Assembly (NCBI GenBank): GCA_035498555.1
Contig: DATKAB010000198.1
Coordinates: 1 to 48,620 of the forward strand
Reading direction: 5' to 3'
From: Candidatus Sulfotelmatobacter sp.
GTDB lineage: Bacteria > Eisenbacteria > RBG-16-71-46
Length of the DNA: 48,620 nucleotides
Shown: piece by piece, positions 1 to 48,620 of the stretch
Numbering within the stretch: the stretch's first letter is position 1
Layout: every line of letters begins with the position of its first letter
The notes under the pieces: generated by a model
Databases searched by the model: none
Told to the model about the DNA's origin: nothing
What the model saw: only the letters and a program-made list of their open reading frames with translations
Position numbers and translations under genes: made by a program

Positions 1-207
1 CGGACGGACGATCCGACGGAGCGCATCGACACCAAGATCCTCGAAACGGTCGTCGAGCTGGATGACCCCAAGGGGCTCGTGCCAGGGATGCTGGTCACCG
101 GCTACATCGAGGCCGGCAAGCCTGGCTCCGGTCAAGTTGGCCCGCTTGCCGAGGATCGGCCCTCGATCATGAACCAGGAGGCCAAGAGCAACGGGCGGAG
201 CAGGTGA
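1..207 (+). CDS. HlyD-family periplasmic adaptor, C-terminal end only
   Basis: Frame 1 is open from the window edge to TGA at 205-207 and gives 68 residues. The stretch around residues 9-40 (TKILETVVELDD, then GLVPGMLVTGYIEAG) matches the last beta-barrel strands of HlyD/RND-type membrane fusion proteins, where the conserved L.PGM.V...I sequence precedes the C-terminus. Such adaptors join an inner-membrane ABC or RND pump to an outer-membrane channel. The rest of the gene lies left of the window. The transporter gene that normally accompanies an adaptor is not found downstream; only a 32-codon open frame (210-308) without recognisable homology follows, so the cluster may have been cut here. 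Confidence 0.72.
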   Translation, partial: RTDDPTERIDTKILETVVELDDPKGLVPGMLVTGYIEAGKPGSGQVGPLAEDRPSIMNQEAKSNGRSR

Positions 208-375
208 AGATGAAGCCCCGGACGACTGCGAGATTGCGATTCTCCGTTACGTCGGACCTCTCATTCGAAGCGCCGCCTGCGGCACGATGGTCGAGGGCCG
301 AGGAATAGGTCGTTCTCAGCTCTGACGCGGTCGCCCCACCCGCCGTCCTGGCCGGGTGGGCAGCAACCTTCCAGA

Positions 376-422
376 TGTCCGCTTCTGACCATCGGTGTCC
401 ACTCGTGACCGCTGCTGTCCGC
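376..422. repeat. Five TGWCC pentamers at exact 10-bp spacing
   Basis: TGTCC at 376, TGACC at 386, TGTCC at 396, TGACC at 406 and TGTCC at 416 follow each other at exactly 10 bases. The TGTCC members extend to TGTCCGC or TGTCCAC. All sites lie on one face of the helix, which is typical of cooperative protein-binding arrays such as integrase arm sites, iterons or OmpR-type boxes. Confidence 0.65.
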
Positions 423-507
423 ACGGGGGTTCCTGATCGAGAACCGACGAGAACTACGCAAGACACGTAGCCTCACGTAAGTCCTTCGGAGCACTCGCCA
501 ACAATCG

Positions 508-535
508 GCCCCGCTCGAAGATGTTCGGGCGGGGC
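508..535. terminator. Strong hairpin, terminator-like
   Basis: GCCCCGC at 508-514 pairs with GCGGGGC at 529-535, and TCGAA (515-519) with TTCGG (524-528, one G-T pair) around a GATG loop. This 12-bp stem is followed by GATCGTTTG with only a short T run. It could terminate transcription arriving from the adaptor gene. It also sits between the two opposed pentamer arrays, so it may be part of a recombination site. Confidence 0.5.
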
Positions 536-549
536 GATCGTTTGAGACG

Positions 550-612
550 TGACACTGGCGGACACGAGCGGACACGTTGGGCCATTGAGGGGGTAGCCAA
601 AGGGTAGCCAAC
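550..612. repeat. Phased GGAC decamers plus GGGTAGCCAA repeat (arm-site-like, copy A)
   Basis: GACAC occurs at 551, 561 and 571, and a degenerate GGCC follows at 580. CATTGAGGGGG lies at 583-593, and GGGTAGCCAA is repeated at 591-600 and 602-611. The same arrangement, in identical register and without gaps, recurs at 2743-2795 beside tRNA-Arg. I read both as integrase arm-type sites or attachment-region remnants, by inference. Confidence 0.55.
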
Positions 613-681
613 TAGAGTGAATGCGCGCGGGGTACGGCCTCTCGGAGGCGCCGGCTGCGCCGTGCCGCGATCGGTGGTCCT

Positions 682-1656
682 TCAGGACACCCCGCTCAAG
701 GATGCCGGGTGAGACAAGTCGACGCCGGAGACCTTGACGACGGCCTGCCACGCGGCTTCCTGGCTGGCGTGATCGTAGAGGTGTGGCTGGCGCTGCACCT
801 CAATCGGGCCTGAGAATTTTCCTTGGGCCGAGGCGAAGAATTGCCCTGAGACATCGGTTCCGAACTCCGACGCCTGGAGGTACCGACGAGCCGCGGTCTC
901 CGGCGTCTGATTCATGCCGGGAATGAGGTTCACGATTGGGATCATCAGATACTTCAACGCCGGGCCAGCGTTTCGCACCGCCTTGGTGGCGGTCGCCCCA
1001 CCGGGCGAGACAGCGTACACGGCCATGCCGGAGGGTAGCCGGCGCGCCAGCGCCGCGACCCACCAAGCGATAATGAGCTTCGCGTCGGCGTACGTATTGT
1101 TGGGCACGTACTTCACGTTTGGCCCGTTGCGAATCAGGGCTTCAATGGCCGCGGTCCGGTCTCCCCGGAAGTACTTGGCCGCGAAGGCTGGCAGATCGGT
1201 GTAGCTGAACATCGGCACGCCCCCACGGGCAGGTTCCGCGCCGGCGATGACAATCCGCGCGTCGGGGCTTAGCAGGTTGGCGCGGCGCAACCCGACAGTC
1301 AGTTGATGATGGCCGATCAGCGGGGCCTGAGAAGCCTCGACGCCCGCCGCAGTGATCACGCGCTCCTTACCTGGGACCATCCCAGCATTGAGCAGGAGGA
1401 AATCGATCGGCTGACCCCGCCTGACCAGCTCGGCGAGGGCGGACTGAACGCTGGACGGCGAGTCCAGATCCAGCTCCAGCGGCGTGAGGACCTGTTTCTT
1501 GGTTTCAGCCGCGAGTTGAGCGGCTGTCTCCTGGACCCCGGCAAGGCTGCGGCCGGTGACGATGACCTGGCGGCAGCCCTTGGTGGCGAGCATGCTGGCT
1601 GCCGCATAGCCGAGCCCCGAGGTGGTGCCGGTGACGAGTGCGATCGAATGTTCCAT
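682..1656 (-). CDS. Short-chain dehydrogenase/reductase (SDR), atypical
   Basis: A 324-residue NAD(P)-dependent oxidoreductase of the SDR superfamily, with a Rossmann fold expected over the N-terminal half. Visible motifs are TGTTSGLG at residues 9-16 (dinucleotide-binding TGxxxGxG), LLLNAG at 87-92 (NAG motif), and the catalytic pair Tyr189/Lys193 in NNTYADAK. The usual catalytic Ser after strand 5 is not obvious: the region reads VIAGAEPARGG rather than ISS. At 324 residues it is longer than classical SDRs (about 250) and resembles retinol-dehydrogenase/protochlorophyllide-reductase-type members. It is transcribed divergently from the TetR gene at 1786, a pairing that usually means the regulator controls the oxidoreductase. 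The substrate is unknown. Confidence 0.88.
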   Translation of the reverse strand: MEHSIALVTGTTSGLGYAAASMLATKGCRQVIVTGRSLAGVQETAAQLAAETKKQVLTPLELDLDSPSSVQSALAELVRRGQPIDFLLLNAGMVPGKERVITAAGVEASQAPLIGHHQLTVGLRRANLLSPDARIVIAGAEPARGGVPMFSYTDLPAFAAKYFRGDRTAAIEALIRNGPNVKYVPNNTYADAKLIIAWWVAALARRLPSGMAVYAVSPGGATATKAVRNAGPALKYLMIPIVNLIPGMNQTPETAARRYLQASEFGTDVSGQFFASAQGKFSGPIEVQRQPHLYDHASQEAAWQAVVKVSGVDLSHPASLSGVS

Positions 1657-1785
1657 GGGCGACTCCGTGGTGAAGGAGGATGTCGGGTCGTGAGGCCCAG
1701 CGAGGCCATGGCCAGCTTGCCAATTTCGAACTGTTCAGTTACATTATGTGGGTGCGATGGCCACCGTCAAGGAGTTTCGAACTAA
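1657..1785. promoter_or_regulatory. SDR/tetR divergent control region with candidate operator
   Basis: This 129-bp gap separates the two divergent starts. AACTG-TT-CAGTT at 1729-1740 is a perfect inverted repeat of the size TetR proteins bind. TTTCGAACT occurs just before it (1724-1732) and again beside the tetR start (about 1776-1784). The gap is AT-richer than its surroundings. Assigning the site to the neighbouring TetR protein is inference from position. Confidence 0.5.
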
Positions 1786-2400
1786 ATGATTCAAAAGACC
1801 ATTAGGTCGCGGGGTCGACCGCGCAGCTTCGACGAGAGGGACGCGCTCGAAAAGGCGACCCAGGTGTTTTGGTCGAAGGGCTACGACGGAGTGACGATCG
1901 ACGATCTCGTCGCCGGGATGGGTGTGGGACGGCCGAGCCTCTATGCCGTCTTTGGGGACAAGCGGGCGATATTCTTGCGCGCCCTTAGGGCGTACGCAGA
2001 GGCGAAGGGCGCTCGCGCTGCCAAGGCGCTCCTCGCGCCGCAGTCTCTTCGCGACTCGCTCGCGGGCTTTCTGAGGCACGCCGTTGAAAGTGCGACCCAG
2101 AAAGGGTCCGCCCGGGGCTGCCTTGTGGTCTGCGTCGCGCCGCTTGTGAATGACGCTGAGGTTCAGCGGTTCCTGCAGAGCACGGTCGCGGGCGGCACGG
2201 CACTGGTGGAGCGCCGTCTCCGGGACGGGATCAGCGCGGGAGACATCCCGCCTGACTTTCCGGTAGCCGTGCGCGCGATCCAAATCACGGATTTTGCTCG
2301 TGGCCTGACCATGCGTGCGCGGATGGGCACGCCGCGCAAGACGCTCCTCAAGGATGCCGAGGCGGCGGCCGACTTGGTGCTCCAGCCGCGGCGCGTCTGA
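1786..2400 (+). CDS. TetR/AcrR-family transcriptional regulator
   Basis: A 204-residue regulator. Residues 8-60 form the TetR DNA-binding domain: RGRPRSFDERDALEKATQVF, then KGYDGVTIDDLVAGMGV and SLYAVFGDKRAIF, which is the helix-turn-helix followed by the canonical LY.HF.sK.-like end. Residues 60-204 are the helical ligand-binding domain. The segment RGCLVVCVA near residue 110 is typical of the subgroup whose domain carries GC(L/M)..N. Members of this subgroup usually repress an adjacent oxidoreductase or efflux gene in response to reactive small molecules. Divergent from the SDR gene. A cysteine pair (GCLVVC) could act as a redox or electrophile sensor, which is speculative. Confidence 0.9.
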   Translation: MIQKTIRSRGRPRSFDERDALEKATQVFWSKGYDGVTIDDLVAGMGVGRPSLYAVFGDKRAIFLRALRAYAEAKGARAAKALLAPQSLRDSLAGFLRHAVESATQKGSARGCLVVCVAPLVNDAEVQRFLQSTVAGGTALVERRLRDGISAGDIPPDFPVAVRAIQITDFARGLTMRARMGTPRKTLLKDAEAAADLVLQPRRV

Positions 2401-2541
2401 CGCGTTATCGGAGACGATTCACTGGGGAAGTGTCCACGAAAGCCGGGTCAAGCCCACTTGCGTCCATTCTCTTCGCGAATAATCCCGGCTAGTGCGGACA
2501 TGGGTTGAGCAGAGTTCTACTGGACCGCGTGCCTGCGTGAT

Positions 2542-2569
2542 TTGGCCTTCAAGCATTGTGCGCTATCCT
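2542..2569 (+). promoter_or_regulatory. Promoter for tRNA-Arg
   Basis: TTGGCC at 2542-2547 and TATCCT at 2564-2569 are separated by 16 bases. The -10 box ends 10 bases before the mature tRNA 5' end at 2580, as expected for a short tRNA leader. Confidence 0.6.
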
Positions 2570-2579
2570 CTTGCGTCAC

Positions 2580-2656
2580 GGCCCCGTAGCTCAGACGGAT
2601 AGAGCAGTGGTTTCCTAAACCGCGTGCCGCTGGTTCGACTCCAGCCGGGGCCACCA
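2580..2656 (+). tRNA. tRNA-Arg (anticodon CCU)
   Basis: A full cloverleaf is visible. Acceptor GGCCCCG (2580-2586) pairs with CGGGGCC (2646-2652). The D arm is GCTC...GAGC, the anticodon stem GTGGT/ACCGC encloses loop TTCCTAA with anticodon CCT at 2614-2616, and the T arm is GCTGG-TTCGACT-CCAGC. The discriminator base is A and CCA is encoded (2654-2656). It reads AGG codons. tRNA 3' ends are favoured integration sites, and an arm-site-like repeat lies 87 bases downstream. Confidence 0.96.
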
Positions 2657-2696
2657 CCTAAATCGCCGCAACCCACCGCGAAAGTGCGTCAGCCAG

Positions 2697-2724
2697 AGGG
2701 TGTTCCGGGTTCCCGGGGCACCCT
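2697..2724 (+). terminator. Hairpin 40 bases after tRNA-Arg
   Basis: AGGGTG...CACCCT and CCGGG-TT-CCCGG stack into one near-continuous stem of up to 13 pairs including two G-U pairs. It is well placed to end the tRNA transcript. The following sequence (CGCCGTTTGG) has only a short T run. Confidence 0.5.
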
Positions 2725-2742
2725 CGCCGTTTGGCCGGAAAT

Positions 2743-2795
2743 GGACAGGAATGGACTGGAGAGGACATTGAGGGGGAGACCAAGGGGAGACCTGC
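2743..2795. repeat. Phased GGAC decamers beside tRNA-Arg (arm-site-like, copy B)
   Basis: GGAC lies at 2743, 2753 and 2763 (exact 10-bp spacing). It is followed by CATTGAGGGGG at 2766-2776 and a doubled (A)GACC-type motif (GAGACC at 2776-2781, again at 2787-2792). Over about 50 bases it aligns without gaps to 560-612, with roughly two thirds of positions identical and the 11-base core perfect. Confidence 0.55.
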
Positions 2796-3026
2796 GCGGC
2801 GGCAACTCCTTCGGGCCTATTGGGACCTCGATGCGGTCGGCGGCGACGCACACGCCGCCCCTGATGACGTAGCACTCAACGAAGTGGTTGCCCCAGTACC
2901 TCGTGCCCTCCTTAGGCTTCCTGCGGCCCTCGTCCTGGTAGATCCGACCGCGGAGCTGTCCCATGCGACGCGCATCTGCCCCCAGTGTTCTTCACCTTCC
3001 AGCGCACCAGGACGGGGGAACAAGCG

Positions 3027-3281
3027 ATGCGATGGAATCCGAGCACCATCGGCCCGAGACTCGCCCGCGCGGCGGTGCTCGTCGCGGCCGGACTTTCGAC
3101 CGTGGCGGGGGCGGCGAGCGCCGAGGCGGTTCGTGGTGAGAGCCCGACCGCTTTCATGACGGTTGTGGGGCGAAGTTTGTTGACGCCGTCGCTGACTCCG
3201 CAAGCGCCTACAGCACGAACGGGATCAGCGCGCGCACGCGCTCGCGATAACGCGGGTACGCCTCGGGGAAGTGGCGCGTGA
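3027..3281 (+). pseudogene. Truncated secreted protein (signal peptide only)
   Basis: ATG at 3027 has a GGGGGAA ribosome-binding site 6-7 bases upstream. It is followed by a clear signal peptide: MRWNPSTIGPRLARAAVLVA, then AGLSTVAGAASA with an ASA-E cleavage site. After about 45 residues the frame loses protein character and runs 74 bases into the 3' end of the convergent methyltransferase gene, stopping at 3281. I read it as the 5' stump of an exported-protein gene cut by a rearrangement. A short genuine exported peptide cannot be excluded. Confidence 0.45.
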
Positions 3282-3771
3282 GGAGCTGCTCCTCCGCCTG
3301 GAGCTTGAGCCAGAGGCTGATCAAGAGGACTCCGCAGAACAGGAACTGCGAGAGCCATGCGTGCAGCATGGCTGTGCCGAGCGCCATGACCAGGATGCCC
3401 GTGTAAATCGGGTGGCGGACGTAGCGATACGGACCTCGCTCGATCAGCTCGTGATCCTGCTTGAACGTGACGGTGCCGCTCCAATTACGCCCGAGCGCGA
3501 AGCGGGCCCACAGCGTGACCCACAAACCCACGAGCACCACGGCCGCGGCCAGCCACTCGATGGACGGGGTGGGTGTCCACAACTGGCGAGCTCCGATGAG
3601 TTGTCGGTTGCGCGCAATCCAGTAACCGACCGCGAGCACCACGATCATCGACGATCGACCGAAGCTCCAACTTCGCTCCACCGTGCGCTTCACGAACAGC
3701 GCGGCGATGAACCAGGTGACGGCGAACAGGGCCCAACTGGCGAAAACCACGATCGAGGGCAGATCAAGCAT
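3208..3771 (-). CDS. Isoprenylcysteine carboxyl methyltransferase (ICMT)-like membrane protein
   Basis: A 187-residue integral membrane methyltransferase of the ICMT/phospholipid methyltransferase (PEMT) superfamily. Three or four hydrophobic helices fill the first 100 residues. They are followed by the family signature RGPYRYVRHPIYTG, which binds S-adenosylmethionine, then helices and the C-terminal EEQLL...FPEAYPRYRERV. That last sequence is the conserved EE...F...Y..Y motif, ending in LIP. The start is placed at MLDLPSIV (3771). The frame is open further upstream, but that extension has no protein character and overlaps another remnant. Bacterial members are functionally diverse and no substrate can be assigned. 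Confidence 0.88.
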   Translation of the reverse strand: MLDLPSIVVFASWALFAVTWFIAALFVKRTVERSWSFGRSSMIVVLAVGYWIARNRQLIGARQLWTPTPSIEWLAAAVVLVGLWVTLWARFALGRNWSGTVTFKQDHELIERGPYRYVRHPIYTGILVMALGTAMLHAWLSQFLFCGVLLISLWLKLQAEEQLLTRHFPEAYPRYRERVRALIPFVL

Positions 3772-3862
3772 GTTACGATCGTAGCGGGCGACCTGTAGAA
3801 CACTCAACCGAGCCGAGCCCGAAATCGCCTGACTCGCGCCCGCGCTTCCGCCCGAGCTGGAG

Positions 3863-4135
3863 ATGCGCGCCCTGCGCCGGACGCGTGGGGCGCTGGCCCT
3901 GCAGAGGGGGCTCTTCGCCCTCGCGATCACGTTCACCGCGCTGGCCTTCGCGATCCGGATCTCGTACGAGGACCATCGAATCACGAGGCTCCGCCTGCGC
4001 GAGGTCGGCGCGCTCGGCCCCGGCCGGCACCTGGTTCACCTCGGCGACGGGGCGCGTGTCCCGCCCGGGGTCTACCTGCTACGGCTGGTGCAGGGGAACG
4101 AGGTCCGTCACGCGCGGGCGGTGGTGCTGCAATGA
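3863..4135 (+). pseudogene. 3' remnant of a FlgD-like C-terminal sorting domain
   Basis: The last ~50 residues (LREVGALGPGRHLVHLGDG, then ARVPPGVYLLRLVQG and RAVVLQ) match the C-terminal beta domain found on the large secreted proteins in this window (compare GRVNPGVYFARV...RLVRLQ at the end of the 7408-9819 product). Upstream the frame (RGALALQRGLFALAITFTAL) keeps only a hint of the NPSRG strand and appears frameshifted. No signal peptide or propeller precedes it. It is probably the tail of a deleted exported-protein gene. Confidence 0.6.
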
Positions 4136-4139
4136 GGAA

Positions 4140-4163
4140 GCGGCCTACTCCAAGCTAGGCCGC
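4140..4163. terminator. Bidirectional hairpin between two gene remnants
   Basis: GCGGCCTA (4140-4147) and TAGGCCGC (4156-4163) form a perfect 8-bp stem with an 8-base loop. The dyad begins five bases after the stop of the FlgD-domain remnant and contains the stop codon of the convergent GGDEF remnant. Confidence 0.55.
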
Positions 4164-4345
4164 GCTCGCGTCCCCGTCGCCGCTTCTGCCCTGGGCGATC
4201 CCGAGCGCTCGCGCCGCCGCCGCGACCACCGCCTCGGGCTCCTTGCCATCCTTGGGAAACGCCGCAAGGCCGATGCTCACCGCCACGGCGCCGGCCTCGG
4301 CGCCCGAGAACGCGGCACTCTGCGCAGGCGCTTGCGGCAGCCGTG
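4155..4345 (-). pseudogene. C-terminal fragment of a GGDEF domain
   Basis: The minus-strand frame ending at 4155 gives AVAVSIGLAAFPKDGKEPEA, then VVAAAARALGIAQG. This matches the last strands and helix of a diguanylate-cyclase (GGDEF) domain. The closest visible relative is the end of the 10911-11906 product (VTVSIGISVLPENGAEPQVL). Nothing of the active-site half remains. It starts directly behind the stop of the lipoprotein gene at 4388, so the front of the gene was probably lost when that gene arrived, or by deletion. Confidence 0.6.
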
Positions 4346-4387
4346 GCAACTCCGCCGAAGTCGAGGACGCCGTCGGCGCGTGACCCA

Positions 4388-6277
4388 CTACTTCAGCGGA
4401 TGCCGCCAGACCCCGCTGCCATAGGTTCCGGCGAACAGGCCTGTGCCGGTGACCGCGAGGGCGTGCACCTCGAACCGCGATACACCGCCTTGGAGCGCCA
4501 CCCAACCGGCGCCGTCGTCAGTCGAGCAGAACACGCCGCGGCCGTAGGTCGCGGCGAAAAGCCTGGTGCCGCTGACGGCCAGATCCAGGACTAGTTTGTC
4601 GGAGAGGCCATTGCTGGCCGCGGACCAACTGGCGCCGTTGTTGGTCGAGCAGAATACTCCGCCAAGCGTTCCCGCGAACAACTGCCCGTCGCACACAACA
4701 AGGGAATAGACGAAGCTGCTCCCGAGGCCGGCATTAACCGCGCGCCAGCTGGCGCCATTGTCGGTAGACCGCAGCAGTCCGTTTCCCAAGTCCGCAACGA
4801 ACAGTATCCCGTCCTTCATTGCAATCGCGCCGACGGGATTGCCGGTTGCACCTTTCACTGCGATCCAACTGCTGCCGTTGTTAACTGAGCGAAACACGCC
4901 GCCCGCGTCCGTCCCCGCGAACAGGGTCGTGCCGTTGACGCTGAGTGCAGTGACATACGCGCCCGCCAACTGTGCGCCGCTGACGTCCGTCCAATGGCTG
5001 CCGTTGTCGGTTGAACGGAAGATCCCCGCTTGGTACGTCCCGGCGAAAATGGTCGTGCCACTCAGGGAGAGCCCAGTGATCCAAACGTTCGTCAGCCCAC
5101 TGCTGACCGCCTCCCAATGGGCGCCTTCATCGGACGAACGGAATACGCCGCCGTCCAATTGACCGGCGAAGATGGTCGTTCCGCTCACCGCCAGGGCGGT
5201 GACTTTTGTAACCACAATGCCGCTGCTGGCCGCGATCCAATTCGCTCCGGCGTCGGTCGAGCGGAATACTCCGCTGACATATGTCCCGGCGAAAAGGCTC
5301 GTGCCGGTGGCGGCAAGGGCATGGACGTCCGTCGTCGTCAAGCCGGCGCTTGCGGCAGTCCAAGTGCTCCCGTTGTCGGTCGAGCGGAACACGCCGCTGC
5401 CTCCGGTTCCAGCAAATAGCTCTGTACCGCTCGGGGCGAGGGCGCGAATACGTGGGTCCGGCAGACCGGCGCCGATCGCCACCCAGGTGTCACCGTTGTC
5501 GGTCGAGCGGAACAACCCATGCCAAGTCCCAGCGAAAAGGGTGGTGCCGCTGACGGCCAGCGAGGTAACTGACGACACAGCCCAATCCGTCAACCCGACA
5601 TTAGCCGCCGTCCAGTGGGCGCCGCCGTCGGTCGACCGGTATACGCCGCCGTAGGTCCCGGCGAACAGGCTGGTGCCGCTGACGGCCAGGGCCTGGACCC
5701 GCTCGTCGATCAGGCCCGTATCCGCTGCGGTCCAACTGGCGCCATCATCGGTCGAGCGGAATACGCCGTCGTGGTAGGTCCCGGCGAACAAGCTGGTGCC
5801 GCTCACGGCCAGTGCCTGGACCCAAGTACCCGTCAGACCGGTGCCAGTGGGGGTCCAGCTGACACCATCGTCGGTGGATCGATACACCGCCCCTCCTGCT
5901 CCCGCGAGGATGCTGCTGCCGCTAACCGAAAGCACGCCGACCCCAGCGTTCTGCAGACCATTGTTGGCTGCGGTCCAGCTGTCGCCATCGTCGGTCGAGC
6001 GGAAGACACCGGCGCCCGATACCGCGGCGATGATGCTGGTGCCGTGGACGGTCAGGCTCAGAACTTCTCCGCCGCCGGGGCCGGTGGTCTGTGTCCATTC
6101 GCCGGGCGGCACCGGCTCCCGCGGCCCCTCCGGGGCCGTGACCAGGCCGCTGACCGAGCGCTTGCCGCAGCCCATCATCAAGGGCAGGACGATGAGAAGT
6201 GCGCACGCTACGACGCATGGATTCGGGGCATGATTGCCCGATCGCAGCCTGAGACGGAGGGGAGACAGATTGTGCAT
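4388..6277 (-). CDS. Asp-box (BNR) repeat beta-propeller lipoprotein
   Basis: A 629-residue exported lipoprotein. A hydrophobic segment ends in the lipobox PLMMGC, with Cys37 as the likely lipidated residue. From about residue 75 the chain is a run of roughly 43-residue repeats, each with an Asp-box of the form (F/Y)RSTD(D/N)G..W followed by T.A..GL and then V.ALAVSGT.LFAGT. I count 13 Asp-boxes, and the final repeat ends in GVWRHPLK without one. Asp-boxes mark sialidase- and sortilin-type propeller blades; here they predict one or two propellers on the cell surface. No catalytic residues are recognisable. Unlike the other large secreted proteins here, it has no FlgD-like C-terminal domain, consistent with lipid anchoring instead of C-terminal sorting. 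Confidence 0.9.
   Translation of the reverse strand: MHNLSPLRLRLRSGNHAPNPCVVACALLIVLPLMMGCGKRSVSGLVTAPEGPREPVPPGEWTQTTGPGGGEVLSLTVHGTSIIAAVSGAGVFRSTDDGDSWTAANNGLQNAGVGVLSVSGSSILAGAGGAVYRSTDDGVSWTPTGTGLTGTWVQALAVSGTSLFAGTYHDGVFRSTDDGASWTAADTGLIDERVQALAVSGTSLFAGTYGGVYRSTDGGAHWTAANVGLTDWAVSSVTSLAVSGTTLFAGTWHGLFRSTDNGDTWVAIGAGLPDPRIRALAPSGTELFAGTGGSGVFRSTDNGSTWTAASAGLTTTDVHALAATGTSLFAGTYVSGVFRSTDAGANWIAASSGIVVTKVTALAVSGTTIFAGQLDGGVFRSSDEGAHWEAVSSGLTNVWITGLSLSGTTIFAGTYQAGIFRSTDNGSHWTDVSGAQLAGAYVTALSVNGTTLFAGTDAGGVFRSVNNGSSWIAVKGATGNPVGAIAMKDGILFVADLGNGLLRSTDNGASWRAVNAGLGSSFVYSLVVCDGQLFAGTLGGVFCSTNNGASWSAASNGLSDKLVLDLAVSGTRLFAATYGRGVFCSTDDGAGWVALQGGVSRFEVHALAVTGTGLFAGTYGSGVWRHPLK
4490..6020 (-). 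repeat. Tandem ~126-129-bp coding repeats
   Basis: The Asp-box repeats are visible at DNA level. GTCGGTCGAGCGGAA-like segments recur about every 126-129 bases (for example near 5263, 5375, 5500, 5748 and 5990). The nucleotide similarity between units suggests recent expansion or gene conversion within the gene. Confidence 0.7.
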
Positions 6278-6510
6278 CGCGGCACCGGTCCCACTTCCTG
6301 CTGTATAAGACCGTCCTCAACACCGTGACACGGGGGATTGGGGAGGACACCGAGAGGATGACGCTGCACTCGAGCGGCCGCAAGGCGTTTCGACCGCGAG
6401 CCGCCCGATGGCGGCTTCCTTCACCAACCTCGGCCTTGGGTCTGCCCGTGCTGTGGCGACGTGCGGGGGTGCGCGTTGTGCCCGTCGTCACGATCGCCCA
6501 CAAACGCCGA

Positions 6511-6536
6511 GGGCGGCGTCCTTGCGGACGCCGCCC
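6511..6536 (-). terminator. Terminator of the cold-shock gene
   Basis: GGGCGGCGTCC (6511-6521) and GGACGCCGCCC (6526-6536) form a perfect 11-bp stem. On the minus strand the loop is GCAA, a GNRA tetraloop. It lies 30 bases past the cold-shock stop codon. The downstream T run is weak (GCGTTTG). Confidence 0.65.
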
Positions 6537-6565
6537 CGGCAGCGCGAGGTGGTACCTCGGGCGTT

Positions 6566-6769
6566 TCAGGCCTTGCGAACGTTTGAGGCCTGCAGACCCT
6601 TCGGGCCTCGGGTCACGTCGAACTGAAGCGACTCACCCTCCGCGAGCGTCTTGAAACCCTCGCCGTTGATGGCCGAGAAGTGGACGAACACGTCCTCTCC
6701 GCCATCCGCCTGGGTGATGAAGCCAAAGCCCTTCGCCTCGTTGAACCACTTCACGGTACCAGTAGCCAC
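6566..6769 (-). CDS. csp: Cold-shock protein (CspA family)
   Basis: A 67-residue single cold-shock domain, full length for the family. It contains [11 protein letters not shown] (RNP1) and DVFVHFSAI (RNP2), the aromatic patch that binds single-stranded RNA/DNA as a chaperone or antiterminator. The start is GTG at 6769 with AGGAG six bases upstream, giving (M)[16 protein letters not shown]. The leader is long. An intrinsic terminator pointing the same way lies 109 bases upstream of the start (6878-6905), so the gene either has its own promoter below it or is reached by read-through. A dedicated terminator follows the gene. Confidence 0.97.
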
Positions 6770-6877
6770 TTGAAACTCCTGTTGTATCCGGGTCTTTCGA
6801 CCCGCACTTGCCGCGAATCACGCCGCGGCTACGGTCGGTCAACTTGACCGGTGTCTCGATCGCGAGCGGCCACGCAC

Positions 6878-6905
6878 AAAAAAACCGCCAGAGAGTCTCT
6901 GGCGG
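6878..6905 (-). terminator. Intrinsic terminator (minus strand), possible sRNA end or csp attenuator
   Basis: On the minus strand CCGCCAGAGA and TCTCTGGCGG form a perfect stem around one central base (6885-6905), followed directly by seven T (6884-6878). This is the best rho-independent terminator in the window. The nearest annotated upstream gene is on the plus strand (7408), so no known minus-strand transcript needs it. It must end a small RNA arising between about 6910 and 7030 or attenuate a long csp leader. Confidence 0.8.
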
Positions 6906-7407
6906 AATCTGAATATGCACGGCACATCCACAGGCAACCGAAGACACACGTAATATCGTCCGGATCGCTCGGGATTGCCAGTCAATTCGACGTGAAGTCC
7001 CCAACGACCGGATTCACTTGCGACTAGCGCCGTGAATGTGCTCCCGAGGCGCTCGGCAGGCCTCGGCCCGGCGGGGCCCGTTCCCGATCGCTCGAGCGGG
7101 CGACTCGGTACATCGAACTCTGCCGGGCCCGCACCCGCGCGCCGCGGCGGGCGTGGACAGTGGGTGGCGACTACCGATGTCCGCGCAGCCACTCCGACTG
7201 TCGTTCGAGCGCTTCCGTGCCCTTTCCCCAGCGCCGCAAGTATCCGCGCTGCTCAAACAGGAAACACTCGACGTTCTCCCAACTCGCGGGGCCGGGCGAT
7301 CGACGCCGACCCGCCAGACGTTCGCAGAGCCCGCCTCGGACGTACGGAGCAACGGTGGGCCGCCGGGTCTCGGCGCGCCCGTGGAACTTCGATCGAGGGA
7401 GCTTCCC
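6906..7407. other. Intergenic region upstream of the first propeller gene
   Basis: No protein gene is supported here. The plus-strand frame of the following gene stays open back to 7036, but that part lacks protein character and the clear signal peptide begins at 7408. The segment 6910-7030 is AT-richer and precedes the minus-strand terminator at 6878-6905, so it may encode a short RNA. On the minus strand a TTGACT occurs near 6980-6985, but I see no convincing -10 box at normal spacing. Confidence 0.4.
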
Positions 7408-9819
7408 ATGCGCGCGGTTCTCAAATTCACGCTTCCGCTAGCGCTGGCCCTGACGCCGGGGGAGTCGGTGGCGCAGAGCGTCCAGAGCAATCTCTGGGTG
7501 ACCAACGGCCCCGTATACGCGATCGCAAGAATGGCCGGCGAGGTCTACATCGGCGGCGCCTTCACCCAGGTCGGACCGCCGATCGGCGGATTCGCGACGA
7601 TCGACGGCGCAACGGGCGCCATCCAGACGCCGTACGCCGAGGTAGACGGCATTGTGAACGCCTCGATTCCGGACGGCAGCGGAGGTCGCTTCATCGGAGG
7701 TCGCTTCAGCCACGTGCAGGGCCAGCCTCACAGTTGCTTGGCGCATCTGGACCCGAGCGGGAATGTCACCTCCTGGGACGCTGGCGTGTTCGACGCGAGC
7801 GACGGCGTTCGCGCGCTCGCCATCGATCCGTTCAATCCCACCGTGCTCTACGTGGGCGGCGCGTTCACCTACATCGGCCTGGTGTCCTATTCGAACCTCG
7901 TCGCGGTCGACGTCAATACCGCCGCTCTCCTTCCCTGGTCGGCGGGGACCGACGGCAAGGTGAACGCGCTGTGGGCCTACGACGGGACGATTTACGCTGC
8001 CGGCGCCTTCTTCTCGGCCGACGGAGCGCAGCGACATTCGCTCGCCGCCTTCGACGCGTTCAGCAGCCTGCGTTCGTGGAATCCCGACGTTAACGGTCAG
8101 GTGTACGCGATCGCCGGTTCGGTCGCTCCTTTGACTCATGCGGTCACGCTCTGGGTGGGAGGGGACTTCTCACAGATTGCCGGCCAACAGCACTACACTC
8201 TCGCCTCGATCCCCGCGAGCAGTTCGACTCCGAACACCTGGAACGCCAGCACCAATGGCACAGTGAAAGCCATCGCGCTCGGCTACTTCCGAAACAACGT
8301 GGTGTCGGTCTATGTCGGAGGCACGTTCAGCCAGGCGGGCGGGCACTCCCTTCCCCGACTGGCCCAGCTCGACGCGTTCAGCGGGACGCCTTCCACCACG
8401 TTCACTCCCGGGCCCAGCGACGAGGTGGACGCGTTGCTCCTCGATGGTGGGACGCTGTACGCGGGAGGCAGGTTCGACGTGATCGGCCTGACCGCACATG
8501 GGCGTATAGCGGCCCTCGATGCGGCGACGGGCGTGGCGACCGACTGGAACCCGATGTTGAACGCGCCCGTCAATTGCGTCGACGAATCCGGTGGCACCGT
8601 CTGGGCCGGAGGCAGTTTCTCGAGCGCCGGGGGCGTCAACTGCTCGAACCTGGTGGCACTCGATGCCACGACCGGCGTCGCGACCTGGACCCCGGGAGTC
8701 AACGGGGAAGTCGATGCGCTCGCCACCGACGGCTCGACCATGTATGTGGGCGGCGCATTCACCTTCGTCGGCATCCAAGGTCGTGGCTTCGGTGCGGCGT
8801 TCGATTCCAATCACAACGACACCGGCTGGAATCCACGAGCCGATGGCACGATCCATTCAGTGCTCCCGTATGGCGGTTCGGTGTATGTGGGCGGCAGCTT
8901 CCTGACGCTCGACAATAACCAGCACATCCACCTCGGACAGGTCGACCCGAGCAGCGGAGCGGCCGGCCCGGAATTCCCGCCGGTCCTCGGCGACGTTCTT
9001 GCCATGGTCGTTCACTCGAACCGGCTCTACGTCGGCGGGCAATTCGGAACCGTGGGCTCGAGTCCGCGTGGCTCGGGGGCGGACTTCGATCTGTCCACGC
9101 ACGCTCTGGGAACGTGGGACCCGCGCGCCACCAACGGCGTCGTTCCGGCTCCGATCTATGCGATCGCAGAAGACGGCAACACACTGATCATCGGCGGCGA
9201 CTTCTACCAACTGGGTGGCGGCACCCGCTTCAACCTCGGCCAGGTGGACGATGTCGCGGGATCGGCCACGGCGTGGGCCGCGCCGGTCACGGGCCAGTTC
9301 TATGCGCTCCAGGGATCGGGATCGAGGCTGTACCTGGGCGGCACGAGCGGCCTTTCGGCGCTCGATATCGGCACACTCGACCTGGTCGCCTGGGACCCGC
9401 AGGTGGACGGATACGTCCACGCCCTTGCGGTGGCCAGTGATCGCTTATACGTGGGAGGGAGCTTCTACTCGGCGGGCGGAACCGCGTACTCGAATCTCGC
9501 CACGTATTCAGGAGGCGTGACCGCTGTCAGCGCGACGCGCGATGTCGCGAGGGGGCTCAAGCTCTCCGCCAACCCCTCGCGTGGCCCGGTAACGATTGGC
9601 TTCGCGCTGCCCGCGCGCGCCACAACCGACGCCGGGATCTACGATCTTTCCGGGCGCCTCGTACGCCGCCTTCGCTCCTCCGTGCTCGAGGCCGGCGAGC
9701 AGAGAGTCACCTGGGACGGCCGCGACGAGTCCGGCGGGCGCGTGAACCCGGGCGTCTACTTCGCCCGGGTGAGCGCGGGCTCGTTTCAGAGCGAGACCCG
9801 ACTCGTCAGACTGCAGTGA
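7408..9819 (+). CDS. Secreted YVGGxF (DUF5122-like) propeller protein with FlgD-type C-terminal domain, paralogue 1
   Basis: An 803-residue exported protein. The start at ATG 7408 has GAGGGA about eight bases upstream and a signal peptide (MRAVLKFTLPLALALTPGES with cleavage near VAQS). The body has about 14 blades with the motif (V/L)Y.GG.F, typically followed by LA.LDA.TG....W.P..NG.V.AL. This is the style of DUF5122/delta-60 propeller repeats. Residues from about 720 form a FlgD-like Ig domain (SANPSRGPVTIGFALPA, WDGRDESGGRVNPGVYFARV, ending RLVRLQ) of the kind used as a C-terminal sorting signal in FCB-group bacteria. Two paralogues lie at 17294 and 22662. The likely role is a surface or released binding protein; no enzymatic residues are seen. 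Confidence 0.9.
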   Translation: MRAVLKFTLPLALALTPGESVAQSVQSNLWVTNGPVYAIARMAGEVYIGGAFTQVGPPIGGFATIDGATGAIQTPYAEVDGIVNASIPDGSGGRFIGGRFSHVQGQPHSCLAHLDPSGNVTSWDAGVFDASDGVRALAIDPFNPTVLYVGGAFTYIGLVSYSNLVAVDVNTAALLPWSAGTDGKVNALWAYDGTIYAAGAFFSADGAQRHSLAAFDAFSSLRSWNPDVNGQVYAIAGSVAPLTHAVTLWVGGDFSQIAGQQHYTLASIPASSSTPNTWNASTNGTVKAIALGYFRNNVVSVYVGGTFSQAGGHSLPRLAQLDAFSGTPSTTFTPGPSDEVDALLLDGGTLYAGGRFDVIGLTAHGRIAALDAATGVATDWNPMLNAPVNCVDESGGTVWAGGSFSSAGGVNCSNLVALDATTGVATWTPGVNGEVDALATDGSTMYVGGAFTFVGIQGRGFGAAFDSNHNDTGWNPRADGTIHSVLPYGGSVYVGGSFLTLDNNQHIHLGQVDPSSGAAGPEFPPVLGDVLAMVVHSNRLYVGGQFGTVGSSPRGSGADFDLSTHALGTWDPRATNGVVPAPIYAIAEDGNTLIIGGDFYQLGGGTRFNLGQVDDVAGSATAWAAPVTGQFYALQGSGSRLYLGGTSGLSALDIGTLDLVAWDPQVDGYVHALAVASDRLYVGGSFYSAGGTAYSNLATYSGGVTAVSATRDVARGLKLSANPSRGPVTIGFALPARATTDAGIYDLSGRLVRRLRSSVLEAGEQRVTWDGRDESGGRVNPGVYFARVSAGSFQSETRLVRLQ

Positions 9820-9978
9820 TGCCGCGCCCGGTCGTGCGCCGGTACCGAGCACACAGCCGTTCCTGCGCACGATCGGCGATCGCCACCACCCGCACCCCGA
9901 ATTCGCTTGACCCTCGACGCTCCACGGGGCGAAGCTCTAGTTGAAGCGCACCGAGAACGCCCCTCAAGGAGTTCGATC

Positions 9979-10887
9979 ATGGCGCCGCACCTCCGACTCC
10001 TCCCGCTCGCGCTCGCGACGCTCCTTTCGTCGCCCGCGCTCGCCCAACCGACCATGGACTCGCTGTGGCCGAGCGACAACGGCAACAGCTGGTCCTACTC
10101 CCAGCACTTCGAAAGCACCGAGCAGCCTCCATCCGACAGTCGCACGCGGCTGTTTTTCGACGGCACCACCGTGGCGCCCGACGCCATCGCGGCCCAGTAC
10201 CTGCGCCAGGAGATGCTGTCGGGAATGGTGCTGGCGAGCGCGCTCGAGTCGATGGTGCCGGACCCGTTCCTGCGCCAGGTTTGGATCGCACGGCCCGATC
10301 TGCGCGCGAAGATCGCGCAGGCGATGGCCGATGCGCCGTGTCCGGAGAACGCCCCGGTCGGCGCCCACACCGTGCTGCTCAACGGCGAGTTCGCGTTCCG
10401 CAAGACTCCCGACGAGATCGCCGCCTGGCGTTGCAACCTGGCCAACACTCGCTCGTGGCAGTGGCTCGTGTCCGACCTCACGCTCGGCCACGAATTCACG
10501 CTCCAGTTGATTCCAGACCTGGCGGACGACGTCTTCCTGCACGGAACGATCGCCGCCATCGAACCGGTCACGGTTCCCGCCGGCACCTTCAGCGGCTGCG
10601 TCCGCGTGGATTACCTGATCGACTATGGGCTCAGCCAGTGCACCGATGCTTCGGGCAACGTCGCCGGAACCTCGCGCTCCGAAACCCGCGGCTCGGTCGA
10701 CTACGCGCCGGACGTGGGTCCGGTCAGGTGCACGGAGGCGTTCATTCCCAACGCCGAGGTCACCGGGAGCTGCGACCTCGGCACTCCGGTGGGTGAGCCG
10801 GCGGCGACCGCTTCGATGCTGCTCGATACGGCGCCTACGCCGGCCCGGCGGTCGAGCTGGGGGCAGTTGAAAGCCACCTACCGCTGA
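9979..10887 (+). CDS. Secreted protein of unknown function
   Basis: A 302-residue exported protein. AAGGAG at 9966-9971 lies seven bases before ATG 9979 and decides the start. A signal peptide follows (MAPHLRLLPLALATLLSSPA with an ALA-Q cleavage site). The mature part begins DSLWPSDNGNSWSYSQHF and later has IAAIEPVTVPAGTFSGCVRV. The V.VPAGTF..C..V.Y pattern is common in uncharacterised secreted proteins of related bacteria, where a hairpin carries a conserved Cys. Five further cysteines (PCPENA, RCNLA, SQCTDA, RCTEA, SCDLG) suggest disulfides outside the cytoplasm. I do not recognise a functional family. It follows propeller paralogue 1 by 159 bases and may be co-transcribed with it. Confidence 0.8.
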   Translation: MAPHLRLLPLALATLLSSPALAQPTMDSLWPSDNGNSWSYSQHFESTEQPPSDSRTRLFFDGTTVAPDAIAAQYLRQEMLSGMVLASALESMVPDPFLRQVWIARPDLRAKIAQAMADAPCPENAPVGAHTVLLNGEFAFRKTPDEIAAWRCNLANTRSWQWLVSDLTLGHEFTLQLIPDLADDVFLHGTIAAIEPVTVPAGTFSGCVRVDYLIDYGLSQCTDASGNVAGTSRSETRGSVDYAPDVGPVRCTEAFIPNAEVTGSCDLGTPVGEPAATASMLLDTAPTPARRSSWGQLKATYR

Positions 10888-10913
10888 GCCGGACTTAGCG
10901 CGATCGCGGCTCA
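10885..10913. terminator. Shared dyad between convergent stop codons
   Basis: TGAGCC (10885-10890) and GGCTCA (10908-10913) pair. The first contains the stop of the plus gene and the second the stop of the minus gene, so one hairpin could serve both transcripts. There is no T run. Confidence 0.4.
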
Positions 10914-11906
10914 GGCGGCCCGGTCGAGCCTCGATTCGACTCGATTTCCACCCTCGCCCTGAGCAGCGGCCAGCGATCGTCCCGCAACCGCCACCAGGAC
11001 CTGGGGCTCGGCGCCGTTCTCGGGCAGGACCGAGATGCCGATGCTCACCGTCACCCCGCCCGGCCTGGATCTGCGGAACGCATGGGCCTCGATGGCCTGT
11101 CGGATCCGCTCCGCCACCTCGACGGCCCCGGTGCGGCCGGTCTGCGGAAGCACGACGATGAATTGTCCGGCGTCGAATCGCGCGACGAAGTCGAACGACC
11201 GCACCTGCCGGACGAGCTGCGCGGCCAGATCTCGGATCAGTTCGTCACTCGCGTCGCCTGCGTTCTCCACCAGCGCGCGATCCGCCTCGACGAGCAGCAG
11301 GGACAGCTCCTGGCCGAAACGGGCGGCGCGACGCGCTTCGCGCTTGAGCGCCGACTTCACGAAGCGCGCGTTGTACACCTCGGTGAGATCGTCGGTGAAC
11401 GCCAGCTTCTCGAGACCGCGCGCGAGCCTGAGCGCCTCGAGCGAGCGCTGCAGCACCGTCGTCAGCAGCACGATCGCGCGCACGTCGGCGACGCTGAACC
11501 GTGGCCGCCCGCGGCGCCGATACACGGCGAGATATCCGGGATCGGCTCCTCGGCGACGCAGCGCGGCGAACATCACCGGACCGGCCTCGACTCCCGGGCA
11601 GCCGTCGTGGGCCGCGTAGCGCGGATGGTCGGCCAGTTCCTCGATCACGATCGGCTGAGGAGTTTGTGCCAGCGTCCGGGCGGCTTCGCTGCCTTCGGGA
11701 GACACCGGCGTGATACTTGGCGCCGCGGTGCCGGAATGGAGGACCAGCCGCTCGGCTCGCCCGGGCAGCATGATCACCGTCGCGTCGCCCTCGGTGAGAG
11801 CGAGGAGCGTGCGAAGCGCCTGGTCGAGCTGCTCGGCGCGGTCGCGGCGCACCGCGGGGTCTCCCAGGTCGAGGAGGCTGTTGAGGGCCTTGTCGAGGGG
11901 GCTCAT
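10911..11906 (-). CDS. GAF-like plus degenerate GGDEF domain protein
   Basis: A 331-residue cytoplasmic protein. Residues 25-160 look like a GAF-type sensory domain (VIMLPGRAERLVLHSG, then GYLAVYRRRGRPRFSVADVR). Residues 168-318 are a GGDEF fold (LAFTDDLTEVYNARFV at its start, VTVSIGISVLPENGAEP near its end). The signature loop reads RFDAGQF at 243-249 where active diguanylate cyclases have R(G/Y)GGDEF, and the metal site reads VEADRAL instead of DIDxFK. Loss of both Asp/Glu positions predicts no cyclic-di-GMP synthesis; a receptor or scaffold role is more likely. The start at 11906 (MSPLDKAL) has AAGGA about eight bases upstream. The frame stays open far upstream, but that is antisense to the VOC gene. 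A fragment of a similar domain lies at 4155. Confidence 0.85.
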   Translation of the reverse strand: MSPLDKALNSLLDLGDPAVRRDRAEQLDQALRTLLALTEGDATVIMLPGRAERLVLHSGTAAPSITPVSPEGSEAARTLAQTPQPIVIEELADHPRYAAHDGCPGVEAGPVMFAALRRRGADPGYLAVYRRRGRPRFSVADVRAIVLLTTVLQRSLEALRLARGLEKLAFTDDLTEVYNARFVKSALKREARRAARFGQELSLLLVEADRALVENAGDASDELIRDLAAQLVRQVRSFDFVARFDAGQFIVVLPQTGRTGAVEVAERIRQAIEAHAFRRSRPGGVTVSIGISVLPENGAEPQVLVAVAGRSLAAAQGEGGNRVESRLDRAA

Positions 11907-12080
11907 TGCCAATGTTCCTTCTCGGCGGAGTAAGGGTCCAGGTACTCGGAGGTTATCGGCCTGAGCCGACGCGGACTTCATCGGCGGATGGATAGGGAGG
12001 AAGGGGAGTCGATCGACTCGGTGCACCACGCTCGATCGCAACCCCTCGCTCGGGAGCCGCGCTCCCGCTATCTTCGCCCC

Positions 12081-12917
12081 ATGCTCCGCTCGATGGGTCC
12101 GGTCCATCTCACCGTTTCCGATCTCGACCGATCGCTCGACTATTACCGCGGCGCGGTGGGCCTCTCGCTTCTCGATCGAAGTGGCGCGCGCGCCTCGCTC
12201 GGCGTCGCCGGGCGGGAGCTGCTGGTGCTGTTCGAAGAGCGCGACGCTCGGCCGGTCCCGGGCGCGACCGGGCTCTATCACTTCGCGTTGCTGGTGCCGA
12301 ATCGAGTGGATCTGGCGCAATGGTTGGTGCACGCGGCGCGCGACCACGTACGGCTGGTCGGGATGTCCGATCACTTCGTGAGCGAAGCGGTCTATCTCTC
12401 CGATCCCGACGACCATGGCATCGAGATCTACTGGGATCGGCCGCGCTCGGTGTGGGAGGGAAAGGTGAGCTCGCGCCTGACCAGCATGCCGCTCCAGGTG
12501 GAAGACCTGATGGGCGAGGTTCGCGATCCCGAGAACTCGCGCTTCGTGGGGCTGCCGGCAGAAACGGTCATGGGCCACGTGCACTTGAAGGTTGCCGATG
12601 TCCCGAAAGCCATCGCGTTCTACCGCGACGTGCTGGGCTTCGCGCTCATGGCGCAGCTCGGCCGGCAGGCCGCGTTCCTCGCCGACGGCGGATACCATCA
12701 CCACATCGGCGCCAACACGTGGGAGAGTGCGGGCGGCTCGCCGCCGCCGCCGGGAAGCGCCGCGCTCCGCCATGCGACGCTGGTGCTCGCCGGGGCGCCC
12801 GAGCGTGACCGCATCCTGGCGCGAATCCAGGAGGCCAGCGCGGTCGAGCCGACGGAATCCGGACCCATGATCCGCGACCCCTCTGGCAACGCGCTGGTGC
12901 TCGCGCTGCCTGGTTAG
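12081..12917 (+). CDS. Two-domain VOC protein, catechol-2,3-dioxygenase-like (CatE type)
   Basis: 278 residues with two vicinal-oxygen-chelate modules, the length and layout of CatE/glyoxalase-type extradiol dioxygenases. Module 1 (1-120) shows VHLTVSDLDRSLDYYRGAVG with His9, then LYHFALLVP with His67, and GIEIYWDRP with Glu115. This is the 2-His-1-Glu set that binds the active-site metal. Module 2 (164-278) has GHVHLKVADVPKAIAFYRDV and YHHHIGANTW, but its closing strand is LVLALPG with no Glu, so only one metal site is expected. No ribosome-binding site precedes ATG 12081; instead TATCTT lies at 12069-12074, so the mRNA may be leaderless. The substrate cannot be assigned. Confidence 0.9.
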   Translation: MLRSMGPVHLTVSDLDRSLDYYRGAVGLSLLDRSGARASLGVAGRELLVLFEERDARPVPGATGLYHFALLVPNRVDLAQWLVHAARDHVRLVGMSDHFVSEAVYLSDPDDHGIEIYWDRPRSVWEGKVSSRLTSMPLQVEDLMGEVRDPENSRFVGLPAETVMGHVHLKVADVPKAIAFYRDVLGFALMAQLGRQAAFLADGGYHHHIGANTWESAGGSPPPPGSAALRHATLVLAGAPERDRILARIQEASAVEPTESGPMIRDPSGNALVLALPG

Positions 12918-12925
12918 GTTCGGCC

Positions 12926-12967
12926 TGAGGCGCCCTGCCAGCACCCCCAAGGGGCCGGCGGGCGTCA
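12926..12967. terminator. Bidirectional hairpin between convergent VOC and mltF-like genes
   Basis: CGCCC, GCC and CCCC on the left pair with GGGG, GGC and GGGCG on the right around a CAA loop (core 12931-12964). It overlaps the stop of the minus-strand gene (12965). The hairpin is strong, with no T run on either side. Confidence 0.5.
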
Positions 12968-14467
12968 GTTGCGGTTCGATTCGACCGACTGCCGCGCCTT
13001 CGCACGGGTCTGCTGCGCCTCGAGCGTCAGCTTGTAGGCGACATAGTACTTGTAGATGTTGCGAACGTAGGTGGTGGTTTCCATTCCGATCTTCTGGGCC
13101 ACTACCAGCTCGACGTCGTTGAACCACTCGTTCGGGTCGAGGCCGCGCTTCTCGGCCAGACTGCGCATGCGCGAGATGTTCCCGGGCCCCGCGTTGTAGC
13201 TCGCGAACGCGAACAGCGTGCGATTGGCTTCGTCGAACTGGGCGCCCGCGAAGTACTTGCTCATCAGCCGGTCCATGTACTTGGCGCCGGCGTGGATGTT
13301 GGGTTCGAGCTGCTCGATGTCGCCGACCCGCAATTCGGCCCCGGTCGCGGGCATGATCTGCATCACGCCGATCGCGCCCATGTGGCTGCGCGCGGTCTGG
13401 TCGAGCTTCGACTCCTGGTAGCCCTGCGCCACCAGCATCAGCGGATCGAAGTCGTACTTCGTTCCATATTTCTTGAAGAGCGCCAGCGTCTTCTCGAAGC
13501 GCTTCCACGCCGCGCCACCGGTGCTGTTCGAGATCTGTCTGACGTTCCTTTCATAGCTCGCGATGCGCGACTCGATGATGTCCTGATGCTGGAGCAGGCC
13601 CCGATCGAAGGCTTCGATCTCGTTCCTCAATCTTGGGCTGTCGCGTCGAATCGCCCAGCCGGTCTTGCCGTCGTCGCGGAGGACGATGTCCTTTCGGATC
13701 TTGATCCGGGGCAGCGCCTGCGCCCAGATTCGGGCCTTCCACGAATCCACGATCGTCAGGCCGATCAGGCCGGCGTTCACCATCTCGAGCACGTCCTCGT
13801 CTTCGAGCGCGTCGGGCAGCAGCAGGATCTGCACCGCCGCTCGCCGGTCGGCCTTGAAGCGCGCGTTCAGCGCGATCAGGCTCTCGTAGTAGCTGGAGGA
13901 GCGACGCACTTCGACGGTCTTCCCCGACAGGCTGTCGAGATTGGCGACCGGCGGCGCGTCGGAGGAGCAGACCAGCTCTTCGAGCACCGGCGGCTGTTCG
14001 GCGGGGACGACGAAATCGGCGGCCCTCAGGCGTTCGGGCGTCACCGTCAGGTTGCCGGCGGCGATGTCGCCCAGCCCCCGGGCGAGGTCGCCGACCAATC
14101 GATCGCGCGTCGTGGCGATCAGGCTGATGGTCAGCGGACGCCCGGCCAGCTTCTTCTTGTACTTCTGGTTCAAGTAGCGCTCGAACCCGCGGGCGATCTC
14201 GGCGGTGATGCCGCGCTCGCGACCCTTGTCCACGAAGAACAGCGTGCGGCTGTAGGGGACCAGCATGCGGATGTGGCGGCGATCGAACATTCCATCGAAG
14301 TCGCCGACCCACGGCGTGCGGTCGATCTCGATCTGGCGCAGCTCGTCGTCGTCGGTGGTGTCGCGCGCCTGCGCCGAGCTTGCCGCGGGGAAGAGCAGCG
14401 ACGTCGCCAGCAGCAAGACGCCGAAGCAACCATGGCGAATCCTCTGAGTCATGCGTCCCCGCCTCAT
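12965..14467 (-). CDS. mltF: MltF-like membrane-bound lytic transglycosylase
   Basis: A 500-residue periplasmic enzyme with the two-domain MltF architecture. A signal peptide (HGCFGVLLLATSLLFPAASS) comes first. A substrate-binding-protein family 3 domain spans about 60-300 (LVPYSRTLFFVDKGRERGIT, GDIAAGNLTVTPERL, VEVRRSSSYYESL). A soluble lytic transglycosylase domain spans about 325-450, with catalytic Glu352 in AQGYQESKLDQTARS followed by GVMQIMP and SYNAGPGN. It cleaves the MurNAc-GlcNAc bond of peptidoglycan to anhydro-muropeptides. In MltF of known bacteria the SBP domain regulates activity. Its ATG overlaps the TGA of the upstream acylase-like gene (ATGA, 14464-14467), which implies translational coupling. 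A second in-frame Met (MTQRIRHG, 14452) is an alternative start. Confidence 0.93.
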   Translation of the reverse strand: MRRGRMTQRIRHGCFGVLLLATSLLFPAASSAQARDTTDDDELRQIEIDRTPWVGDFDGMFDRRHIRMLVPYSRTLFFVDKGRERGITAEIARGFERYLNQKYKKKLAGRPLTISLIATTRDRLVGDLARGLGDIAAGNLTVTPERLRAADFVVPAEQPPVLEELVCSSDAPPVANLDSLSGKTVEVRRSSSYYESLIALNARFKADRRAAVQILLLPDALEDEDVLEMVNAGLIGLTIVDSWKARIWAQALPRIKIRKDIVLRDDGKTGWAIRRDSPRLRNEIEAFDRGLLQHQDIIESRIASYERNVRQISNSTGGAAWKRFEKTLALFKKYGTKYDFDPLMLVAQGYQESKLDQTARSHMGAIGVMQIMPATGAELRVGDIEQLEPNIHAGAKYMDRLMSKYFAGAQFDEANRTLFAFASYNAGPGNISRMRSLAEKRGLDPNEWFNDVELVVAQKIGMETTTYVRNIYKYYVAYKLTLEAQQTRAKARQSVESNRN

Positions 14468-16656
14468 TTCCCCGGCCGATAGGTCCGCTCGGTGTGGCCC
14501 CTGAGCTGCCCGGGATAGAAGTACACGGGCCGCAGCTGGCCGCTGGCATACCGCGCCGACTGGTCATTGAAGTGATGCGATCCGGGATCGCCGCTCGCGC
14601 CGCCAATGCTGACGGCCATGGCCCTCACGCTGTCGCCGAATTCGACCGCGGCGACAAAGCTGTTGCCGCTGGTGCCGTACCAGCGGCGCGTGCCGGGATA
14701 GGGACGCGCCGCGAAAGAGGCGAGCGAGCCCCAGATGCCGGCGGTGAACGGCACCGGAATGCTGGCGCGCGCGTCGTCGAAGTGGGGCTCGATCGCCCCG
14801 TCGAGGCGCTGGAAGCGATTGACCTGGCCCCACGGCGTCTTCCACGTGCCGAACGATCGCGTCAACGTGTCCGACGCGGCGACCAGGGCGCGCAGCAGAT
14901 CGTCGCCCGACACGCGCGTCGCGGCAAAGGTCTGCGCCGAGAGATGCTCGGCGCGCGCCGGCGCTCCAACGCGACGCACGATCGCCTCGCCCCAGTGAAT
15001 CGCGAGCGTGGTCGCCACAGATCCTTCGCCCCAGCGGTCGTCCCATCCGCGCAGCGCTTCGATCTCGCCCGCCAGGCGACGCTTCAACGTGTCGGCCGCG
15101 GGCAGGCGATCGTAGGCGGCGAACAGCGGCGGCAGCATGGTCTCGAAGCTGGGGAGGAAGCTGTCGAAGGCCGCGGCCGCGAGCGACTGCAGCGTCCAGT
15201 CGCTGGCGCCGGTCAGCGCGCGCAGCGCATGGCGGCCGCGGGGCGTCTCTTCCGTGCCGGTCTCGACGTACCGCGGATAGTTCTCGCGGCGTGGGCTCGA
15301 AGGCCCCGCCGCCGACCACGGCCAGTCGTTGGAATTGAACACCCAGCCGCTCGCCGGCTTCCAGAGGTTGGGCGACTCGTCCACCGAGAGAAGCCCGCGG
15401 TAGTCGGTGGCGGAGTCGGCGCCGTCTACCGGCGCGGTCCAGTCGAAGCTGGTGTCGCGCCGGGGAATGTAGTTCGAGTGGAAGTAGGCGATGCTGCCCC
15501 GGGAATCCGCGAACACCGTGTTGTTGGAGGAATTGGCGTGCAACTCCATCAGCAGGCGAAACGCCGTGTAGTCGGGGGCCTTGGTGCGACTGAAGGACTG
15601 GGTGAGCGCCGCGACCGGCCTCCACATCAGGCTCACGCTCACCCAGCGATCGCCCTGGCGGCGCACGATCGGGCCGTGCCGCGTGGCATAGACGATGAAG
15701 GTGCGCTGCGCGAGCCCGGAGGGCGTGCGATAGGAGAGCGTGACCTTGCGCGTGAGCATCGGCCGCTCGTCGCTCCCGTGCCGGTAGGTGTAACCGTTGG
15801 ATCGGTGCAGCACGCTCTCGAGGAACTCATCGATGTTGTCCACGCCACTCGAGGTGTGCATCCAGCCGCAGGTGCGATTGAAGCCCTGATAGACGAAGAA
15901 CTGTCCCCAGGTGACCGCGCCGTAGGCGTCGAGCCCTTGATCGCTCGACATCTGGAGCTCCGAGCGGAAGTAGAACGAGGTGTGGGGATTGATCCACAGC
16001 AGCGCGTGGCGATAGCGGGTGAGTTCGGGCGCGATCGCGATGCCGTTCGAGCCGGTGGGTTCTCGAAGCTCGGGCTCCTCGCCGTCGCCCGCGTCGCGCG
16101 GCGCCTGGACGGCGCTGTCGCCGTAAAACGCGGCGAGTCCGGGCACGCTGATGCGTTCGATGTCGCCGCCGATGCTCCCTTCCGTGAACGAGAGCGCCAT
16201 CCACGGCTCGAAGCGCGAAATCGCGAGCGGCTTCACGTCCGGATGCCGGTAGAGATAGAAATTGAGCCCGTCGGCGAACGCGTCCATGAGGTTGCGCAGC
16301 CAGCGCGGACTCGCCCGGTACTGCGCGCGCAGCGAATCCGGGTCGGCGAACAGTCGCGCGCGCAGATCTCGGAAGATCACCGAATCGCCCTCGGCCTCGG
16401 CCAGCCGACCCAGCGCGATCAGATAGTTGCGCTCGATCCGTGGAAAGTCGTCTTCGGCCTGCGCGTACTCGACGCCGAACACCGCGTCGGCGTCGGTCGC
16501 GCCGTGGATGTGCGCGATGCCCCAGTCGTCGCGAACGATGGTGACGCGCGCCGCCTCGCGCTCCCAGCGGGCGATCTCTGCGGAAATGGGCGGCGGCGGT
16601 GCAGCGGGAGTGGAGTGGGCGGTCGCGGCGGTCAGAAGCAGGGCGACGAGGATCAC
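14464..16656 (-). CDS. Penicillin acylase-family N-terminal nucleophile hydrolase
   Basis: A 730-residue exported Ntn-hydrolase. The GTG start at 16656 gives signal peptide MILVALLLTAATAHSTPAAP. Then comes the alpha-chain signature RVTIVRDDWGIAHIHGATDA with GVEYAQAEDDFPRIE, typical of the penicillin/acylhomoserine-lactone acylase family. TGSNGIAIAP places the auto-processing nucleophile at about Ser203, the first residue of the beta chain. Later GPIVRR, SSNNTVFADSRGSIAYFHSN and DWPWSA match beta-chain landmarks. Family members cut amide bonds of beta-lactams, AHLs or other acyl-amines in the periplasm. The ATGA overlap with the MltF-like gene suggests a joint cell-envelope task. The open frame extends further upstream but runs antisense to the GNAT gene, so the start was set at the signal peptide. 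Confidence 0.9.
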   Translation of the reverse strand: MILVALLLTAATAHSTPAAPPPPISAEIARWEREAARVTIVRDDWGIAHIHGATDADAVFGVEYAQAEDDFPRIERNYLIALGRLAEAEGDSVIFRDLRARLFADPDSLRAQYRASPRWLRNLMDAFADGLNFYLYRHPDVKPLAISRFEPWMALSFTEGSIGGDIERISVPGLAAFYGDSAVQAPRDAGDGEEPELREPTGSNGIAIAPELTRYRHALLWINPHTSFYFRSELQMSSDQGLDAYGAVTWGQFFVYQGFNRTCGWMHTSSGVDNIDEFLESVLHRSNGYTYRHGSDERPMLTRKVTLSYRTPSGLAQRTFIVYATRHGPIVRRQGDRWVSVSLMWRPVAALTQSFSRTKAPDYTAFRLLMELHANSSNNTVFADSRGSIAYFHSNYIPRRDTSFDWTAPVDGADSATDYRGLLSVDESPNLWKPASGWVFNSNDWPWSAAGPSSPRRENYPRYVETGTEETPRGRHALRALTGASDWTLQSLAAAAFDSFLPSFETMLPPLFAAYDRLPAADTLKRRLAGEIEALRGWDDRWGEGSVATTLAIHWGEAIVRRVGAPARAEHLSAQTFAATRVSGDDLLRALVAASDTLTRSFGTWKTPWGQVNRFQRLDGAIEPHFDDARASIPVPFTAGIWGSLASFAARPYPGTRRWYGTSGNSFVAAVEFGDSVRAMAVSIGGASGDPGSHHFNDQSARYASGQLRPVYFYPGQLRGHTERTYRPGK

Positions 16657-16668
16657 GGCGTGCAGACT

Positions 16669-16698
16669 ACCCCGAACCGGGGTGATTCGCGCTATCTT
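16669..16698. promoter_or_regulatory. Divergent control region with dyad and -10 box
   Basis: Only 51 bases separate the divergent acylase (16656) and GNAT (16708) starts. ACCCCG-AAC-CGGGGT at 16669-16683 is a perfect dyad, and TATCTT at 16693-16698 sits nine bases before the GNAT ATG. The dyad could be an operator acting on both genes. Confidence 0.45.
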
Positions 16699-16707
16699 CC
16701 CGCGGCC

Positions 16708-17199
16708 ATGGTCACCATTCGTCCGGCGAAGCGATCCGACCTCGAGGCGCTCGGCCGTTACGGCGCGGCGCTGATGCGGCAGCACCACGCCGCGGATCCC
16801 GAACGCTTCATCCAGACCGAGCACCCCGAGCAGGGCTACGGGCGATTCCTGGTCTCCCAGATCTCGAACCCCGAAAGTCTGGTGATGGTGGCCGAGAACG
16901 AGGGCCAGGTCGTCGGTTACGTGTACGCCGACGTCGAGGGCACGAGCTGGATGGATCTGCGCGGACCGGCCGGCGTGATTCACGACATCTATGTGGACGA
17001 ATCGGCGCGGCAACGGGGAGCGGGGCGCGCCCTGATGCGCGCCGCCATCGACTGGGTGCGGGCCCACGGCCGGAATCAAATCGTGCTGCTCACCAAGACC
17101 GGTAACGAGCACGCTCAGGCGCTGTTCTCGGCGATGGGCTTTCGCCCCAGCATGATCGAGATGACGCTGGACCTGGATCCTGCTCCGCCGGGTCGCTAG
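16708..17199 (+). CDS. GNAT-family N-acetyltransferase
   Basis: A 163-residue single-domain acetyltransferase. It begins MVTIRPAKRSDLEAL. Motif A lies around residues 92-110 (HDIYVDESARQRGAGRALMR), with the RxxGxG pyrophosphate loop for acetyl-CoA. The ending NEHAQALFSAMGFRPSMIEM is motif B. It transfers an acetyl group from acetyl-CoA to an amine; the acceptor is not evident. There is no ribosome-binding site. TATCTT nine bases before the ATG suggests a near-leaderless transcript. Divergent from the acylase operon. Confidence 0.92.
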   Translation: MVTIRPAKRSDLEALGRYGAALMRQHHAADPERFIQTEHPEQGYGRFLVSQISNPESLVMVAENEGQVVGYVYADVEGTSWMDLRGPAGVIHDIYVDESARQRGAGRALMRAAIDWVRAHGRNQIVLLTKTGNEHAQALFSAMGFRPSMIEMTLDLDPAPPGR

Positions 17200-17293
17200 A
17201 GCCCCTGTTCGCCTGCGCGTCGCCGGACGTATGGCCCGGTGAGCGGCGCCCGATTCACCCCGACTCGCGCGCGCCGATTCACCGGAGAACGCC

Positions 17294-19747
17294 ATGCGCG
17301 CCGAACGCTCTACCATCCTGCTCGCTCTACTGATTCTGGTCCCGGGGCCCGCCCGTGCCCAGGTTGCCCAGAGCAACCTGTGGGTCGCGAATGGAGCCGT
17401 GAACGCGATCGCGCTCGCGGGCAACACCGTCTACATGGGTGGCGAGTTCACGCGCCTCGGCCCGCCGACTGGCGGCTTCGTGACGCTCGACGAGACGACC
17501 GGCGCGGTGGTAGCGCCCGGCGCCGGCGGAGGGGTCGCGGGCACGGTGATGTGCTCACTCGTTGATGCCGGCGGCGGCCGCTTTGTCGGCGGTTCGTTCC
17601 AGTTCGTCCAGGGCCAGAGCCACAGCGGGCTCGCCCACTTCGATTCCAACGGCAACTTGCTTCCCTGGAGTCCCAGCGTCGGCAACGGCTACGTCTATGC
17701 CATGGCCATCGACTATTCCAATCCGAACGTCCTTTACATTGGCGGCGTCTTCAGTTCGGTCAACGGAGTCACGCGCAACTCCCTGGCGGCGATCGACGTC
17801 ACGACCGGCGCGCTGCTCGATTGGAACCCGGGCACCAACGGCCTGGTCAACGCGATGGTCGCCTACAACGGGGTGGTCTACGTCGGCGGATCGTTCACGA
17901 TGGCCGGGGGCTACACGCGAAACGATCTGGCGGCGGTGGATGGGACCGGCGCCGTGACCGGCTGGGATCCCAATTCCAACGGCGACGTCAACGCGCTCGC
18001 GCTCTCGGCAAATCCCTTCACTCACCTGCCGACGATTTGGATTGGCGGACTGTTCACGAGCTTGCAGGGGCAGGCGCGCTATTCGATCGGCTGCGTGGAC
18101 GTGACGGGGACGCCCCTGAGCTGGAGCCCGAACGCCGACCACGCCGTCCGCACGATCGTGCTCGGCTACTCGCACAATTTCGTCAACGCGGTTTACCTGG
18201 GAGGCACGTTCGACCTGGTCGCGGGGCAGTCGCGGCAGTATCTCGCCGAGGTCGACCCCTCGACCGGCGTCGCCTCCTCGACCTTCAATCCGTCGCCCGA
18301 TCAACCCGTGTCGTCGATCGCCCTCGACGGGACCTCGGTGTACGTCGGAGGCTCGTTCACCCGCATCGGCGGAGTCTCCCGGCAGTATCTGGCCGGGCTC
18401 GACGCGACTTCCGGCGCCGTGTCCTCGTGGGATCCAAGCCCGGATGCGGGCGTGGCCTGCCTGGACGCGTGGAGCGGGACGGTGCGCGTCGGCGGCGCGT
18501 TCGGAAGTCTGGGCGGCGTAACCCGCAATCATCTCGCGGCACTGGACGCCACGACCGGCATGCCGACATCGTGGGATCCAAATGCGAGTGGCCCGATCAA
18601 CGCGCTGACTGTCAACGGTGGCACGCTCTACGCGGGCGGCCAGTTCGCGACGATCGTTGGTCAGAACCGCGGAAACGGTGCGGCATTCAACAGCGGCGGC
18701 ACCCTGCTGTCGTGGGATCCTCGCGCTACCGGCCCGATCAACGCGCTCGCGGGATTCGGCGGCTCGATCTACGTGGGCGGCGGATTTCTGAGCGCCGGCG
18801 GACCGGGAAACCCCATGCTGGCGCGGCTCGATCCTTCTTCGGGAAACAGCGTCGCGCCGCTTCCCACGCCCGATCGGCCGGTCCACGCGCTGATGGTTCG
18901 CGATTCGGTCATGTACGTCGGCGGCGAGTTCCAGCGCCTGAATGGGTTCGTCAGGAGTGGCGCGGGAGCGTTCGACCTCAAGAACTTTGCGGTCACCAAC
19001 TGGGATCCCGAGGTTTTGGGCGCGAGTCAGGGGCCGGTCACCATGGTCGATGCTCTGGCGCAGGTCGGCAACCTGATCGCCTTGGGCGGTGACTTCCTTG
19101 AAGTCCACTTCGCGATGCACACCAACCTGGCCCTGGTGGACCCGGTCGTCGGGTTCGTGGCCGGCTGGTATTCGCCGGTCTATCAGCCAGTCCTCGCGCT
19201 GTTGGACCTCGGCAACACACTCTGTGCTGGTGGGTACTTCGTCAGCTCGGGTCCGGGCGCGACCGGCCCACTCGCGGCGATCGATCTGACCAGCCTTGCC
19301 GCCCGTCCCTGGAACACCGGGATGACGGGCGAGGTTCATTCACTCGCGGCCGGCGCCGGCGCGCTCTACGTCGGCGGCTCGCAATCGCCGTCGGCGGGAG
19401 GGTGGCCGCACGAGAACTTCGCAGCGTTCTCGGGCGGCGTCACGGCGGTGAATGAAGAGCCCGTCGCGCCACTTCACTGCGCGATTCATCTCTCGTCGAA
19501 TCCTTCGCGCGGAAGTGTGACGTTCAGTTTCGCGTTGCCCGGGCGCACCGCGACCGAGGTCACCGTGTTCGACGCGGCCGGCCGAGTGGTGCGAAGCCTC
19601 CACGCCGGCGACTTGCCGGCCGGCGAGCTACATATAATGTGGGACGGCCGCGACGATACCGGGCGTTTTGCGCGATCGGGGGTCTATTTCGTGCGCATTC
19701 GTGGGGCGAATCTCGATCTCGAGGCCAAACTCATTCACCTCCACTGA
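17294..19747 (+). CDS. Secreted YVGGxF (DUF5122-like) propeller protein with FlgD-type C-terminal domain, paralogue 2
   Basis: An 817-residue exported protein. Signal peptide MRAERSTILLALLILVPGPA with ARA-Q cleavage, then QSNLWVANGAVNAIALAGNT, almost the same opening as paralogues 1 and 3. The chain has about 14 blades with VYVGGSFT..GG..R..LA.LDA.TG....WDP. The C-terminal domain (SSNPSRGSVTFSFALPGRTA, WDGRDDTGRFARSGVYFVRI, KLIHLH) is of the FlgD/T9SS type. A GGAGAA ribosome-binding site lies six bases upstream of ATG 17294. Its order of blades and spacer lengths follow paralogue 3 closely, pointing to duplication within this locus. The function is presumably binding or a structural role at the surface. 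Confidence 0.9.
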   Translation: MRAERSTILLALLILVPGPARAQVAQSNLWVANGAVNAIALAGNTVYMGGEFTRLGPPTGGFVTLDETTGAVVAPGAGGGVAGTVMCSLVDAGGGRFVGGSFQFVQGQSHSGLAHFDSNGNLLPWSPSVGNGYVYAMAIDYSNPNVLYIGGVFSSVNGVTRNSLAAIDVTTGALLDWNPGTNGLVNAMVAYNGVVYVGGSFTMAGGYTRNDLAAVDGTGAVTGWDPNSNGDVNALALSANPFTHLPTIWIGGLFTSLQGQARYSIGCVDVTGTPLSWSPNADHAVRTIVLGYSHNFVNAVYLGGTFDLVAGQSRQYLAEVDPSTGVASSTFNPSPDQPVSSIALDGTSVYVGGSFTRIGGVSRQYLAGLDATSGAVSSWDPSPDAGVACLDAWSGTVRVGGAFGSLGGVTRNHLAALDATTGMPTSWDPNASGPINALTVNGGTLYAGGQFATIVGQNRGNGAAFNSGGTLLSWDPRATGPINALAGFGGSIYVGGGFLSAGGPGNPMLARLDPSSGNSVAPLPTPDRPVHALMVRDSVMYVGGEFQRLNGFVRSGAGAFDLKNFAVTNWDPEVLGASQGPVTMVDALAQVGNLIALGGDFLEVHFAMHTNLALVDPVVGFVAGWYSPVYQPVLALLDLGNTLCAGGYFVSSGPGATGPLAAIDLTSLAARPWNTGMTGEVHSLAAGAGALYVGGSQSPSAGGWPHENFAAFSGGVTAVNEEPVAPLHCAIHLSSNPSRGSVTFSFALPGRTATEVTVFDAAGRVVRSLHAGDLPAGELHIMWDGRDDTGRFARSGVYFVRIRGANLDLEAKLIHLH

Positions 19748-19764
19748 ATCTCGCCCTTCCGCGC

Positions 19765-19794
19765 TTGACAGCGTCGCCACGCGGTCCTCACAAT
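19765..19794 (+). promoter_or_regulatory. Sigma-70-type promoter
   Basis: TTGACA at 19765-19770 (perfect -35) and CACAAT at 19789-19794 are separated by 18 bases. The -10 ends 10 bases before ATG 19805, so the 5' leader would be only a few bases. Confidence 0.55.
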
Positions 19795-19804
19795 TTTGTC
19801 CCTC

Positions 19805-22555
19805 ATGGCACCGACCCCCCGCAGCCCGCTTCGCCTCGTTCTTCCGGCGATCACCCTGGCTCTGCTCGCTGTGCCCGCCGGACTGTCGGCGGATCCCGAT
19901 CGCCGCGCCGAGCCCGGGCCCGTGGCGGGAACCAACGTCCTCGCGTCGCCGCTTCCCGTCTCGGGGCGCGCGGTGGTGAGCCTCGGCGATCTCGCCAAGG
20001 CTCAGGCGCGGATATCGATCCTGTCACGCCCGCCGGTTCGGCCACTGGTTCACCCCGAGCTGAACGAGGAAGAGCAAGAAGAGGAGACTGGCCCGATCGC
20101 GCCGGCACCGAAGTTCTCGTCGGTCCCGCGCATCCTGCTGTCATCGCCGCCGCCCACCACCAGCTTCCAGGGCCTCGACGACATCCCGATGGTGGACTCG
20201 AGCTACATCATCATTCCGCCCGACGTGAACGGCGCGGTCGGGCTCAGCACCATCTTTCAGAACCTCAACAACAACGTGCGCGTGCTCAACAAGGCGGACG
20301 GCTCACCCATCCTCACCGTCGGCGTCAACACCTTCTGGGCGCCGGCCGGTGGGGCGCCCAACGATTACACCGATCCGCGCACGGTCTACGATCCTTACAA
20401 CAATCGCTGGATCACCATCATGCAGGGCGATCTCAGCAACGCCACCGGCAACTCGCTGGTCATCGGGCTCTCCGACACCAGCGACCCCACGGGCGTCTGG
20501 CACCTGTGGCGCACGATCCTCTACGAGAGCACCTCGATCGCACTCGCCGACTTTCCGACGCTCGGATTCAACAAGAACTGGATCACGGTTTCGATCAACA
20601 TGTATCGAAACACCGGGAACGCCAACGGCGTGAGCATCCTGATGATCCACTACCCGTCGCTCCGCTCCGGAACCTGGGATGCTTTCCGCGTCGATCGCAC
20701 CGGAACCAGCAACTTCTGCTACGCGCCGGTGCAGACCTATTCGGCGACCAGCGACACCGAATACGTGATGCAGCATCTCTCCGCGAGCAGCGCCACCTAC
20801 CGGGTCGATCGCATCACCGGCACCGGCCCCGGAGCGCCCACCTACACGGTGGGCACCACTCAAACGCGCACCGGCGGCGGCTGGGCCTCGGGGTCGGGGC
20901 AGTCGTTGCCACAGAGCGCTCCCAACGCCGGCTCGAGCGCCTGTGGCAGCACGCCGTGCCGGATCGAGCTGATCGACTCCCAGCTCCGCACCGCGCCGGT
21001 GTTCCGCAACGGCTCGATCTGGTACGTGCAGACCATCGGCCTCCCGGCGGTCGGGATGACGCACAGCGCCGCCCAGTGGACGCAGATTACGACCCCCTCG
21101 GGGGCGTACGTGGACGGCGGCCGGGTCGAGGATCCGACCGCCACCGTGAGCAACGGCGGCAAGTGGTACGCCTATCCACAGATCGCGGTGAACGCGCAGG
21201 AAAACTTCCTGGTCGGCTTCAGCCAGTGTTCGTCGGCGCAGCATCCGTCGGCGGGTTATGCGATGCACTTCGCGAGCGACGGTGCCGGCACGATCCGCGA
21301 CCCGGTGATCTCCAGGGCGGGTGAAGACTACTACCACAAGGATTTCGGCACCGGCCGCAATCGCTGGGGAGATTTCACTTCCTCGCAGGTGGACCCCGCC
21401 GATGACGCCACGCTGTGGACCGTCGCCGAATACGCCAAGAATCGCCCGAACACCGACGACGGGACGACCGGTAGCAACGGCAGCCGTTGGAGCACGTGGT
21501 GGGCGAGCGTCGGGACCAGCTCGTTCACGATCACCGCCAGTGCCGGCGCCAACGGCTCGATCGTGCCCTCGGGCGCCGTTTCGGTGTCGCAGGGCGCCGA
21601 CCAGAGCTTCACCATCTCGCCGTCGCCCAACTTCCACGTCGCCGACGTGCTGGTGGATGGCTCGAGCGTCGGCGCGGTGACCGGCTACACGTTCAACAAC
21701 GTGAATGCCGACCACACGATCGCGGCGAGCTTCGCGCCCGACAGCTTCACGGTGACACTGAGTGTGGTGGGGCCGGGCTCGGCGGCGCGCAACCCTGATC
21801 AACTGCACTACGCCTACAACTCGAACGTCCAGCTCACGGCGACGCCGCTGTCCGGCTGCGCGTTCCTCGGCTGGAGCGGGGATTCGCTTTCGGCGTTGAA
21901 TCCGCTGACCGTGCCGGTGCTCGAGAACCTGACGCTGACCGCGACCTTTGCCGACACCACGCCCCCGGTGGCGCAGGTGCTGGCGCCACTTCCGAGCGAC
22001 GACGTGACGGTCGGCGGCAACGCCACGCTCAAGTGGTCGGCCACCGACAATCTCGCCGTGACGCGTATCGACCTCCTGCTCTCGCGCGCCGGCAGCGGCG
22101 GACCTTTCGATTCGGTCGCGACCGGACTCGCCAACTCGGGAAGCTTCGATTGGACGGTCACCGGCCCGCCGAGCCTCGACGCGGTACTCGAGGTGATCGC
22201 GCGTGACTCGACCGGACTTGTCGGCACCGCGATCAGCGATTCGGCGTTCGCCATTGCTTCGGGCAACACCGCGGTGGGCCAGCAGGTGGTGCGCGAGTTC
22301 GCGCTCGACCGGGTCTCGCCTCAGCCGGTCCGTGGCGCGGCGCACATCCGCTTCGAGCTGCCGCGCGAGGCCAGCATTCGTCTCACGGTGCTCGACGTGC
22401 AGGGCCGCGTCATCGAGGTGCTGGCGGACGGCTCCGCCGGCGCCGGCGTCCACGAGGTCGCCTGGGCGGGAACCCGACTGCCCTCGGGGCTCTATTTTCT
22501 CCGCCTGAAGGCCCCCGGCCACACCTTCGTTCAGCGCGTGGTGCGACTGCAGTAG
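19805..22555 (+). CDS. Large secreted protein with bacterial-repeat and FlgD-type C-terminal domains
   Basis: A 916-residue exported protein. The signal peptide is RLVLPAITLALLAVPAGLSA. Residues ~110-575 form one large domain containing PPDVNGAVGLSTIFQNLNNN, RTVYDPYNNRWITIMQGD, DFPTLGFNKNWITVSINMYR and DYYHKDFGTGRNRWGDFTSS. This resembles uncharacterised secreted proteins with an adhesive or hydrolase-like propeller; I cannot name an activity. Then follow two bacterial-repeat (InlB B-repeat-like) modules, ITASAGANGSIVPSGAVSVS with DHTIAASFAPDS and VQLTATPLSGCAFLGWSGDS. An Ig-like stretch comes next, and finally a FlgD-type C-terminal domain (PQPVRGAAHIRFELPR, SGLYFLRLKAPGHTFVQRVV). It sits between propeller paralogues 2 and 3 on the same strand and has its own promoter. 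Confidence 0.87.
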   Translation: MAPTPRSPLRLVLPAITLALLAVPAGLSADPDRRAEPGPVAGTNVLASPLPVSGRAVVSLGDLAKAQARISILSRPPVRPLVHPELNEEEQEEETGPIAPAPKFSSVPRILLSSPPPTTSFQGLDDIPMVDSSYIIIPPDVNGAVGLSTIFQNLNNNVRVLNKADGSPILTVGVNTFWAPAGGAPNDYTDPRTVYDPYNNRWITIMQGDLSNATGNSLVIGLSDTSDPTGVWHLWRTILYESTSIALADFPTLGFNKNWITVSINMYRNTGNANGVSILMIHYPSLRSGTWDAFRVDRTGTSNFCYAPVQTYSATSDTEYVMQHLSASSATYRVDRITGTGPGAPTYTVGTTQTRTGGGWASGSGQSLPQSAPNAGSSACGSTPCRIELIDSQLRTAPVFRNGSIWYVQTIGLPAVGMTHSAAQWTQITTPSGAYVDGGRVEDPTATVSNGGKWYAYPQIAVNAQENFLVGFSQCSSAQHPSAGYAMHFASDGAGTIRDPVISRAGEDYYHKDFGTGRNRWGDFTSSQVDPADDATLWTVAEYAKNRPNTDDGTTGSNGSRWSTWWASVGTSSFTITASAGANGSIVPSGAVSVSQGADQSFTISPSPNFHVADVLVDGSSVGAVTGYTFNNVNADHTIAASFAPDSFTVTLSVVGPGSAARNPDQLHYAYNSNVQLTATPLSGCAFLGWSGDSLSALNPLTVPVLENLTLTATFADTTPPVAQVLAPLPSDDVTVGGNATLKWSATDNLAVTRIDLLLSRAGSGGPFDSVATGLANSGSFDWTVTGPPSLDAVLEVIARDSTGLVGTAISDSAFAIASGNTAVGQQVVREFALDRVSPQPVRGAAHIRFELPREASIRLTVLDVQGRVIEVLADGSAGAGVHEVAWAGTRLPSGLYFLRLKAPGHTFVQRVVRLQ

Positions 22556-22661
22556 CGCGGCCCCCCGCCGCGTTCGCTTCTTCCATCCCGAACGTATTCC
22601 CCGAGGAGCGGCGCCGTTCCTTCCGGCGCCCGTCGTCACACTCGTCCCGGGGAGTCGCGTC

Positions 22662-25097
22662 ATGGGAACCACGACGCTTGCCGCATCGCTTGCCGCACTG
22701 GCGATCGTCGCCGCACCCGCCCGCGCGCAGAACGTCCAGAGCAACCTGTGGGTGACCAATGGCATCGTGAACGCGATCGCGGTCTCGGGCAACACGGTCT
22801 ATATCGGCGGCGCGTTCACGCGACTCGGTCCGCCGATTGGCGGATTCGTCAGGGTCGACGGCACTACGGGCGCGGTGCTGCCGCCGGCGTACGGCGTCGC
22901 CGGCACGATCACCTGCTCGATTCCCGATGGCAGCGGCGGTCACTTCGTCGCCGGCAGCTTTGACGTTCAGGGCTTCTCGGGCTGGCCGATCGTCCACTTC
23001 GACTCCAGTGGACACGGGGTGTACCTGAACTCGTACTCGATCGATGGCACGGTGTACGCGATGGCGATCGATCCGCTCAACCCCGGCGTGCTCTATCTCG
23101 GCGGGGCGTTCAGTCACGTGGACGGCGCGATCCGCACCAATCTCGCCGCATTCGATCTCACCACCGGCTACCTCACCAGCTGGACTCCCAGCACCAACGG
23201 AACGGTTCGCACTCTGACCGCCTACAACGGAGTGATCTACATCGGCGGACACTTTAGCCAGGCGAACAGCGCGGCCCGCGGCAACCTGGCCGCGGTGGAC
23301 GCGTCCGGCGCACTCACCGCCTGGGACCCCGAGGCCAGTTCCGATGTCTGGACGATGGCCCTTTCGGTCTTGCCGATCACTCACGCGATCACGGTCTGGC
23401 TCGGCGGCCAGTTCATCAGCCTTCAGGGCCAGCCGCGCTACTCGATCGGCGCCGTGGACGGCGCGGGCACCCCGCTCGACTGGAGCCCGAACGCCGGTCA
23501 CATCGTGAAGACCATGGCCCTGGGCTATTCCCGCAACCGGGTGGTGGCGGTCTACATCGGCGGCACCTTCGACCAGATCGCCGGGCACTCGGTGCCGTAT
23601 CTGGCGGAGCTCGACGCCTCCGGAGCGGTCGTGACGGGATTCGCTCCGTCGCCCGATCAGGAGGTGGACGCCATCTGGCTCGACGGCTCGACGCTCTACG
23701 CGGGCGGCGAGTTCACGAACATGGGGGGCGTCTCGCGGCAGTTTGCCGCGTCGGTCGACGCGAGCACCGGCGCGGTGACGAGCTGGAACCCAAGCCCCAA
23801 CGGGTTCGTGACCTGCCTCGATGCCTCGGGTGGCAACGTCGATCTCGGCGGCTCGTTCGGGAGCCTCGGCGGCGTCACGCGCAATCATCTCGCCGCGCTC
23901 GACGCCTCGACCGGCCTGCCGACGTCGTGGGATCCGGATGTGGACGGAGTCGTCAACGCGCTTGCGGTCAGCAACGGCATGCTGTTCGCGGCGGGCGCTT
24001 TCAGCAGCGTCGGCGGGCAAACGCGCGGCAACGGCGCGGCCTTCGACGCGAACGGCGCGCTCACTCCGTGGGATCCCCGTGCGAATGGCGGCATCAACGC
24101 GCTGCTCCCGCTCGGCGGCTCGATCTACGCGGGTGGAGCCTTTTTCAGCGTGGCGGGACAGCCTCGCGGCCGGCTCGCTCAGCTCGACGCGATCACCGGA
24201 GACCCCTGGCCCGCGATCCCCAGCTCGGATGGACCGGTCTACGCGCTCGCGATCCACGATTCGATTGTCTACGTGGGCGGAATGTTTCAGACCTTTGGAG
24301 GAATGGCGCGGCACGGGGCCGCCGCGTTCGCCGTCTACTACAACAACGTGATGGCCTGGCAACCCAGTGTCACCGGCGGACCGCAGGGACCGCCCGCGGT
24401 GTATTGCATCGCACCGCTCACCTCGACCCTGCTGATCGGTGGGAGCTTCGACGCGGTGTTTGGATCGACCCGCCATGGGATCGCCGAGGTGGACTACACC
24501 CTCGGATCCCCGACTCCGTGGACTGCCTCCCCGTATCTTCCGGTGCGAGCATTCCTGCCGCTCGGGAACACGCTCTTCATCGGCGGTGACTTCTCCACTT
24601 TCAGTCCCGGATTCGGCGGACCGCTTGTCGCCGTGGATACTCCCACCATGGCCAATCTTCCATGGGGCTCCCCAATCGAGGGACAGGTCCGCTGCCTCGC
24701 CGCCGGCGCGGGGCGGCTCTACGCCGGTGGGATCTGGTTCGGGGCCGGCGGCTGGCCGCATGAGTGCCTGGCGGGGCTGTCGGGAGGCTTCGCGGGGGTG
24801 GGAGAGGAGCCGATCGAGCGACGCCCAGGCGCGCTTCGACTCTCCGCGAATCCGTCGCGGGGTCTGGTCTCGTTCCGATTCGCGATACCCGAACGCGGGC
24901 CGGCGAAGGCCGGCATCTACGACCTCGCGGGTAGGCGGGTGCGCGAGGTGTACGACGGCGAGCTCCCGGGCGGTGAGCAATCGCTCTCATGGGATGGCCG
25001 CGACGATGCCGGCCGACCGGCCCGATCCGGCGTCTACTTCGTGCGGGTGAACGGCGCGGGGGTTCAACTCGAAGCCAGGCTGGTGCATCTGCGCTGA
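22662..25097 (+). CDS. Secreted YVGGxF (DUF5122-like) propeller protein with FlgD-type C-terminal domain, paralogue 3
   Basis: An 811-residue exported protein. Signal peptide (TLAASLAALAIVAAPARAQ), then VQSNLWVTNGIVNAIAVSGN and the blade motif VYIGGAFTRLGPPIGGF. Blades repeat to about residue 715; one reads GNVDLGGSFGSLGGVTRNHL, nearly identical to VRVGGAFGSLGGVTRNHL in paralogue 2. The C-terminal domain has SANPSRGLVSFRFAIPE, WDGRDDAGRPARSGVYFVRV and RLVHLR. The start at 22662 follows GGGGAG by about seven bases. It is preceded by 106 intergenic bases and followed by the selenoprotein candidate. It is likely a surface or secreted binding protein. Confidence 0.9.
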   Translation: MGTTTLAASLAALAIVAAPARAQNVQSNLWVTNGIVNAIAVSGNTVYIGGAFTRLGPPIGGFVRVDGTTGAVLPPAYGVAGTITCSIPDGSGGHFVAGSFDVQGFSGWPIVHFDSSGHGVYLNSYSIDGTVYAMAIDPLNPGVLYLGGAFSHVDGAIRTNLAAFDLTTGYLTSWTPSTNGTVRTLTAYNGVIYIGGHFSQANSAARGNLAAVDASGALTAWDPEASSDVWTMALSVLPITHAITVWLGGQFISLQGQPRYSIGAVDGAGTPLDWSPNAGHIVKTMALGYSRNRVVAVYIGGTFDQIAGHSVPYLAELDASGAVVTGFAPSPDQEVDAIWLDGSTLYAGGEFTNMGGVSRQFAASVDASTGAVTSWNPSPNGFVTCLDASGGNVDLGGSFGSLGGVTRNHLAALDASTGLPTSWDPDVDGVVNALAVSNGMLFAAGAFSSVGGQTRGNGAAFDANGALTPWDPRANGGINALLPLGGSIYAGGAFFSVAGQPRGRLAQLDAITGDPWPAIPSSDGPVYALAIHDSIVYVGGMFQTFGGMARHGAAAFAVYYNNVMAWQPSVTGGPQGPPAVYCIAPLTSTLLIGGSFDAVFGSTRHGIAEVDYTLGSPTPWTASPYLPVRAFLPLGNTLFIGGDFSTFSPGFGGPLVAVDTPTMANLPWGSPIEGQVRCLAAGAGRLYAGGIWFGAGGWPHECLAGLSGGFAGVGEEPIERRPGALRLSANPSRGLVSFRFAIPERGPAKAGIYDLAGRRVREVYDGELPGGEQSLSWDGRDDAGRPARSGVYFVRVNGAGVQLEARLVHLR

Positions 25098-25152
25098 CCC
25101 CCGCGCCGGTTCACTTGCCCGCGGCCGCTGCTCCGCTTAGCTTCGCTCCGAC

Positions 25153-25839
25153 ATGGTCTCGTCCTGCCCCGCGACCGGGCCGCATCCGGAGAACGGTTGG
25201 CCCAGATACAGGCCGCGCGTTGCCGCAGCAATCCTCGTGCTTGGCGTGCTGACAGCGACCACGGCACTCGCGCTCGATCCGCTCGAGACGCACATGACGC
25301 CGCCGTCGCAGCCGCCGATCCAGGCGATCGAGGGGCGCGACCTCACGCCGGTGAAGGAGCTGTTCAACCGCGAGGCCGACCACATCCGCGTTCTCGTGCT
25401 GCTGTCGCCCACCTGACCGTTCTGCCTGCGGGGGGCCTCCGCATTCCAGAAAGCACTCGATCAGGACAGCAGCGATCTTCGCGTGATCGTGATGTGGGAA
25501 CACGTGACGCCCAGCGACAAGGACCTCACGCTGCCGCCCTCGGCTTCCCAATTCCGCATTCCCGACCGGCGCGCGGTGCAGTTCTGGGACGACCAGCGCG
25601 CGCTCTCGCGCACCATGGACTACGAGCTGCCGTTCGACACGCTAAAGAGCGTGGCCGACATCGACAGCAACAGTGTCATCGCCTGGGATTGCATCGCGCT
25701 CTACCGGCCCGGCCGGAGGTGGGAGCAGGTGTTCCCGGTTCCGGACTGGGCGGGACGGCCGGTCTCGGCGGTTGCCGAGACCATGCGGGTGCGGCTGCGC
25801 GCCATCGAGCGCGAGGCATCGCGCGACAGCGCGAGGTAG
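25153..25839 (+). CDS. Probable selenoprotein: exported thioredoxin-fold protein with a UPFC redox motif, read through TGA
   Basis: The frame from ATG 25153 meets TGA at 25414-25416 and continues in the same frame to TAG at 25837-25839, giving 228 residues if TGA is read as selenocysteine (residue 88). Upstream is a signal peptide or anchor (PRVAAAILVLGVLTATTALA) and a thioredoxin-type beta strand (HIRVLVLLSPT). Directly after the TGA comes PFCLRGASAFQKALDQ, so the site reads U-P-F-C. This is a CxxC redox motif with Sec in the attacking position, at the start of the first helix where thioredoxins have it. Then follow DLRVIVMWEHVTP (next strand) and AVQFWDDQRALSRTM. A hairpin at 25422-25449 lies at bacterial SECIS distance. 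It would be a periplasmic thiol oxidoreductase. No selA, selB or selC is in the window. A nonsense mutation or sequencing error is the alternative, but the intact downstream frame argues against decay. TAGCTT nine bases before ATG suggests a leaderless mRNA. Confidence 0.8.
25422..25449 (+). promoter_or_regulatory. Candidate bacterial SECIS hairpin
   Basis: TGCGGG (25427-25432) pairs with TCCGCA (25438-25443, one G-U) around loop GGGCC, and CTG (25422-25424) with CAG (25447-25449) below a small internal loop. The loop begins with G and lies 16 bases after the TGA. As I recall them, bacterial SECIS models require a G among the first loop positions and a spacing of roughly 16-37 bases; this fits at the short end. 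SelB would bind here to deliver Sec-tRNA. Confidence 0.65.
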
Positions 25840-25887
25840 GCGCGCCGTCCGCTCGACACTCCGACCGGCGAGCCCTACCTTGGCGGC

Positions 25888-26925
25888 ATGAATCGGGCGT
25901 GCCTCTGCGCATTCGCTCTCGCGGCGCTGCTTCCGCCCGCCACCGCCGTGGGCGCCAAGACCGACGCCGCGATTCTCCAGAACGGCGACCACATCACCGG
26001 CGAAGTGAAGGGCCTCGCGCGCGGGAAGCTCGACTACAGCACCGATGACGCCGGCCGCCTTTCCATCGAATGGGAGAAGCTGGCGCGCCTGACCAGCCCG
26101 CACTCGTTCCATCTCGAACTGGATTCGGGCGAGCGCTACCTGGGGAGTCTCGGGGTGCCCGATCGCGATGGGCGCGTGGTCGTGCAAGGTGCGCGCACCG
26201 ACACGCTGGCGCTCCCTCGGATCGTCGAAATCACGCCGCTCAATGCCGCATTCCTCCAGCGGCTGATCGCCTACTTCGATCTCGGCTTCACGCTCGCCAA
26301 GGCCAACCAGGCGACTACCTTCAGTCTGAGCGGCGCCGCCGATTACCGCGGGGAATCCGTCGGCAGCCAGACCAAGTTCGACTCCTACGCGCAGGGACAG
26401 GAGTCGGTGCCGACCACCACACGCAACTCGGTCCGGCAATCGGTGAGCTGGTATCTGCCGCATCGCTGGTCGGTGGTGGGGCTCGCACAGCTCGAGCAGA
26501 ACGACGAGCTGGATCTCGACCATCGCGTCACCGCCGGTGGCGGCATCAGTCGCATGGTCGCGCAGAGCAATCGCATGGATTTCTCGCTGGGAGCGGGGCT
26601 GGTCGGCACCCAGGAGCAGTTCACCACCGACACGGGGCGCTCCTCCGATGCCTCTTTCGAAGGGCTGCTGGCCATGAACTGGGACATGTTCCGATTCGAC
26701 AGTCCGAAGCTGGACTTCAATACCGGCGCGGCGGTGTATCCGAGCATCTCGGATGCAGGCCGCGTGCGCGGGCAGCTGGACTTTCGCCTGACTTATGAGG
26801 TGTTCAAGGACTTCAACACCGGAGTCCGTTTCAGCGACACGTTCGACAGCCGGCCGCCCGACGCCGGGGCATCGAAGAACGACTACATCACCACGCTCAC
26901 GATCGGCTGGTCGTATCGGCGCTGA
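25888..26925 (+). CDS. DUF481 (YdiY-like) outer-membrane protein
   Basis: 345 residues. Signal peptide MNRACLCAFALAALLPPATA. A small N-terminal domain follows (AAILQNGDHITGEVKGLARG, then GKLDYSTDDAGRLSIEWEKL), a beta fold that precedes DUF481 in many proteins. From about residue 125 the chain alternates as in a beta-barrel: ATTFSLSGAADYRGE, SVSWYLPHRWSVVGLAQLEQ, HRVTAGGGISR, ending TLTIGWSYRR. DUF481 proteins are outer-membrane barrels, some induced by salt or acid; their biochemical role is unknown. TACCTT six bases before ATG 25888 suggests a leaderless transcript. It lies 48 bases after the selenoprotein candidate and may follow it functionally. Confidence 0.88.
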   Translation: MNRACLCAFALAALLPPATAVGAKTDAAILQNGDHITGEVKGLARGKLDYSTDDAGRLSIEWEKLARLTSPHSFHLELDSGERYLGSLGVPDRDGRVVVQGARTDTLALPRIVEITPLNAAFLQRLIAYFDLGFTLAKANQATTFSLSGAADYRGESVGSQTKFDSYAQGQESVPTTTRNSVRQSVSWYLPHRWSVVGLAQLEQNDELDLDHRVTAGGGISRMVAQSNRMDFSLGAGLVGTQEQFTTDTGRSSDASFEGLLAMNWDMFRFDSPKLDFNTGAAVYPSISDAGRVRGQLDFRLTYEVFKDFNTGVRFSDTFDSRPPDAGASKNDYITTLTIGWSYRR

Positions 26926-26935
26926 GGCTCAGCGC
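26919..26935. terminator. Shared perfect dyad over both convergent stop codons
   Basis: GCGCTGA-GGC-TCAGCGC is a perfect inverted repeat. Its left arm ends in the TGA of the DUF481 gene and its right arm starts with the TGA complement of the minus-strand gene, so the genes are three bases apart and share one hairpin. Confidence 0.55.
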
Positions 26936-29052
26936 GGCCGCTCGTTCAGTTCGCGGCACACGCCGAGCAGGTCGCCGATGCCATAGAAGTCCACCGCGAT
27001 CACGTTGGGCATGCGCCCGCGCTCGCGCGCATAGGCGTCGAGCCGCCGCATCAGGAACTCTCGCGAGTTGACGACCTCGGCGTTGGTGGGCTTGGGACTC
27101 GGCACGGTCTCGACCCAGTGGTTCATGAGCATCAGCGAGCCCGAGGTCCCGCCGCGATTGGGGCGGTTCGAGAACTCGGTGGTGTCGCGGAATCCGTAGG
27201 GAGTTTCCTGCATGGTCGTGAAGGTGGGGTGATACCAGGACACGCCCTCCGAGTGGTTCTCGGCCATCACCACCACGCGCTGGTCGGACTCGACCATTTG
27301 ACGCAGCGTGGGCCACGTTCCACCCACCGGGCCGCGATAAACGAAATCGACCAATCCGCTCTCGACGAAGCACCGCGCGACGTCGGCAGGCGTGACGCTC
27401 TCGTCCTGGATGTCGAAGATCAACACCTCGCCGGGGTTGGCGACCAGGAAGCTGCGCACTTCGCGAAGCACGGGAACGAACCGCGTCGAGCCCAGTTCAC
27501 AGAAGCCATGGCACAGATAGATGTCGCGCGGCCCCTCCTTGCCGCCCGCCAATCGATCGCGTATGCGCAGCGCCGCCTCCATGCCTTCCTTGCCCACCGC
27601 GCTCTCGTACTTGTCCATCGCGTTCGATTCCCCGCTGAGGTCGGTCTTCACCGTGCCACCGACGGGATTGCCGTAGTGCAGATCGATCAGGAAGGCGCGG
27701 ATGCCATCCTCGAGCTGTCTGGGGATGTCGCCGTTCTGATTGGTGAACATCCAGCCCGGGAGACCGGCGCCGCCCATCGAATTGTGCGTTCCCGGGAACA
27801 CCACCTGATCGAGCCTTCGGTCGCAGAGCTCGGGCAGGCCGTTGCAGGCCAGCAGGGCGGCCTCGGTGGAGGGCGGAGGGACGGCGGTCGAGCGGAACAG
27901 CCACACGCCCGCCCCCGCGAGCAACAGGGCCGCGATCGCGCCCACCAGGACCGCCTGCCCGCGGGACACGCGTGGCGCGGTCCGGGCCTCTCTTGTCTTC
28001 GCCTGGATCTCGGGCATCAGGTGAAACGCGGCGACGAACGCTTCGCGCAGGCCCGCGAACGCCACGACCACGCCGGCGAGCCAGGCCGTCACCATCAGCG
28101 ACGGCATCGGCCAGAAGATCAGCGCCGCGCCGGCGGCGGCGCCGAGCAGCCCGCGCGCGAAGCGCGTGCGCATCAACGCCTGCGGGGCAGTCAGCCAGGA
28201 GCGAAGATGGTCGAACCAATCCTGAAGCGGGACGCGCTCGAGGAGCGAGGCGGCGGCCGCGGCCAGCACCAGCCCGGCGAAGCCCAGCGCCGCCGCCCAG
28301 TAGGTGAGTCCCGCGAGGAATGCGCCGAGCAGGCCGGCCATCGCCGGCATCAGCGCCGGAGGACGCGCGAAGACCGAGAGCAGGCGGCCGCCGAACTGGC
28401 CGAGGATCGCGAGCAGCAGCGCGAGCGTCACCAGCGCGACGCCGTGGCGGATGATGGCCCGGCGCCGATCGCTGGCCAGCCGCACGCTCGCCGCACACAG
28501 CAGGACTCCCAGCACCAGCAGCGCGACCGAACCGTTGCGGGCCCGGTGTCCGACCCGGACGAGCCTCGCGCTCACCGCGCCGCCCGGCATCTGGTCCAGC
28601 CGGCCGATCGCGGCCGAGACCTCGGGCGGCAGCTTTCTTGCCAGCTCGGGCCGCGAGGACAGCGCGCTCTGGAGCAGGGCGCCCAGGTCCTGAACGGTGA
28701 GCACGATCCTGGTGCTGGTGCCGGTGAAGAGCGCATGGTGGAGGGCGCGCGCGCTGCGCCGCGCCGCGGCGCGGAACGGGGGCGAGGACACGACGCCGCG
28801 GCCGATGCCCACCAGGATCGGGCGGATGCCAATGAGGTTGGGCTCCGCCTTGATGACCGCATCCGCGAGGCGCTCGGCGACGAAGGTGGCGACCTCGGGG
28901 TTTTCGAGGCTCGCCGCGATCCGCTCCGAGAATCCCCGCTCGTCGAACAGTGACCGCGTGGCGTAGCCGAGCAGGGCGGCGAGCAGAATGGAGAGGATGC
29001 CAATCGTGCCGAACGCGATGGACAGCAGGTGCCGCACGCGATTCGCGAGCAT
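26929..29052 (-). CDS. Membrane protein with C-terminal PI-PLC-like (X-domain) catalytic region
   Basis: 707 residues in two parts. Residues 1-390 have one N-terminal hydrophobic helix (SIAFGTIGILSILLAALLGY), a soluble stretch, then about six more helices, the last (VLVGAIAALLLAGAGVWLF) just before the catalytic part. Residues 400-707 resemble phosphatidylinositol-specific phospholipase C: VVFPGTHNSMGG with His423, DGIRAFLIDLHYG, and DIYLCHGFCELG with His515, the two general acid/base His of the X domain. LIFDIQDE and VIAVDFYGIGD fit the barrel strands. The enzyme would cleave phosphodiesters at the outer face of the membrane. The substrate is not clear because Ca-independent bacterial members vary. 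The fusion with a multi-span membrane domain is unusual. Confidence 0.85.
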   Translation of the reverse strand: MLANRVRHLLSIAFGTIGILSILLAALLGYATRSLFDERGFSERIAASLENPEVATFVAERLADAVIKAEPNLIGIRPILVGIGRGVVSSPPFRAAARRSARALHHALFTGTSTRIVLTVQDLGALLQSALSSRPELARKLPPEVSAAIGRLDQMPGGAVSARLVRVGHRARNGSVALLVLGVLLCAASVRLASDRRRAIIRHGVALVTLALLLAILGQFGGRLLSVFARPPALMPAMAGLLGAFLAGLTYWAAALGFAGLVLAAAAASLLERVPLQDWFDHLRSWLTAPQALMRTRFARGLLGAAAGAALIFWPMPSLMVTAWLAGVVVAFAGLREAFVAAFHLMPEIQAKTREARTAPRVSRGQAVLVGAIAALLLAGAGVWLFRSTAVPPPSTEAALLACNGLPELCDRRLDQVVFPGTHNSMGGAGLPGWMFTNQNGDIPRQLEDGIRAFLIDLHYGNPVGGTVKTDLSGESNAMDKYESAVGKEGMEAALRIRDRLAGGKEGPRDIYLCHGFCELGSTRFVPVLREVRSFLVANPGEVLIFDIQDESVTPADVARCFVESGLVDFVYRGPVGGTWPTLRQMVESDQRVVVMAENHSEGVSWYHPTFTTMQETPYGFRDTTEFSNRPNRGGTSGSLMLMNHWVETVPSPKPTNAEVVNSREFLMRRLDAYARERGRMPNVIAVDFYGIGDLLGVCRELNERPR

Positions 29053-29169
29053 TCAACCTCCGAGCACAAGATACCGGGTCTCGCGATGAATCGAGAAATG
29101 CCGGACCCGCCCCTTCGGCGGCGAGCGGAGTCGCTTCTCGGCACCCGCGCTTCGATGTAGTGTCTGCGC

Positions 29170-29442
29170 ATGTGCCGCAACATTCGGACACTGCACAATT
29201 TCGATCCGCCCGCGACCGATGACGAGGTGCGCGCGGCAGCGCTCCAGTACGTGCGGAAGATCAGCGGCAGCACCAGACCCTCCCGCGCCAACGAAGACGC
29301 ATTTCAGCGGGCCGTAGACGAGGTCACGCGCGCCTCGCGCGAGCTGCTCGATGCGCTGGTGACCCACGCGCCGCCGCGCGATCGCGAGGTCGAGGCGCAA
29401 CGGGCCCGCGAGCGCGCGAAGCTGAGATTCGGCACGAGCTGA
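29170..29442 (+). CDS. DUF2277 family protein
   Basis: 90 residues. The start MCRNIRTLHNFDPPATDDEV is the DUF2277 signature (MCRNI..L.NF.PPAT..E), followed by ALQYVRKISGSTRPSRANED and a helical part ending RARERAKLRFGTS. It is a small soluble helical protein, widespread and uncharacterised; the CRN start with a conserved Cys2 is invariant in family members I know. Only two bases separate its stop from the next gene, suggesting one transcript. TAGTGT six bases before the ATG may be a -10 box of a leaderless mRNA. Confidence 0.92.
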   Translation: MCRNIRTLHNFDPPATDDEVRAAALQYVRKISGSTRPSRANEDAFQRAVDEVTRASRELLDALVTHAPPRDREVEAQRARERAKLRFGTS

Positions 29443-29444
29443 GC

Positions 29445-30350
29445 ATGGGAAGGCACCGGTCGCGGCTCGCGAGCGCGGCGGTGGCGCTGGCGGCCATCGT
29501 CCCGCTCGGCCAGGGCGCGGCGGCGCAGTCGTCGCCCGCACCCGGCGGCGACACCACGTTCGTCGCGGCGCAGCCCAGGCGCTGGTCGTCGTTCCTGCCG
29601 ATCCTGGGCGAGGAGGCCACCAAGCGCGGGATCGAGCTGCCGCTGCCATTCGGCGCCGGCGCCGTCTACTACCATTTGAGCCGTGACATTCGCATCACCG
29701 ACGTGCGGGTGGGCCGGAACGGCAATCCACCGACATCGGTCAGCAGCTTCGCGCAGCTCGCCGCGCGCGCCGACGTCGACAACGTGAACCTGAAGCTCGA
29801 TGCCTGGATCCTTCCGTTCGTCAACGTGTATCTGATCGCCGGCTACATCTGGAACAGCTCGAATACCACCATCAACGTGTCGCTGCCGCCGCTTCTTCCC
29901 GGCGGCTCGCCCCGCCAGAAACAGATGGAGGTGCCCACCCGCATGACCGGATCGGTGGGCGGAGTGGGGATCACGCTGGCCGGCGGCTATGGACCCTATT
30001 TCATGATCTACGACGCCAATTTCGATCAGGCCGACCTGGGCTTCGACAGTCGATTCAAGGCGGTGGTGACGTCGATTCGCGGCGGCTGGAACGGCCGGGC
30101 CGGATCGCGGCCACTGCGCGCCTGGGCCGTGGTCACCGACTGGAACACGTTCGCGACCGCCACCGGCACGGTCGCCGACCCCGATGGCGGCTCGCTGGCG
30201 TTCGAAGTGGATCAGGGCCCGGCCTACCGCTACACCTACGGCGTCGGCGCCCAGTACTCACTGCGTCGCGAGATCGAGTTCGCCACCGACCTCGGCACCG
30301 ATGGCCACGGCGGCTGGTACGTCGCGCTGGTGCCGGTATTCCGCTTCTGA
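29445..30350 (+). CDS. Outer-membrane beta-barrel protein, unknown function
   Basis: 301 residues. Signal peptide (RLASAAVALAAIVPLGQGAAA-Q region), then a barrel-like body of alternating strands: FGAGAVYYHLSRDIRITDVR, VNLKLDAWILPFVNVYLIAG, VGGVGITLAGGYG, YRYTYGVGAQYSLRREIEFA. It ends WYVALVPVFRF, with the C-terminal Phe used by the BAM complex. The mix of YIWN and ITLAGG strands resembles transporter-type barrels without a named family. It begins two bases after the DUF2277 stop. A strong hairpin follows at 30392. Confidence 0.82.
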   Translation: MGRHRSRLASAAVALAAIVPLGQGAAAQSSPAPGGDTTFVAAQPRRWSSFLPILGEEATKRGIELPLPFGAGAVYYHLSRDIRITDVRVGRNGNPPTSVSSFAQLAARADVDNVNLKLDAWILPFVNVYLIAGYIWNSSNTTINVSLPPLLPGGSPRQKQMEVPTRMTGSVGGVGITLAGGYGPYFMIYDANFDQADLGFDSRFKAVVTSIRGGWNGRAGSRPLRAWAVVTDWNTFATATGTVADPDGGSLAFEVDQGPAYRYTYGVGAQYSLRREIEFATDLGTDGHGGWYVALVPVFRF

Positions 30351-30391
30351 GCGCTGCGCCCGACTCGCTCCCGCTTTCCGCCGAAAAAGCA

Positions 30392-30424
30392 ACGCCGCCG
30401 GTCAGATCCCGCGACCGGCGGCGT
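30392..30424. terminator. Bidirectional terminator
   Basis: ACGCCGCCGGTC (30392-30403) and GACCGGCGGCGT (30413-30424) form a perfect 12-bp stem with a 9-base loop. On the minus strand the stem is followed by TGCTTTTTCGG, a proper T tract, so it acts best for minus-strand transcripts. It also ends the plus-strand barrel gene. Confidence 0.75.
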
Positions 30425-30437
30425 ATTCGGCCCTGCG

Positions 30438-30515
30438 CTAGGCCGGCTTGATGTTCTGATTCATCCGGAACAGGACGAAGTCGATGTCGCGATACGGATA
30501 AGCCGTGGCGTCCAC
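30438..30515 (-). pseudogene. Possible C-terminal remnant of a lost gene
   Basis: The minus-strand frame ending in TAG at 30438-30440 reads VDATAYPYRDIDFVLFRMNQ, then NIKPA. This has protein-like composition, unlike the GC-biased sequence upstream. It stops 14 bases before the T-tract terminator at 30392-30424, as the end of a real gene would. Upstream I see no start or domain. It may be the tail of a deleted gene or chance. Confidence 0.3.
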
Positions 30516-30603
30516 GCGAGGCACGTCCCGGGCGCGAGGCCCGCAGCCTCGAGGCTCGAGCACGCGGGCGGCGGGGGCTCGAGCTCGAAATGCTAGGCCC
30601 GGT

Positions 30604-30786
30604 TCACGCTCGGTTCAAGGTCCGAGTCGGCGAGCGCCGGCGGCGTTTGAAAAACTGGATCTGACGCTCGTGGCGCTCGGCCCCCTCGCGCGTGTCGAAC
30701 GTGCCCAGATTGCGGCGCCGTCCGGTCTTCGGGTCGGGCTTGCTCGAATAGAGCCGGAAGCGCCCGTCCTCGAGCCTGCGGATCAC
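30604..30786 (-). CDS. Small conserved basic protein of unknown function
   Basis: 60 residues starting at GTG 30786: MIRRLEDGRFRLYSSKPDPK, then TGRRRNLGTFDTREGAERHE and RQIQFFKRR. The G.(Y/F)RLYS.K.DPKTG.RRNLGTF.T...AE.HE..(I/V)Q.FK pattern recurs in small stand-alone bacterial proteins. It looks like the beta-sheet arm of an integrase-type or AP2-like DNA-binding fold, which I infer from its shape. The GTG overlaps the TGA of the preceding gene (GTGA at 30786-30783), so translation is coupled. Confidence 0.72.
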   Translation of the reverse strand: MIRRLEDGRFRLYSSKPDPKTGRRRNLGTFDTREGAERHERQIQFFKRRRRSPTRTLNRA

Positions 30787-30926
30787 GACCGATCTCCCGA
30801 GTGGATCGGCTCGCGTGATTCCCGAGGGGTGGAGTGCGCCGGCGGATCGCTGGCGGGGAATGTCTCCTCGAGGCTCTCGTCGAGGGCGAGCTCGGCCGGC
30901 GACTCCTCGAGACGATCGCGATTCAT
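30783..30926 (-). CDS. 47-residue acidic protein (DESLEETFPASDPPA family)
   Basis: A tiny gene starting ATG 30926 after a strong GAGGAGGA six bases upstream. The product begins MNRDRLEESPAELALDESLE and continues ETFPASDPPAHSTPRES. The (L)DE.LEETFPASDP core is a recurring motif in short conserved proteins of proteobacteria and relatives, of unknown function. It is acidic and probably disordered. The downstream partner at 30604 is strongly basic and overlaps by four bases, so the two may bind each other. Pairing and charge are seen; the interaction is inference. Confidence 0.75.
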   Translation of the reverse strand: MNRDRLEESPAELALDESLEETFPASDPPAHSTPRESREPIHSGDRS

Positions 30927-31205
30927 GAAGATTCCTCCTCTGCGAAGTGCTCGCTCAGGCTGCGCTCCCGACTTCGAAGAAGTGTCACGAGGTTGACCAG
31001 CCCCACGTTTGTAATCCCTGCTCTCGATCGTACCTCCTTACACGCGCTGCCGTTCGAATGAACTCGAACTCGCCGGGGCACGCCCCTTCGCTCCTCACGA
31101 CTTGGCGGGTTTTCCGGATGCGTGGCACGAGCGGTGCTCGATCCTCGATTCGCGGGGCTTCTCGAGCGATGCCCCGGCACTCCACCAGGCCGAACGGAGG
31201 AGAAC

Positions 31206-31691
31206 ATGAAACATCTCCTGATGAAGGGCAGGGCCGCAGCCATCGCGTCGGTCGCGATCCTGTGCGCGGCGGCGTCGCTGGCGGCGGGGGTCGCCCGCGC
31301 GGAGACGACCACCGACCTGCGGGCCGGAGTCTTCATGGACGAAAACGCGGTCGGCTTCGGCGCGGGCGTGCTCACGCCGATGGGCTCGGAGACGCGCTGG
31401 TATTTCAATCCGAACCTGGAATTCGGGGTGGGCGATCACGAGAACATCGTGACCATGAACGGCGACTTCCACTACGACCTGCCGCAGAGGTCGCGCGTGT
31501 CGGTGTGGATGGGAGCCGGACCCGCGGTGGTGGTCCAGGACCCCGACGAAGGCAGCTCGCGAACCGATCTCGGACTGAATGTGCTGACCGGCGTCGGCGG
31601 CACGTCCGGCTCGGTGCGACCGTACGCTCAACTGAAGGGCGTGCTGGCGGATCAGGGACAGGTGGTGCTGCAGGGAGGCATCCGCTTCTGA
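31206..31691 (+). CDS. Small outer-membrane beta-barrel protein
   Basis: 161 residues. GGAGGAG lies four to five bases before ATG 31206, which fixes the start. Signal peptide (AAAIASVAILCAAASLAAGV with ARA-E cleavage), then about eight strands: TTDLRAGVFMDENAVGFGAG, RWYFNPNLEFGVGDHENIV, RVSVWMGAGPAVVVQD, TDLGLNVLTGVGG and the end QVVLQGGIRF with C-terminal Phe. Size and layout fit an OmpA/OmpX-like 8-stranded barrel. The leader contains a hairpin (CGGGGC ... GCCCCG, 31153-31176) that could affect expression. Confidence 0.82.
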   Translation: MKHLLMKGRAAAIASVAILCAAASLAAGVARAETTTDLRAGVFMDENAVGFGAGVLTPMGSETRWYFNPNLEFGVGDHENIVTMNGDFHYDLPQRSRVSVWMGAGPAVVVQDPDEGSSRTDLGLNVLTGVGGTSGSVRPYAQLKGVLADQGQVVLQGGIRF

Positions 31692-31717
31692 GGCGGAAGT
31701 GAAGCGAAGCGATCGCG

Positions 31718-31758
31718 GGGCGCCGTCGGACGCGAGCCGTCAGGGTTCGACGGCGCCC
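31718..31758. terminator. Hairpin between convergent genes
   Basis: GGGCGCCGTCG (31718-31728) and CGACGGCGCCC (31748-31758) are perfect complements with a 19-base loop. It lies between the stop of the barrel gene (31691) and that of the hydrolase gene (31772) and can serve both. There is no T run. Confidence 0.5.
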
Positions 31759-31771
31759 GGCCCCATGCGGG

Positions 31772-33715
31772 TCACCTCGGATTCGCCGCTCCGGCCGCCG
31801 CCCGTTCCAGCTTCACGCGCCGCGACTGCTGATCGAACGTGATCCGAAGCTCCGAGAGCACTCGCGAGCCGACGTTGGCGCCGCCCATCACCGGTTGAAA
31901 GGTGACGGTCGGATGTTCGAAGCGCAGCCCGCCGAGCGCGATCGTCCCGCTGAGATCGGCGGCCCTGATCTCGAACGTGTTCGAAACCGTGCGGGCGCGT
32001 CCCACCACTCGGGGCTCGGAGGCGAGATGAAGCTGAGACATCAGCGAGTCGGGCAGCATGAAGCCGCCCATCGATCCGGCGTCGACATCCGCAGGCAAGG
32101 TGTGGCCGTCCACGTCGAGGGCGACGTTGGGAATTCCGCGACTGGCGTCGAACTCCAGGATGTCGCGGCCATTGGCTTCGGGAAGCGTGCCGCGCTCGAT
32201 TCGGAGCAGGTGGGCCGGGTAGTCGAGCGTGAACAGGCAGTGCTCGAACAGCCCGAACCCGATGATGCCGTCGATGGAGTCGCGTCCGGCCATCGGCTCG
32301 TTGTACGAGCGAACCGCCGCCACCAGTCCGCCGAACCGCGCTCCGCCGATCGAGAGCGAGTCCACCTGCACGAGCGGCATGCTGCGACGATTGCGGCCGC
32401 TGGGATCGCCGGCCTGCACCTCGCCGATCGGCTCGAGGCCCAGCCGCGCCATGAGCGTGGAATCCACGCGCAGCGAACCGGCGGCGCCGGTGTCGATCGC
32501 GAAGCGGAACGGGCCCCTGCCGTTGAGCGTCACCTGCACCAGCGGCAGGTGACCGGCTTGCGCCATCGGCACCACCACTGGCGTTGCCGGCAGCGCGGTG
32601 CGCTGCGGGCCATGGGGTCGTTGCATTTCACCCGGGCCGCCGGGGCCCCCGCGGATGAAGGTCTGGTGCAGCGGTGGTCCGCCGACCTCCTGCCCGCCCT
32701 TGATCGGCGGGATCGCGCCGGCGTGCACCAGCAGGTCGCGCGTCCACATCGTGACCTGCTCGGCCGCGGGCGGATCGTAGTTCGCGAGCGCGATGACGGT
32801 GTAGGGGCCGGCGATCTCGACCATGGCGTTCACGCCCATCGTGCCGCCCGCGAATCCCATGCCCTGCACCGGCGGAAGCCCCAGTCTGCCCGCGCGCAAC
32901 GCGTCGGCGAATCGCTCCAGATCGTCCACGGTCGAATAGCCGCCGCCCGCCGAGCTGCCACGCATCGGCAGAAAGTCCTGGTTCGACTGGCGCGGCGCGT
33001 CCGAGGCGGCGTCGGGCGGGCGGGTGTAGCCAATCGCGAGATTCGGGACGCTCTCGTCTCGCGCGTAGGAGTCGGTCGACTTCATCCCGGCGGGCCGATA
33101 GACGTGCTCGCGCACGAAATCGTAATAGCTCTGGCCCGAGACCCTCTCGATGATCGCACCGAGCAGCACGTAGCCGGTGTTCGAATACTCCTGCCGGGTC
33201 CCGGGCTCGAACAGCAGCGGCTCGTCGCGAACCACGTCCATGTAGTCGCGAATGGTCCGCAACCGATCGCGCGCTTCGACCATGCGGTCGCCGAACATGC
33301 GCCCGGTGCCGGCCCGATGGTCGAGCAGCTCCTGAATGGTGATCTTGCCGCCTTTGTCGATCGGGTAGTCGGGCAGGTAGCGCGAGATGGTGTCGCCGAG
33401 CCCGAGCTTGCCGGCGGCCGCCAGCTGCGCAATCGCGACGTGCGTGAACTGTTTGTTGATCGAGCCGATGTTGAACTTCGTGTCCGGGCGATTGGGCCGC
33501 TTCTCGGCCTGGGAGGCGAAACCGTAGGCCTTGCGCAACAAGACCTGGTCACCGCGCGCGAACAGGATCGCCCCCGAGAACGCGTCGGCGCCCGCGAGCG
33601 AGTCCACGTGGGCCTGGAGCGCGGCGGTCACCTGTGCGTCGGACATCGCGCGCGAAGCAGGCGCGGGCGCAGCGGTTGCGAGCATCGAAACCAGCGAGAT
33701 CGGAACGGCGAACAT
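31772..33715 (-). CDS. Beta-lactamase-type serine hydrolase fused to a retropepsin-like aspartic protease
   Basis: A 647-residue exported fusion. The signal peptide is MFAVPISLVSMLATAAPAPA, and the start at 33715 follows GGAGGA by about seven bases. Residues 28-330 form a class C beta-lactamase/DD-peptidase fold with nucleophile Ser85 in FNIGSINKQF (SxxK) and Tyr177-Ser-Asn in QEYSNTGY. A Gly/Pro-rich linker (RGGPGGPGEMQRPHGPQ) lies at about 354-371. Residues 385-647 are retropepsin-like, with FAIDTGAAGS (Asp408) and a second half with ADVDAGSMGG (Asp545), so the two Asp needed for catalysis are in one chain. Both parts act outside the cytoplasm, cleaving peptide or ester bonds; the substrates are unknown. 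It lies downstream of a two-component system and has that system's putative binding box 72 bases before its start. Confidence 0.88.
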   Translation of the reverse strand: MFAVPISLVSMLATAAPAPASRAMSDAQVTAALQAHVDSLAGADAFSGAILFARGDQVLLRKAYGFASQAEKRPNRPDTKFNIGSINKQFTHVAIAQLAAAGKLGLGDTISRYLPDYPIDKGGKITIQELLDHRAGTGRMFGDRMVEARDRLRTIRDYMDVVRDEPLLFEPGTRQEYSNTGYVLLGAIIERVSGQSYYDFVREHVYRPAGMKSTDSYARDESVPNLAIGYTRPPDAASDAPRQSNQDFLPMRGSSAGGGYSTVDDLERFADALRAGRLGLPPVQGMGFAGGTMGVNAMVEIAGPYTVIALANYDPPAAEQVTMWTRDLLVHAGAIPPIKGGQEVGGPPLHQTFIRGGPGGPGEMQRPHGPQRTALPATPVVVPMAQAGHLPLVQVTLNGRGPFRFAIDTGAAGSLRVDSTLMARLGLEPIGEVQAGDPSGRNRRSMPLVQVDSLSIGGARFGGLVAAVRSYNEPMAGRDSIDGIIGFGLFEHCLFTLDYPAHLLRIERGTLPEANGRDILEFDASRGIPNVALDVDGHTLPADVDAGSMGGFMLPDSLMSQLHLASEPRVVGRARTVSNTFEIRAADLSGTIALGGLRFEHPTVTFQPVMGGANVGSRVLSELRITFDQQSRRVKLERAAAGAANPR

Positions 33716-33786
33716 CACGAAATCCTCCACAGGGCGCGGCAAGGTCGAGCTGCGATGCGAACGCGAACCACGCTAGCCGGCTCCTG

Positions 33787-33803
33787 TGAAGACTTCATGA
33801 AGG
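33787..33803 (-). promoter_or_regulatory. Putative response-regulator box upstream of the fusion hydrolase
   Basis: TGAAGACTTCATGAAGG contains TGAAG twice at 11-bp spacing, the geometry of OmpR/PhoB-type binding sites. It overlaps the histidine-kinase stop codon and lies 72-88 bases before the hydrolase start. The same box, in the same orientation, precedes the regulator gene (35971-35987). Confidence 0.55.
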
Positions 33804-35231
33804 CGAGGCGATGGGGAGCGAAAGGGTGAATCGCGCCCCGCTTCCCGGCGGACTCTCTGCGCGAATGCTCCCGCCGTGCGCCAGGGCCAGCTGGCGCACG
33901 ATCGCGAGGCCGAGGCCGGCGCCGCCGCTCGAGCGAGCGCGCGAGGGATCGGCGCGATAGAAGCGATCGAAGACGTGGGGGAGATGTTCCGGGGCGATTC
34001 CCGTCCCGGCGTCGGAAACCGATACCTCGAGGTGGTCGCCGGCGCGCGTCGCGTCGACCGCGATCTCGCCGCCATCCGGGCTGTGGGTGAGGGCGTTCTC
34101 GAGCAGATTGCGCAGGATCTGCCCGAGTCGAAGCGGATCCACCAGCGCGCCGGGCAGACCGGAGGCGACGCGCGGCACGAGCGTGATCCGCCTCCCGGCA
34201 GCGCGCGCGGCAATCGCCCCCAGGGCCTCCGCGACCGCGCGTCCCAGATCCACGGGCGCGCGATGGAGCGGCAGCTGCCCGGCCTCGGCCAGCGCCAGGT
34301 CCTGGAGGTCGTTGACGAGCCGCGTGAGAAAGGCGATCTCCTCCAGCAGCGAGCGCAGCCCTTCCGGGGTCACCGGGGTCAGCCCGTCCTCGAGAGCCTC
34401 GATCTGGCAGCGGAGATTGGTGAGCGGCGTTCGCAGCTCGTGCGCCACGTCGGTTACCAGCGCCCGCCGGAGCGACTCGGTGCGCTCGAGCGAGGCCGCC
34501 ATCGCGTTGAACGCGTGCGCGAGCTCGCCGATCTCGTCGCGCGAACGAATCGCGATGCGCTGCCCGAGGTCGCCGGACTCCATGCGCCGCGCCGCGCGCG
34601 TCAGCTCCTCCACCGGTCCGAGAATGCGGCGCGAGAGTGCGAGCGAGAGCAAGAGCGCCAGCAGGCCGGCGCCGAGGACCGCGTACAGGAGCCAGCGATT
34701 GACCGCGGGCAGGAACCCGGTTTCGCGTTCCAGTCCCGGCCCGGGATCGCGCGGGAAGGGAAGCAGCGTTCCGAGAGCCGACCCGTCGGCCGCGCGCACG
34801 ATTGCGGGACGCGCGGCGGCGATCATGACGTGACGCAGCGTCGGAACACCCTCGCGGACCTCGGCGCGATCCACCTCGATCACCCCATCGGCACGAAAGC
34901 GCACCCGCGCCGCGCGCAGCTCCGGCGTGCTCGCCGCCAGGACGCGGCCGGTGGAGTCCACCAGCAGCAGATTCTGGTCGAGGGGACGGGCGATCCGCGA
35001 CAGAGCCGAATCCATCGCCACCGAATCGCGCAGCGCGGGCGCGTCCGTCGCCGCCAGGCGCGCCGAGAGCAGTTCGGCCGCGTCGCTCAGGCTCTTGCCG
35101 CGCACCCGGCTCTCGAGGCGCTGGAATTCGGTGCGCACCGCGAGTCGCGACACCAGCGCCGCCGTCACCAGCGCGACACCGGTCACCGCCACCGCCAGCA
35201 GCAGCAGCCGCGCCCGCAGGCTACGAAGCAT
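33795..35231 (-). CDS. Sensor histidine kinase (HAMP-HisKA-HATPase)
   Basis: 478 residues. Membrane helix 1 at about 8-30, a periplasmic sensor of about 145 residues (ending GLERETGFLPAVNRW), helix 2 at about 181-200, and HAMP at 201-253 (RRILGPVEELTRAARRMESG). HisKA follows with phospho-acceptor His264 in TDVAHELRTPLTNLRCQIEA. The HATPase_c domain has LGQILRNLLENALTHSPDGG (N box), VSDAGTGIAPEHLPHVFDRF (G1/F box) and GAGLGLAIVRQLALAHGG (G2). It autophosphorylates and passes phosphate to the regulator encoded just upstream, whose gene it overlaps by 11 bases. The ligand sensed is unknown; the layout is BaeS-like. Confidence 0.95.
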   Translation of the reverse strand: MLRSLRARLLLLAVAVTGVALVTAALVSRLAVRTEFQRLESRVRGKSLSDAAELLSARLAATDAPALRDSVAMDSALSRIARPLDQNLLLVDSTGRVLAASTPELRAARVRFRADGVIEVDRAEVREGVPTLRHVMIAAARPAIVRAADGSALGTLLPFPRDPGPGLERETGFLPAVNRWLLYAVLGAGLLALLLSLALSRRILGPVEELTRAARRMESGDLGQRIAIRSRDEIGELAHAFNAMAASLERTESLRRALVTDVAHELRTPLTNLRCQIEALEDGLTPVTPEGLRSLLEEIAFLTRLVNDLQDLALAEAGQLPLHRAPVDLGRAVAEALGAIAARAAGRRITLVPRVASGLPGALVDPLRLGQILRNLLENALTHSPDGGEIAVDATRAGDHLEVSVSDAGTGIAPEHLPHVFDRFYRADPSRARSSGGAGLGLAIVRQLALAHGGSIRAESPPGSGARFTLSLPIASPS

Positions 35232-35922
35232 GCTTCGGATCCGCGAGCCGGTAGCCGACGCCGAACACCGTGAGGATCCACTCCGGCTCGGCGGGGTCGC
35301 GCTCCAGCTTGCGGCGCAGGTTCACGACGTGGGCGTCCACGGTGCGATCGAGCGCTTCGTAGCCCGGGCCGAACGCCCGCTCGACCAGCTCCTCACGCGT
35401 GAACGCGCGGCCCGGAGATCGCGCCAGCGCCTCGAGCAACGCGAACTCGCGAGGCGTGAGCGTCACGCGGCGCGCACCGATCCGCACTTCGCGCCGGGCC
35501 GGATCGACGCGCAACTCGCCGAGCGCGATCGGCTGGCGATCGCGAGCCCCGGCCGGGAACCGGCGTAGCACCGCCCGAACCCGCGCCACCAGCTCGCGCG
35601 GACTGAATGGCTTGCACACGTAGTCGTCCGCGCCGGCGTCGAGGCCCTCCAGCCGATCCTCCTCGGTGGTGCGCGCAGTGAGCAGGATGATCGGCACCTC
35701 GGATTCCTCGCGGAGCGAACGACACACCGCCAGCCCGTCCACGCCGGGCAGCATCCGGTCGAGCACGATCAGGTGGGGCGTCGGATTCGTGCGCGCCTGC
35801 TCGAGCGCCGCGCGGCCATTCGCGGCGACCGCGACCGCGTAGCCGGCATTTTCGAGGTAGAGACGCACCGAGGCGACCGTCTTCGGGTCGTCCTCGGCGA
35901 TCAGAATGCGGGTCTTCGGCAT
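35221..35922 (-). CDS. OmpR-family response regulator
   Basis: 233 residues. The receiver domain (1-120) has the acidic pocket Glu10-Asp11-Asp12, phospho-acceptor Asp55 in LIVLDRMLPGVDGLAV, the LLTART switch Thr and the conserved Lys in YVCKPFSPREL. The winged-helix domain (135-230) has VTLTPREFALLEALARSPGR, ALDRTVDAHVVNLRRKLERD and ILTVFGVGYRL. It forms an operon with the overlapping kinase gene. The start is placed at MPKTRILIAEDD (35922). A possible direct-repeat box for this regulator lies 49-65 bases upstream (35971-35987) and another before the fusion hydrolase gene, so it probably autoregulates and controls the hydrolase. Confidence 0.95.
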   Translation of the reverse strand: MPKTRILIAEDDPKTVASVRLYLENAGYAVAVAANGRAALEQARTNPTPHLIVLDRMLPGVDGLAVCRSLREESEVPIILLTARTTEEDRLEGLDAGADDYVCKPFSPRELVARVRAVLRRFPAGARDRQPIALGELRVDPARREVRIGARRVTLTPREFALLEALARSPGRAFTREELVERAFGPGYEALDRTVDAHVVNLRRKLERDPAEPEWILTVFGVGYRLADPKHAS

Positions 35923-35970
35923 GGTCGAGGCGTTCTCCGGCAGGTCGGACCGGAGCATCTCAGGAATCTA

Positions 35971-35987
35971 TGAAGATTTCATGAGAA
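35971..35987 (-). promoter_or_regulatory. Putative autoregulatory box of the response regulator
   Basis: TGAAGATTTCATGAGAA matches the box at 33787-33803 in 14 of 17 positions, with TGAAG and TGAGA at 11-bp spacing. It lies 49-65 bases before the regulator start, where an activator of its own operon would bind. Confidence 0.55.
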
Positions 35988-36023
35988 TGGCGCGAGCGGC
36001 CCGGACGGTCGGGTGGCCGGGGA

Positions 36024-36203
36024 CTAGGGCTTGTGGACCGTGAGATCGCCGCGCATCTCGCCGCCGATCTCGAGGCCCGCGGGCTGGAGCAACTCCTGAA
36101 ACAGCCCGCCATCGAAGTTCGCGAGCTTCGCGTCGTGGCCTTCCGCTCGCACCACGAGATGGGGGAGGGCGCGAAACTCGGCCGATGAGCGCGCGACTCG
36201 CAT
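36024..36203 (-). CDS. 59-residue hypothetical protein, coupled to the PAP2 gene
   Basis: The PAP2 stop and this start overlap as TGATG (36205-36201), so ribosomes could re-initiate here. The product begins MRVARSSAEFRALPHLVVRA and continues EGHDAKLANFDGGLFQELLQ, PAGLEIGGEMRGDLTVHKP. I do not recognise a family. Composition and codon use are gene-like, and the segment GLEIGGEMRGDLTVHKP looks like the end of a beta domain. It could be a small partner of the phosphatase, or the displaced end of a once longer protein. Confidence 0.5.
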   Translation of the reverse strand: MRVARSSAEFRALPHLVVRAEGHDAKLANFDGGLFQELLQPAGLEIGGEMRGDLTVHKP

Positions 36204-36997
36204 CAGAACGCCCACGCGACGGCGACCGTTTCACCCCGCCGTTCGGGCATCAGCCACGCCGAGAACCGTCCGCCGAGCGCATCGCGCCGTCGCAAGTAGT
36301 CCTCGGTCTTCTCGGCGCTCCACACTCCGAGCGCGGCGCCGGCCACCACGTCGCTCGGCCAGTGCCAGCCGTCGTGCACGCGCGACCAGCCGACCAGCCC
36401 GGCGAGCGGATACGCCACCCACGGCACCCAGCGCGCGTGCGTCTCGCGGGTGAGCCCGGCGGCGGCGGCGAACGCCACCGTGGTGTGCCCCGAGGGAAAC
36501 GAGTCGAAGCCCGAGAAGGGGTGGAACTCATCGGGATCGCCGGGAGTCTGGAAGGGTCGAGTTCGCCCGAACGACACCTTGAGCGCCTCGCAGGCAACCG
36601 CCGATGCGCAGATCCCGGCGCCGATTCGAATGCTCGCGCGCGTCACCCCCGGCTGCCCGAGCACCGGGCCCGCCGCCAGCCCGGCCAACAGCAGGGGTGC
36701 GAGCACGGTGGCGGTCCCGAATGGGGTCGCCAGGTCGGAGATCTTCTCAGCCGGATCTCCGCCGGCGCCCTTCAGCTGACCCGCCATCCAGTGATCCGAC
36801 TGGCCGATCGCGAGCACGCCGGCCGCAACCACCGCACCCAGCCACATGTCCGAACGCGAGAATGTGGGGGTCGAGTCGGCGGGCGTCATCGAGGTTTGAG
36901 CGACAGCCCCGCCCGGAGACGCGGCCAGCGCGAGCGCCAGGAGGCATGGGCCGAGCCGTCGTTCCCGTCGAGAACCCATCGATTCCGCAAAGCGCAT
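36203..36997 (-). CDS. PAP2-family phosphatase
   Basis: A 264-residue envelope phosphatase with all three PAP2 motifs: KVSFGRTRP at 140-148, SFPSGHTT with PSGH at 168-171, and SRVHDGWHWPSD at 205-216 (phosphohistidine site). These enzymes dephosphorylate phosphatidic acid, undecaprenyl or lipid A phosphates. A signal peptide (CLLALALAASPGGAVAQ) and a C-terminus that ends in a strand with final Phe (LMPERRGETVAVAWAF) suggest an outer-membrane-facing rather than classic six-helix inner-membrane form. This is inference. The start is taken at MRFAESMGSR (36997); MGSRRERR (36979) is possible. The open frame further upstream is not protein-like. Followed by a coupled small gene. Confidence 0.92.
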   Translation of the reverse strand: MRFAESMGSRRERRLGPCLLALALAASPGGAVAQTSMTPADSTPTFSRSDMWLGAVVAAGVLAIGQSDHWMAGQLKGAGGDPAEKISDLATPFGTATVLAPLLLAGLAAGPVLGQPGVTRASIRIGAGICASAVACEALKVSFGRTRPFQTPGDPDEFHPFSGFDSFPSGHTTVAFAAAAGLTRETHARWVPWVAYPLAGLVGWSRVHDGWHWPSDVVAGAALGVWSAEKTEDYLRRRDALGGRFSAWLMPERRGETVAVAWAF

Positions 36998-37307
36998 GGC
37001 GGGCAGGCGCTGTCCCTCCGTGGTGCGCGGGGGAGTCCGATGTCCCGCGCCCCCTCGCGAGGCCCGCGGCGCACTCACTTTAGTCGATTTCCCCGTGGTC
37101 CATGCGCCGCTCTCCCCGCGCTCCGCGCGTATGAGGGCCAGGAGCCGGACATCCGCCGAATTTTGTCGTCGAGGATTGGACCTCGCCCGAACGATTTTCG
37201 CCGGGGGCCGATTCGGGAGGGGTGGCCCTAAGTCGACCCCGCCGCCGGGGGCCGTTTCTTCGGGAGATTCTCGGTGTGACGGCCGCTCCAATCGGGCGTT
37301 CCTCTCA
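36998..37307. other. Intergenic stretch upstream of PAP2
   Basis: I see no gene in these 310 bases. A GC-rich dyad, CCCCG...CGGGG near 37237-37250, followed by GCCGTTTCTT, could act as a weak terminator on the plus strand. Frames that stay open here have arginine-rich artefact composition. Confidence 0.35.
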
Positions 37308-37335
37308 TTGACATCACTCGAGGATCACGCACAAT
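37308..37335 (+). promoter_or_regulatory. Sigma-70-type promoter
   Basis: TTGACA at 37308-37313, a 16-base spacer and CACAAT at 37330-37335, the same two hexamers as before the 19805 gene. Transcription would start near 37342, about 48 bases before the preferred start of the next gene. A second box, TAGGCT at 37377-37382, lies seven bases before that ATG and could serve a leaderless start. Confidence 0.55.
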
Positions 37336-37389
37336 GAAGCGTCCCAACGACCTCGTTGCGATGACATGCCCCACGGTAGGCTGCGACTT

Positions 37390-38652
37390 ATGAGCCGCAA
37401 CTCGAAATCCGTTCGAGCCGTGAAGGTTCAGGGCGAGCTGCTGGACGGTATTGACGCGATGGGCGCCGAGCTGCGCGAGGCGCTCGTGCCGGTGCTGCAG
37501 CGCGTCGCCGGACAACAGCCGCGCCCCACCCAGCTCACTCGCTCGCTCGGCCTCGACAAGAGCCTGGCGAGCCGGCTGGTCCGCGCCACCAACGCGCGCA
37601 CCGACCTCGAGCTGATGCACCTGGTGCCGTCTCCGGCGGGACTGCGCATCCTGGCGGATTCCGCCGCCTCACTGGTCGGAAAGGCTTCGTTGACTCGACT
37701 GCGCTCGGCGGCCCAGCGGCTCCAGGCGCTCATCGATGCCGCGCCGGGAGGGAGGGCCGCGATCGACGCGCGCATATCCGAATCCTCTGAAGTCGCGCGT
37801 GACACCCGCGAGCGCACCACTCGCCAGTCTGCGTTCAAGTCCATGTCGTACCTGATCGGCTATTACAGCGATCTCCTGGTCACTTCGCTGTTCGTGGTGC
37901 CGTCGGAGCGGGGGGACGGAGCGGACGGCCTCGAGATCAACCGGCGCTTCGGCCTGCGCCGCCTGCGCCGCAGCACGCCGGTGCCGATCATGGGATTCAC
38001 TCCCTGGCCCGACAGCGAGCAGCAGATCGATCACAGCCGGTTCGATTCCATCGAAGGTTCCGACGAGCCGCCGACTCCTGCGGAGGTGCTGATCCGAAAG
38101 TACTGCAGTCAGCCGATGCCTCGAATCGAGGTCGTGCGGACTCCGAGCGCCACCACCATGGTGCTGCCCGCCGATTCACCCGCGCAGGAAATCCCGAGGC
38201 TCACCTGGGCCTACCGGATCCGCAACAACGCGCCGCTCGATCCGGGCCCGGGCGTCTATCCGATCGGCGGATACATGTTGCTGGTTCCATGCCGCAGAAC
38301 CGTTCGCGACCTGTTCATCGCCGAGGACCTGTTCGCCGGAGCGACGCCGCAAGTCACGTTCGTGCTGCCGGAGCCTCATGCGCATCTGCGGCCGCCCAGT
38401 CAGCCCGGACCCATGCGCTTCGGCGAGGTTCACGTGTCCGGGTCGCTCGAACCGCTGCCCCGCTCCGAGCGCGCGCACTCGATTCCCGGTGTCGGGGATC
38501 ATGGCGCGGTGACACGCGAGGTGCTCGAGCGGGCCGGCCACGGCTCGACGCGCTTCCGCGGCTGGCGTTGCGAAATGGTCTATCCGGTGCCGCTGGTGCA
38601 GACCATGTTGTGGCTCTGGCTCCCGCACGCGACGTCCTACGAGAAATGGTGA
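37390..38652 (+). CDS. Conserved HTH-containing protein of unknown function
   Basis: A 420-residue soluble protein without a signal peptide. Residues 20-70 look like a winged helix: ELREALVPVLQRVAG, then QPRPTQLTRSLGLDKSLASR with LVRATN, a helix-turn-helix with LGLDKSLASRLVRA as recognition part. The next 80 residues are helical (TRLRSAAQRLQALIDAAPGG). The C-terminal 270 residues have VPIMGFTPWPDSEQQIDH, LTWAYRIRNNAPLDPGPGVY and RGWRCEMVYPVPLVQTMLWL and match no family I can name. The segment IGYYSDLLVTSLFVVPSE suggests a ligand-binding core. It could be a ligand-controlled transcription regulator. MPHGRLRL at 37366 is an alternative start; neither has a clear ribosome-binding site. Confidence 0.75.
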   Translation: MSRNSKSVRAVKVQGELLDGIDAMGAELREALVPVLQRVAGQQPRPTQLTRSLGLDKSLASRLVRATNARTDLELMHLVPSPAGLRILADSAASLVGKASLTRLRSAAQRLQALIDAAPGGRAAIDARISESSEVARDTRERTTRQSAFKSMSYLIGYYSDLLVTSLFVVPSERGDGADGLEINRRFGLRRLRRSTPVPIMGFTPWPDSEQQIDHSRFDSIEGSDEPPTPAEVLIRKYCSQPMPRIEVVRTPSATTMVLPADSPAQEIPRLTWAYRIRNNAPLDPGPGVYPIGGYMLLVPCRRTVRDLFIAEDLFAGATPQVTFVLPEPHAHLRPPSQPGPMRFGEVHVSGSLEPLPRSERAHSIPGVGDHGAVTREVLERAGHGSTRFRGWRCEMVYPVPLVQTMLWLWLPHATSYEKW

Positions 38653-39159
38653 GCGCGCGAGGCGTGTCCACCGTGCGCTGACGCGGCCGATCCGGGCCGC
38701 TCCCGGGCGCCAGCCCGGCTCCTCCCGCCTCCCGACCGCACGCCGGATTTTCAGGTTGCGGACCGGAGAGATTCTGTGGAAGAATGTCCGCGATGTGTGG
38801 TGTGGGAAGGTCATCGGCCAGGGAAGTGGCGGGAATGGGATGATGCCGCACCTCGATCCCCCGGAGGTTGAATCGGCAGCTGCGAACAATGTCCTCCCGG
38901 CCACCGCGGCAGTGCGGGCCAGGGGCGATGTCTTCGCCATCCCATTCCTTTTTCGTTCGCGCGCATGCGGCGAATGATCTGTCCGCACGCCTCGTGACCG
39001 CGGGGGCGCCCGCTCCCGGGAGAGAGGCCGCCTTCGCGGGCCGCGCATCGATCACACCCGGCACACCCCACAGCTCGCCGGGCCCGACCATCCACCAGGA
39101 GGGTGGAGAGCGATCGCAACCCAGCGGCGATCCAGCCTCCGCTTCAAACGGAAGACTCG
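38653..39159. other. Intergenic stretch with tandem hairpins
   Basis: Two adjacent GC-rich hairpins follow the HTH gene: GCGGCC/GGCCGC at 38683-38700 and CCGGGC-GCCA-GCCCGG at 38703-38718. They may terminate it, without a T run. The remaining 440 bases hold no gene I can support. The ATTTTCAGG patch near 38748 is the only AT-rich spot. Confidence 0.4.
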
Positions 39160-39756
39160 ATGAATTCTGAAGTCTCATCCCGCCCCGCGGGCGGGTTCTA
39201 TGTCGTGGGCATCGCCGGCAGTCTGCGACGAGGTTCGTTCAATCGGGCGCTGCTGGCGGCCGCTCAGGAGCTGGCGCCCGCCACGCTTCGCATCACCGCC
39301 CGCGATCTGAGCACGATCCCGCTCTACAACGCCGACCTCGAGGAGAACGGCCTTCCGGGCCCGGTGGTCCAGCTTCGCGATTCGGTGCGCGAGGCGGACG
39401 CGGTCCTGTTCGTGACGCCGGAGTACAATCATGGCATGTCCGGCGTGCTCAAGAACGCTTTGGACTGGCTGTCACGCCCGCCGCGCGCCAGCGCGCTCCA
39501 CGGCAAGCCGGCCGCGATCATGGGCGCAACGCCCGGCATGGTGGGCACGGCTCGCGCGCAGGATCAGCTTCGCCAGGCGTTCATCTTCACCAACACGTTC
39601 GCGATGATTCAGCCCGAGGTGCTGGTGAATCGCGCGCACGAGAAGTTCGACAAGTCGGGGCGGTTGACCGACGAGACGACCCGGCAGTTCCTCTCCAAGT
39701 TTCTCGAACGCTTCGAGCAGTGGATCGCGCGCTTCCGCGCGCAGGTCACGAGCTGA
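39160..39756 (+). CDS. NADPH-dependent FMN reductase (ChrR/YieF-like)
   Basis: A 198-residue flavodoxin-fold quinone/chromate reductase. VVGIAGSLRRGSFNRALLAA (phosphate loop GSLR.GS.N) binds FMN phosphate. PLYNADLEENG and VLFVTPEYNHGMSGVLKNAL, then DWLSRP, are the family's signature around the isoalloxazine ring (PEYN.S.(P/S)G.LKNA.DW). It reduces quinones, chromate or other electrophiles using NAD(P)H, in the cytoplasm. The start at MNSEVSSR (39160) has GGAAG about six bases upstream. Convergent with oligopeptidase B. Confidence 0.94.
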   Translation: MNSEVSSRPAGGFYVVGIAGSLRRGSFNRALLAAAQELAPATLRITARDLSTIPLYNADLEENGLPGPVVQLRDSVREADAVLFVTPEYNHGMSGVLKNALDWLSRPPRASALHGKPAAIMGATPGMVGTARAQDQLRQAFIFTNTFAMIQPEVLVNRAHEKFDKSGRLTDETTRQFLSKFLERFEQWIARFRAQVTS

Positions 39757-39858
39757 GCGGGAGTCCCCCGCCGTCGAGCGCCGGCGCGGTCGTGAGCGAT
39801 CCGACGCAAACCCGGACTCGACGGTCCCGTCGCCCCCGATCCCTGGCCCCGCCCCGAT

Positions 39859-41931
39859 TCAGGGCAGCGGTTTCGCCGCGTCGAGCCCCACCGTCTTCAG
39901 CACCCACGCGTAGTCGAACGCCACGTCGTGCAGCGCGTCGTATCGGCCGCTGGCGCCACCGTGACCCGCGCCCATGTTGCAGCGATAGAGCAGCGGATTG
40001 GCGTCGGTCTTGAGCGCGCGCAGTCGCGCGACGTACTTGGTCGGCTCCCAGAATCCCACCTGGCTGTCGTTGAGGCTGGTCTTCACCAGCATGGCCGGAT
40101 AGCGGGTCGCCCTCAGGTTGTCGTAGGGCGAATAGGCGCGCATCCACCGGTACTGCTCGGCGATCCTGGGATTGCCCCACTCTTCGAATTCCCCCACCGT
40201 CAGCGGCAGGGTTTCGTCCGACATGGTGTTGAGCACGTCCACGAACGGTACCTGCGTGAGCACGCCCTTGAACAGATCGGGCCGCAGGTTGGTGCAGGCG
40301 CCCATCAGCAGTCCACCGGCGCTCCCGCCCTGGATCACCAGCCGATCCTTGCTGGTGATGCGGCGCGCCACGAGATCCTCGGCACAGGCGACGAAGTCAG
40401 TGAAAGTGTTCATCTTGGTGGCCATGCGCCCGAGCTGATGCCAGGTTTCACCGAGATCGCCGCCGCCACGAATGTGCGCCATCGCGAACACCATGCCGCG
40501 GTCGACCAGGCTGAACCGGTTCGAGCTGAAGGTCACGTTCTGCGGAATGCCATAGGAGCCGTAGCCGTAGAGCAGGCAGGGCGCGGAGCCGTCGCGCAGG
40601 GTGCCGTTGCGATAGAGCAGCGTGATCGGCACCTGGACGCCGTCCCGGGCCGTGGCCCACACGCGCTCCACCGTGTAGCGCGACGGATCCCAATCGCCCA
40701 GTACCGCCGTGCGCTTCAGCAGCTTGCTCCCGAGCGCAGCCAGATCGAGGTCGTAGACCGAAGGCGGCGTCAGGAACGACTGATAGCCGTAGCGGTAGGT
40801 GGCCGAATCGTATTCCGGGTTCTGCGCCGGGAACTCGGTGTAGGCGACCTCGTCGAACTTCACGCGGCGGGTGGCGTGGGTGGCCGGGTCCATCACCGTG
40901 ATCTGGGGCAGCGCGGACTCGCGCTCGTTGAGGACGACGTAGTCCTTGAAGCACGCGACGCCGGCCAGCATGACGTCGGGGCGATGCGGGAGCAGCTCGG
41001 TCCAGCGCGAGGGATCGGGTGTCGCGACCGGCGCGGTCACCAGTCGGAAGTTCTTGCCGTGATCGTTGACTCGGATCCAGAAGAGATCTCCGCGATGGTC
41101 CACGTAGTATTCGCGGTCCTGCACCCGCGGCGCGATCAGTCTCCATTCGCCGAGCGGTTCGCCGGCCGGAAGCACCGCCACCTCCGACGTGGTGTGGCTG
41201 CCTCGCGTCTGAACGATCCAGGCCTGGCTGCGCGTCGCGGTCACCTCGACCTCGAACCGGGCGTCCCCCTCTTCGTACAGCAGGTCGTGCGTCGGGCTCC
41301 CGAGCCTGTGGCGATAGAGCCGGTAGCTGCGCTTCGAGACTTCGTCCTCCTGGGTGTAGAACAGCGTGCGATTGTCGGTGGACCAGGCCAGCGAGGTGAC
41401 GCGCTCGGCGTGATCCGGCAGCTCCTCGCCGGTGGCGAGATCGCGCACCCTGAGCAGGTACTGGCGGTAGCCGGTGCTGTCGACCGTGTACGCCAGCTTC
41501 GAACCGTCCGGGCTGATTTCGAACTCGCCGATCGCCATGAAGGGGTACCCCTGCGCAAGAGCATTCACATCGAGCAGCGTCTGCTCGGCCGCCTGCATGT
41601 CGCCCTTGCGGCGACAGTAGTAGGGGTACTGCTTGCCCTCTTCGGTCCGCGTGTAATAGAGGAACGCGCCCTTGCGGTAGGGCACCGTGAGGTCGGTCTG
41701 CTGAATGCGGCTCAGCATCTCGGCGTAGAGCGCGTCTTGCAGGGGCTTCGATCCCGCGGTCATCGAATCGGTGTAGGCGTTCTCGGCCTCCAGGTACCGG
41801 AGGACTCTCGGATCCTGTTTGTCCTTCATCCAGTAGTAGTCGTCGGGGCGCGTGTCGCCGTGCATGGTCACGGGATGGGGGACCCGCTCGGCAACCGGGG
41901 GGATCGGGGCGCTGAGGGCGGATGAGTTCAT
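39859..41931 (-). CDS. ptrB: Oligopeptidase B (prolyl oligopeptidase family, S9A)
   Basis: 690 residues, the usual length of oligopeptidase B. The N-terminus PPVAERVPHPVTMHGDTRPD, then DDYYWMKDKQDPRVLRYLEA, is characteristic. A seven-bladed propeller (about 75-400) gates the hydrolase domain with catalytic Ser537 in IQGGSAGGLLMG, Asp622 in LNDSQVGFWEP and His657 in GAGHGGASGR. YGYGSYG and HIRGGGDLGETWHQLG are also conserved. It cleaves peptides after basic residues, normally in the cytoplasm or periplasm. The start at MNSSALSAP lacks a ribosome-binding site. An in-frame ATG at 42000 has GAGG nine bases upstream and would add 23 residues (MFEPGRSQLARRATLLLPGP ...). Divergent from the 42149 gene. 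Confidence 0.95.
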   Translation of the reverse strand: MNSSALSAPIPPVAERVPHPVTMHGDTRPDDYYWMKDKQDPRVLRYLEAENAYTDSMTAGSKPLQDALYAEMLSRIQQTDLTVPYRKGAFLYYTRTEEGKQYPYYCRRKGDMQAAEQTLLDVNALAQGYPFMAIGEFEISPDGSKLAYTVDSTGYRQYLLRVRDLATGEELPDHAERVTSLAWSTDNRTLFYTQEDEVSKRSYRLYRHRLGSPTHDLLYEEGDARFEVEVTATRSQAWIVQTRGSHTTSEVAVLPAGEPLGEWRLIAPRVQDREYYVDHRGDLFWIRVNDHGKNFRLVTAPVATPDPSRWTELLPHRPDVMLAGVACFKDYVVLNERESALPQITVMDPATHATRRVKFDEVAYTEFPAQNPEYDSATYRYGYQSFLTPPSVYDLDLAALGSKLLKRTAVLGDWDPSRYTVERVWATARDGVQVPITLLYRNGTLRDGSAPCLLYGYGSYGIPQNVTFSSNRFSLVDRGMVFAMAHIRGGGDLGETWHQLGRMATKMNTFTDFVACAEDLVARRITSKDRLVIQGGSAGGLLMGACTNLRPDLFKGVLTQVPFVDVLNTMSDETLPLTVGEFEEWGNPRIAEQYRWMRAYSPYDNLRATRYPAMLVKTSLNDSQVGFWEPTKYVARLRALKTDANPLLYRCNMGAGHGGASGRYDALHDVAFDYAWVLKTVGLDAAKPLP

Positions 41932-42148
41932 GAGCGGGAAGGGTCCAGGTAGGAGGAGCGTGGCGCGGCGAGCGAGCTGCGAGCGGCCGGGCTCGAACAT
42001 GGGAAAGGCCTCGCGGAGGATTGAGGCGGCAGGACACGCGGGAACCGGCAGCATACACGAGCAGCCGCAAAGCCCGCGTTTCTCTCGCACCGCGAGACCC
42101 ATTACCCTGCCAGGCTCTGCGACGTACATTTCGCCTCCGGAGGAATGC

Positions 42149-45100
42149 ATGCGGCCCACTCGTTCGAAACTCGAGCTCTGGCTGGTCGTCGTGTCGCTTC
42201 TTGCTCTGGCACCCGTTGCGGCCTGGTCCGCGAAGCGCGGCGCGGCTCCGGCCTCGAAGCCCGCCGCCACGAAGAAGGAGCCGGCGGCCGGCGCCGGCTT
42301 CGACTACGGCGATCCCTTGCTGCTGCGCGGCCTCGAGTGGCGCTGCATCGGCCCCTACCGTGGCGGTCGCGTGACGGCGGTGAGCGGCGTCGAGGGCCAG
42401 CGCAGCGTCTACTATTTCGGCGGCACCGGTGGTGGCGTGTGGAAGACGGTGGATGGCGCCTCGAGCTGGCGCCCGATCTCGGACGGTCAGCTCGGCACCG
42501 GCTCGGTCGGAGCGATCGCGGTGGCCCCGTCCGATCCCAACGTGATCTACGCGGGAATGGGCGAGGCGTGCATTCGCGGCAACATGTCGGCGGGTGACGG
42601 CGTCTACAAGTCCACCGACGCCGGGCGGACCTGGAAGAACGTCGGGCTCGCCGACACGCGCCAGATCGGCCAGGTGCGCGTCGATCCCCGCGATCCCGAC
42701 CGCGTCTACGTCGCGGCGCTCGGTCACGCCTTCGGACCCAACCACGATCGCGGCGTCTACCGCTCGACCGACGGCGGCGTCACCTGGAAGAACGTGTTGT
42801 TCGTCAACGACAGCACCGGGGCCGTGGATCTGGCGATGGATCCGAGCAATTCGCGCGTGCTCTACGCCTCGATGTGGCAGGTGATCCGCACGCCCTGGAG
42901 CCTCGAAAGCGGCGGCCAGGGGAGCGGGCTCTACAGGTCCACCGACGGCGGCGACAGCTGGAAGCTGCTGAAAGGCACCGGGCTTCCCGGCGGCGTGGTG
43001 GGGAGGATCGGCGTCACGATCTCGCCGGCCGATCCCAATCGCGTGTGGGCGATCGTCGAGTCGGACAAGGGCGGCGTCTACCGCTCGGACGACGGCGGGC
43101 GCACCTGGAGCCGCACCAACGAGGAGCGCAAGCTCCGCCAGCGTGCCTGGTACTTTTCGCACATCTTCGCGGATCCCAAGAACGCCGACGTGGTCTACGT
43201 CCTCAATGTCGGCTGCTTCCGCTCCAAGGACGGTGGGCAGACATTCGCTCCGATCCGCACGCCGCACGGCGACAACCACGATCTATGGATCGACCCCCAG
43301 GATCCGCAGCGCATGATCGAGAGCAATGACGGCGGCGCCAACGTTTCCATGGACGGTGGCCTGTCGTGGTCGCGGCTCGACAATCAGCCGACCGCGCAGT
43401 TCTACCACGTGGTCGCCGACGACCAGTTCCCCTACCACCTGTACGGCGCGCAGCAGGACAACTCGACGGTGGGAATCGCGAGCCGCACGCGGGGGTTCGG
43501 CATCGGCGCGAGCGACTGGCACGACGTCGGCGGCTGCGAGAGCGGCTACATCGCCGCCGAGCCCGGCAATCCCGACATCGTGTTCTCGGGTTGCTACGAC
43601 GGCTATATCGGCCGCTACCAGCAGAGCACCCAGGAAGAGCGCGACGTGTCGGTCTATCCCGACAATCCGATGGGCTCCGGCGCCGAGGGCATGAAGTATC
43701 GCTTCCAGTGGACCTTCCCGATCGTCGCCTCGCCCAACGATCCGAAGACGCTCTACGCGGCTGGCAACATCTTGTTCAAGTCGTTGAACGAGGGCCAGAG
43801 CTGGCAGGCGATCAGCCCCGACCTGACGCGCAACGATCCGACCAAGCTCGGCCCATCGGGCGGGCCGATCACCAAGGACAACAGCAGCGTCGAGTACTAC
43901 TGCACGATCTTCGCGATGGCCGAGTCGCCGGCCGAACCGGGCGTGCTGTGGACGGGCTCGGACGACGGACTGGTGCACGTCTCGCGCGACGACGGCAAGA
44001 ACTGGTCGGATGTGACACCCAGGGATCTTCCGGCCTGGAGCATGATCAGCCAGATCGCTCCCTCTCCGCACGACAAGGGCACGGCGTTCGTGGCCGCCAA
44101 CCGTTACAAACTCGAGGATGATCGACCGTTCGCATACGTCACCCGCGACTACGGGAAGACCTGGAAGAAGATCAGCGACGGACTCCCGCAGCATTCCTTC
44201 GTGCGAGTGGTGCGCGAGGACCCGGTTCGCGAGGGGCTGCTCTACTGCGGCACCGAGAGCGGCATCTATTTCTCGCCCGACGCGGGTGCCCGCTGGTGGC
44301 CACTGCGCCTGAACGCGCCGGGATCGGCCGCGGCCTACCGGAGCGCCGCCTCGCGCGCCACGGCGCGGACGCGCCCCGATGATGCGGCGCGCGTCGCCGA
44401 GGAGGAGCCGCGCGGCATGCTGCCGGTGGTTCCGGTCACCGACCTGATCGTGAAGGACAACGACCTGGCGGTCTCGACTCAGGGCCGCTCGTTCTGGATC
44501 CTCGACGACATCGCGCCGTTGCGGCAGATGAACGATGCCGTCATGCGCGAGGAATTTCATCTGTTCGCCCCGTCGCCCGGCTACCTGTTCGGCGGCGGCG
44601 GGGGATTCGGCGGCGGGGGCGCCGTCGGCCAGAATCCGCCGCACGGGGCGCTGATCTACTACACACTGCGTGACGAACCGCGCGAGAAGGACGAGATCGC
44701 CCTCGAGATCCTCGATGAATCGGGTGCGGTGCTTCGCAAGATCACCAATCACGCCGAGCCCGACGCCGGAGCCTCGACCGGCGGCGAGGACGACGACGAG
44801 GCGCCGCCGGCGCCGCCGCAGCCGAAGATCCCGGCGCGTGCGGGACTCAACCGCTTCGCGTGGGACTTCCGCATCCCCGACGCCACCCGCTTCAAGGGCA
44901 TCGTGCTGTGGGACGGTTCGCTGCGCGGCCCCGAAGTGGTGCCAGGCCGCTATCAGGTGCGGCTCACCGTGGGCGGCAAGTCCCAGACCCAGCCCCTCGA
45001 AGTGCGCAAGGATCCGCGCTTCCCGACCACGGTCGAGGACTATCAGAAGAAGTTCGATTTCCTTCGCGACATTCGCGACAAGATCAGCGCCGCTCACGAC

Positions 45101-45538
45101 GCGGTGGTTCACATCCGCGACGCGCGCGATCAGATCAAGTCGGTGGTGGCGCGCGCCGCCCCGCTCGATCGGGATTCGAGCATCGCCAACTCCGCGAGAT
45201 CGCTGACCACCCGCCTGAGCGCGATCGAGGATTCTCTCTATCAGACGCGGAACCGGAGCAGCGAGGACCCGCTCAATTTCCCGATCCGACTCGACAACAA
45301 GCTCGCGTCCCTGGCCGGGACCGTGGACGGCGCCAACGCGCCGCCCACCGACCAGGCCTACGACGTGCAGCGCGATCTCTACGCGCGAACCGACGCGCAG
45401 CTCGAGAAGCTGAAGATCCTGCTCGAGCAGGATCTCGAGACATTCAATCGGCTGGTGAGCGAGAAGCAGATCCCGGCGGTGATCCTGAAGCAGCAGAAGC
45501 CCGAGAGGGGGGCGGAGCGGCCAATCAACCCGGATTGA
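42149..45538 (+). CDS. Giant exported sortilin-like/BNR beta-propeller protein
   Basis: 1129 residues. GGAGGA precedes ATG 42149 by four bases; signal peptide (LWLVVVSLLALAPVAAWSA). Residues 45-760 contain two propellers built of Asp-box blades: GGGVWKTVDGASSW, GDGVYKSTDAGRTW, RGVYRSTDGGVTW, SGLYRSTDGGDSW, GGVYRSDDGGRTW, and later ILFKSLNEGQSW and LVHVSRDDGKNW. It opens with the typical LEWRCIGPYRGGRVTAVSGV. Residues 830-950 have FWILDDIAPLRQM, a Gly-rich GGGGGFGGGGAVG turn, and an Ig-like part (RAGLNRFAWDFRIPDATRFK). The last 150 residues are helical. Proteins of this type are annotated as sortilin-like or glycosyl hydrolase by similarity only; no activity can be inferred. It differs from the Asp-box lipoprotein at 4388 in having the extra C-terminal half. 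Confidence 0.9.
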   Translation: MRPTRSKLELWLVVVSLLALAPVAAWSAKRGAAPASKPAATKKEPAAGAGFDYGDPLLLRGLEWRCIGPYRGGRVTAVSGVEGQRSVYYFGGTGGGVWKTVDGASSWRPISDGQLGTGSVGAIAVAPSDPNVIYAGMGEACIRGNMSAGDGVYKSTDAGRTWKNVGLADTRQIGQVRVDPRDPDRVYVAALGHAFGPNHDRGVYRSTDGGVTWKNVLFVNDSTGAVDLAMDPSNSRVLYASMWQVIRTPWSLESGGQGSGLYRSTDGGDSWKLLKGTGLPGGVVGRIGVTISPADPNRVWAIVESDKGGVYRSDDGGRTWSRTNEERKLRQRAWYFSHIFADPKNADVVYVLNVGCFRSKDGGQTFAPIRTPHGDNHDLWIDPQDPQRMIESNDGGANVSMDGGLSWSRLDNQPTAQFYHVVADDQFPYHLYGAQQDNSTVGIASRTRGFGIGASDWHDVGGCESGYIAAEPGNPDIVFSGCYDGYIGRYQQSTQEERDVSVYPDNPMGSGAEGMKYRFQWTFPIVASPNDPKTLYAAGNILFKSLNEGQSWQAISPDLTRNDPTKLGPSGGPITKDNSSVEYYCTIFAMAESPAEPGVLWTGSDDGLVHVSRDDGKNWSDVTPRDLPAWSMISQIAPSPHDKGTAFVAANRYKLEDDRPFAYVTRDYGKTWKKISDGLPQHSFVRVVREDPVREGLLYCGTESGIYFSPDAGARWWPLRLNAPGSAAAYRSAASRATARTRPDDAARVAEEEPRGMLPVVPVTDLIVKDNDLAVSTQGRSFWILDDIAPLRQMNDAVMREEFHLFAPSPGYLFGGGGGFGGGGAVGQNPPHGALIYYTLRDEPREKDEIALEILDESGAVLRKITNHAEPDAGASTGGEDDDEAPPAPPQPKIPARAGLNRFAWDFRIPDATRFKGIVLWDGSLRGPEVVPGRYQVRLTVGGKSQTQPLEVRKDPRFPTTVEDYQKKFDFLRDIRDKISAAHDAVVHIRDARDQIKSVVARAAPLDRDSSIANSARSLTTRLSAIEDSLYQTRNRSSEDPLNFPIRLDNKLASLAGTVDGANAPPTDQAYDVQRDLYARTDAQLEKLKILLEQDLETFNRLVSEKQIPAVILKQQKPERGAERPINPD

Positions 45539-45557
45539 GCGACGCTCTGCGCCTCAC

Positions 45558-46664
45558 TCAGTGAGAGCCATCTCGGGCCGTGCGGCTCCAGGCGGTGGTC
45601 TCCCAGTTGTAGCGCAGCCGCTCGGGCGGCAGGAGCGGAGGTAACGGCATCAGCAACCGCTCCGAGAGCTCGTAGGCGTAGGGGAGATAGAGCGTGCGCA
45701 GGTCGGCGAGCCGGCGGTCGGCCTCGTCGCCCTCGGTGAGCCGCACGCCGGAGCGGGCGAGCCACGCGCGCAGCTCACGAAGCTCGGCGACCGGCCGCGA
45801 GTCCGGCGGCGCGCTCATCGCCTTCGATCGAAAGATCTGGCTCAGGTCGACGAGCGCGTGACGCGCGATGGCGAACGTGAGGCGTGCCTGGAACGGGTCG
45901 ATGCCCTCTACACCCACGATCACCAGGGCGCAGGTGTCGAGGATCGCCACCATCGAGGCCAGCCAAGATTGATTGTCGTGTTGCGATCGAAAATAGCAGA
46001 GCACCGGATAGGAGAGATGGCTCTCGAGCGTTTCGGCCGAGGCCAGTTCCCAGTCCTTGAGCAGGGGCGCGATCACATTGGGATCGCGTGCTTCCGAGCA
46101 ACGGCGCAGCAGCACCGCCGCGGTCGGCGGAGAACCCGCCCACTCGTCGAGCATGGTGATGCGGGCCTCGCGCTTCGAGAACGCTGCGTACAGCACCGGT
46201 AGATAGGCGAGCACCAGCGCGAGGAAGCCGAAGCCGGTGCCGGCCTCGATCACCGTCACCAGCCGCGAGAGAACCGAGACCGGGCGCACGTCGCCCAGTC
46301 CGAGCGTGAAGAAGGTGGAGCCGCTGAGGTAGAGATCGGCGCCGAAGCCGCGCGTGGCGCGATCGGCGTCCAGACGAGAACCATCGGCCCAGTAGATGAG
46401 CGCAAATCCCAGGATCAGGCCGCCTGCCCACACCACCAGCAGCGTAAGGATCGAGAGCAGCGCGTAGAAGCTGAGCAGGTTCTCGCGCCGCGACCGCTTG
46501 CCGATGCCGCGCGCGGTGCTGGCCCACAGCCGCCACAGCCAGCGGATCACCCAGCGCGAGAGGCGTGCGCGGGCCGGAACGCGGCGTGGAAGCAGGATGG
46601 TCTCGAACGCATCCCACATCACCCACAGGATCAGCGCGATGGCTCCGGCCAATGCCAGGATCTT
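45558..46664 (-). CDS. Two-TM potassium channel-like protein
   Basis: 368 residues from GTG 46664 (GGAAGA eight bases upstream). A first helix (ILALAGAIALILWVMWDAF), a cytoplasmic linker, then helix LLSILTLLVVWAGGLILGFA, pore region YLSGSTFFTLGLGDVRPV with filter TLGLGD (121-126) and the inner helix TGFGFLALVLAYLPVLYAAF. This is the ion-channel family (Pfam Ion_trans_2) layout; TLGLGD differs from the canonical T(V/I)G(Y/F)GD, so selectivity for K+ is not certain. The C-terminal 200 residues are soluble and helical (DEWAGSPPTAAVLLRRCSEA) and may gate the pore. A TTG start at 46703 would add 13 residues. Its TGA lies in a small dyad (CTCACT-C-AGTGAG, 45553-45565) next to the convergent stop. 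Confidence 0.85.
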   Translation of the reverse strand, partial: KILALAGAIALILWVMWDAFETILLPRRVPARARLSRWVIRWLWRLWASTARGIGKRSRRENLLSFYALLSILTLLVVWAGGLILGFALIYWADGSRLDADRATRGFGADLYLSGSTFFTLGLGDVRPVSVLSRLVTVIEAGTGFGFLALVLAYLPVLYAAFSKREARITMLDEWAGSPPTAAVLLRRCSEARDPNVIAPLLKDWELASAETLESHLSYPVLCYFRSQHDNQSWLASMVAILDTCALVIVGVEGIDPFQARLTFAIARHALVDLSQIFRSKAMSAPPDSRPVAELRELRAWLARSGVRLTEGDEADRRLADLRTLYLPYAYELSERLLMPLPPLLPPERLRYNWETTAWSRTARDGSH

Positions 46665-46808
46665 CACGCCGGCATCTTCCGAGCACCGGGCGGGTTCGCG
46701 CAAGCGGGCGTGGCCGTGCGCTCCCCGGCGATGCTAGTCTCGCACCCACCGGGCGGACGCGGCCGCGCGGGATCCGGCCGATCGAACTCGACCCAGAACG
46801 AGGGCATC

Positions 46809-47051
46809 ATGAACGACCAGGCGGTTCTCGATCGCATCAACGAGCTCGCGCACGAAGAGCACCAGCTGTTCGAGCGCGAATCCCACGGCGAAGCCAGCGA
46901 GACGGATCGTCAGCGGCTCCAAGAATTGCAGCTCACGCTCGACCAGTGCTGGGACCTCCTTCGCCAGCGTCGGGCGCGGCGTACCGCGGGGCAGGACCCC
47001 GAGCAAGCGAAGATTCGCGACACGAAGACGGTGGAGGGCTACACCGGCTGA
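46809..47051 (+). CDS. DUF2630 family protein
   Basis: 80 residues. MNDQAVLDRINELAHEEHQL is the DUF2630 start (M....(I/V)L..I..L..EEH.L), followed by helices (ETDRQRLQELQLTLDQCWDL with LRQRRA) and a C-terminal VEGYTG. These are small helical cytoplasmic proteins, frequent in actinobacteria and relatives, of unknown function. GAGGG lies six to seven bases before ATG 46809. Upstream frames open from 46710 are antisense to the channel gene's start and are not used. Confidence 0.9.
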   Translation: MNDQAVLDRINELAHEEHQLFERESHGEASETDRQRLQELQLTLDQCWDLLRQRRARRTAGQDPEQAKIRDTKTVEGYTG

Positions 47052-47168
47052 ACGCGTGGCCGTTCGGTGGAGCGGCCCGCTCAGGTCGCGGTCCGGTTCG
47101 GCCGATAACCTTCGACGCGCGAACCCCGGCGGATGGCCCGCCGGGCCGGCGCGAAGGAGGGGACAGGC

Positions 47169-47735
47169 ATGGACCGCATGCAGGCCGAGCAGATCGCGGC
47201 CGCCCAGCTCGATCCCGGCGAGCGACTGCTCTGGTCGGGCTTCCCTTCACCCGGCGCCGCCGCGAGACGTGCGCTGCCCGCCGCCGCATTCGGGATTCCC
47301 TTCACGGCGTTTGCGGTGTTCTGGATCGCCACGGCGTATTCGTTCACCTCGAAGGGCCCTCACGTGCCCGGCCCGTGGGCGCTGTTCCCGCTGTTCGGCA
47401 TCCCGTTCCTGCTGGTCGGCCTCGGCGTGCTCACCGCGCCGATCTGGGTCTACCTCGGAGCCGAGAAGACCGTCTACGCCGTCACCGAGAAGCGCGCGAT
47501 GATCATCGTCAACGTCGCCGGGCGTGGAGTCCAGTCGTTCACGCACGAAGACATGAGCAACATCACGCGCACCGAGAATGCGAATGGCTCGGGCTCGATC
47601 TACTTCGCGTCGCGCATGATGAGCACGTCGCAGAGCGGCATGATGCGGATGACGCGCATCGGCTTCGAGGGCATTCCCGACGTGCGGCAAGTCGAGCAGT
47701 TGATCCGCGACCAGATGGGGCAGAAGGCCGCCTGA
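47169..47735 (+). CDS. Membrane protein with bacterial PH-like domain
   Basis: 188 residues. GGAGGGG lies about five bases before ATG 47169. It begins AAQLDPGERLLWSGFP, a common opening of PH-domain membrane proteins. Two hydrophobic helices follow (PAAAFGIPFTAFAVFWIATA, then WALFPLFGIPFLLVGLGVLT). From about residue 95 comes a beta-rich PH-type domain (VYAVTEKRAMIIVNVAGRGV, GSGSIYFASR, IGFEGIPDVRQVEQLI). The function is unknown. The next gene, also small and membrane-bound, begins 51 bases later. Confidence 0.85.
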   Translation: MDRMQAEQIAAAQLDPGERLLWSGFPSPGAAARRALPAAAFGIPFTAFAVFWIATAYSFTSKGPHVPGPWALFPLFGIPFLLVGLGVLTAPIWVYLGAEKTVYAVTEKRAMIIVNVAGRGVQSFTHEDMSNITRTENANGSGSIYFASRMMSTSQSGMMRMTRIGFEGIPDVRQVEQLIRDQMGQKAA

Positions 47736-47785
47736 TCCGGCTCGGTGCTTGACCGGCCCGTGCCATCGTCTCAGACTCCGCCGCC

Positions 47786-48157
47786 ATGATCCTGCGAATC
47801 GTCAACGGGCTCATGACCCTGCTGTTTGCGTTCGCCGCCTACCTGCAGTTCAACGATCCCGATCCGATCGCCTGGACCGCGATCTACGCCGCGCCGATGG
47901 TGGCCTCGGCCTGGGCGGCATGGCGTCCGGCGGGCTACCCGTGGCAATTCCCGGCCGCGATCGCGCTGATCGCACTGATCTGGGCGGCGACCATCGCCCC
48001 GCGAGCGCTCGGCAAGATCAGGCTCGGCGAGATGTTCGCGCAGTGGGAGATGAAGGACGCCGCGGTGGAAGAGAATCGCGAGATGTTCGGGCTGCTGATC
48101 GTCGCGGCCTGGATGATCGTGCTGGTGATCGCGAGATTGTTCGCGAAGCCGGCGTAG
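47786..48157 (+). CDS. TMEM220-like small membrane protein
   Basis: 123 residues, three or four membrane helices. LMTLLFAFAAYLQFNDPDPI with AWTAIYAAPM is the TMEM220-family signature ((A)..Q.NDPDP..W...Y). A further helix (FPAAIALIALIWAATIAP), a soluble loop with REMFGLLIVAAWMIVLVIA and C-terminal AKPA follow. The family is uncharacterised in bacteria. TTGACC (47750-47755) and CAGACT (47772-47777) with a 16-base spacer precede the ATG by eight bases, again a possible leaderless promoter. Confidence 0.88.
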   Translation: MILRIVNGLMTLLFAFAAYLQFNDPDPIAWTAIYAAPMVASAWAAWRPAGYPWQFPAAIALIALIWAATIAPRALGKIRLGEMFAQWEMKDAAVEENREMFGLLIVAAWMIVLVIARLFAKPA

Positions 48158-48196
48158 CGGCGCGCGATTGCCGGCGAAGTCGGCCGGGCAGGGCGA

Positions 48197-48226
48197 GAGA
48201 TCGGCGCGCAAGAGATCGGCGCGCAA
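48197..48226. repeat. Perfect 15-bp tandem repeat
   Basis: GAGATCGGCGCGCAA occurs twice head to tail with no spacer or mismatch. Confidence 0.85.
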
Positions 48227-48333
48227 AACAAATCGTCTCTTGACACGCGATGCTTTCGTTGCGCGCGCGATGTTGCGCGCCATTCCGGGCAGGCTTGCTG
48301 CGCGTGCGAGAGGCGCGTGAAACGCGATTATCA

Positions 48334-48351
48334 ACATGCTCTAGAGCATGT
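48334..48351. repeat. Perfect 18-bp palindrome
   Basis: ACATGCTCTAGAGCATGT reads the same on both strands. It stands in an AT-richer patch of the intergenic region with flanking TATCA and AGAAATC. This is the size and symmetry of a dimeric repressor operator. Confidence 0.8.
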
Positions 48352-48482
48352 AGAGAAATCGACAATCATGTCTCGCCTCGCAGCGCTTGCCGCCGTCGCC
48401 GATGAAGGTGCAGCGCTGGCCGTCGCGGCTGGCGACCGCGCGATCGAGCGGCGCACTCAGGAAGCGGGTAGCGGCGCCCCGT

Positions 48483-48620
48483 TCACCGCATTCCACCCGC
48501 CGGCAGCTTCATGCGAACTCCGGCCATGAAGCTGCGGCCGGAGGCCGGAAAGTAGAGCGGGAGATTGTTGCCGTACTGGTCGAGCGTGACGTAGCCGACC
48601 GTCGCGTAGCGGCGATCCGC
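48483..48620 (-). CDS. TonB-dependent receptor-type outer-membrane protein, C-terminal end
   Basis: The last 45 residues of a minus-strand gene that begins right of the window. The sequence (DRRYATVGYVTLDQYGNNLP, then LYFPASGRSFMAGVRMKLPA) matches the final strands of TonB-dependent receptors, where the conserved (Y/F)FP..GR.(F/Y)..G(V/I)(R/S) sequence forms the last turn and strand. It ends GGMR, a few residues beyond the strand, without a terminal aromatic residue, which is slightly unusual. It would import a large substrate such as a siderophore, vitamin or glycan across the outer membrane. The intergenic palindrome at 48334 lies downstream of it and so is not its promoter. Confidence 0.78.
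   Translation of the reverse strand, partial: ADRRYATVGYVTLDQYGNNLPLYFPASGRSFMAGVRMKLPAGGMR

Follow-up and report, generated by a model that had tools for sequence, protein, structure and literature searches.

Short repeats lying at a fixed distance from the crossover core are the arm-type sites of tyrosine integrases. The anticodon loop is reportedly one of the sublocations of integration sites that Williams described in 2002, and Tycheposons of marine cyanobacteria are tRNA-carrying elements equipped with their own tyrosine recombinase. The Islander islands, as counted in their published account, include 3760 with 3' fragments and 159 with 5' fragments (PMC4383910). For certain phages it is reported that the loss of a tRNA is offset by a tRNA borne on the element (PMC10865867). 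RdfS is described as binding att DNA with one molecule per 10 bp, and BldC as forming filaments with one turn per protomer (PMC11963761).

Here we describe a locus of Candidatus Sulfotelmatobacter sp. in which two copies of a phased motif occur 2.2 kb apart. The window analysed, 48,620 nucleotides in length, is a whole contig (position 1 is contig base 1) of the 3.8-Mb genome G000, which is assembled in 219 contigs. Overall, sequence comparison makes it probable that tRNA-targeted tyrosine-integrase elements of Candidatus Eisenbacteria have this motif as the P'-side arm of their attachment site, and we read the segment 437-2618 as an integrase-less cassette. A first-pass annotation, made from the sequence alone, had paired 2743-2795 with 560-612, and realignment reproduced what it had seen: the alignment is gap-free (35/53 identical), the GGAC units share the same 10-bp phase, CATTGAGGGGG is identical in both copies, and each copy has a doubled repeat, which differs after this shared core (GGGTAGCCAAAGGGTAGCC in the 560-612 copy versus GGGGAGACCAAGGGGAGACC in the 2743-2795 copy). 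Raw identity over 53 nt was discarded as evidence, because more than 100 other gap-free 53-mer pairs within the window also reach 35/53, mostly inside paralogous beta-propeller genes. The rare feature of the two copies is the phasing of the decamers, not their raw identity. With at most one mismatch, GGACANNNNNGGACNNNNNNGG gave 8 matches in the window as against 1.4 expected, a number reached by 0 of 100 shuffles, and a related pattern with at most three mismatches matched, in the whole 3.8-Mb genome, only at these window arrays. GC content of 1-4000 is slightly below that of the rest of the contig and is not informative. As for the nearby truncated genes that had been mentioned, there is one, the open frame 1-207, but it is cut by the contig start, which is an assembly edge.

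Like Islander islands, as these are described, the Eisenbacteria elements have a tyrosine integrase, a tRNA that is split and repaired and a displaced fragment at the far end, and their anticodon-loop crossover is among the main Islander subsites; in contrast, Islander needs an integrase while the window segments have none, and its fragments are mostly 3' whereas displaced 5' halves are commoner in the Eisenbacteria elements (PMC4383910). Phages with tRNA-dependent lysogeny are reported to have a short core inside the tRNA, arm-type sites and an element tRNA of the same isotype, all of which is alike, but they have an integrase, whereas the Eisenbacteria segments measure 1-7 kb and carry non-phage cargo where examined (PMC10865867). 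An integrase-free 5.3-kb segment in G001:C18 (L070:8907-14333) contains, 23 nt in from its right end, a tRNA-Arg(CCT) that is complete but divergent, and this tRNA of its own parallels those phages (PMC10865867). The decamers fit a factor of the RdfS/BldC kind, as one protomer per 10 bp would suit their 10-bp phasing; RdfS is described as having no consensus motif and a known gene, whereas the decamers form a clear motif with no candidate protein identified (PMC11963761). CALINs and hitcher elements, in their published description, are integrase-less cassette arrays mobilisable in trans, which the Eisenbacteria segments may resemble, but the latter are bounded by split tRNA genes and arm modules (PMC11389934). 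A full-text literature search for Eisenbacteria with integrase and tRNA returned nothing, and broader searches by title and abstract returned nothing describing the system. With the arm reading, a bare repeat becomes a signature by which attachment sites can be searched for in an uncultured phylum.

The right copy lies downstream of a tRNA-Arg gene, in the following arrangement.

2505-2579, plus strand: tRNA promoter region, of a type that also ends integrase-less segments (right side) in relatives, by clustering of 21 upstream regions
2580-2656, plus strand: tRNA-Arg(CCT), by ARAGORN and Rfam
2612-2618, plus strand: crossover core TTCCTAA, the anticodon loop, where displaced 5' halves end and 3' halves begin in relatives
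2696-2725, plus strand: terminator-like hairpin of the right arm module (-29.1 kcal/mol, z -4.9)
2743-2767, plus strand: phased decamers of the right arm module (score 14/15), at +124 from the core, an offset equal in G003
2773-2792, plus strand: doublet GGGGAGACCAAGGGGAGACC, putative arm-type sites of a different integrase, at +154 from the core

The tRNA ends 86 bases before 2743. The comparison set consisted of 47 genomes of the class; where the integrase of a relative could be matched to a named record, that relative belongs to Candidatus Eisenbacteria. A pattern search found the closest motif copies in two relatives. In G003, the motif stands behind tRNA-Arg(CCT), with the end of a 341-aa tyrosine integrase (Pfam PF00589) immediately before that tRNA; 4.2 kb downstream, the 3' half of the tRNA is repeated exactly. 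In G001, the motif follows the 5' half of a tRNA-Arg interrupted at the anticodon. The proposal that the motif is an att/arm site of tRNA-targeted integrase elements thus gains support from G003, where integrase, tRNA, module and 3'-half duplicate occur together. The exact motif had no match in the viral and genome collections, and looser decamer and doublet patterns were needed. Over the 222 nt from tRNA to doublet, G000 matches G003 at 90% identity; shortly beyond the doublet the similarity is lost. When the tRNA and its flank were searched against the class by BLAST, many 5' halves ended at query position 57 and several 3' halves started at 51, which places the crossover in the shared 7 bp TTCCTAA of the anticodon loop and not at the tRNA 3' end, the target proposed earlier. 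We suggest that these elements cross over in tRNA anticodon loops, mainly that of tRNA-Arg(CCT).

As in G003, the right copy is of the kind that carries a tRNA 3' half of its own, and we read the copy together with this half as the probable left end of a separate element running rightward. No far end of that element was recognisable in the contig, no displaced tRNA 3' half for it was found in the window, and the matches listed for G000 were the tRNA itself and less similar tRNA-like sequences, with no near-exact displaced 3' half among them.

The same arm module was seen at 17 ends, in the common order of core, hairpin, decamer array and doublet. These ends were hand-picked because they looked right and are a description, not a test; from relatives there are 9 tRNA-Arg ends and 2 at full tRNA-Ser genes, and the rest are a Ser half, a Cys half, two degenerate cores (Ser-like and Lys-like) and the two ends of the window. 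The array is offset from the core by 94-134 and the doublet mostly by 144-162, with outliers at 133 and 175; at the L080, L152 and L033 ends no doublet of at least 6 bp was picked, imperfect GTAGC-type or GGATCA repeats being visible. The comparisons show a fixed module order at near-fixed spacing from the crossover, abutting displaced tRNA halves or repaired tRNAs. Displaced tRNA-Arg(CCT) 5' halves of the window's family were followed by an array (score at least 12) in 8 of 11 cases, while 0.8% of 20,000 random 190-nt control segments passed this threshold; the other three, and both 5' halves from outside the family, were without an array. One further row, G018_C250, was left out of the count: the script called it a half, but it is a complete tRNA carrying an inserted base. 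Full tRNA-Arg(CCT) genes of the family (n=10, G000 included) reached 12 downstream in two genomes, G000 and G003; G009 scored 11 with a degenerate copy and the remaining 7 scored 9 or less.

Class-wide, GGWCAN5GGWCAN5GGWC gave 31 matches in the 47 genomes, merged to 20 arrays, as compared to 3 matches in the backward control. The tRNA link proposed for the motif held for part of these: 7 of the 20 arrays follow a tRNA or recognisable tRNA half, two have degenerate Ser- or Lys-like cores and one is an inverted array in the window, but 10 are without a tRNA link, two examples being a tandem repeat in G011 and a long decamer array in G028. Besides tRNA-Arg, genes or halves of tRNA-Ser and tRNA-Cys can precede the module. 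The doublets fit putative arm-type sites, to which the integrase N-terminal domain would bind. Within G000 the exact GGAGACC doublet occurs a single time and the exact GGTAGCC doublet once, another copy of the latter being at the integrase 3' end of G003. GGTAGCC doublets had 9 matches versus 19 in the backward control; doublets alone are therefore not discriminating, and only their position counts. One element of G016 has GTAGCC doublets at both ends and an integrase remnant; a matching P-side doublet was found there and across two contigs of G001, and none in G000. A displaced tRNA fragment at the far end was seen in the relatives G003, G001, G016 and G019. The arm module would mark element ends even after loss of both integrase and tRNA fragment. 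A small factor, probably a recombination directionality factor, may polymerise on the decamers with one protomer per helical turn, and the hairpin would keep transcription of the tRNA out of the element.

Relatives of the G003 integrase were detected in 18 of the 47 class genomes (E 1e-12), and more distant members exist, one of them in a Latescibacterota chromosome. At their 3' ends these integrases often adjoin a tRNA gene or the 3' half of one (Arg, Ser, Lys, Cys, Val). Near the integrase 3' end, a direct doublet measuring 9 bp or more was present at 9 of 28 loci (30 minus two where contig or match stopped early) as against 5% of random segments. In agreement with the earlier statement that the integrase is missing here, none of the three tyrosine-recombinase domain matches in G000 belongs to the G003 family at E 1e-12, and tblastn with 30 integrases revealed no significant integrase trace in the window (best E 0.018). 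Integrase C-terminal remnants lie beside tRNA ends in G016:C160, G019:C100 and G002:C76, and an intact integrase with both matching arms on one element was seen on no contig examined. In the viral_contigs record L228, the integrase has behind it a tRNA-Arg 5' half with the same core at its end; since this record is filed as viral, some carriers of the integrase may be phages.

The left copy and the segment to its right have the following features.

377-420, minus strand: five GGWCA decamers in phase, forming an inverted array that stops 9 nt short of the left core
430-436, plus strand: predicted crossover core TTCCTGA, its position matching the tRNA anticodon loop of G001:C23
508-535, plus strand: terminator-like hairpin of the left arm module (-25.5 kcal/mol, z -4.2), in the same order in relatives
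550-589, plus strand: phased decamers of the left module, with TGACA, GGACA, GGACA and GGCCA units (array score 14/15)
591-611, plus strand: doublet GGGTAGCCAAAGGGTAGCCAA, putative integrase arm-type sites, at +154 from the core
664-2439, no strand: extent of plasmid-alignable DNA, 79-82% identical to Paraburkholderia/Methylovirgula plasmids
682-1656, minus strand: SDR oxidoreductase, cargo (Pfam adh_short)
1786-2400, plus strand: TetR regulator, cargo, divergent to the SDR gene (Pfam TetR_N)

Core 430-436 sits in an imperfect palindrome, GGTTC-CTGATCGA-GAACC (428-445). The distance from this core to a shared AAGTCNTTCGGAGCACTCGCCAA block is 42 nt in the window and in G001:C23 alike, and the decamers follow at +113, again identical in G001:C23. 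The stretch 479-611 gave a 75% alignment (E 6e-18) with the end beside the tRNA-Arg 5' half of G001:C23. The first-pass annotation had delimited an element at 208-2579; the left segment is corrected here to 437-2618, in the order of arm module, TetR-SDR, tRNA promoter with 5' half, and crossover, and the right copy starts a different element. The inverted array, a third array which that annotation did not mention, was absent from the int-side ends of relatives on by-eye reading and from every other end inspected, and the flank 330-480 gave no convincing homologue. A hairpin at 334-365 lies beyond it, and a 22-bp stretch of it is 95% identical to the G019:C100 array in the opposite sense.

The SDR gene was found in 1 of the 47 class genomes, G000 only, and is 79-81% identical on three proteobacterial plasmids; the TetR gene is 70-78% identical to TetR adjoining the plasmid SDRs. 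The divergent TetR-SDR order is the same in two annotated plasmid records, the third record being without a gene table. The restriction of the SDR gene to one class genome, together with the 79-82% DNA identity to proteobacterial plasmids, which spans 664-2439 at the widest, indicates a foreign cargo, and DNA of foreign origin takes up the greater part of the stretch from arm module to tRNA promoter. Cargo of foreign origin, one criterion for a genomic island, is thus seen in the TetR-SDR pair.

The upstream regions of 21 tRNA-Arg genes or halves formed two main groups, with few outside both. One promoter group mostly accompanies an integrase or integrase remnants. The other, to which the G000 region belongs, follows an arm module in G000, at two places in G001 and in G019, with 2-7 kb of integrase-free unrelated DNA between. 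This recurrence of integrase-free segments in three genomes favours the reading of 437-2618 as an integrase-less cassette, which may be moved by an integrase in trans, or may formerly have been moved by one in cis. On the left of core 430-436 there is the inverted array and no tRNA half, which counts against a cassette. The second promoter type also precedes the outer 5' half of G003, and a filtered search found no array in the 9.7 kb upstream, so that 2505-2579 may still be an untouched native host promoter. Going further, we propose, tentatively and at about one chance in three, that the tRNA-Arg(CCT) anticodon loop is an integron-like platform into which integrase-less cassettes are inserted in tandem by trans-acting integrases. 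Each cassette would be small and consist of an arm module of the standard kind, unrelated cargo of one to a few genes, and a promoter joined to a tRNA 5' half, and each insertion would rebuild the tRNA from the incoming promoter and half. The arm-module reading is rated much more probable than this full platform. If the segments are mobilised in trans, this would be a cassette system built on a split tRNA, and it would explain the settling of small foreign gene pairs such as TetR-SDR.

The main rival is ordinary decay, in which two autonomous elements had their integrases deleted in situ and the 2.2-kb segment was never an integrase-less unit. Such decay happens, as the integrase C-terminal remnants beside tRNA ends in G016, G019 and G002 indicate, and the far end of the right element is lost. 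However, the window is without an integrase trace, integrase-free segments with the same two end kinds recur in G001 and G019, and the promoter type of these recurring segments is the second one, which differs from that of integrase-linked ends; we consider decay doubtful, at roughly one chance in three. That the two motifs are the paired ends of one element, as the first-pass annotation had it, would agree with the foreign TetR-SDR pair being flanked by both copies, but the copies have the same orientation, different doublets and each its own core at +154, and the core at 2612 precedes the right copy instead of following it. The paired ends were rejected on orientation, doublet and core spacing and are very improbable.

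A vertically conserved host feature, with a terminator and a protein-binding array downstream of tRNA-Arg, could account for the 90% identity of G000 and G003 across tRNA and module. Yet 8 of the 10 full family tRNA-Arg(CCT) genes score below 12 downstream, the module is also found at tRNA-Ser and tRNA-Cys genes or halves and beside displaced halves, and the identity ends just past the doublet, all of which makes this explanation exceedingly improbable. We give equally little credence to an assembly chimera of proteobacterial and Eisenbacteria DNA: a 1.8-kb stretch is 79-82% identical to proteobacterial plasmids in an assembly of 219 contigs, but it is flanked by an Eisenbacteria arm module on one side and a tRNA promoter of Eisenbacteria type on the other, and relatives carry other cargo in the same position.

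Compared with the flanks of relatives, the window beyond the tRNA and arm stretches has no matches except in the beta-propeller family and a few others. It encodes three large beta-propeller proteins, paralogous to one another, at 7036-9819, 17294-19747 and 22662-25097, with the FlgD_ig tail confirmed for the first; in G001 and G003, relatives of these proteins are located within tRNA-Arg elements or next to them. An integrase-free 2.9-kb segment of G001:C18 (L071:1101-2164) carries an MqsA-like antitoxin, and the adjoining open frame may be its toxin. The element cargo of G003:C23 (L068:7827-10864) comprises a sulfide dehydrogenase-related flavoprotein, an ArsR-rhodanese fusion and a methyltransferase. 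On the minus strand of the window, 4388-6277 is an open frame built of a 123-bp repeat, and 31772-33742 encodes a beta-lactamase-family domain fused to an aspartyl-protease-like domain.

Follow-up and report, generated by a model that had tools for sequence, protein, structure and literature searches.

The mid-gene TGA codon of a gene from Candidatus Sulfotelmatobacter sp. (Eisenbacteria) raises the question of whether it ends a decaying frame or is read as selenocysteine (Sec). The gene lies on contig DATKAB010000198.1, positions 1 to 48,620 of which were analysed and are referred to here as the window. We find that the TGA almost certainly codes for Sec in an exported thioredoxin-like protein. 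The features of the locus to which the text refers are as follows.

25153..25839, + strand: gene of the selenoprotein, which has 228 residues and Sec as residue 88; homologues have TGA in the same column
25153..25275, + strand: probable N-terminal export signal, residues 1-41, judged from hydropathy, with a hydrophobic core at 27-41
25321..25836, + strand: predicted thioredoxin-fold domain, residues 57-228, from an AlphaFold2 model and Foldseek comparison with the PDB
25414..25416, + strand: UGA codon read as selenocysteine, residue 88; the family column is TGA or a Cys codon throughout
25414..25425, + strand: UPFC redox motif (U-x-x-C); Pro86, Sec/Cys88 and Cys91 are invariant in 74 members
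25427..25443, + strand: bacterial SECIS upper stem-loop of 7 bp, identified from covariation, slid controls, the contrast between Sec and Cys genes, and published rules

The interrupted frame

The frame starts with an ATG at 25153 and ends with a TAG at 25837-25839, and its internal TGA is flanked on both sides by conserved protein sequence. When the frame is translated with Sec at this codon, the residue occupies the first position of UPFC in the string SPT-U-P-F-C, at the redox position where a CxxC motif has its first Cys. The initial annotation had described both the intact frame and this placement correctly. It had also counted the 141 open codons downstream as an argument against decay, which is invalid: the six frames of this GC-rich window contain 1051 TGA codons, and 40 of these are likewise preceded by 87 or more open codons and followed by about 140. 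Open-frame length was therefore dropped as evidence. What raises the locus above chance is the recurrence of the same TGA column in many genomes, the substitution of Cys at that column and the covariation of the stem that follows it.

Homologues and the residue-88 column

Among 99 related genomes, the column is TGA in ten homologous loci from class relatives and Cys (TGT) in two. Genome contigs were further scanned at the DNA level with a degenerate pattern, yielding at least 120 matches, at least 110 of which belong to the family by profile score; this pattern contains TGA, so the scan does not yield a ratio of Sec to Cys. Among the matches listed, the family is found in more than 15 bacterial phyla, including Acidobacteriota, Planctomycetota, Chloroflexota, Actinomycetota, Gemmatimonadota, Latescibacterota, Armatimonadota and Nitrospinota. 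Figures for Sec and Cys were instead taken from 247 Acidobacteriota genomes searched with a profile, a method that does not favour TGA over Cys codons. The family was present in 34 of these genomes, and the 30 loci that were read comprise 23 with TGA, six with a Cys codon and one (L187) that is unassigned.

Cys at the column of residue 88 had been proposed as the decisive check, and eight homologues carry it, as TGT or TGC (L020, L021, L167, L174, L178, L181, L186 and L189). Wherever the residue is not Sec, it is Cys. A quick tree requires at least six changes between the two states, and the independent genomes of L011 and L124 share the TGA at 65-70% protein identity. A tblastn search against plasmids gave no match. 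Two further observations concern gene content at family loci: tandem pairs of UxxC selenoprotein genes occur in Planctomycetota (L052:2066-3901 and L130:124-1419), and a thioredoxin-like protein with a WCGAC motif is encoded beside the family gene in six loci.

A bacterial SECIS hairpin downstream of the UGA

The initial annotation placed a hairpin with a G-starting loop 16 bases after the TGA. The hairpin and the loop (GGC, 25434-25436) are as described, between a 5' arm at 25427-25433 and a 3' arm at 25437-25443; the loop begins at 17 nt, one base off the earlier figure. Published rules for bacterial SECIS elements ask for a loop of 3-9 nt with a G within its first two positions, an upper stem of 4-16 bp, a distance of 16-37 nt from the UGA and an MFE of -7.5 or lower. 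With its 7 bp, GGC loop, 17-nt distance and a folding energy of -13.9 kcal/mol for 25414-25453, the hairpin conforms to them, and the SECIS search that had been proposed was thus favourable. The hairpin of the window is no more stable than its own shuffles (z -0.84), and a synonymous-shuffle test gave a mean z of -0.38 (Wilcoxon p 9e-5), a small mean shift in which L010 itself does not fall below its shuffles. Single-sequence folding energy was not significant; covariation is the informative test.

Across 69 ungapped sequences, a 7-bp stem with a 3-nt loop 17 nt past the TGA is paired in 94.8% of cells, as opposed to 38-58% when the stem is slid out of register; these sequences were chosen from 119, a selection that favours the standard register. 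The covariation score of the stem is 0.603, which was reached by none of 500 shuffles, and RNAalifold recovers the same stem unaided. The covariation can be followed through codons: Ser TCC accompanies Arg CGG, and Ser TCT accompanies Gln CAG, such that one pair remains G-C or A-U. Across all 119 sequences, seven pairs are kept in 56, six in 17, five in 14 and four or fewer in 32, and about one third of all Sec members lie outside the standard stem register. Ten Sec genes that were left out when the stem was defined keep 6-7 of the 7 pairs, whereas eight Cys homologues keep 2-4. The stem is retained with Sec and lost with Cys. Insertion of Sec at codon 88 is strongly supported by these comparisons between sequences.

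Selenocysteine machinery in the host genome and across the family

The host genome is a draft of 3.8 Mb in 219 contigs with a listed completeness of 100. It encodes selA, selB, selD and a tRNA-Sec with anticodon UCA (TCA), all of the components that the initial annotation had proposed to look for, and its selB scores above the curated cut-off. The selD gene (L029, G000:C81:24058-24978) adjoins the tRNA-Sec gene (L002, G000:C81:23785-23878) and has an in-frame TGA of its own, in the pattern U-x-x-K. The genome therefore contains one or more selenoprotein genes besides that of the window.

Among the matches listed, 47 of 50 genomes with DNA-pattern matches have a SelA match, and the three without any (L053, L140 and L141) hold only chance pattern matches. 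Of 44 family genomes, again among the matches listed, SelA is strong in 41 and present as a fragment at a contig edge in one, while the remaining two have no convincing match. In Acidobacteriota, SelA is present in 31 of 33 family genomes compared with 129 of the other 214 (Fisher p 5.8e-5, uncorrected for kinship). A convincing SelA is missing from two Acidobacteriota genomes with the Sec form and from two further family genomes, perhaps owing to incomplete assemblies. Of the findings named in advance as counting against a selenoprotein, neither missing Sec machinery nor homologues that end at the UGA column were seen. The overall interpretation is supported, every computational check proposed for it having come out favourably.

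Predicted fold, export and family signature

The AlphaFold2 model (mean pLDDT 86, pTM 0.77) has a strand at residues 78-84 followed by a helix at 89-103, and its first core helix opens with the redox motif. Foldseek matched the model to Sco1, TlpA, DsbE, Gpx and PrxQ structures in the PDB, with TlpA, Sco1 and DsbE on top (best E 3.7e-4, probability about 1, query TM 0.43 for the best match). The predicted model supports a thioredoxin fold at the superfamily level only. Members share the signature [LF]SPTUxxCxxGA and a C-terminal pattern of VWxP, RxxxxW and WD. The signal peptide claimed earlier corresponds to a signal-like hydrophobic stretch at residues 27-41 in the hydropathy profile. Of 79 stand-alone members, 68 have a hydrophobic N-terminal stretch and nine have a lipobox-like Cys, which suggests that the family protein is extracytoplasmic.

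Gene neighbourhood of the family and of the window copy

Partner profiles were built from clustered flanking frames of the family loci. Three upstream partners recur: a membrane protein that resembles MerT and bears a CC pair, a regulator of the MerR type whose cysteines are conserved, and a (seleno)protein of the DF family. Of 117 loci, 45 have the MerT-like gene next to the family gene or fused to it, 26 have MerR and 20 have DF; in approximately 228 kb outside these positions in the same loci the profiles gave zero, three and zero matches, respectively. A frequent arrangement is merR-DF-merT-selenoprotein, with the family gene last. In L096 (Acidobacteriaceae KBS 96; 3360-5020, - strand) the four genes overlap or are separated by a few bases, and the operon is preceded by a dyad, CTGGAGT-gg-ACTCCAG, located between TTGACT and TATTTT, a putative promoter recognised by eye. 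The same tight order of merR, DF (NF049942), MerT-like and selenoprotein genes is seen in L145, L153, L157 and others. Stand-alone MerT-like proteins match MerT models weakly, and the fused MerT passes the Pfam MerT cut-off. The fusions, in the Eisenbacteria relatives L019, L063 and L014, carry MerT and heavy-metal-associated (HMA) domains on the N-terminal side of the UxxC domain. Members with partners occur in several parts of the tree. No recurrent MerA-like cluster was seen in the flanking frames that were clustered.

MerT, MerR and DF partners are all absent from 65 of the 117 loci, including that of the window. Comparison of the flanks of these loci revealed no single recurrent neighbour; a few have DsbD or thioredoxin neighbours. 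The window copy falls in a supported clade of 45 rows that is rich in mer-linked members, on a branch of its own without a partner. It is not part of a mer-type operon, its neighbours being a beta-propeller/FlgD_ig protein and a DUF481 protein. A search with the MerT-like alignment, run with positive controls, gave no match in its genome versus matches in four other genomes; PF02411 matched no control. Any metal role of the window copy would thus be extrapolated from its relatives, as it has neither a mer operon nor a MerT-like match in its genome.

Large secreted-type proteins with FlgD_ig C-terminal domains are encoded at 7036-9819, 19796-22555 and 22662-25097 (+), two of them with beta-propeller repeats (DUF5122). 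Ordinary genes of the window include a penicillin amidase (14464-17427, -), the DUF481 protein (25888-26925, +), a histidine kinase with a response regulator (33795-35958, -) and tRNA-Arg(CCT) (2580-2656, +).

Discussion

The best explanation of the locus, to which we give a probability of about 0.9, is an exported thioredoxin-fold selenoprotein with a Sec88-Cys91 redox pair, in a wider family that is possibly metal-linked. UGA codon 88 would be read as Sec by means of the downstream SECIS hairpin, SelB and tRNA-Sec, and the protein would be exported, as its hydropathy indicates. Judging from the motif, Sec88 and Cys91 most likely form a selenol/thiol pair that undergoes selenenylsulfide exchange outside the cytoplasm.

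That the TGA instead arose by nonsense mutation in a pseudogene, or stands for a Cys codon that was miscalled in the assembly, is extremely improbable. The genome is a draft and open frames after TGA codons are frequent in the window (40 cases), but the same TGA stands in the independent L011 and L124, the column is TGA in more than 110 genomes with strong co-occurrence of SelA, and a covarying stem after the TGA would be unexpected in a decaying gene. It is scarcely more credible that UGA is read through as an amino acid other than Sec, or that only the N-terminal piece is used. The inserted residue is deduced from comparison, which leaves room for the former, but the alternative residue is always Cys, the genome encodes the Sec machinery and only genes with TGA keep the stem; the N-terminal piece alone would be half a thioredoxin fold in the AlphaFold2 model. 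The Gpx and PrxQ structures among the Foldseek matches would fit a peroxidase of the peroxiredoxin or glutathione-peroxidase type rather than a thiol-disulfide oxidoreductase or metal-linked protein. We regard this as improbable, given that the invariant U-x-x-C pair with Cys91 is a thioredoxin-type arrangement and that the 74 members have no match to any Pfam family, whether of peroxidases or of other proteins.

For the wider family, we put at about even odds a role in a thiophilic-metal (mercury-type) pathway, since many relatives are the last gene of merR-DF-merT operons or are fused to MerT. Such proteins may keep the cysteines of the pathway reduced, or may bind metal. A more specific version, in which the Sec of UxxC captures extracytoplasmic Hg(II) or an organomercurial and hands it to the MerT-like partner, with selenium standing where classical mer uses MerP, is doubtful. 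The main rival to the metal role is general extracytoplasmic thiol-disulfide housekeeping of the TlpA/CcmG/Sco-like kind, with the MerT link as a lineage-specific side use, for which we would allow somewhat less than an even chance. It would account for the partnerless majority of loci, for the occasional DsbD or thioredoxin neighbours and for the leading fold matches, but MerT-like proteins are by far the commonest partner and are also found fused, and the members with partners are scattered over the tree.

The selenoprotein reading adds a widespread family whose members would be truncated at the stop codon by ordinary annotation. In many relatives, MerT-like, MerR-type and DF genes accompany a Sec protein, which offers a testable link between selenium use and the handling of mercury-type metals in uncultured soil and marine bacteria.

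Comparison with known systems

A 2026 list comprises 119 prokaryotic selenoprotein families (PMC13188914). The 74 members have no match at E 0.01 among Pfam and NCBIfam models, and no NCBIfam or Pfam model on the list matches the family, CDD-only entries lying outside this comparison. A text search for the SPTU motif, the coverage of which excluded subscription papers, preprints and GenBank annotation, returned no paper. The family is uncatalogued in the sense that it is absent from Pfam, NCBIfam (June 2026) and the 2026 list.

The bacterial UxxC thioredoxin-fold selenoproteins on that list include Trx (PF00085), thiol:disulfide interchange (PF13098), Redoxin (PF08534), SaoT (NF040730) and HUIPC (NF047660) (PMC13188914, Table 1). 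The present family resembles them in having U-x-x-C at the thioredoxin redox site, a predicted thioredoxin fold, and an in-frame UGA with a bacterial SECIS, but its 74 members match none of these models, nor GOS_C (NF045500), and have their own signature. With the MerT/CopZ fusion-like heavy metal transport selenoprotein (NF045683) it shares the tie between selenium and a MerT-type transporter. The window protein does not match that model, and the L019 fusion matches it in the MerT part only, at 68 bits against a cut-off of 375, with Sec here in a separate thioredoxin domain. The DF family (NF049942), the 'hypothetical protein DF' of deep-Sep (PMC12013277), is a different protein family and a partner rather than a homologue; its copy in L096 reaches 105 bits, where the cut-off is 70, and the recurrent gene order gives DF a genomic context. 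As in the mer operon (MerR, MerT, MerP, MerA), a MerR-type regulator and a MerT-like protein precede the selenoprotein gene in many relatives, but here the selenoprotein and DF replace the genes that usually follow.
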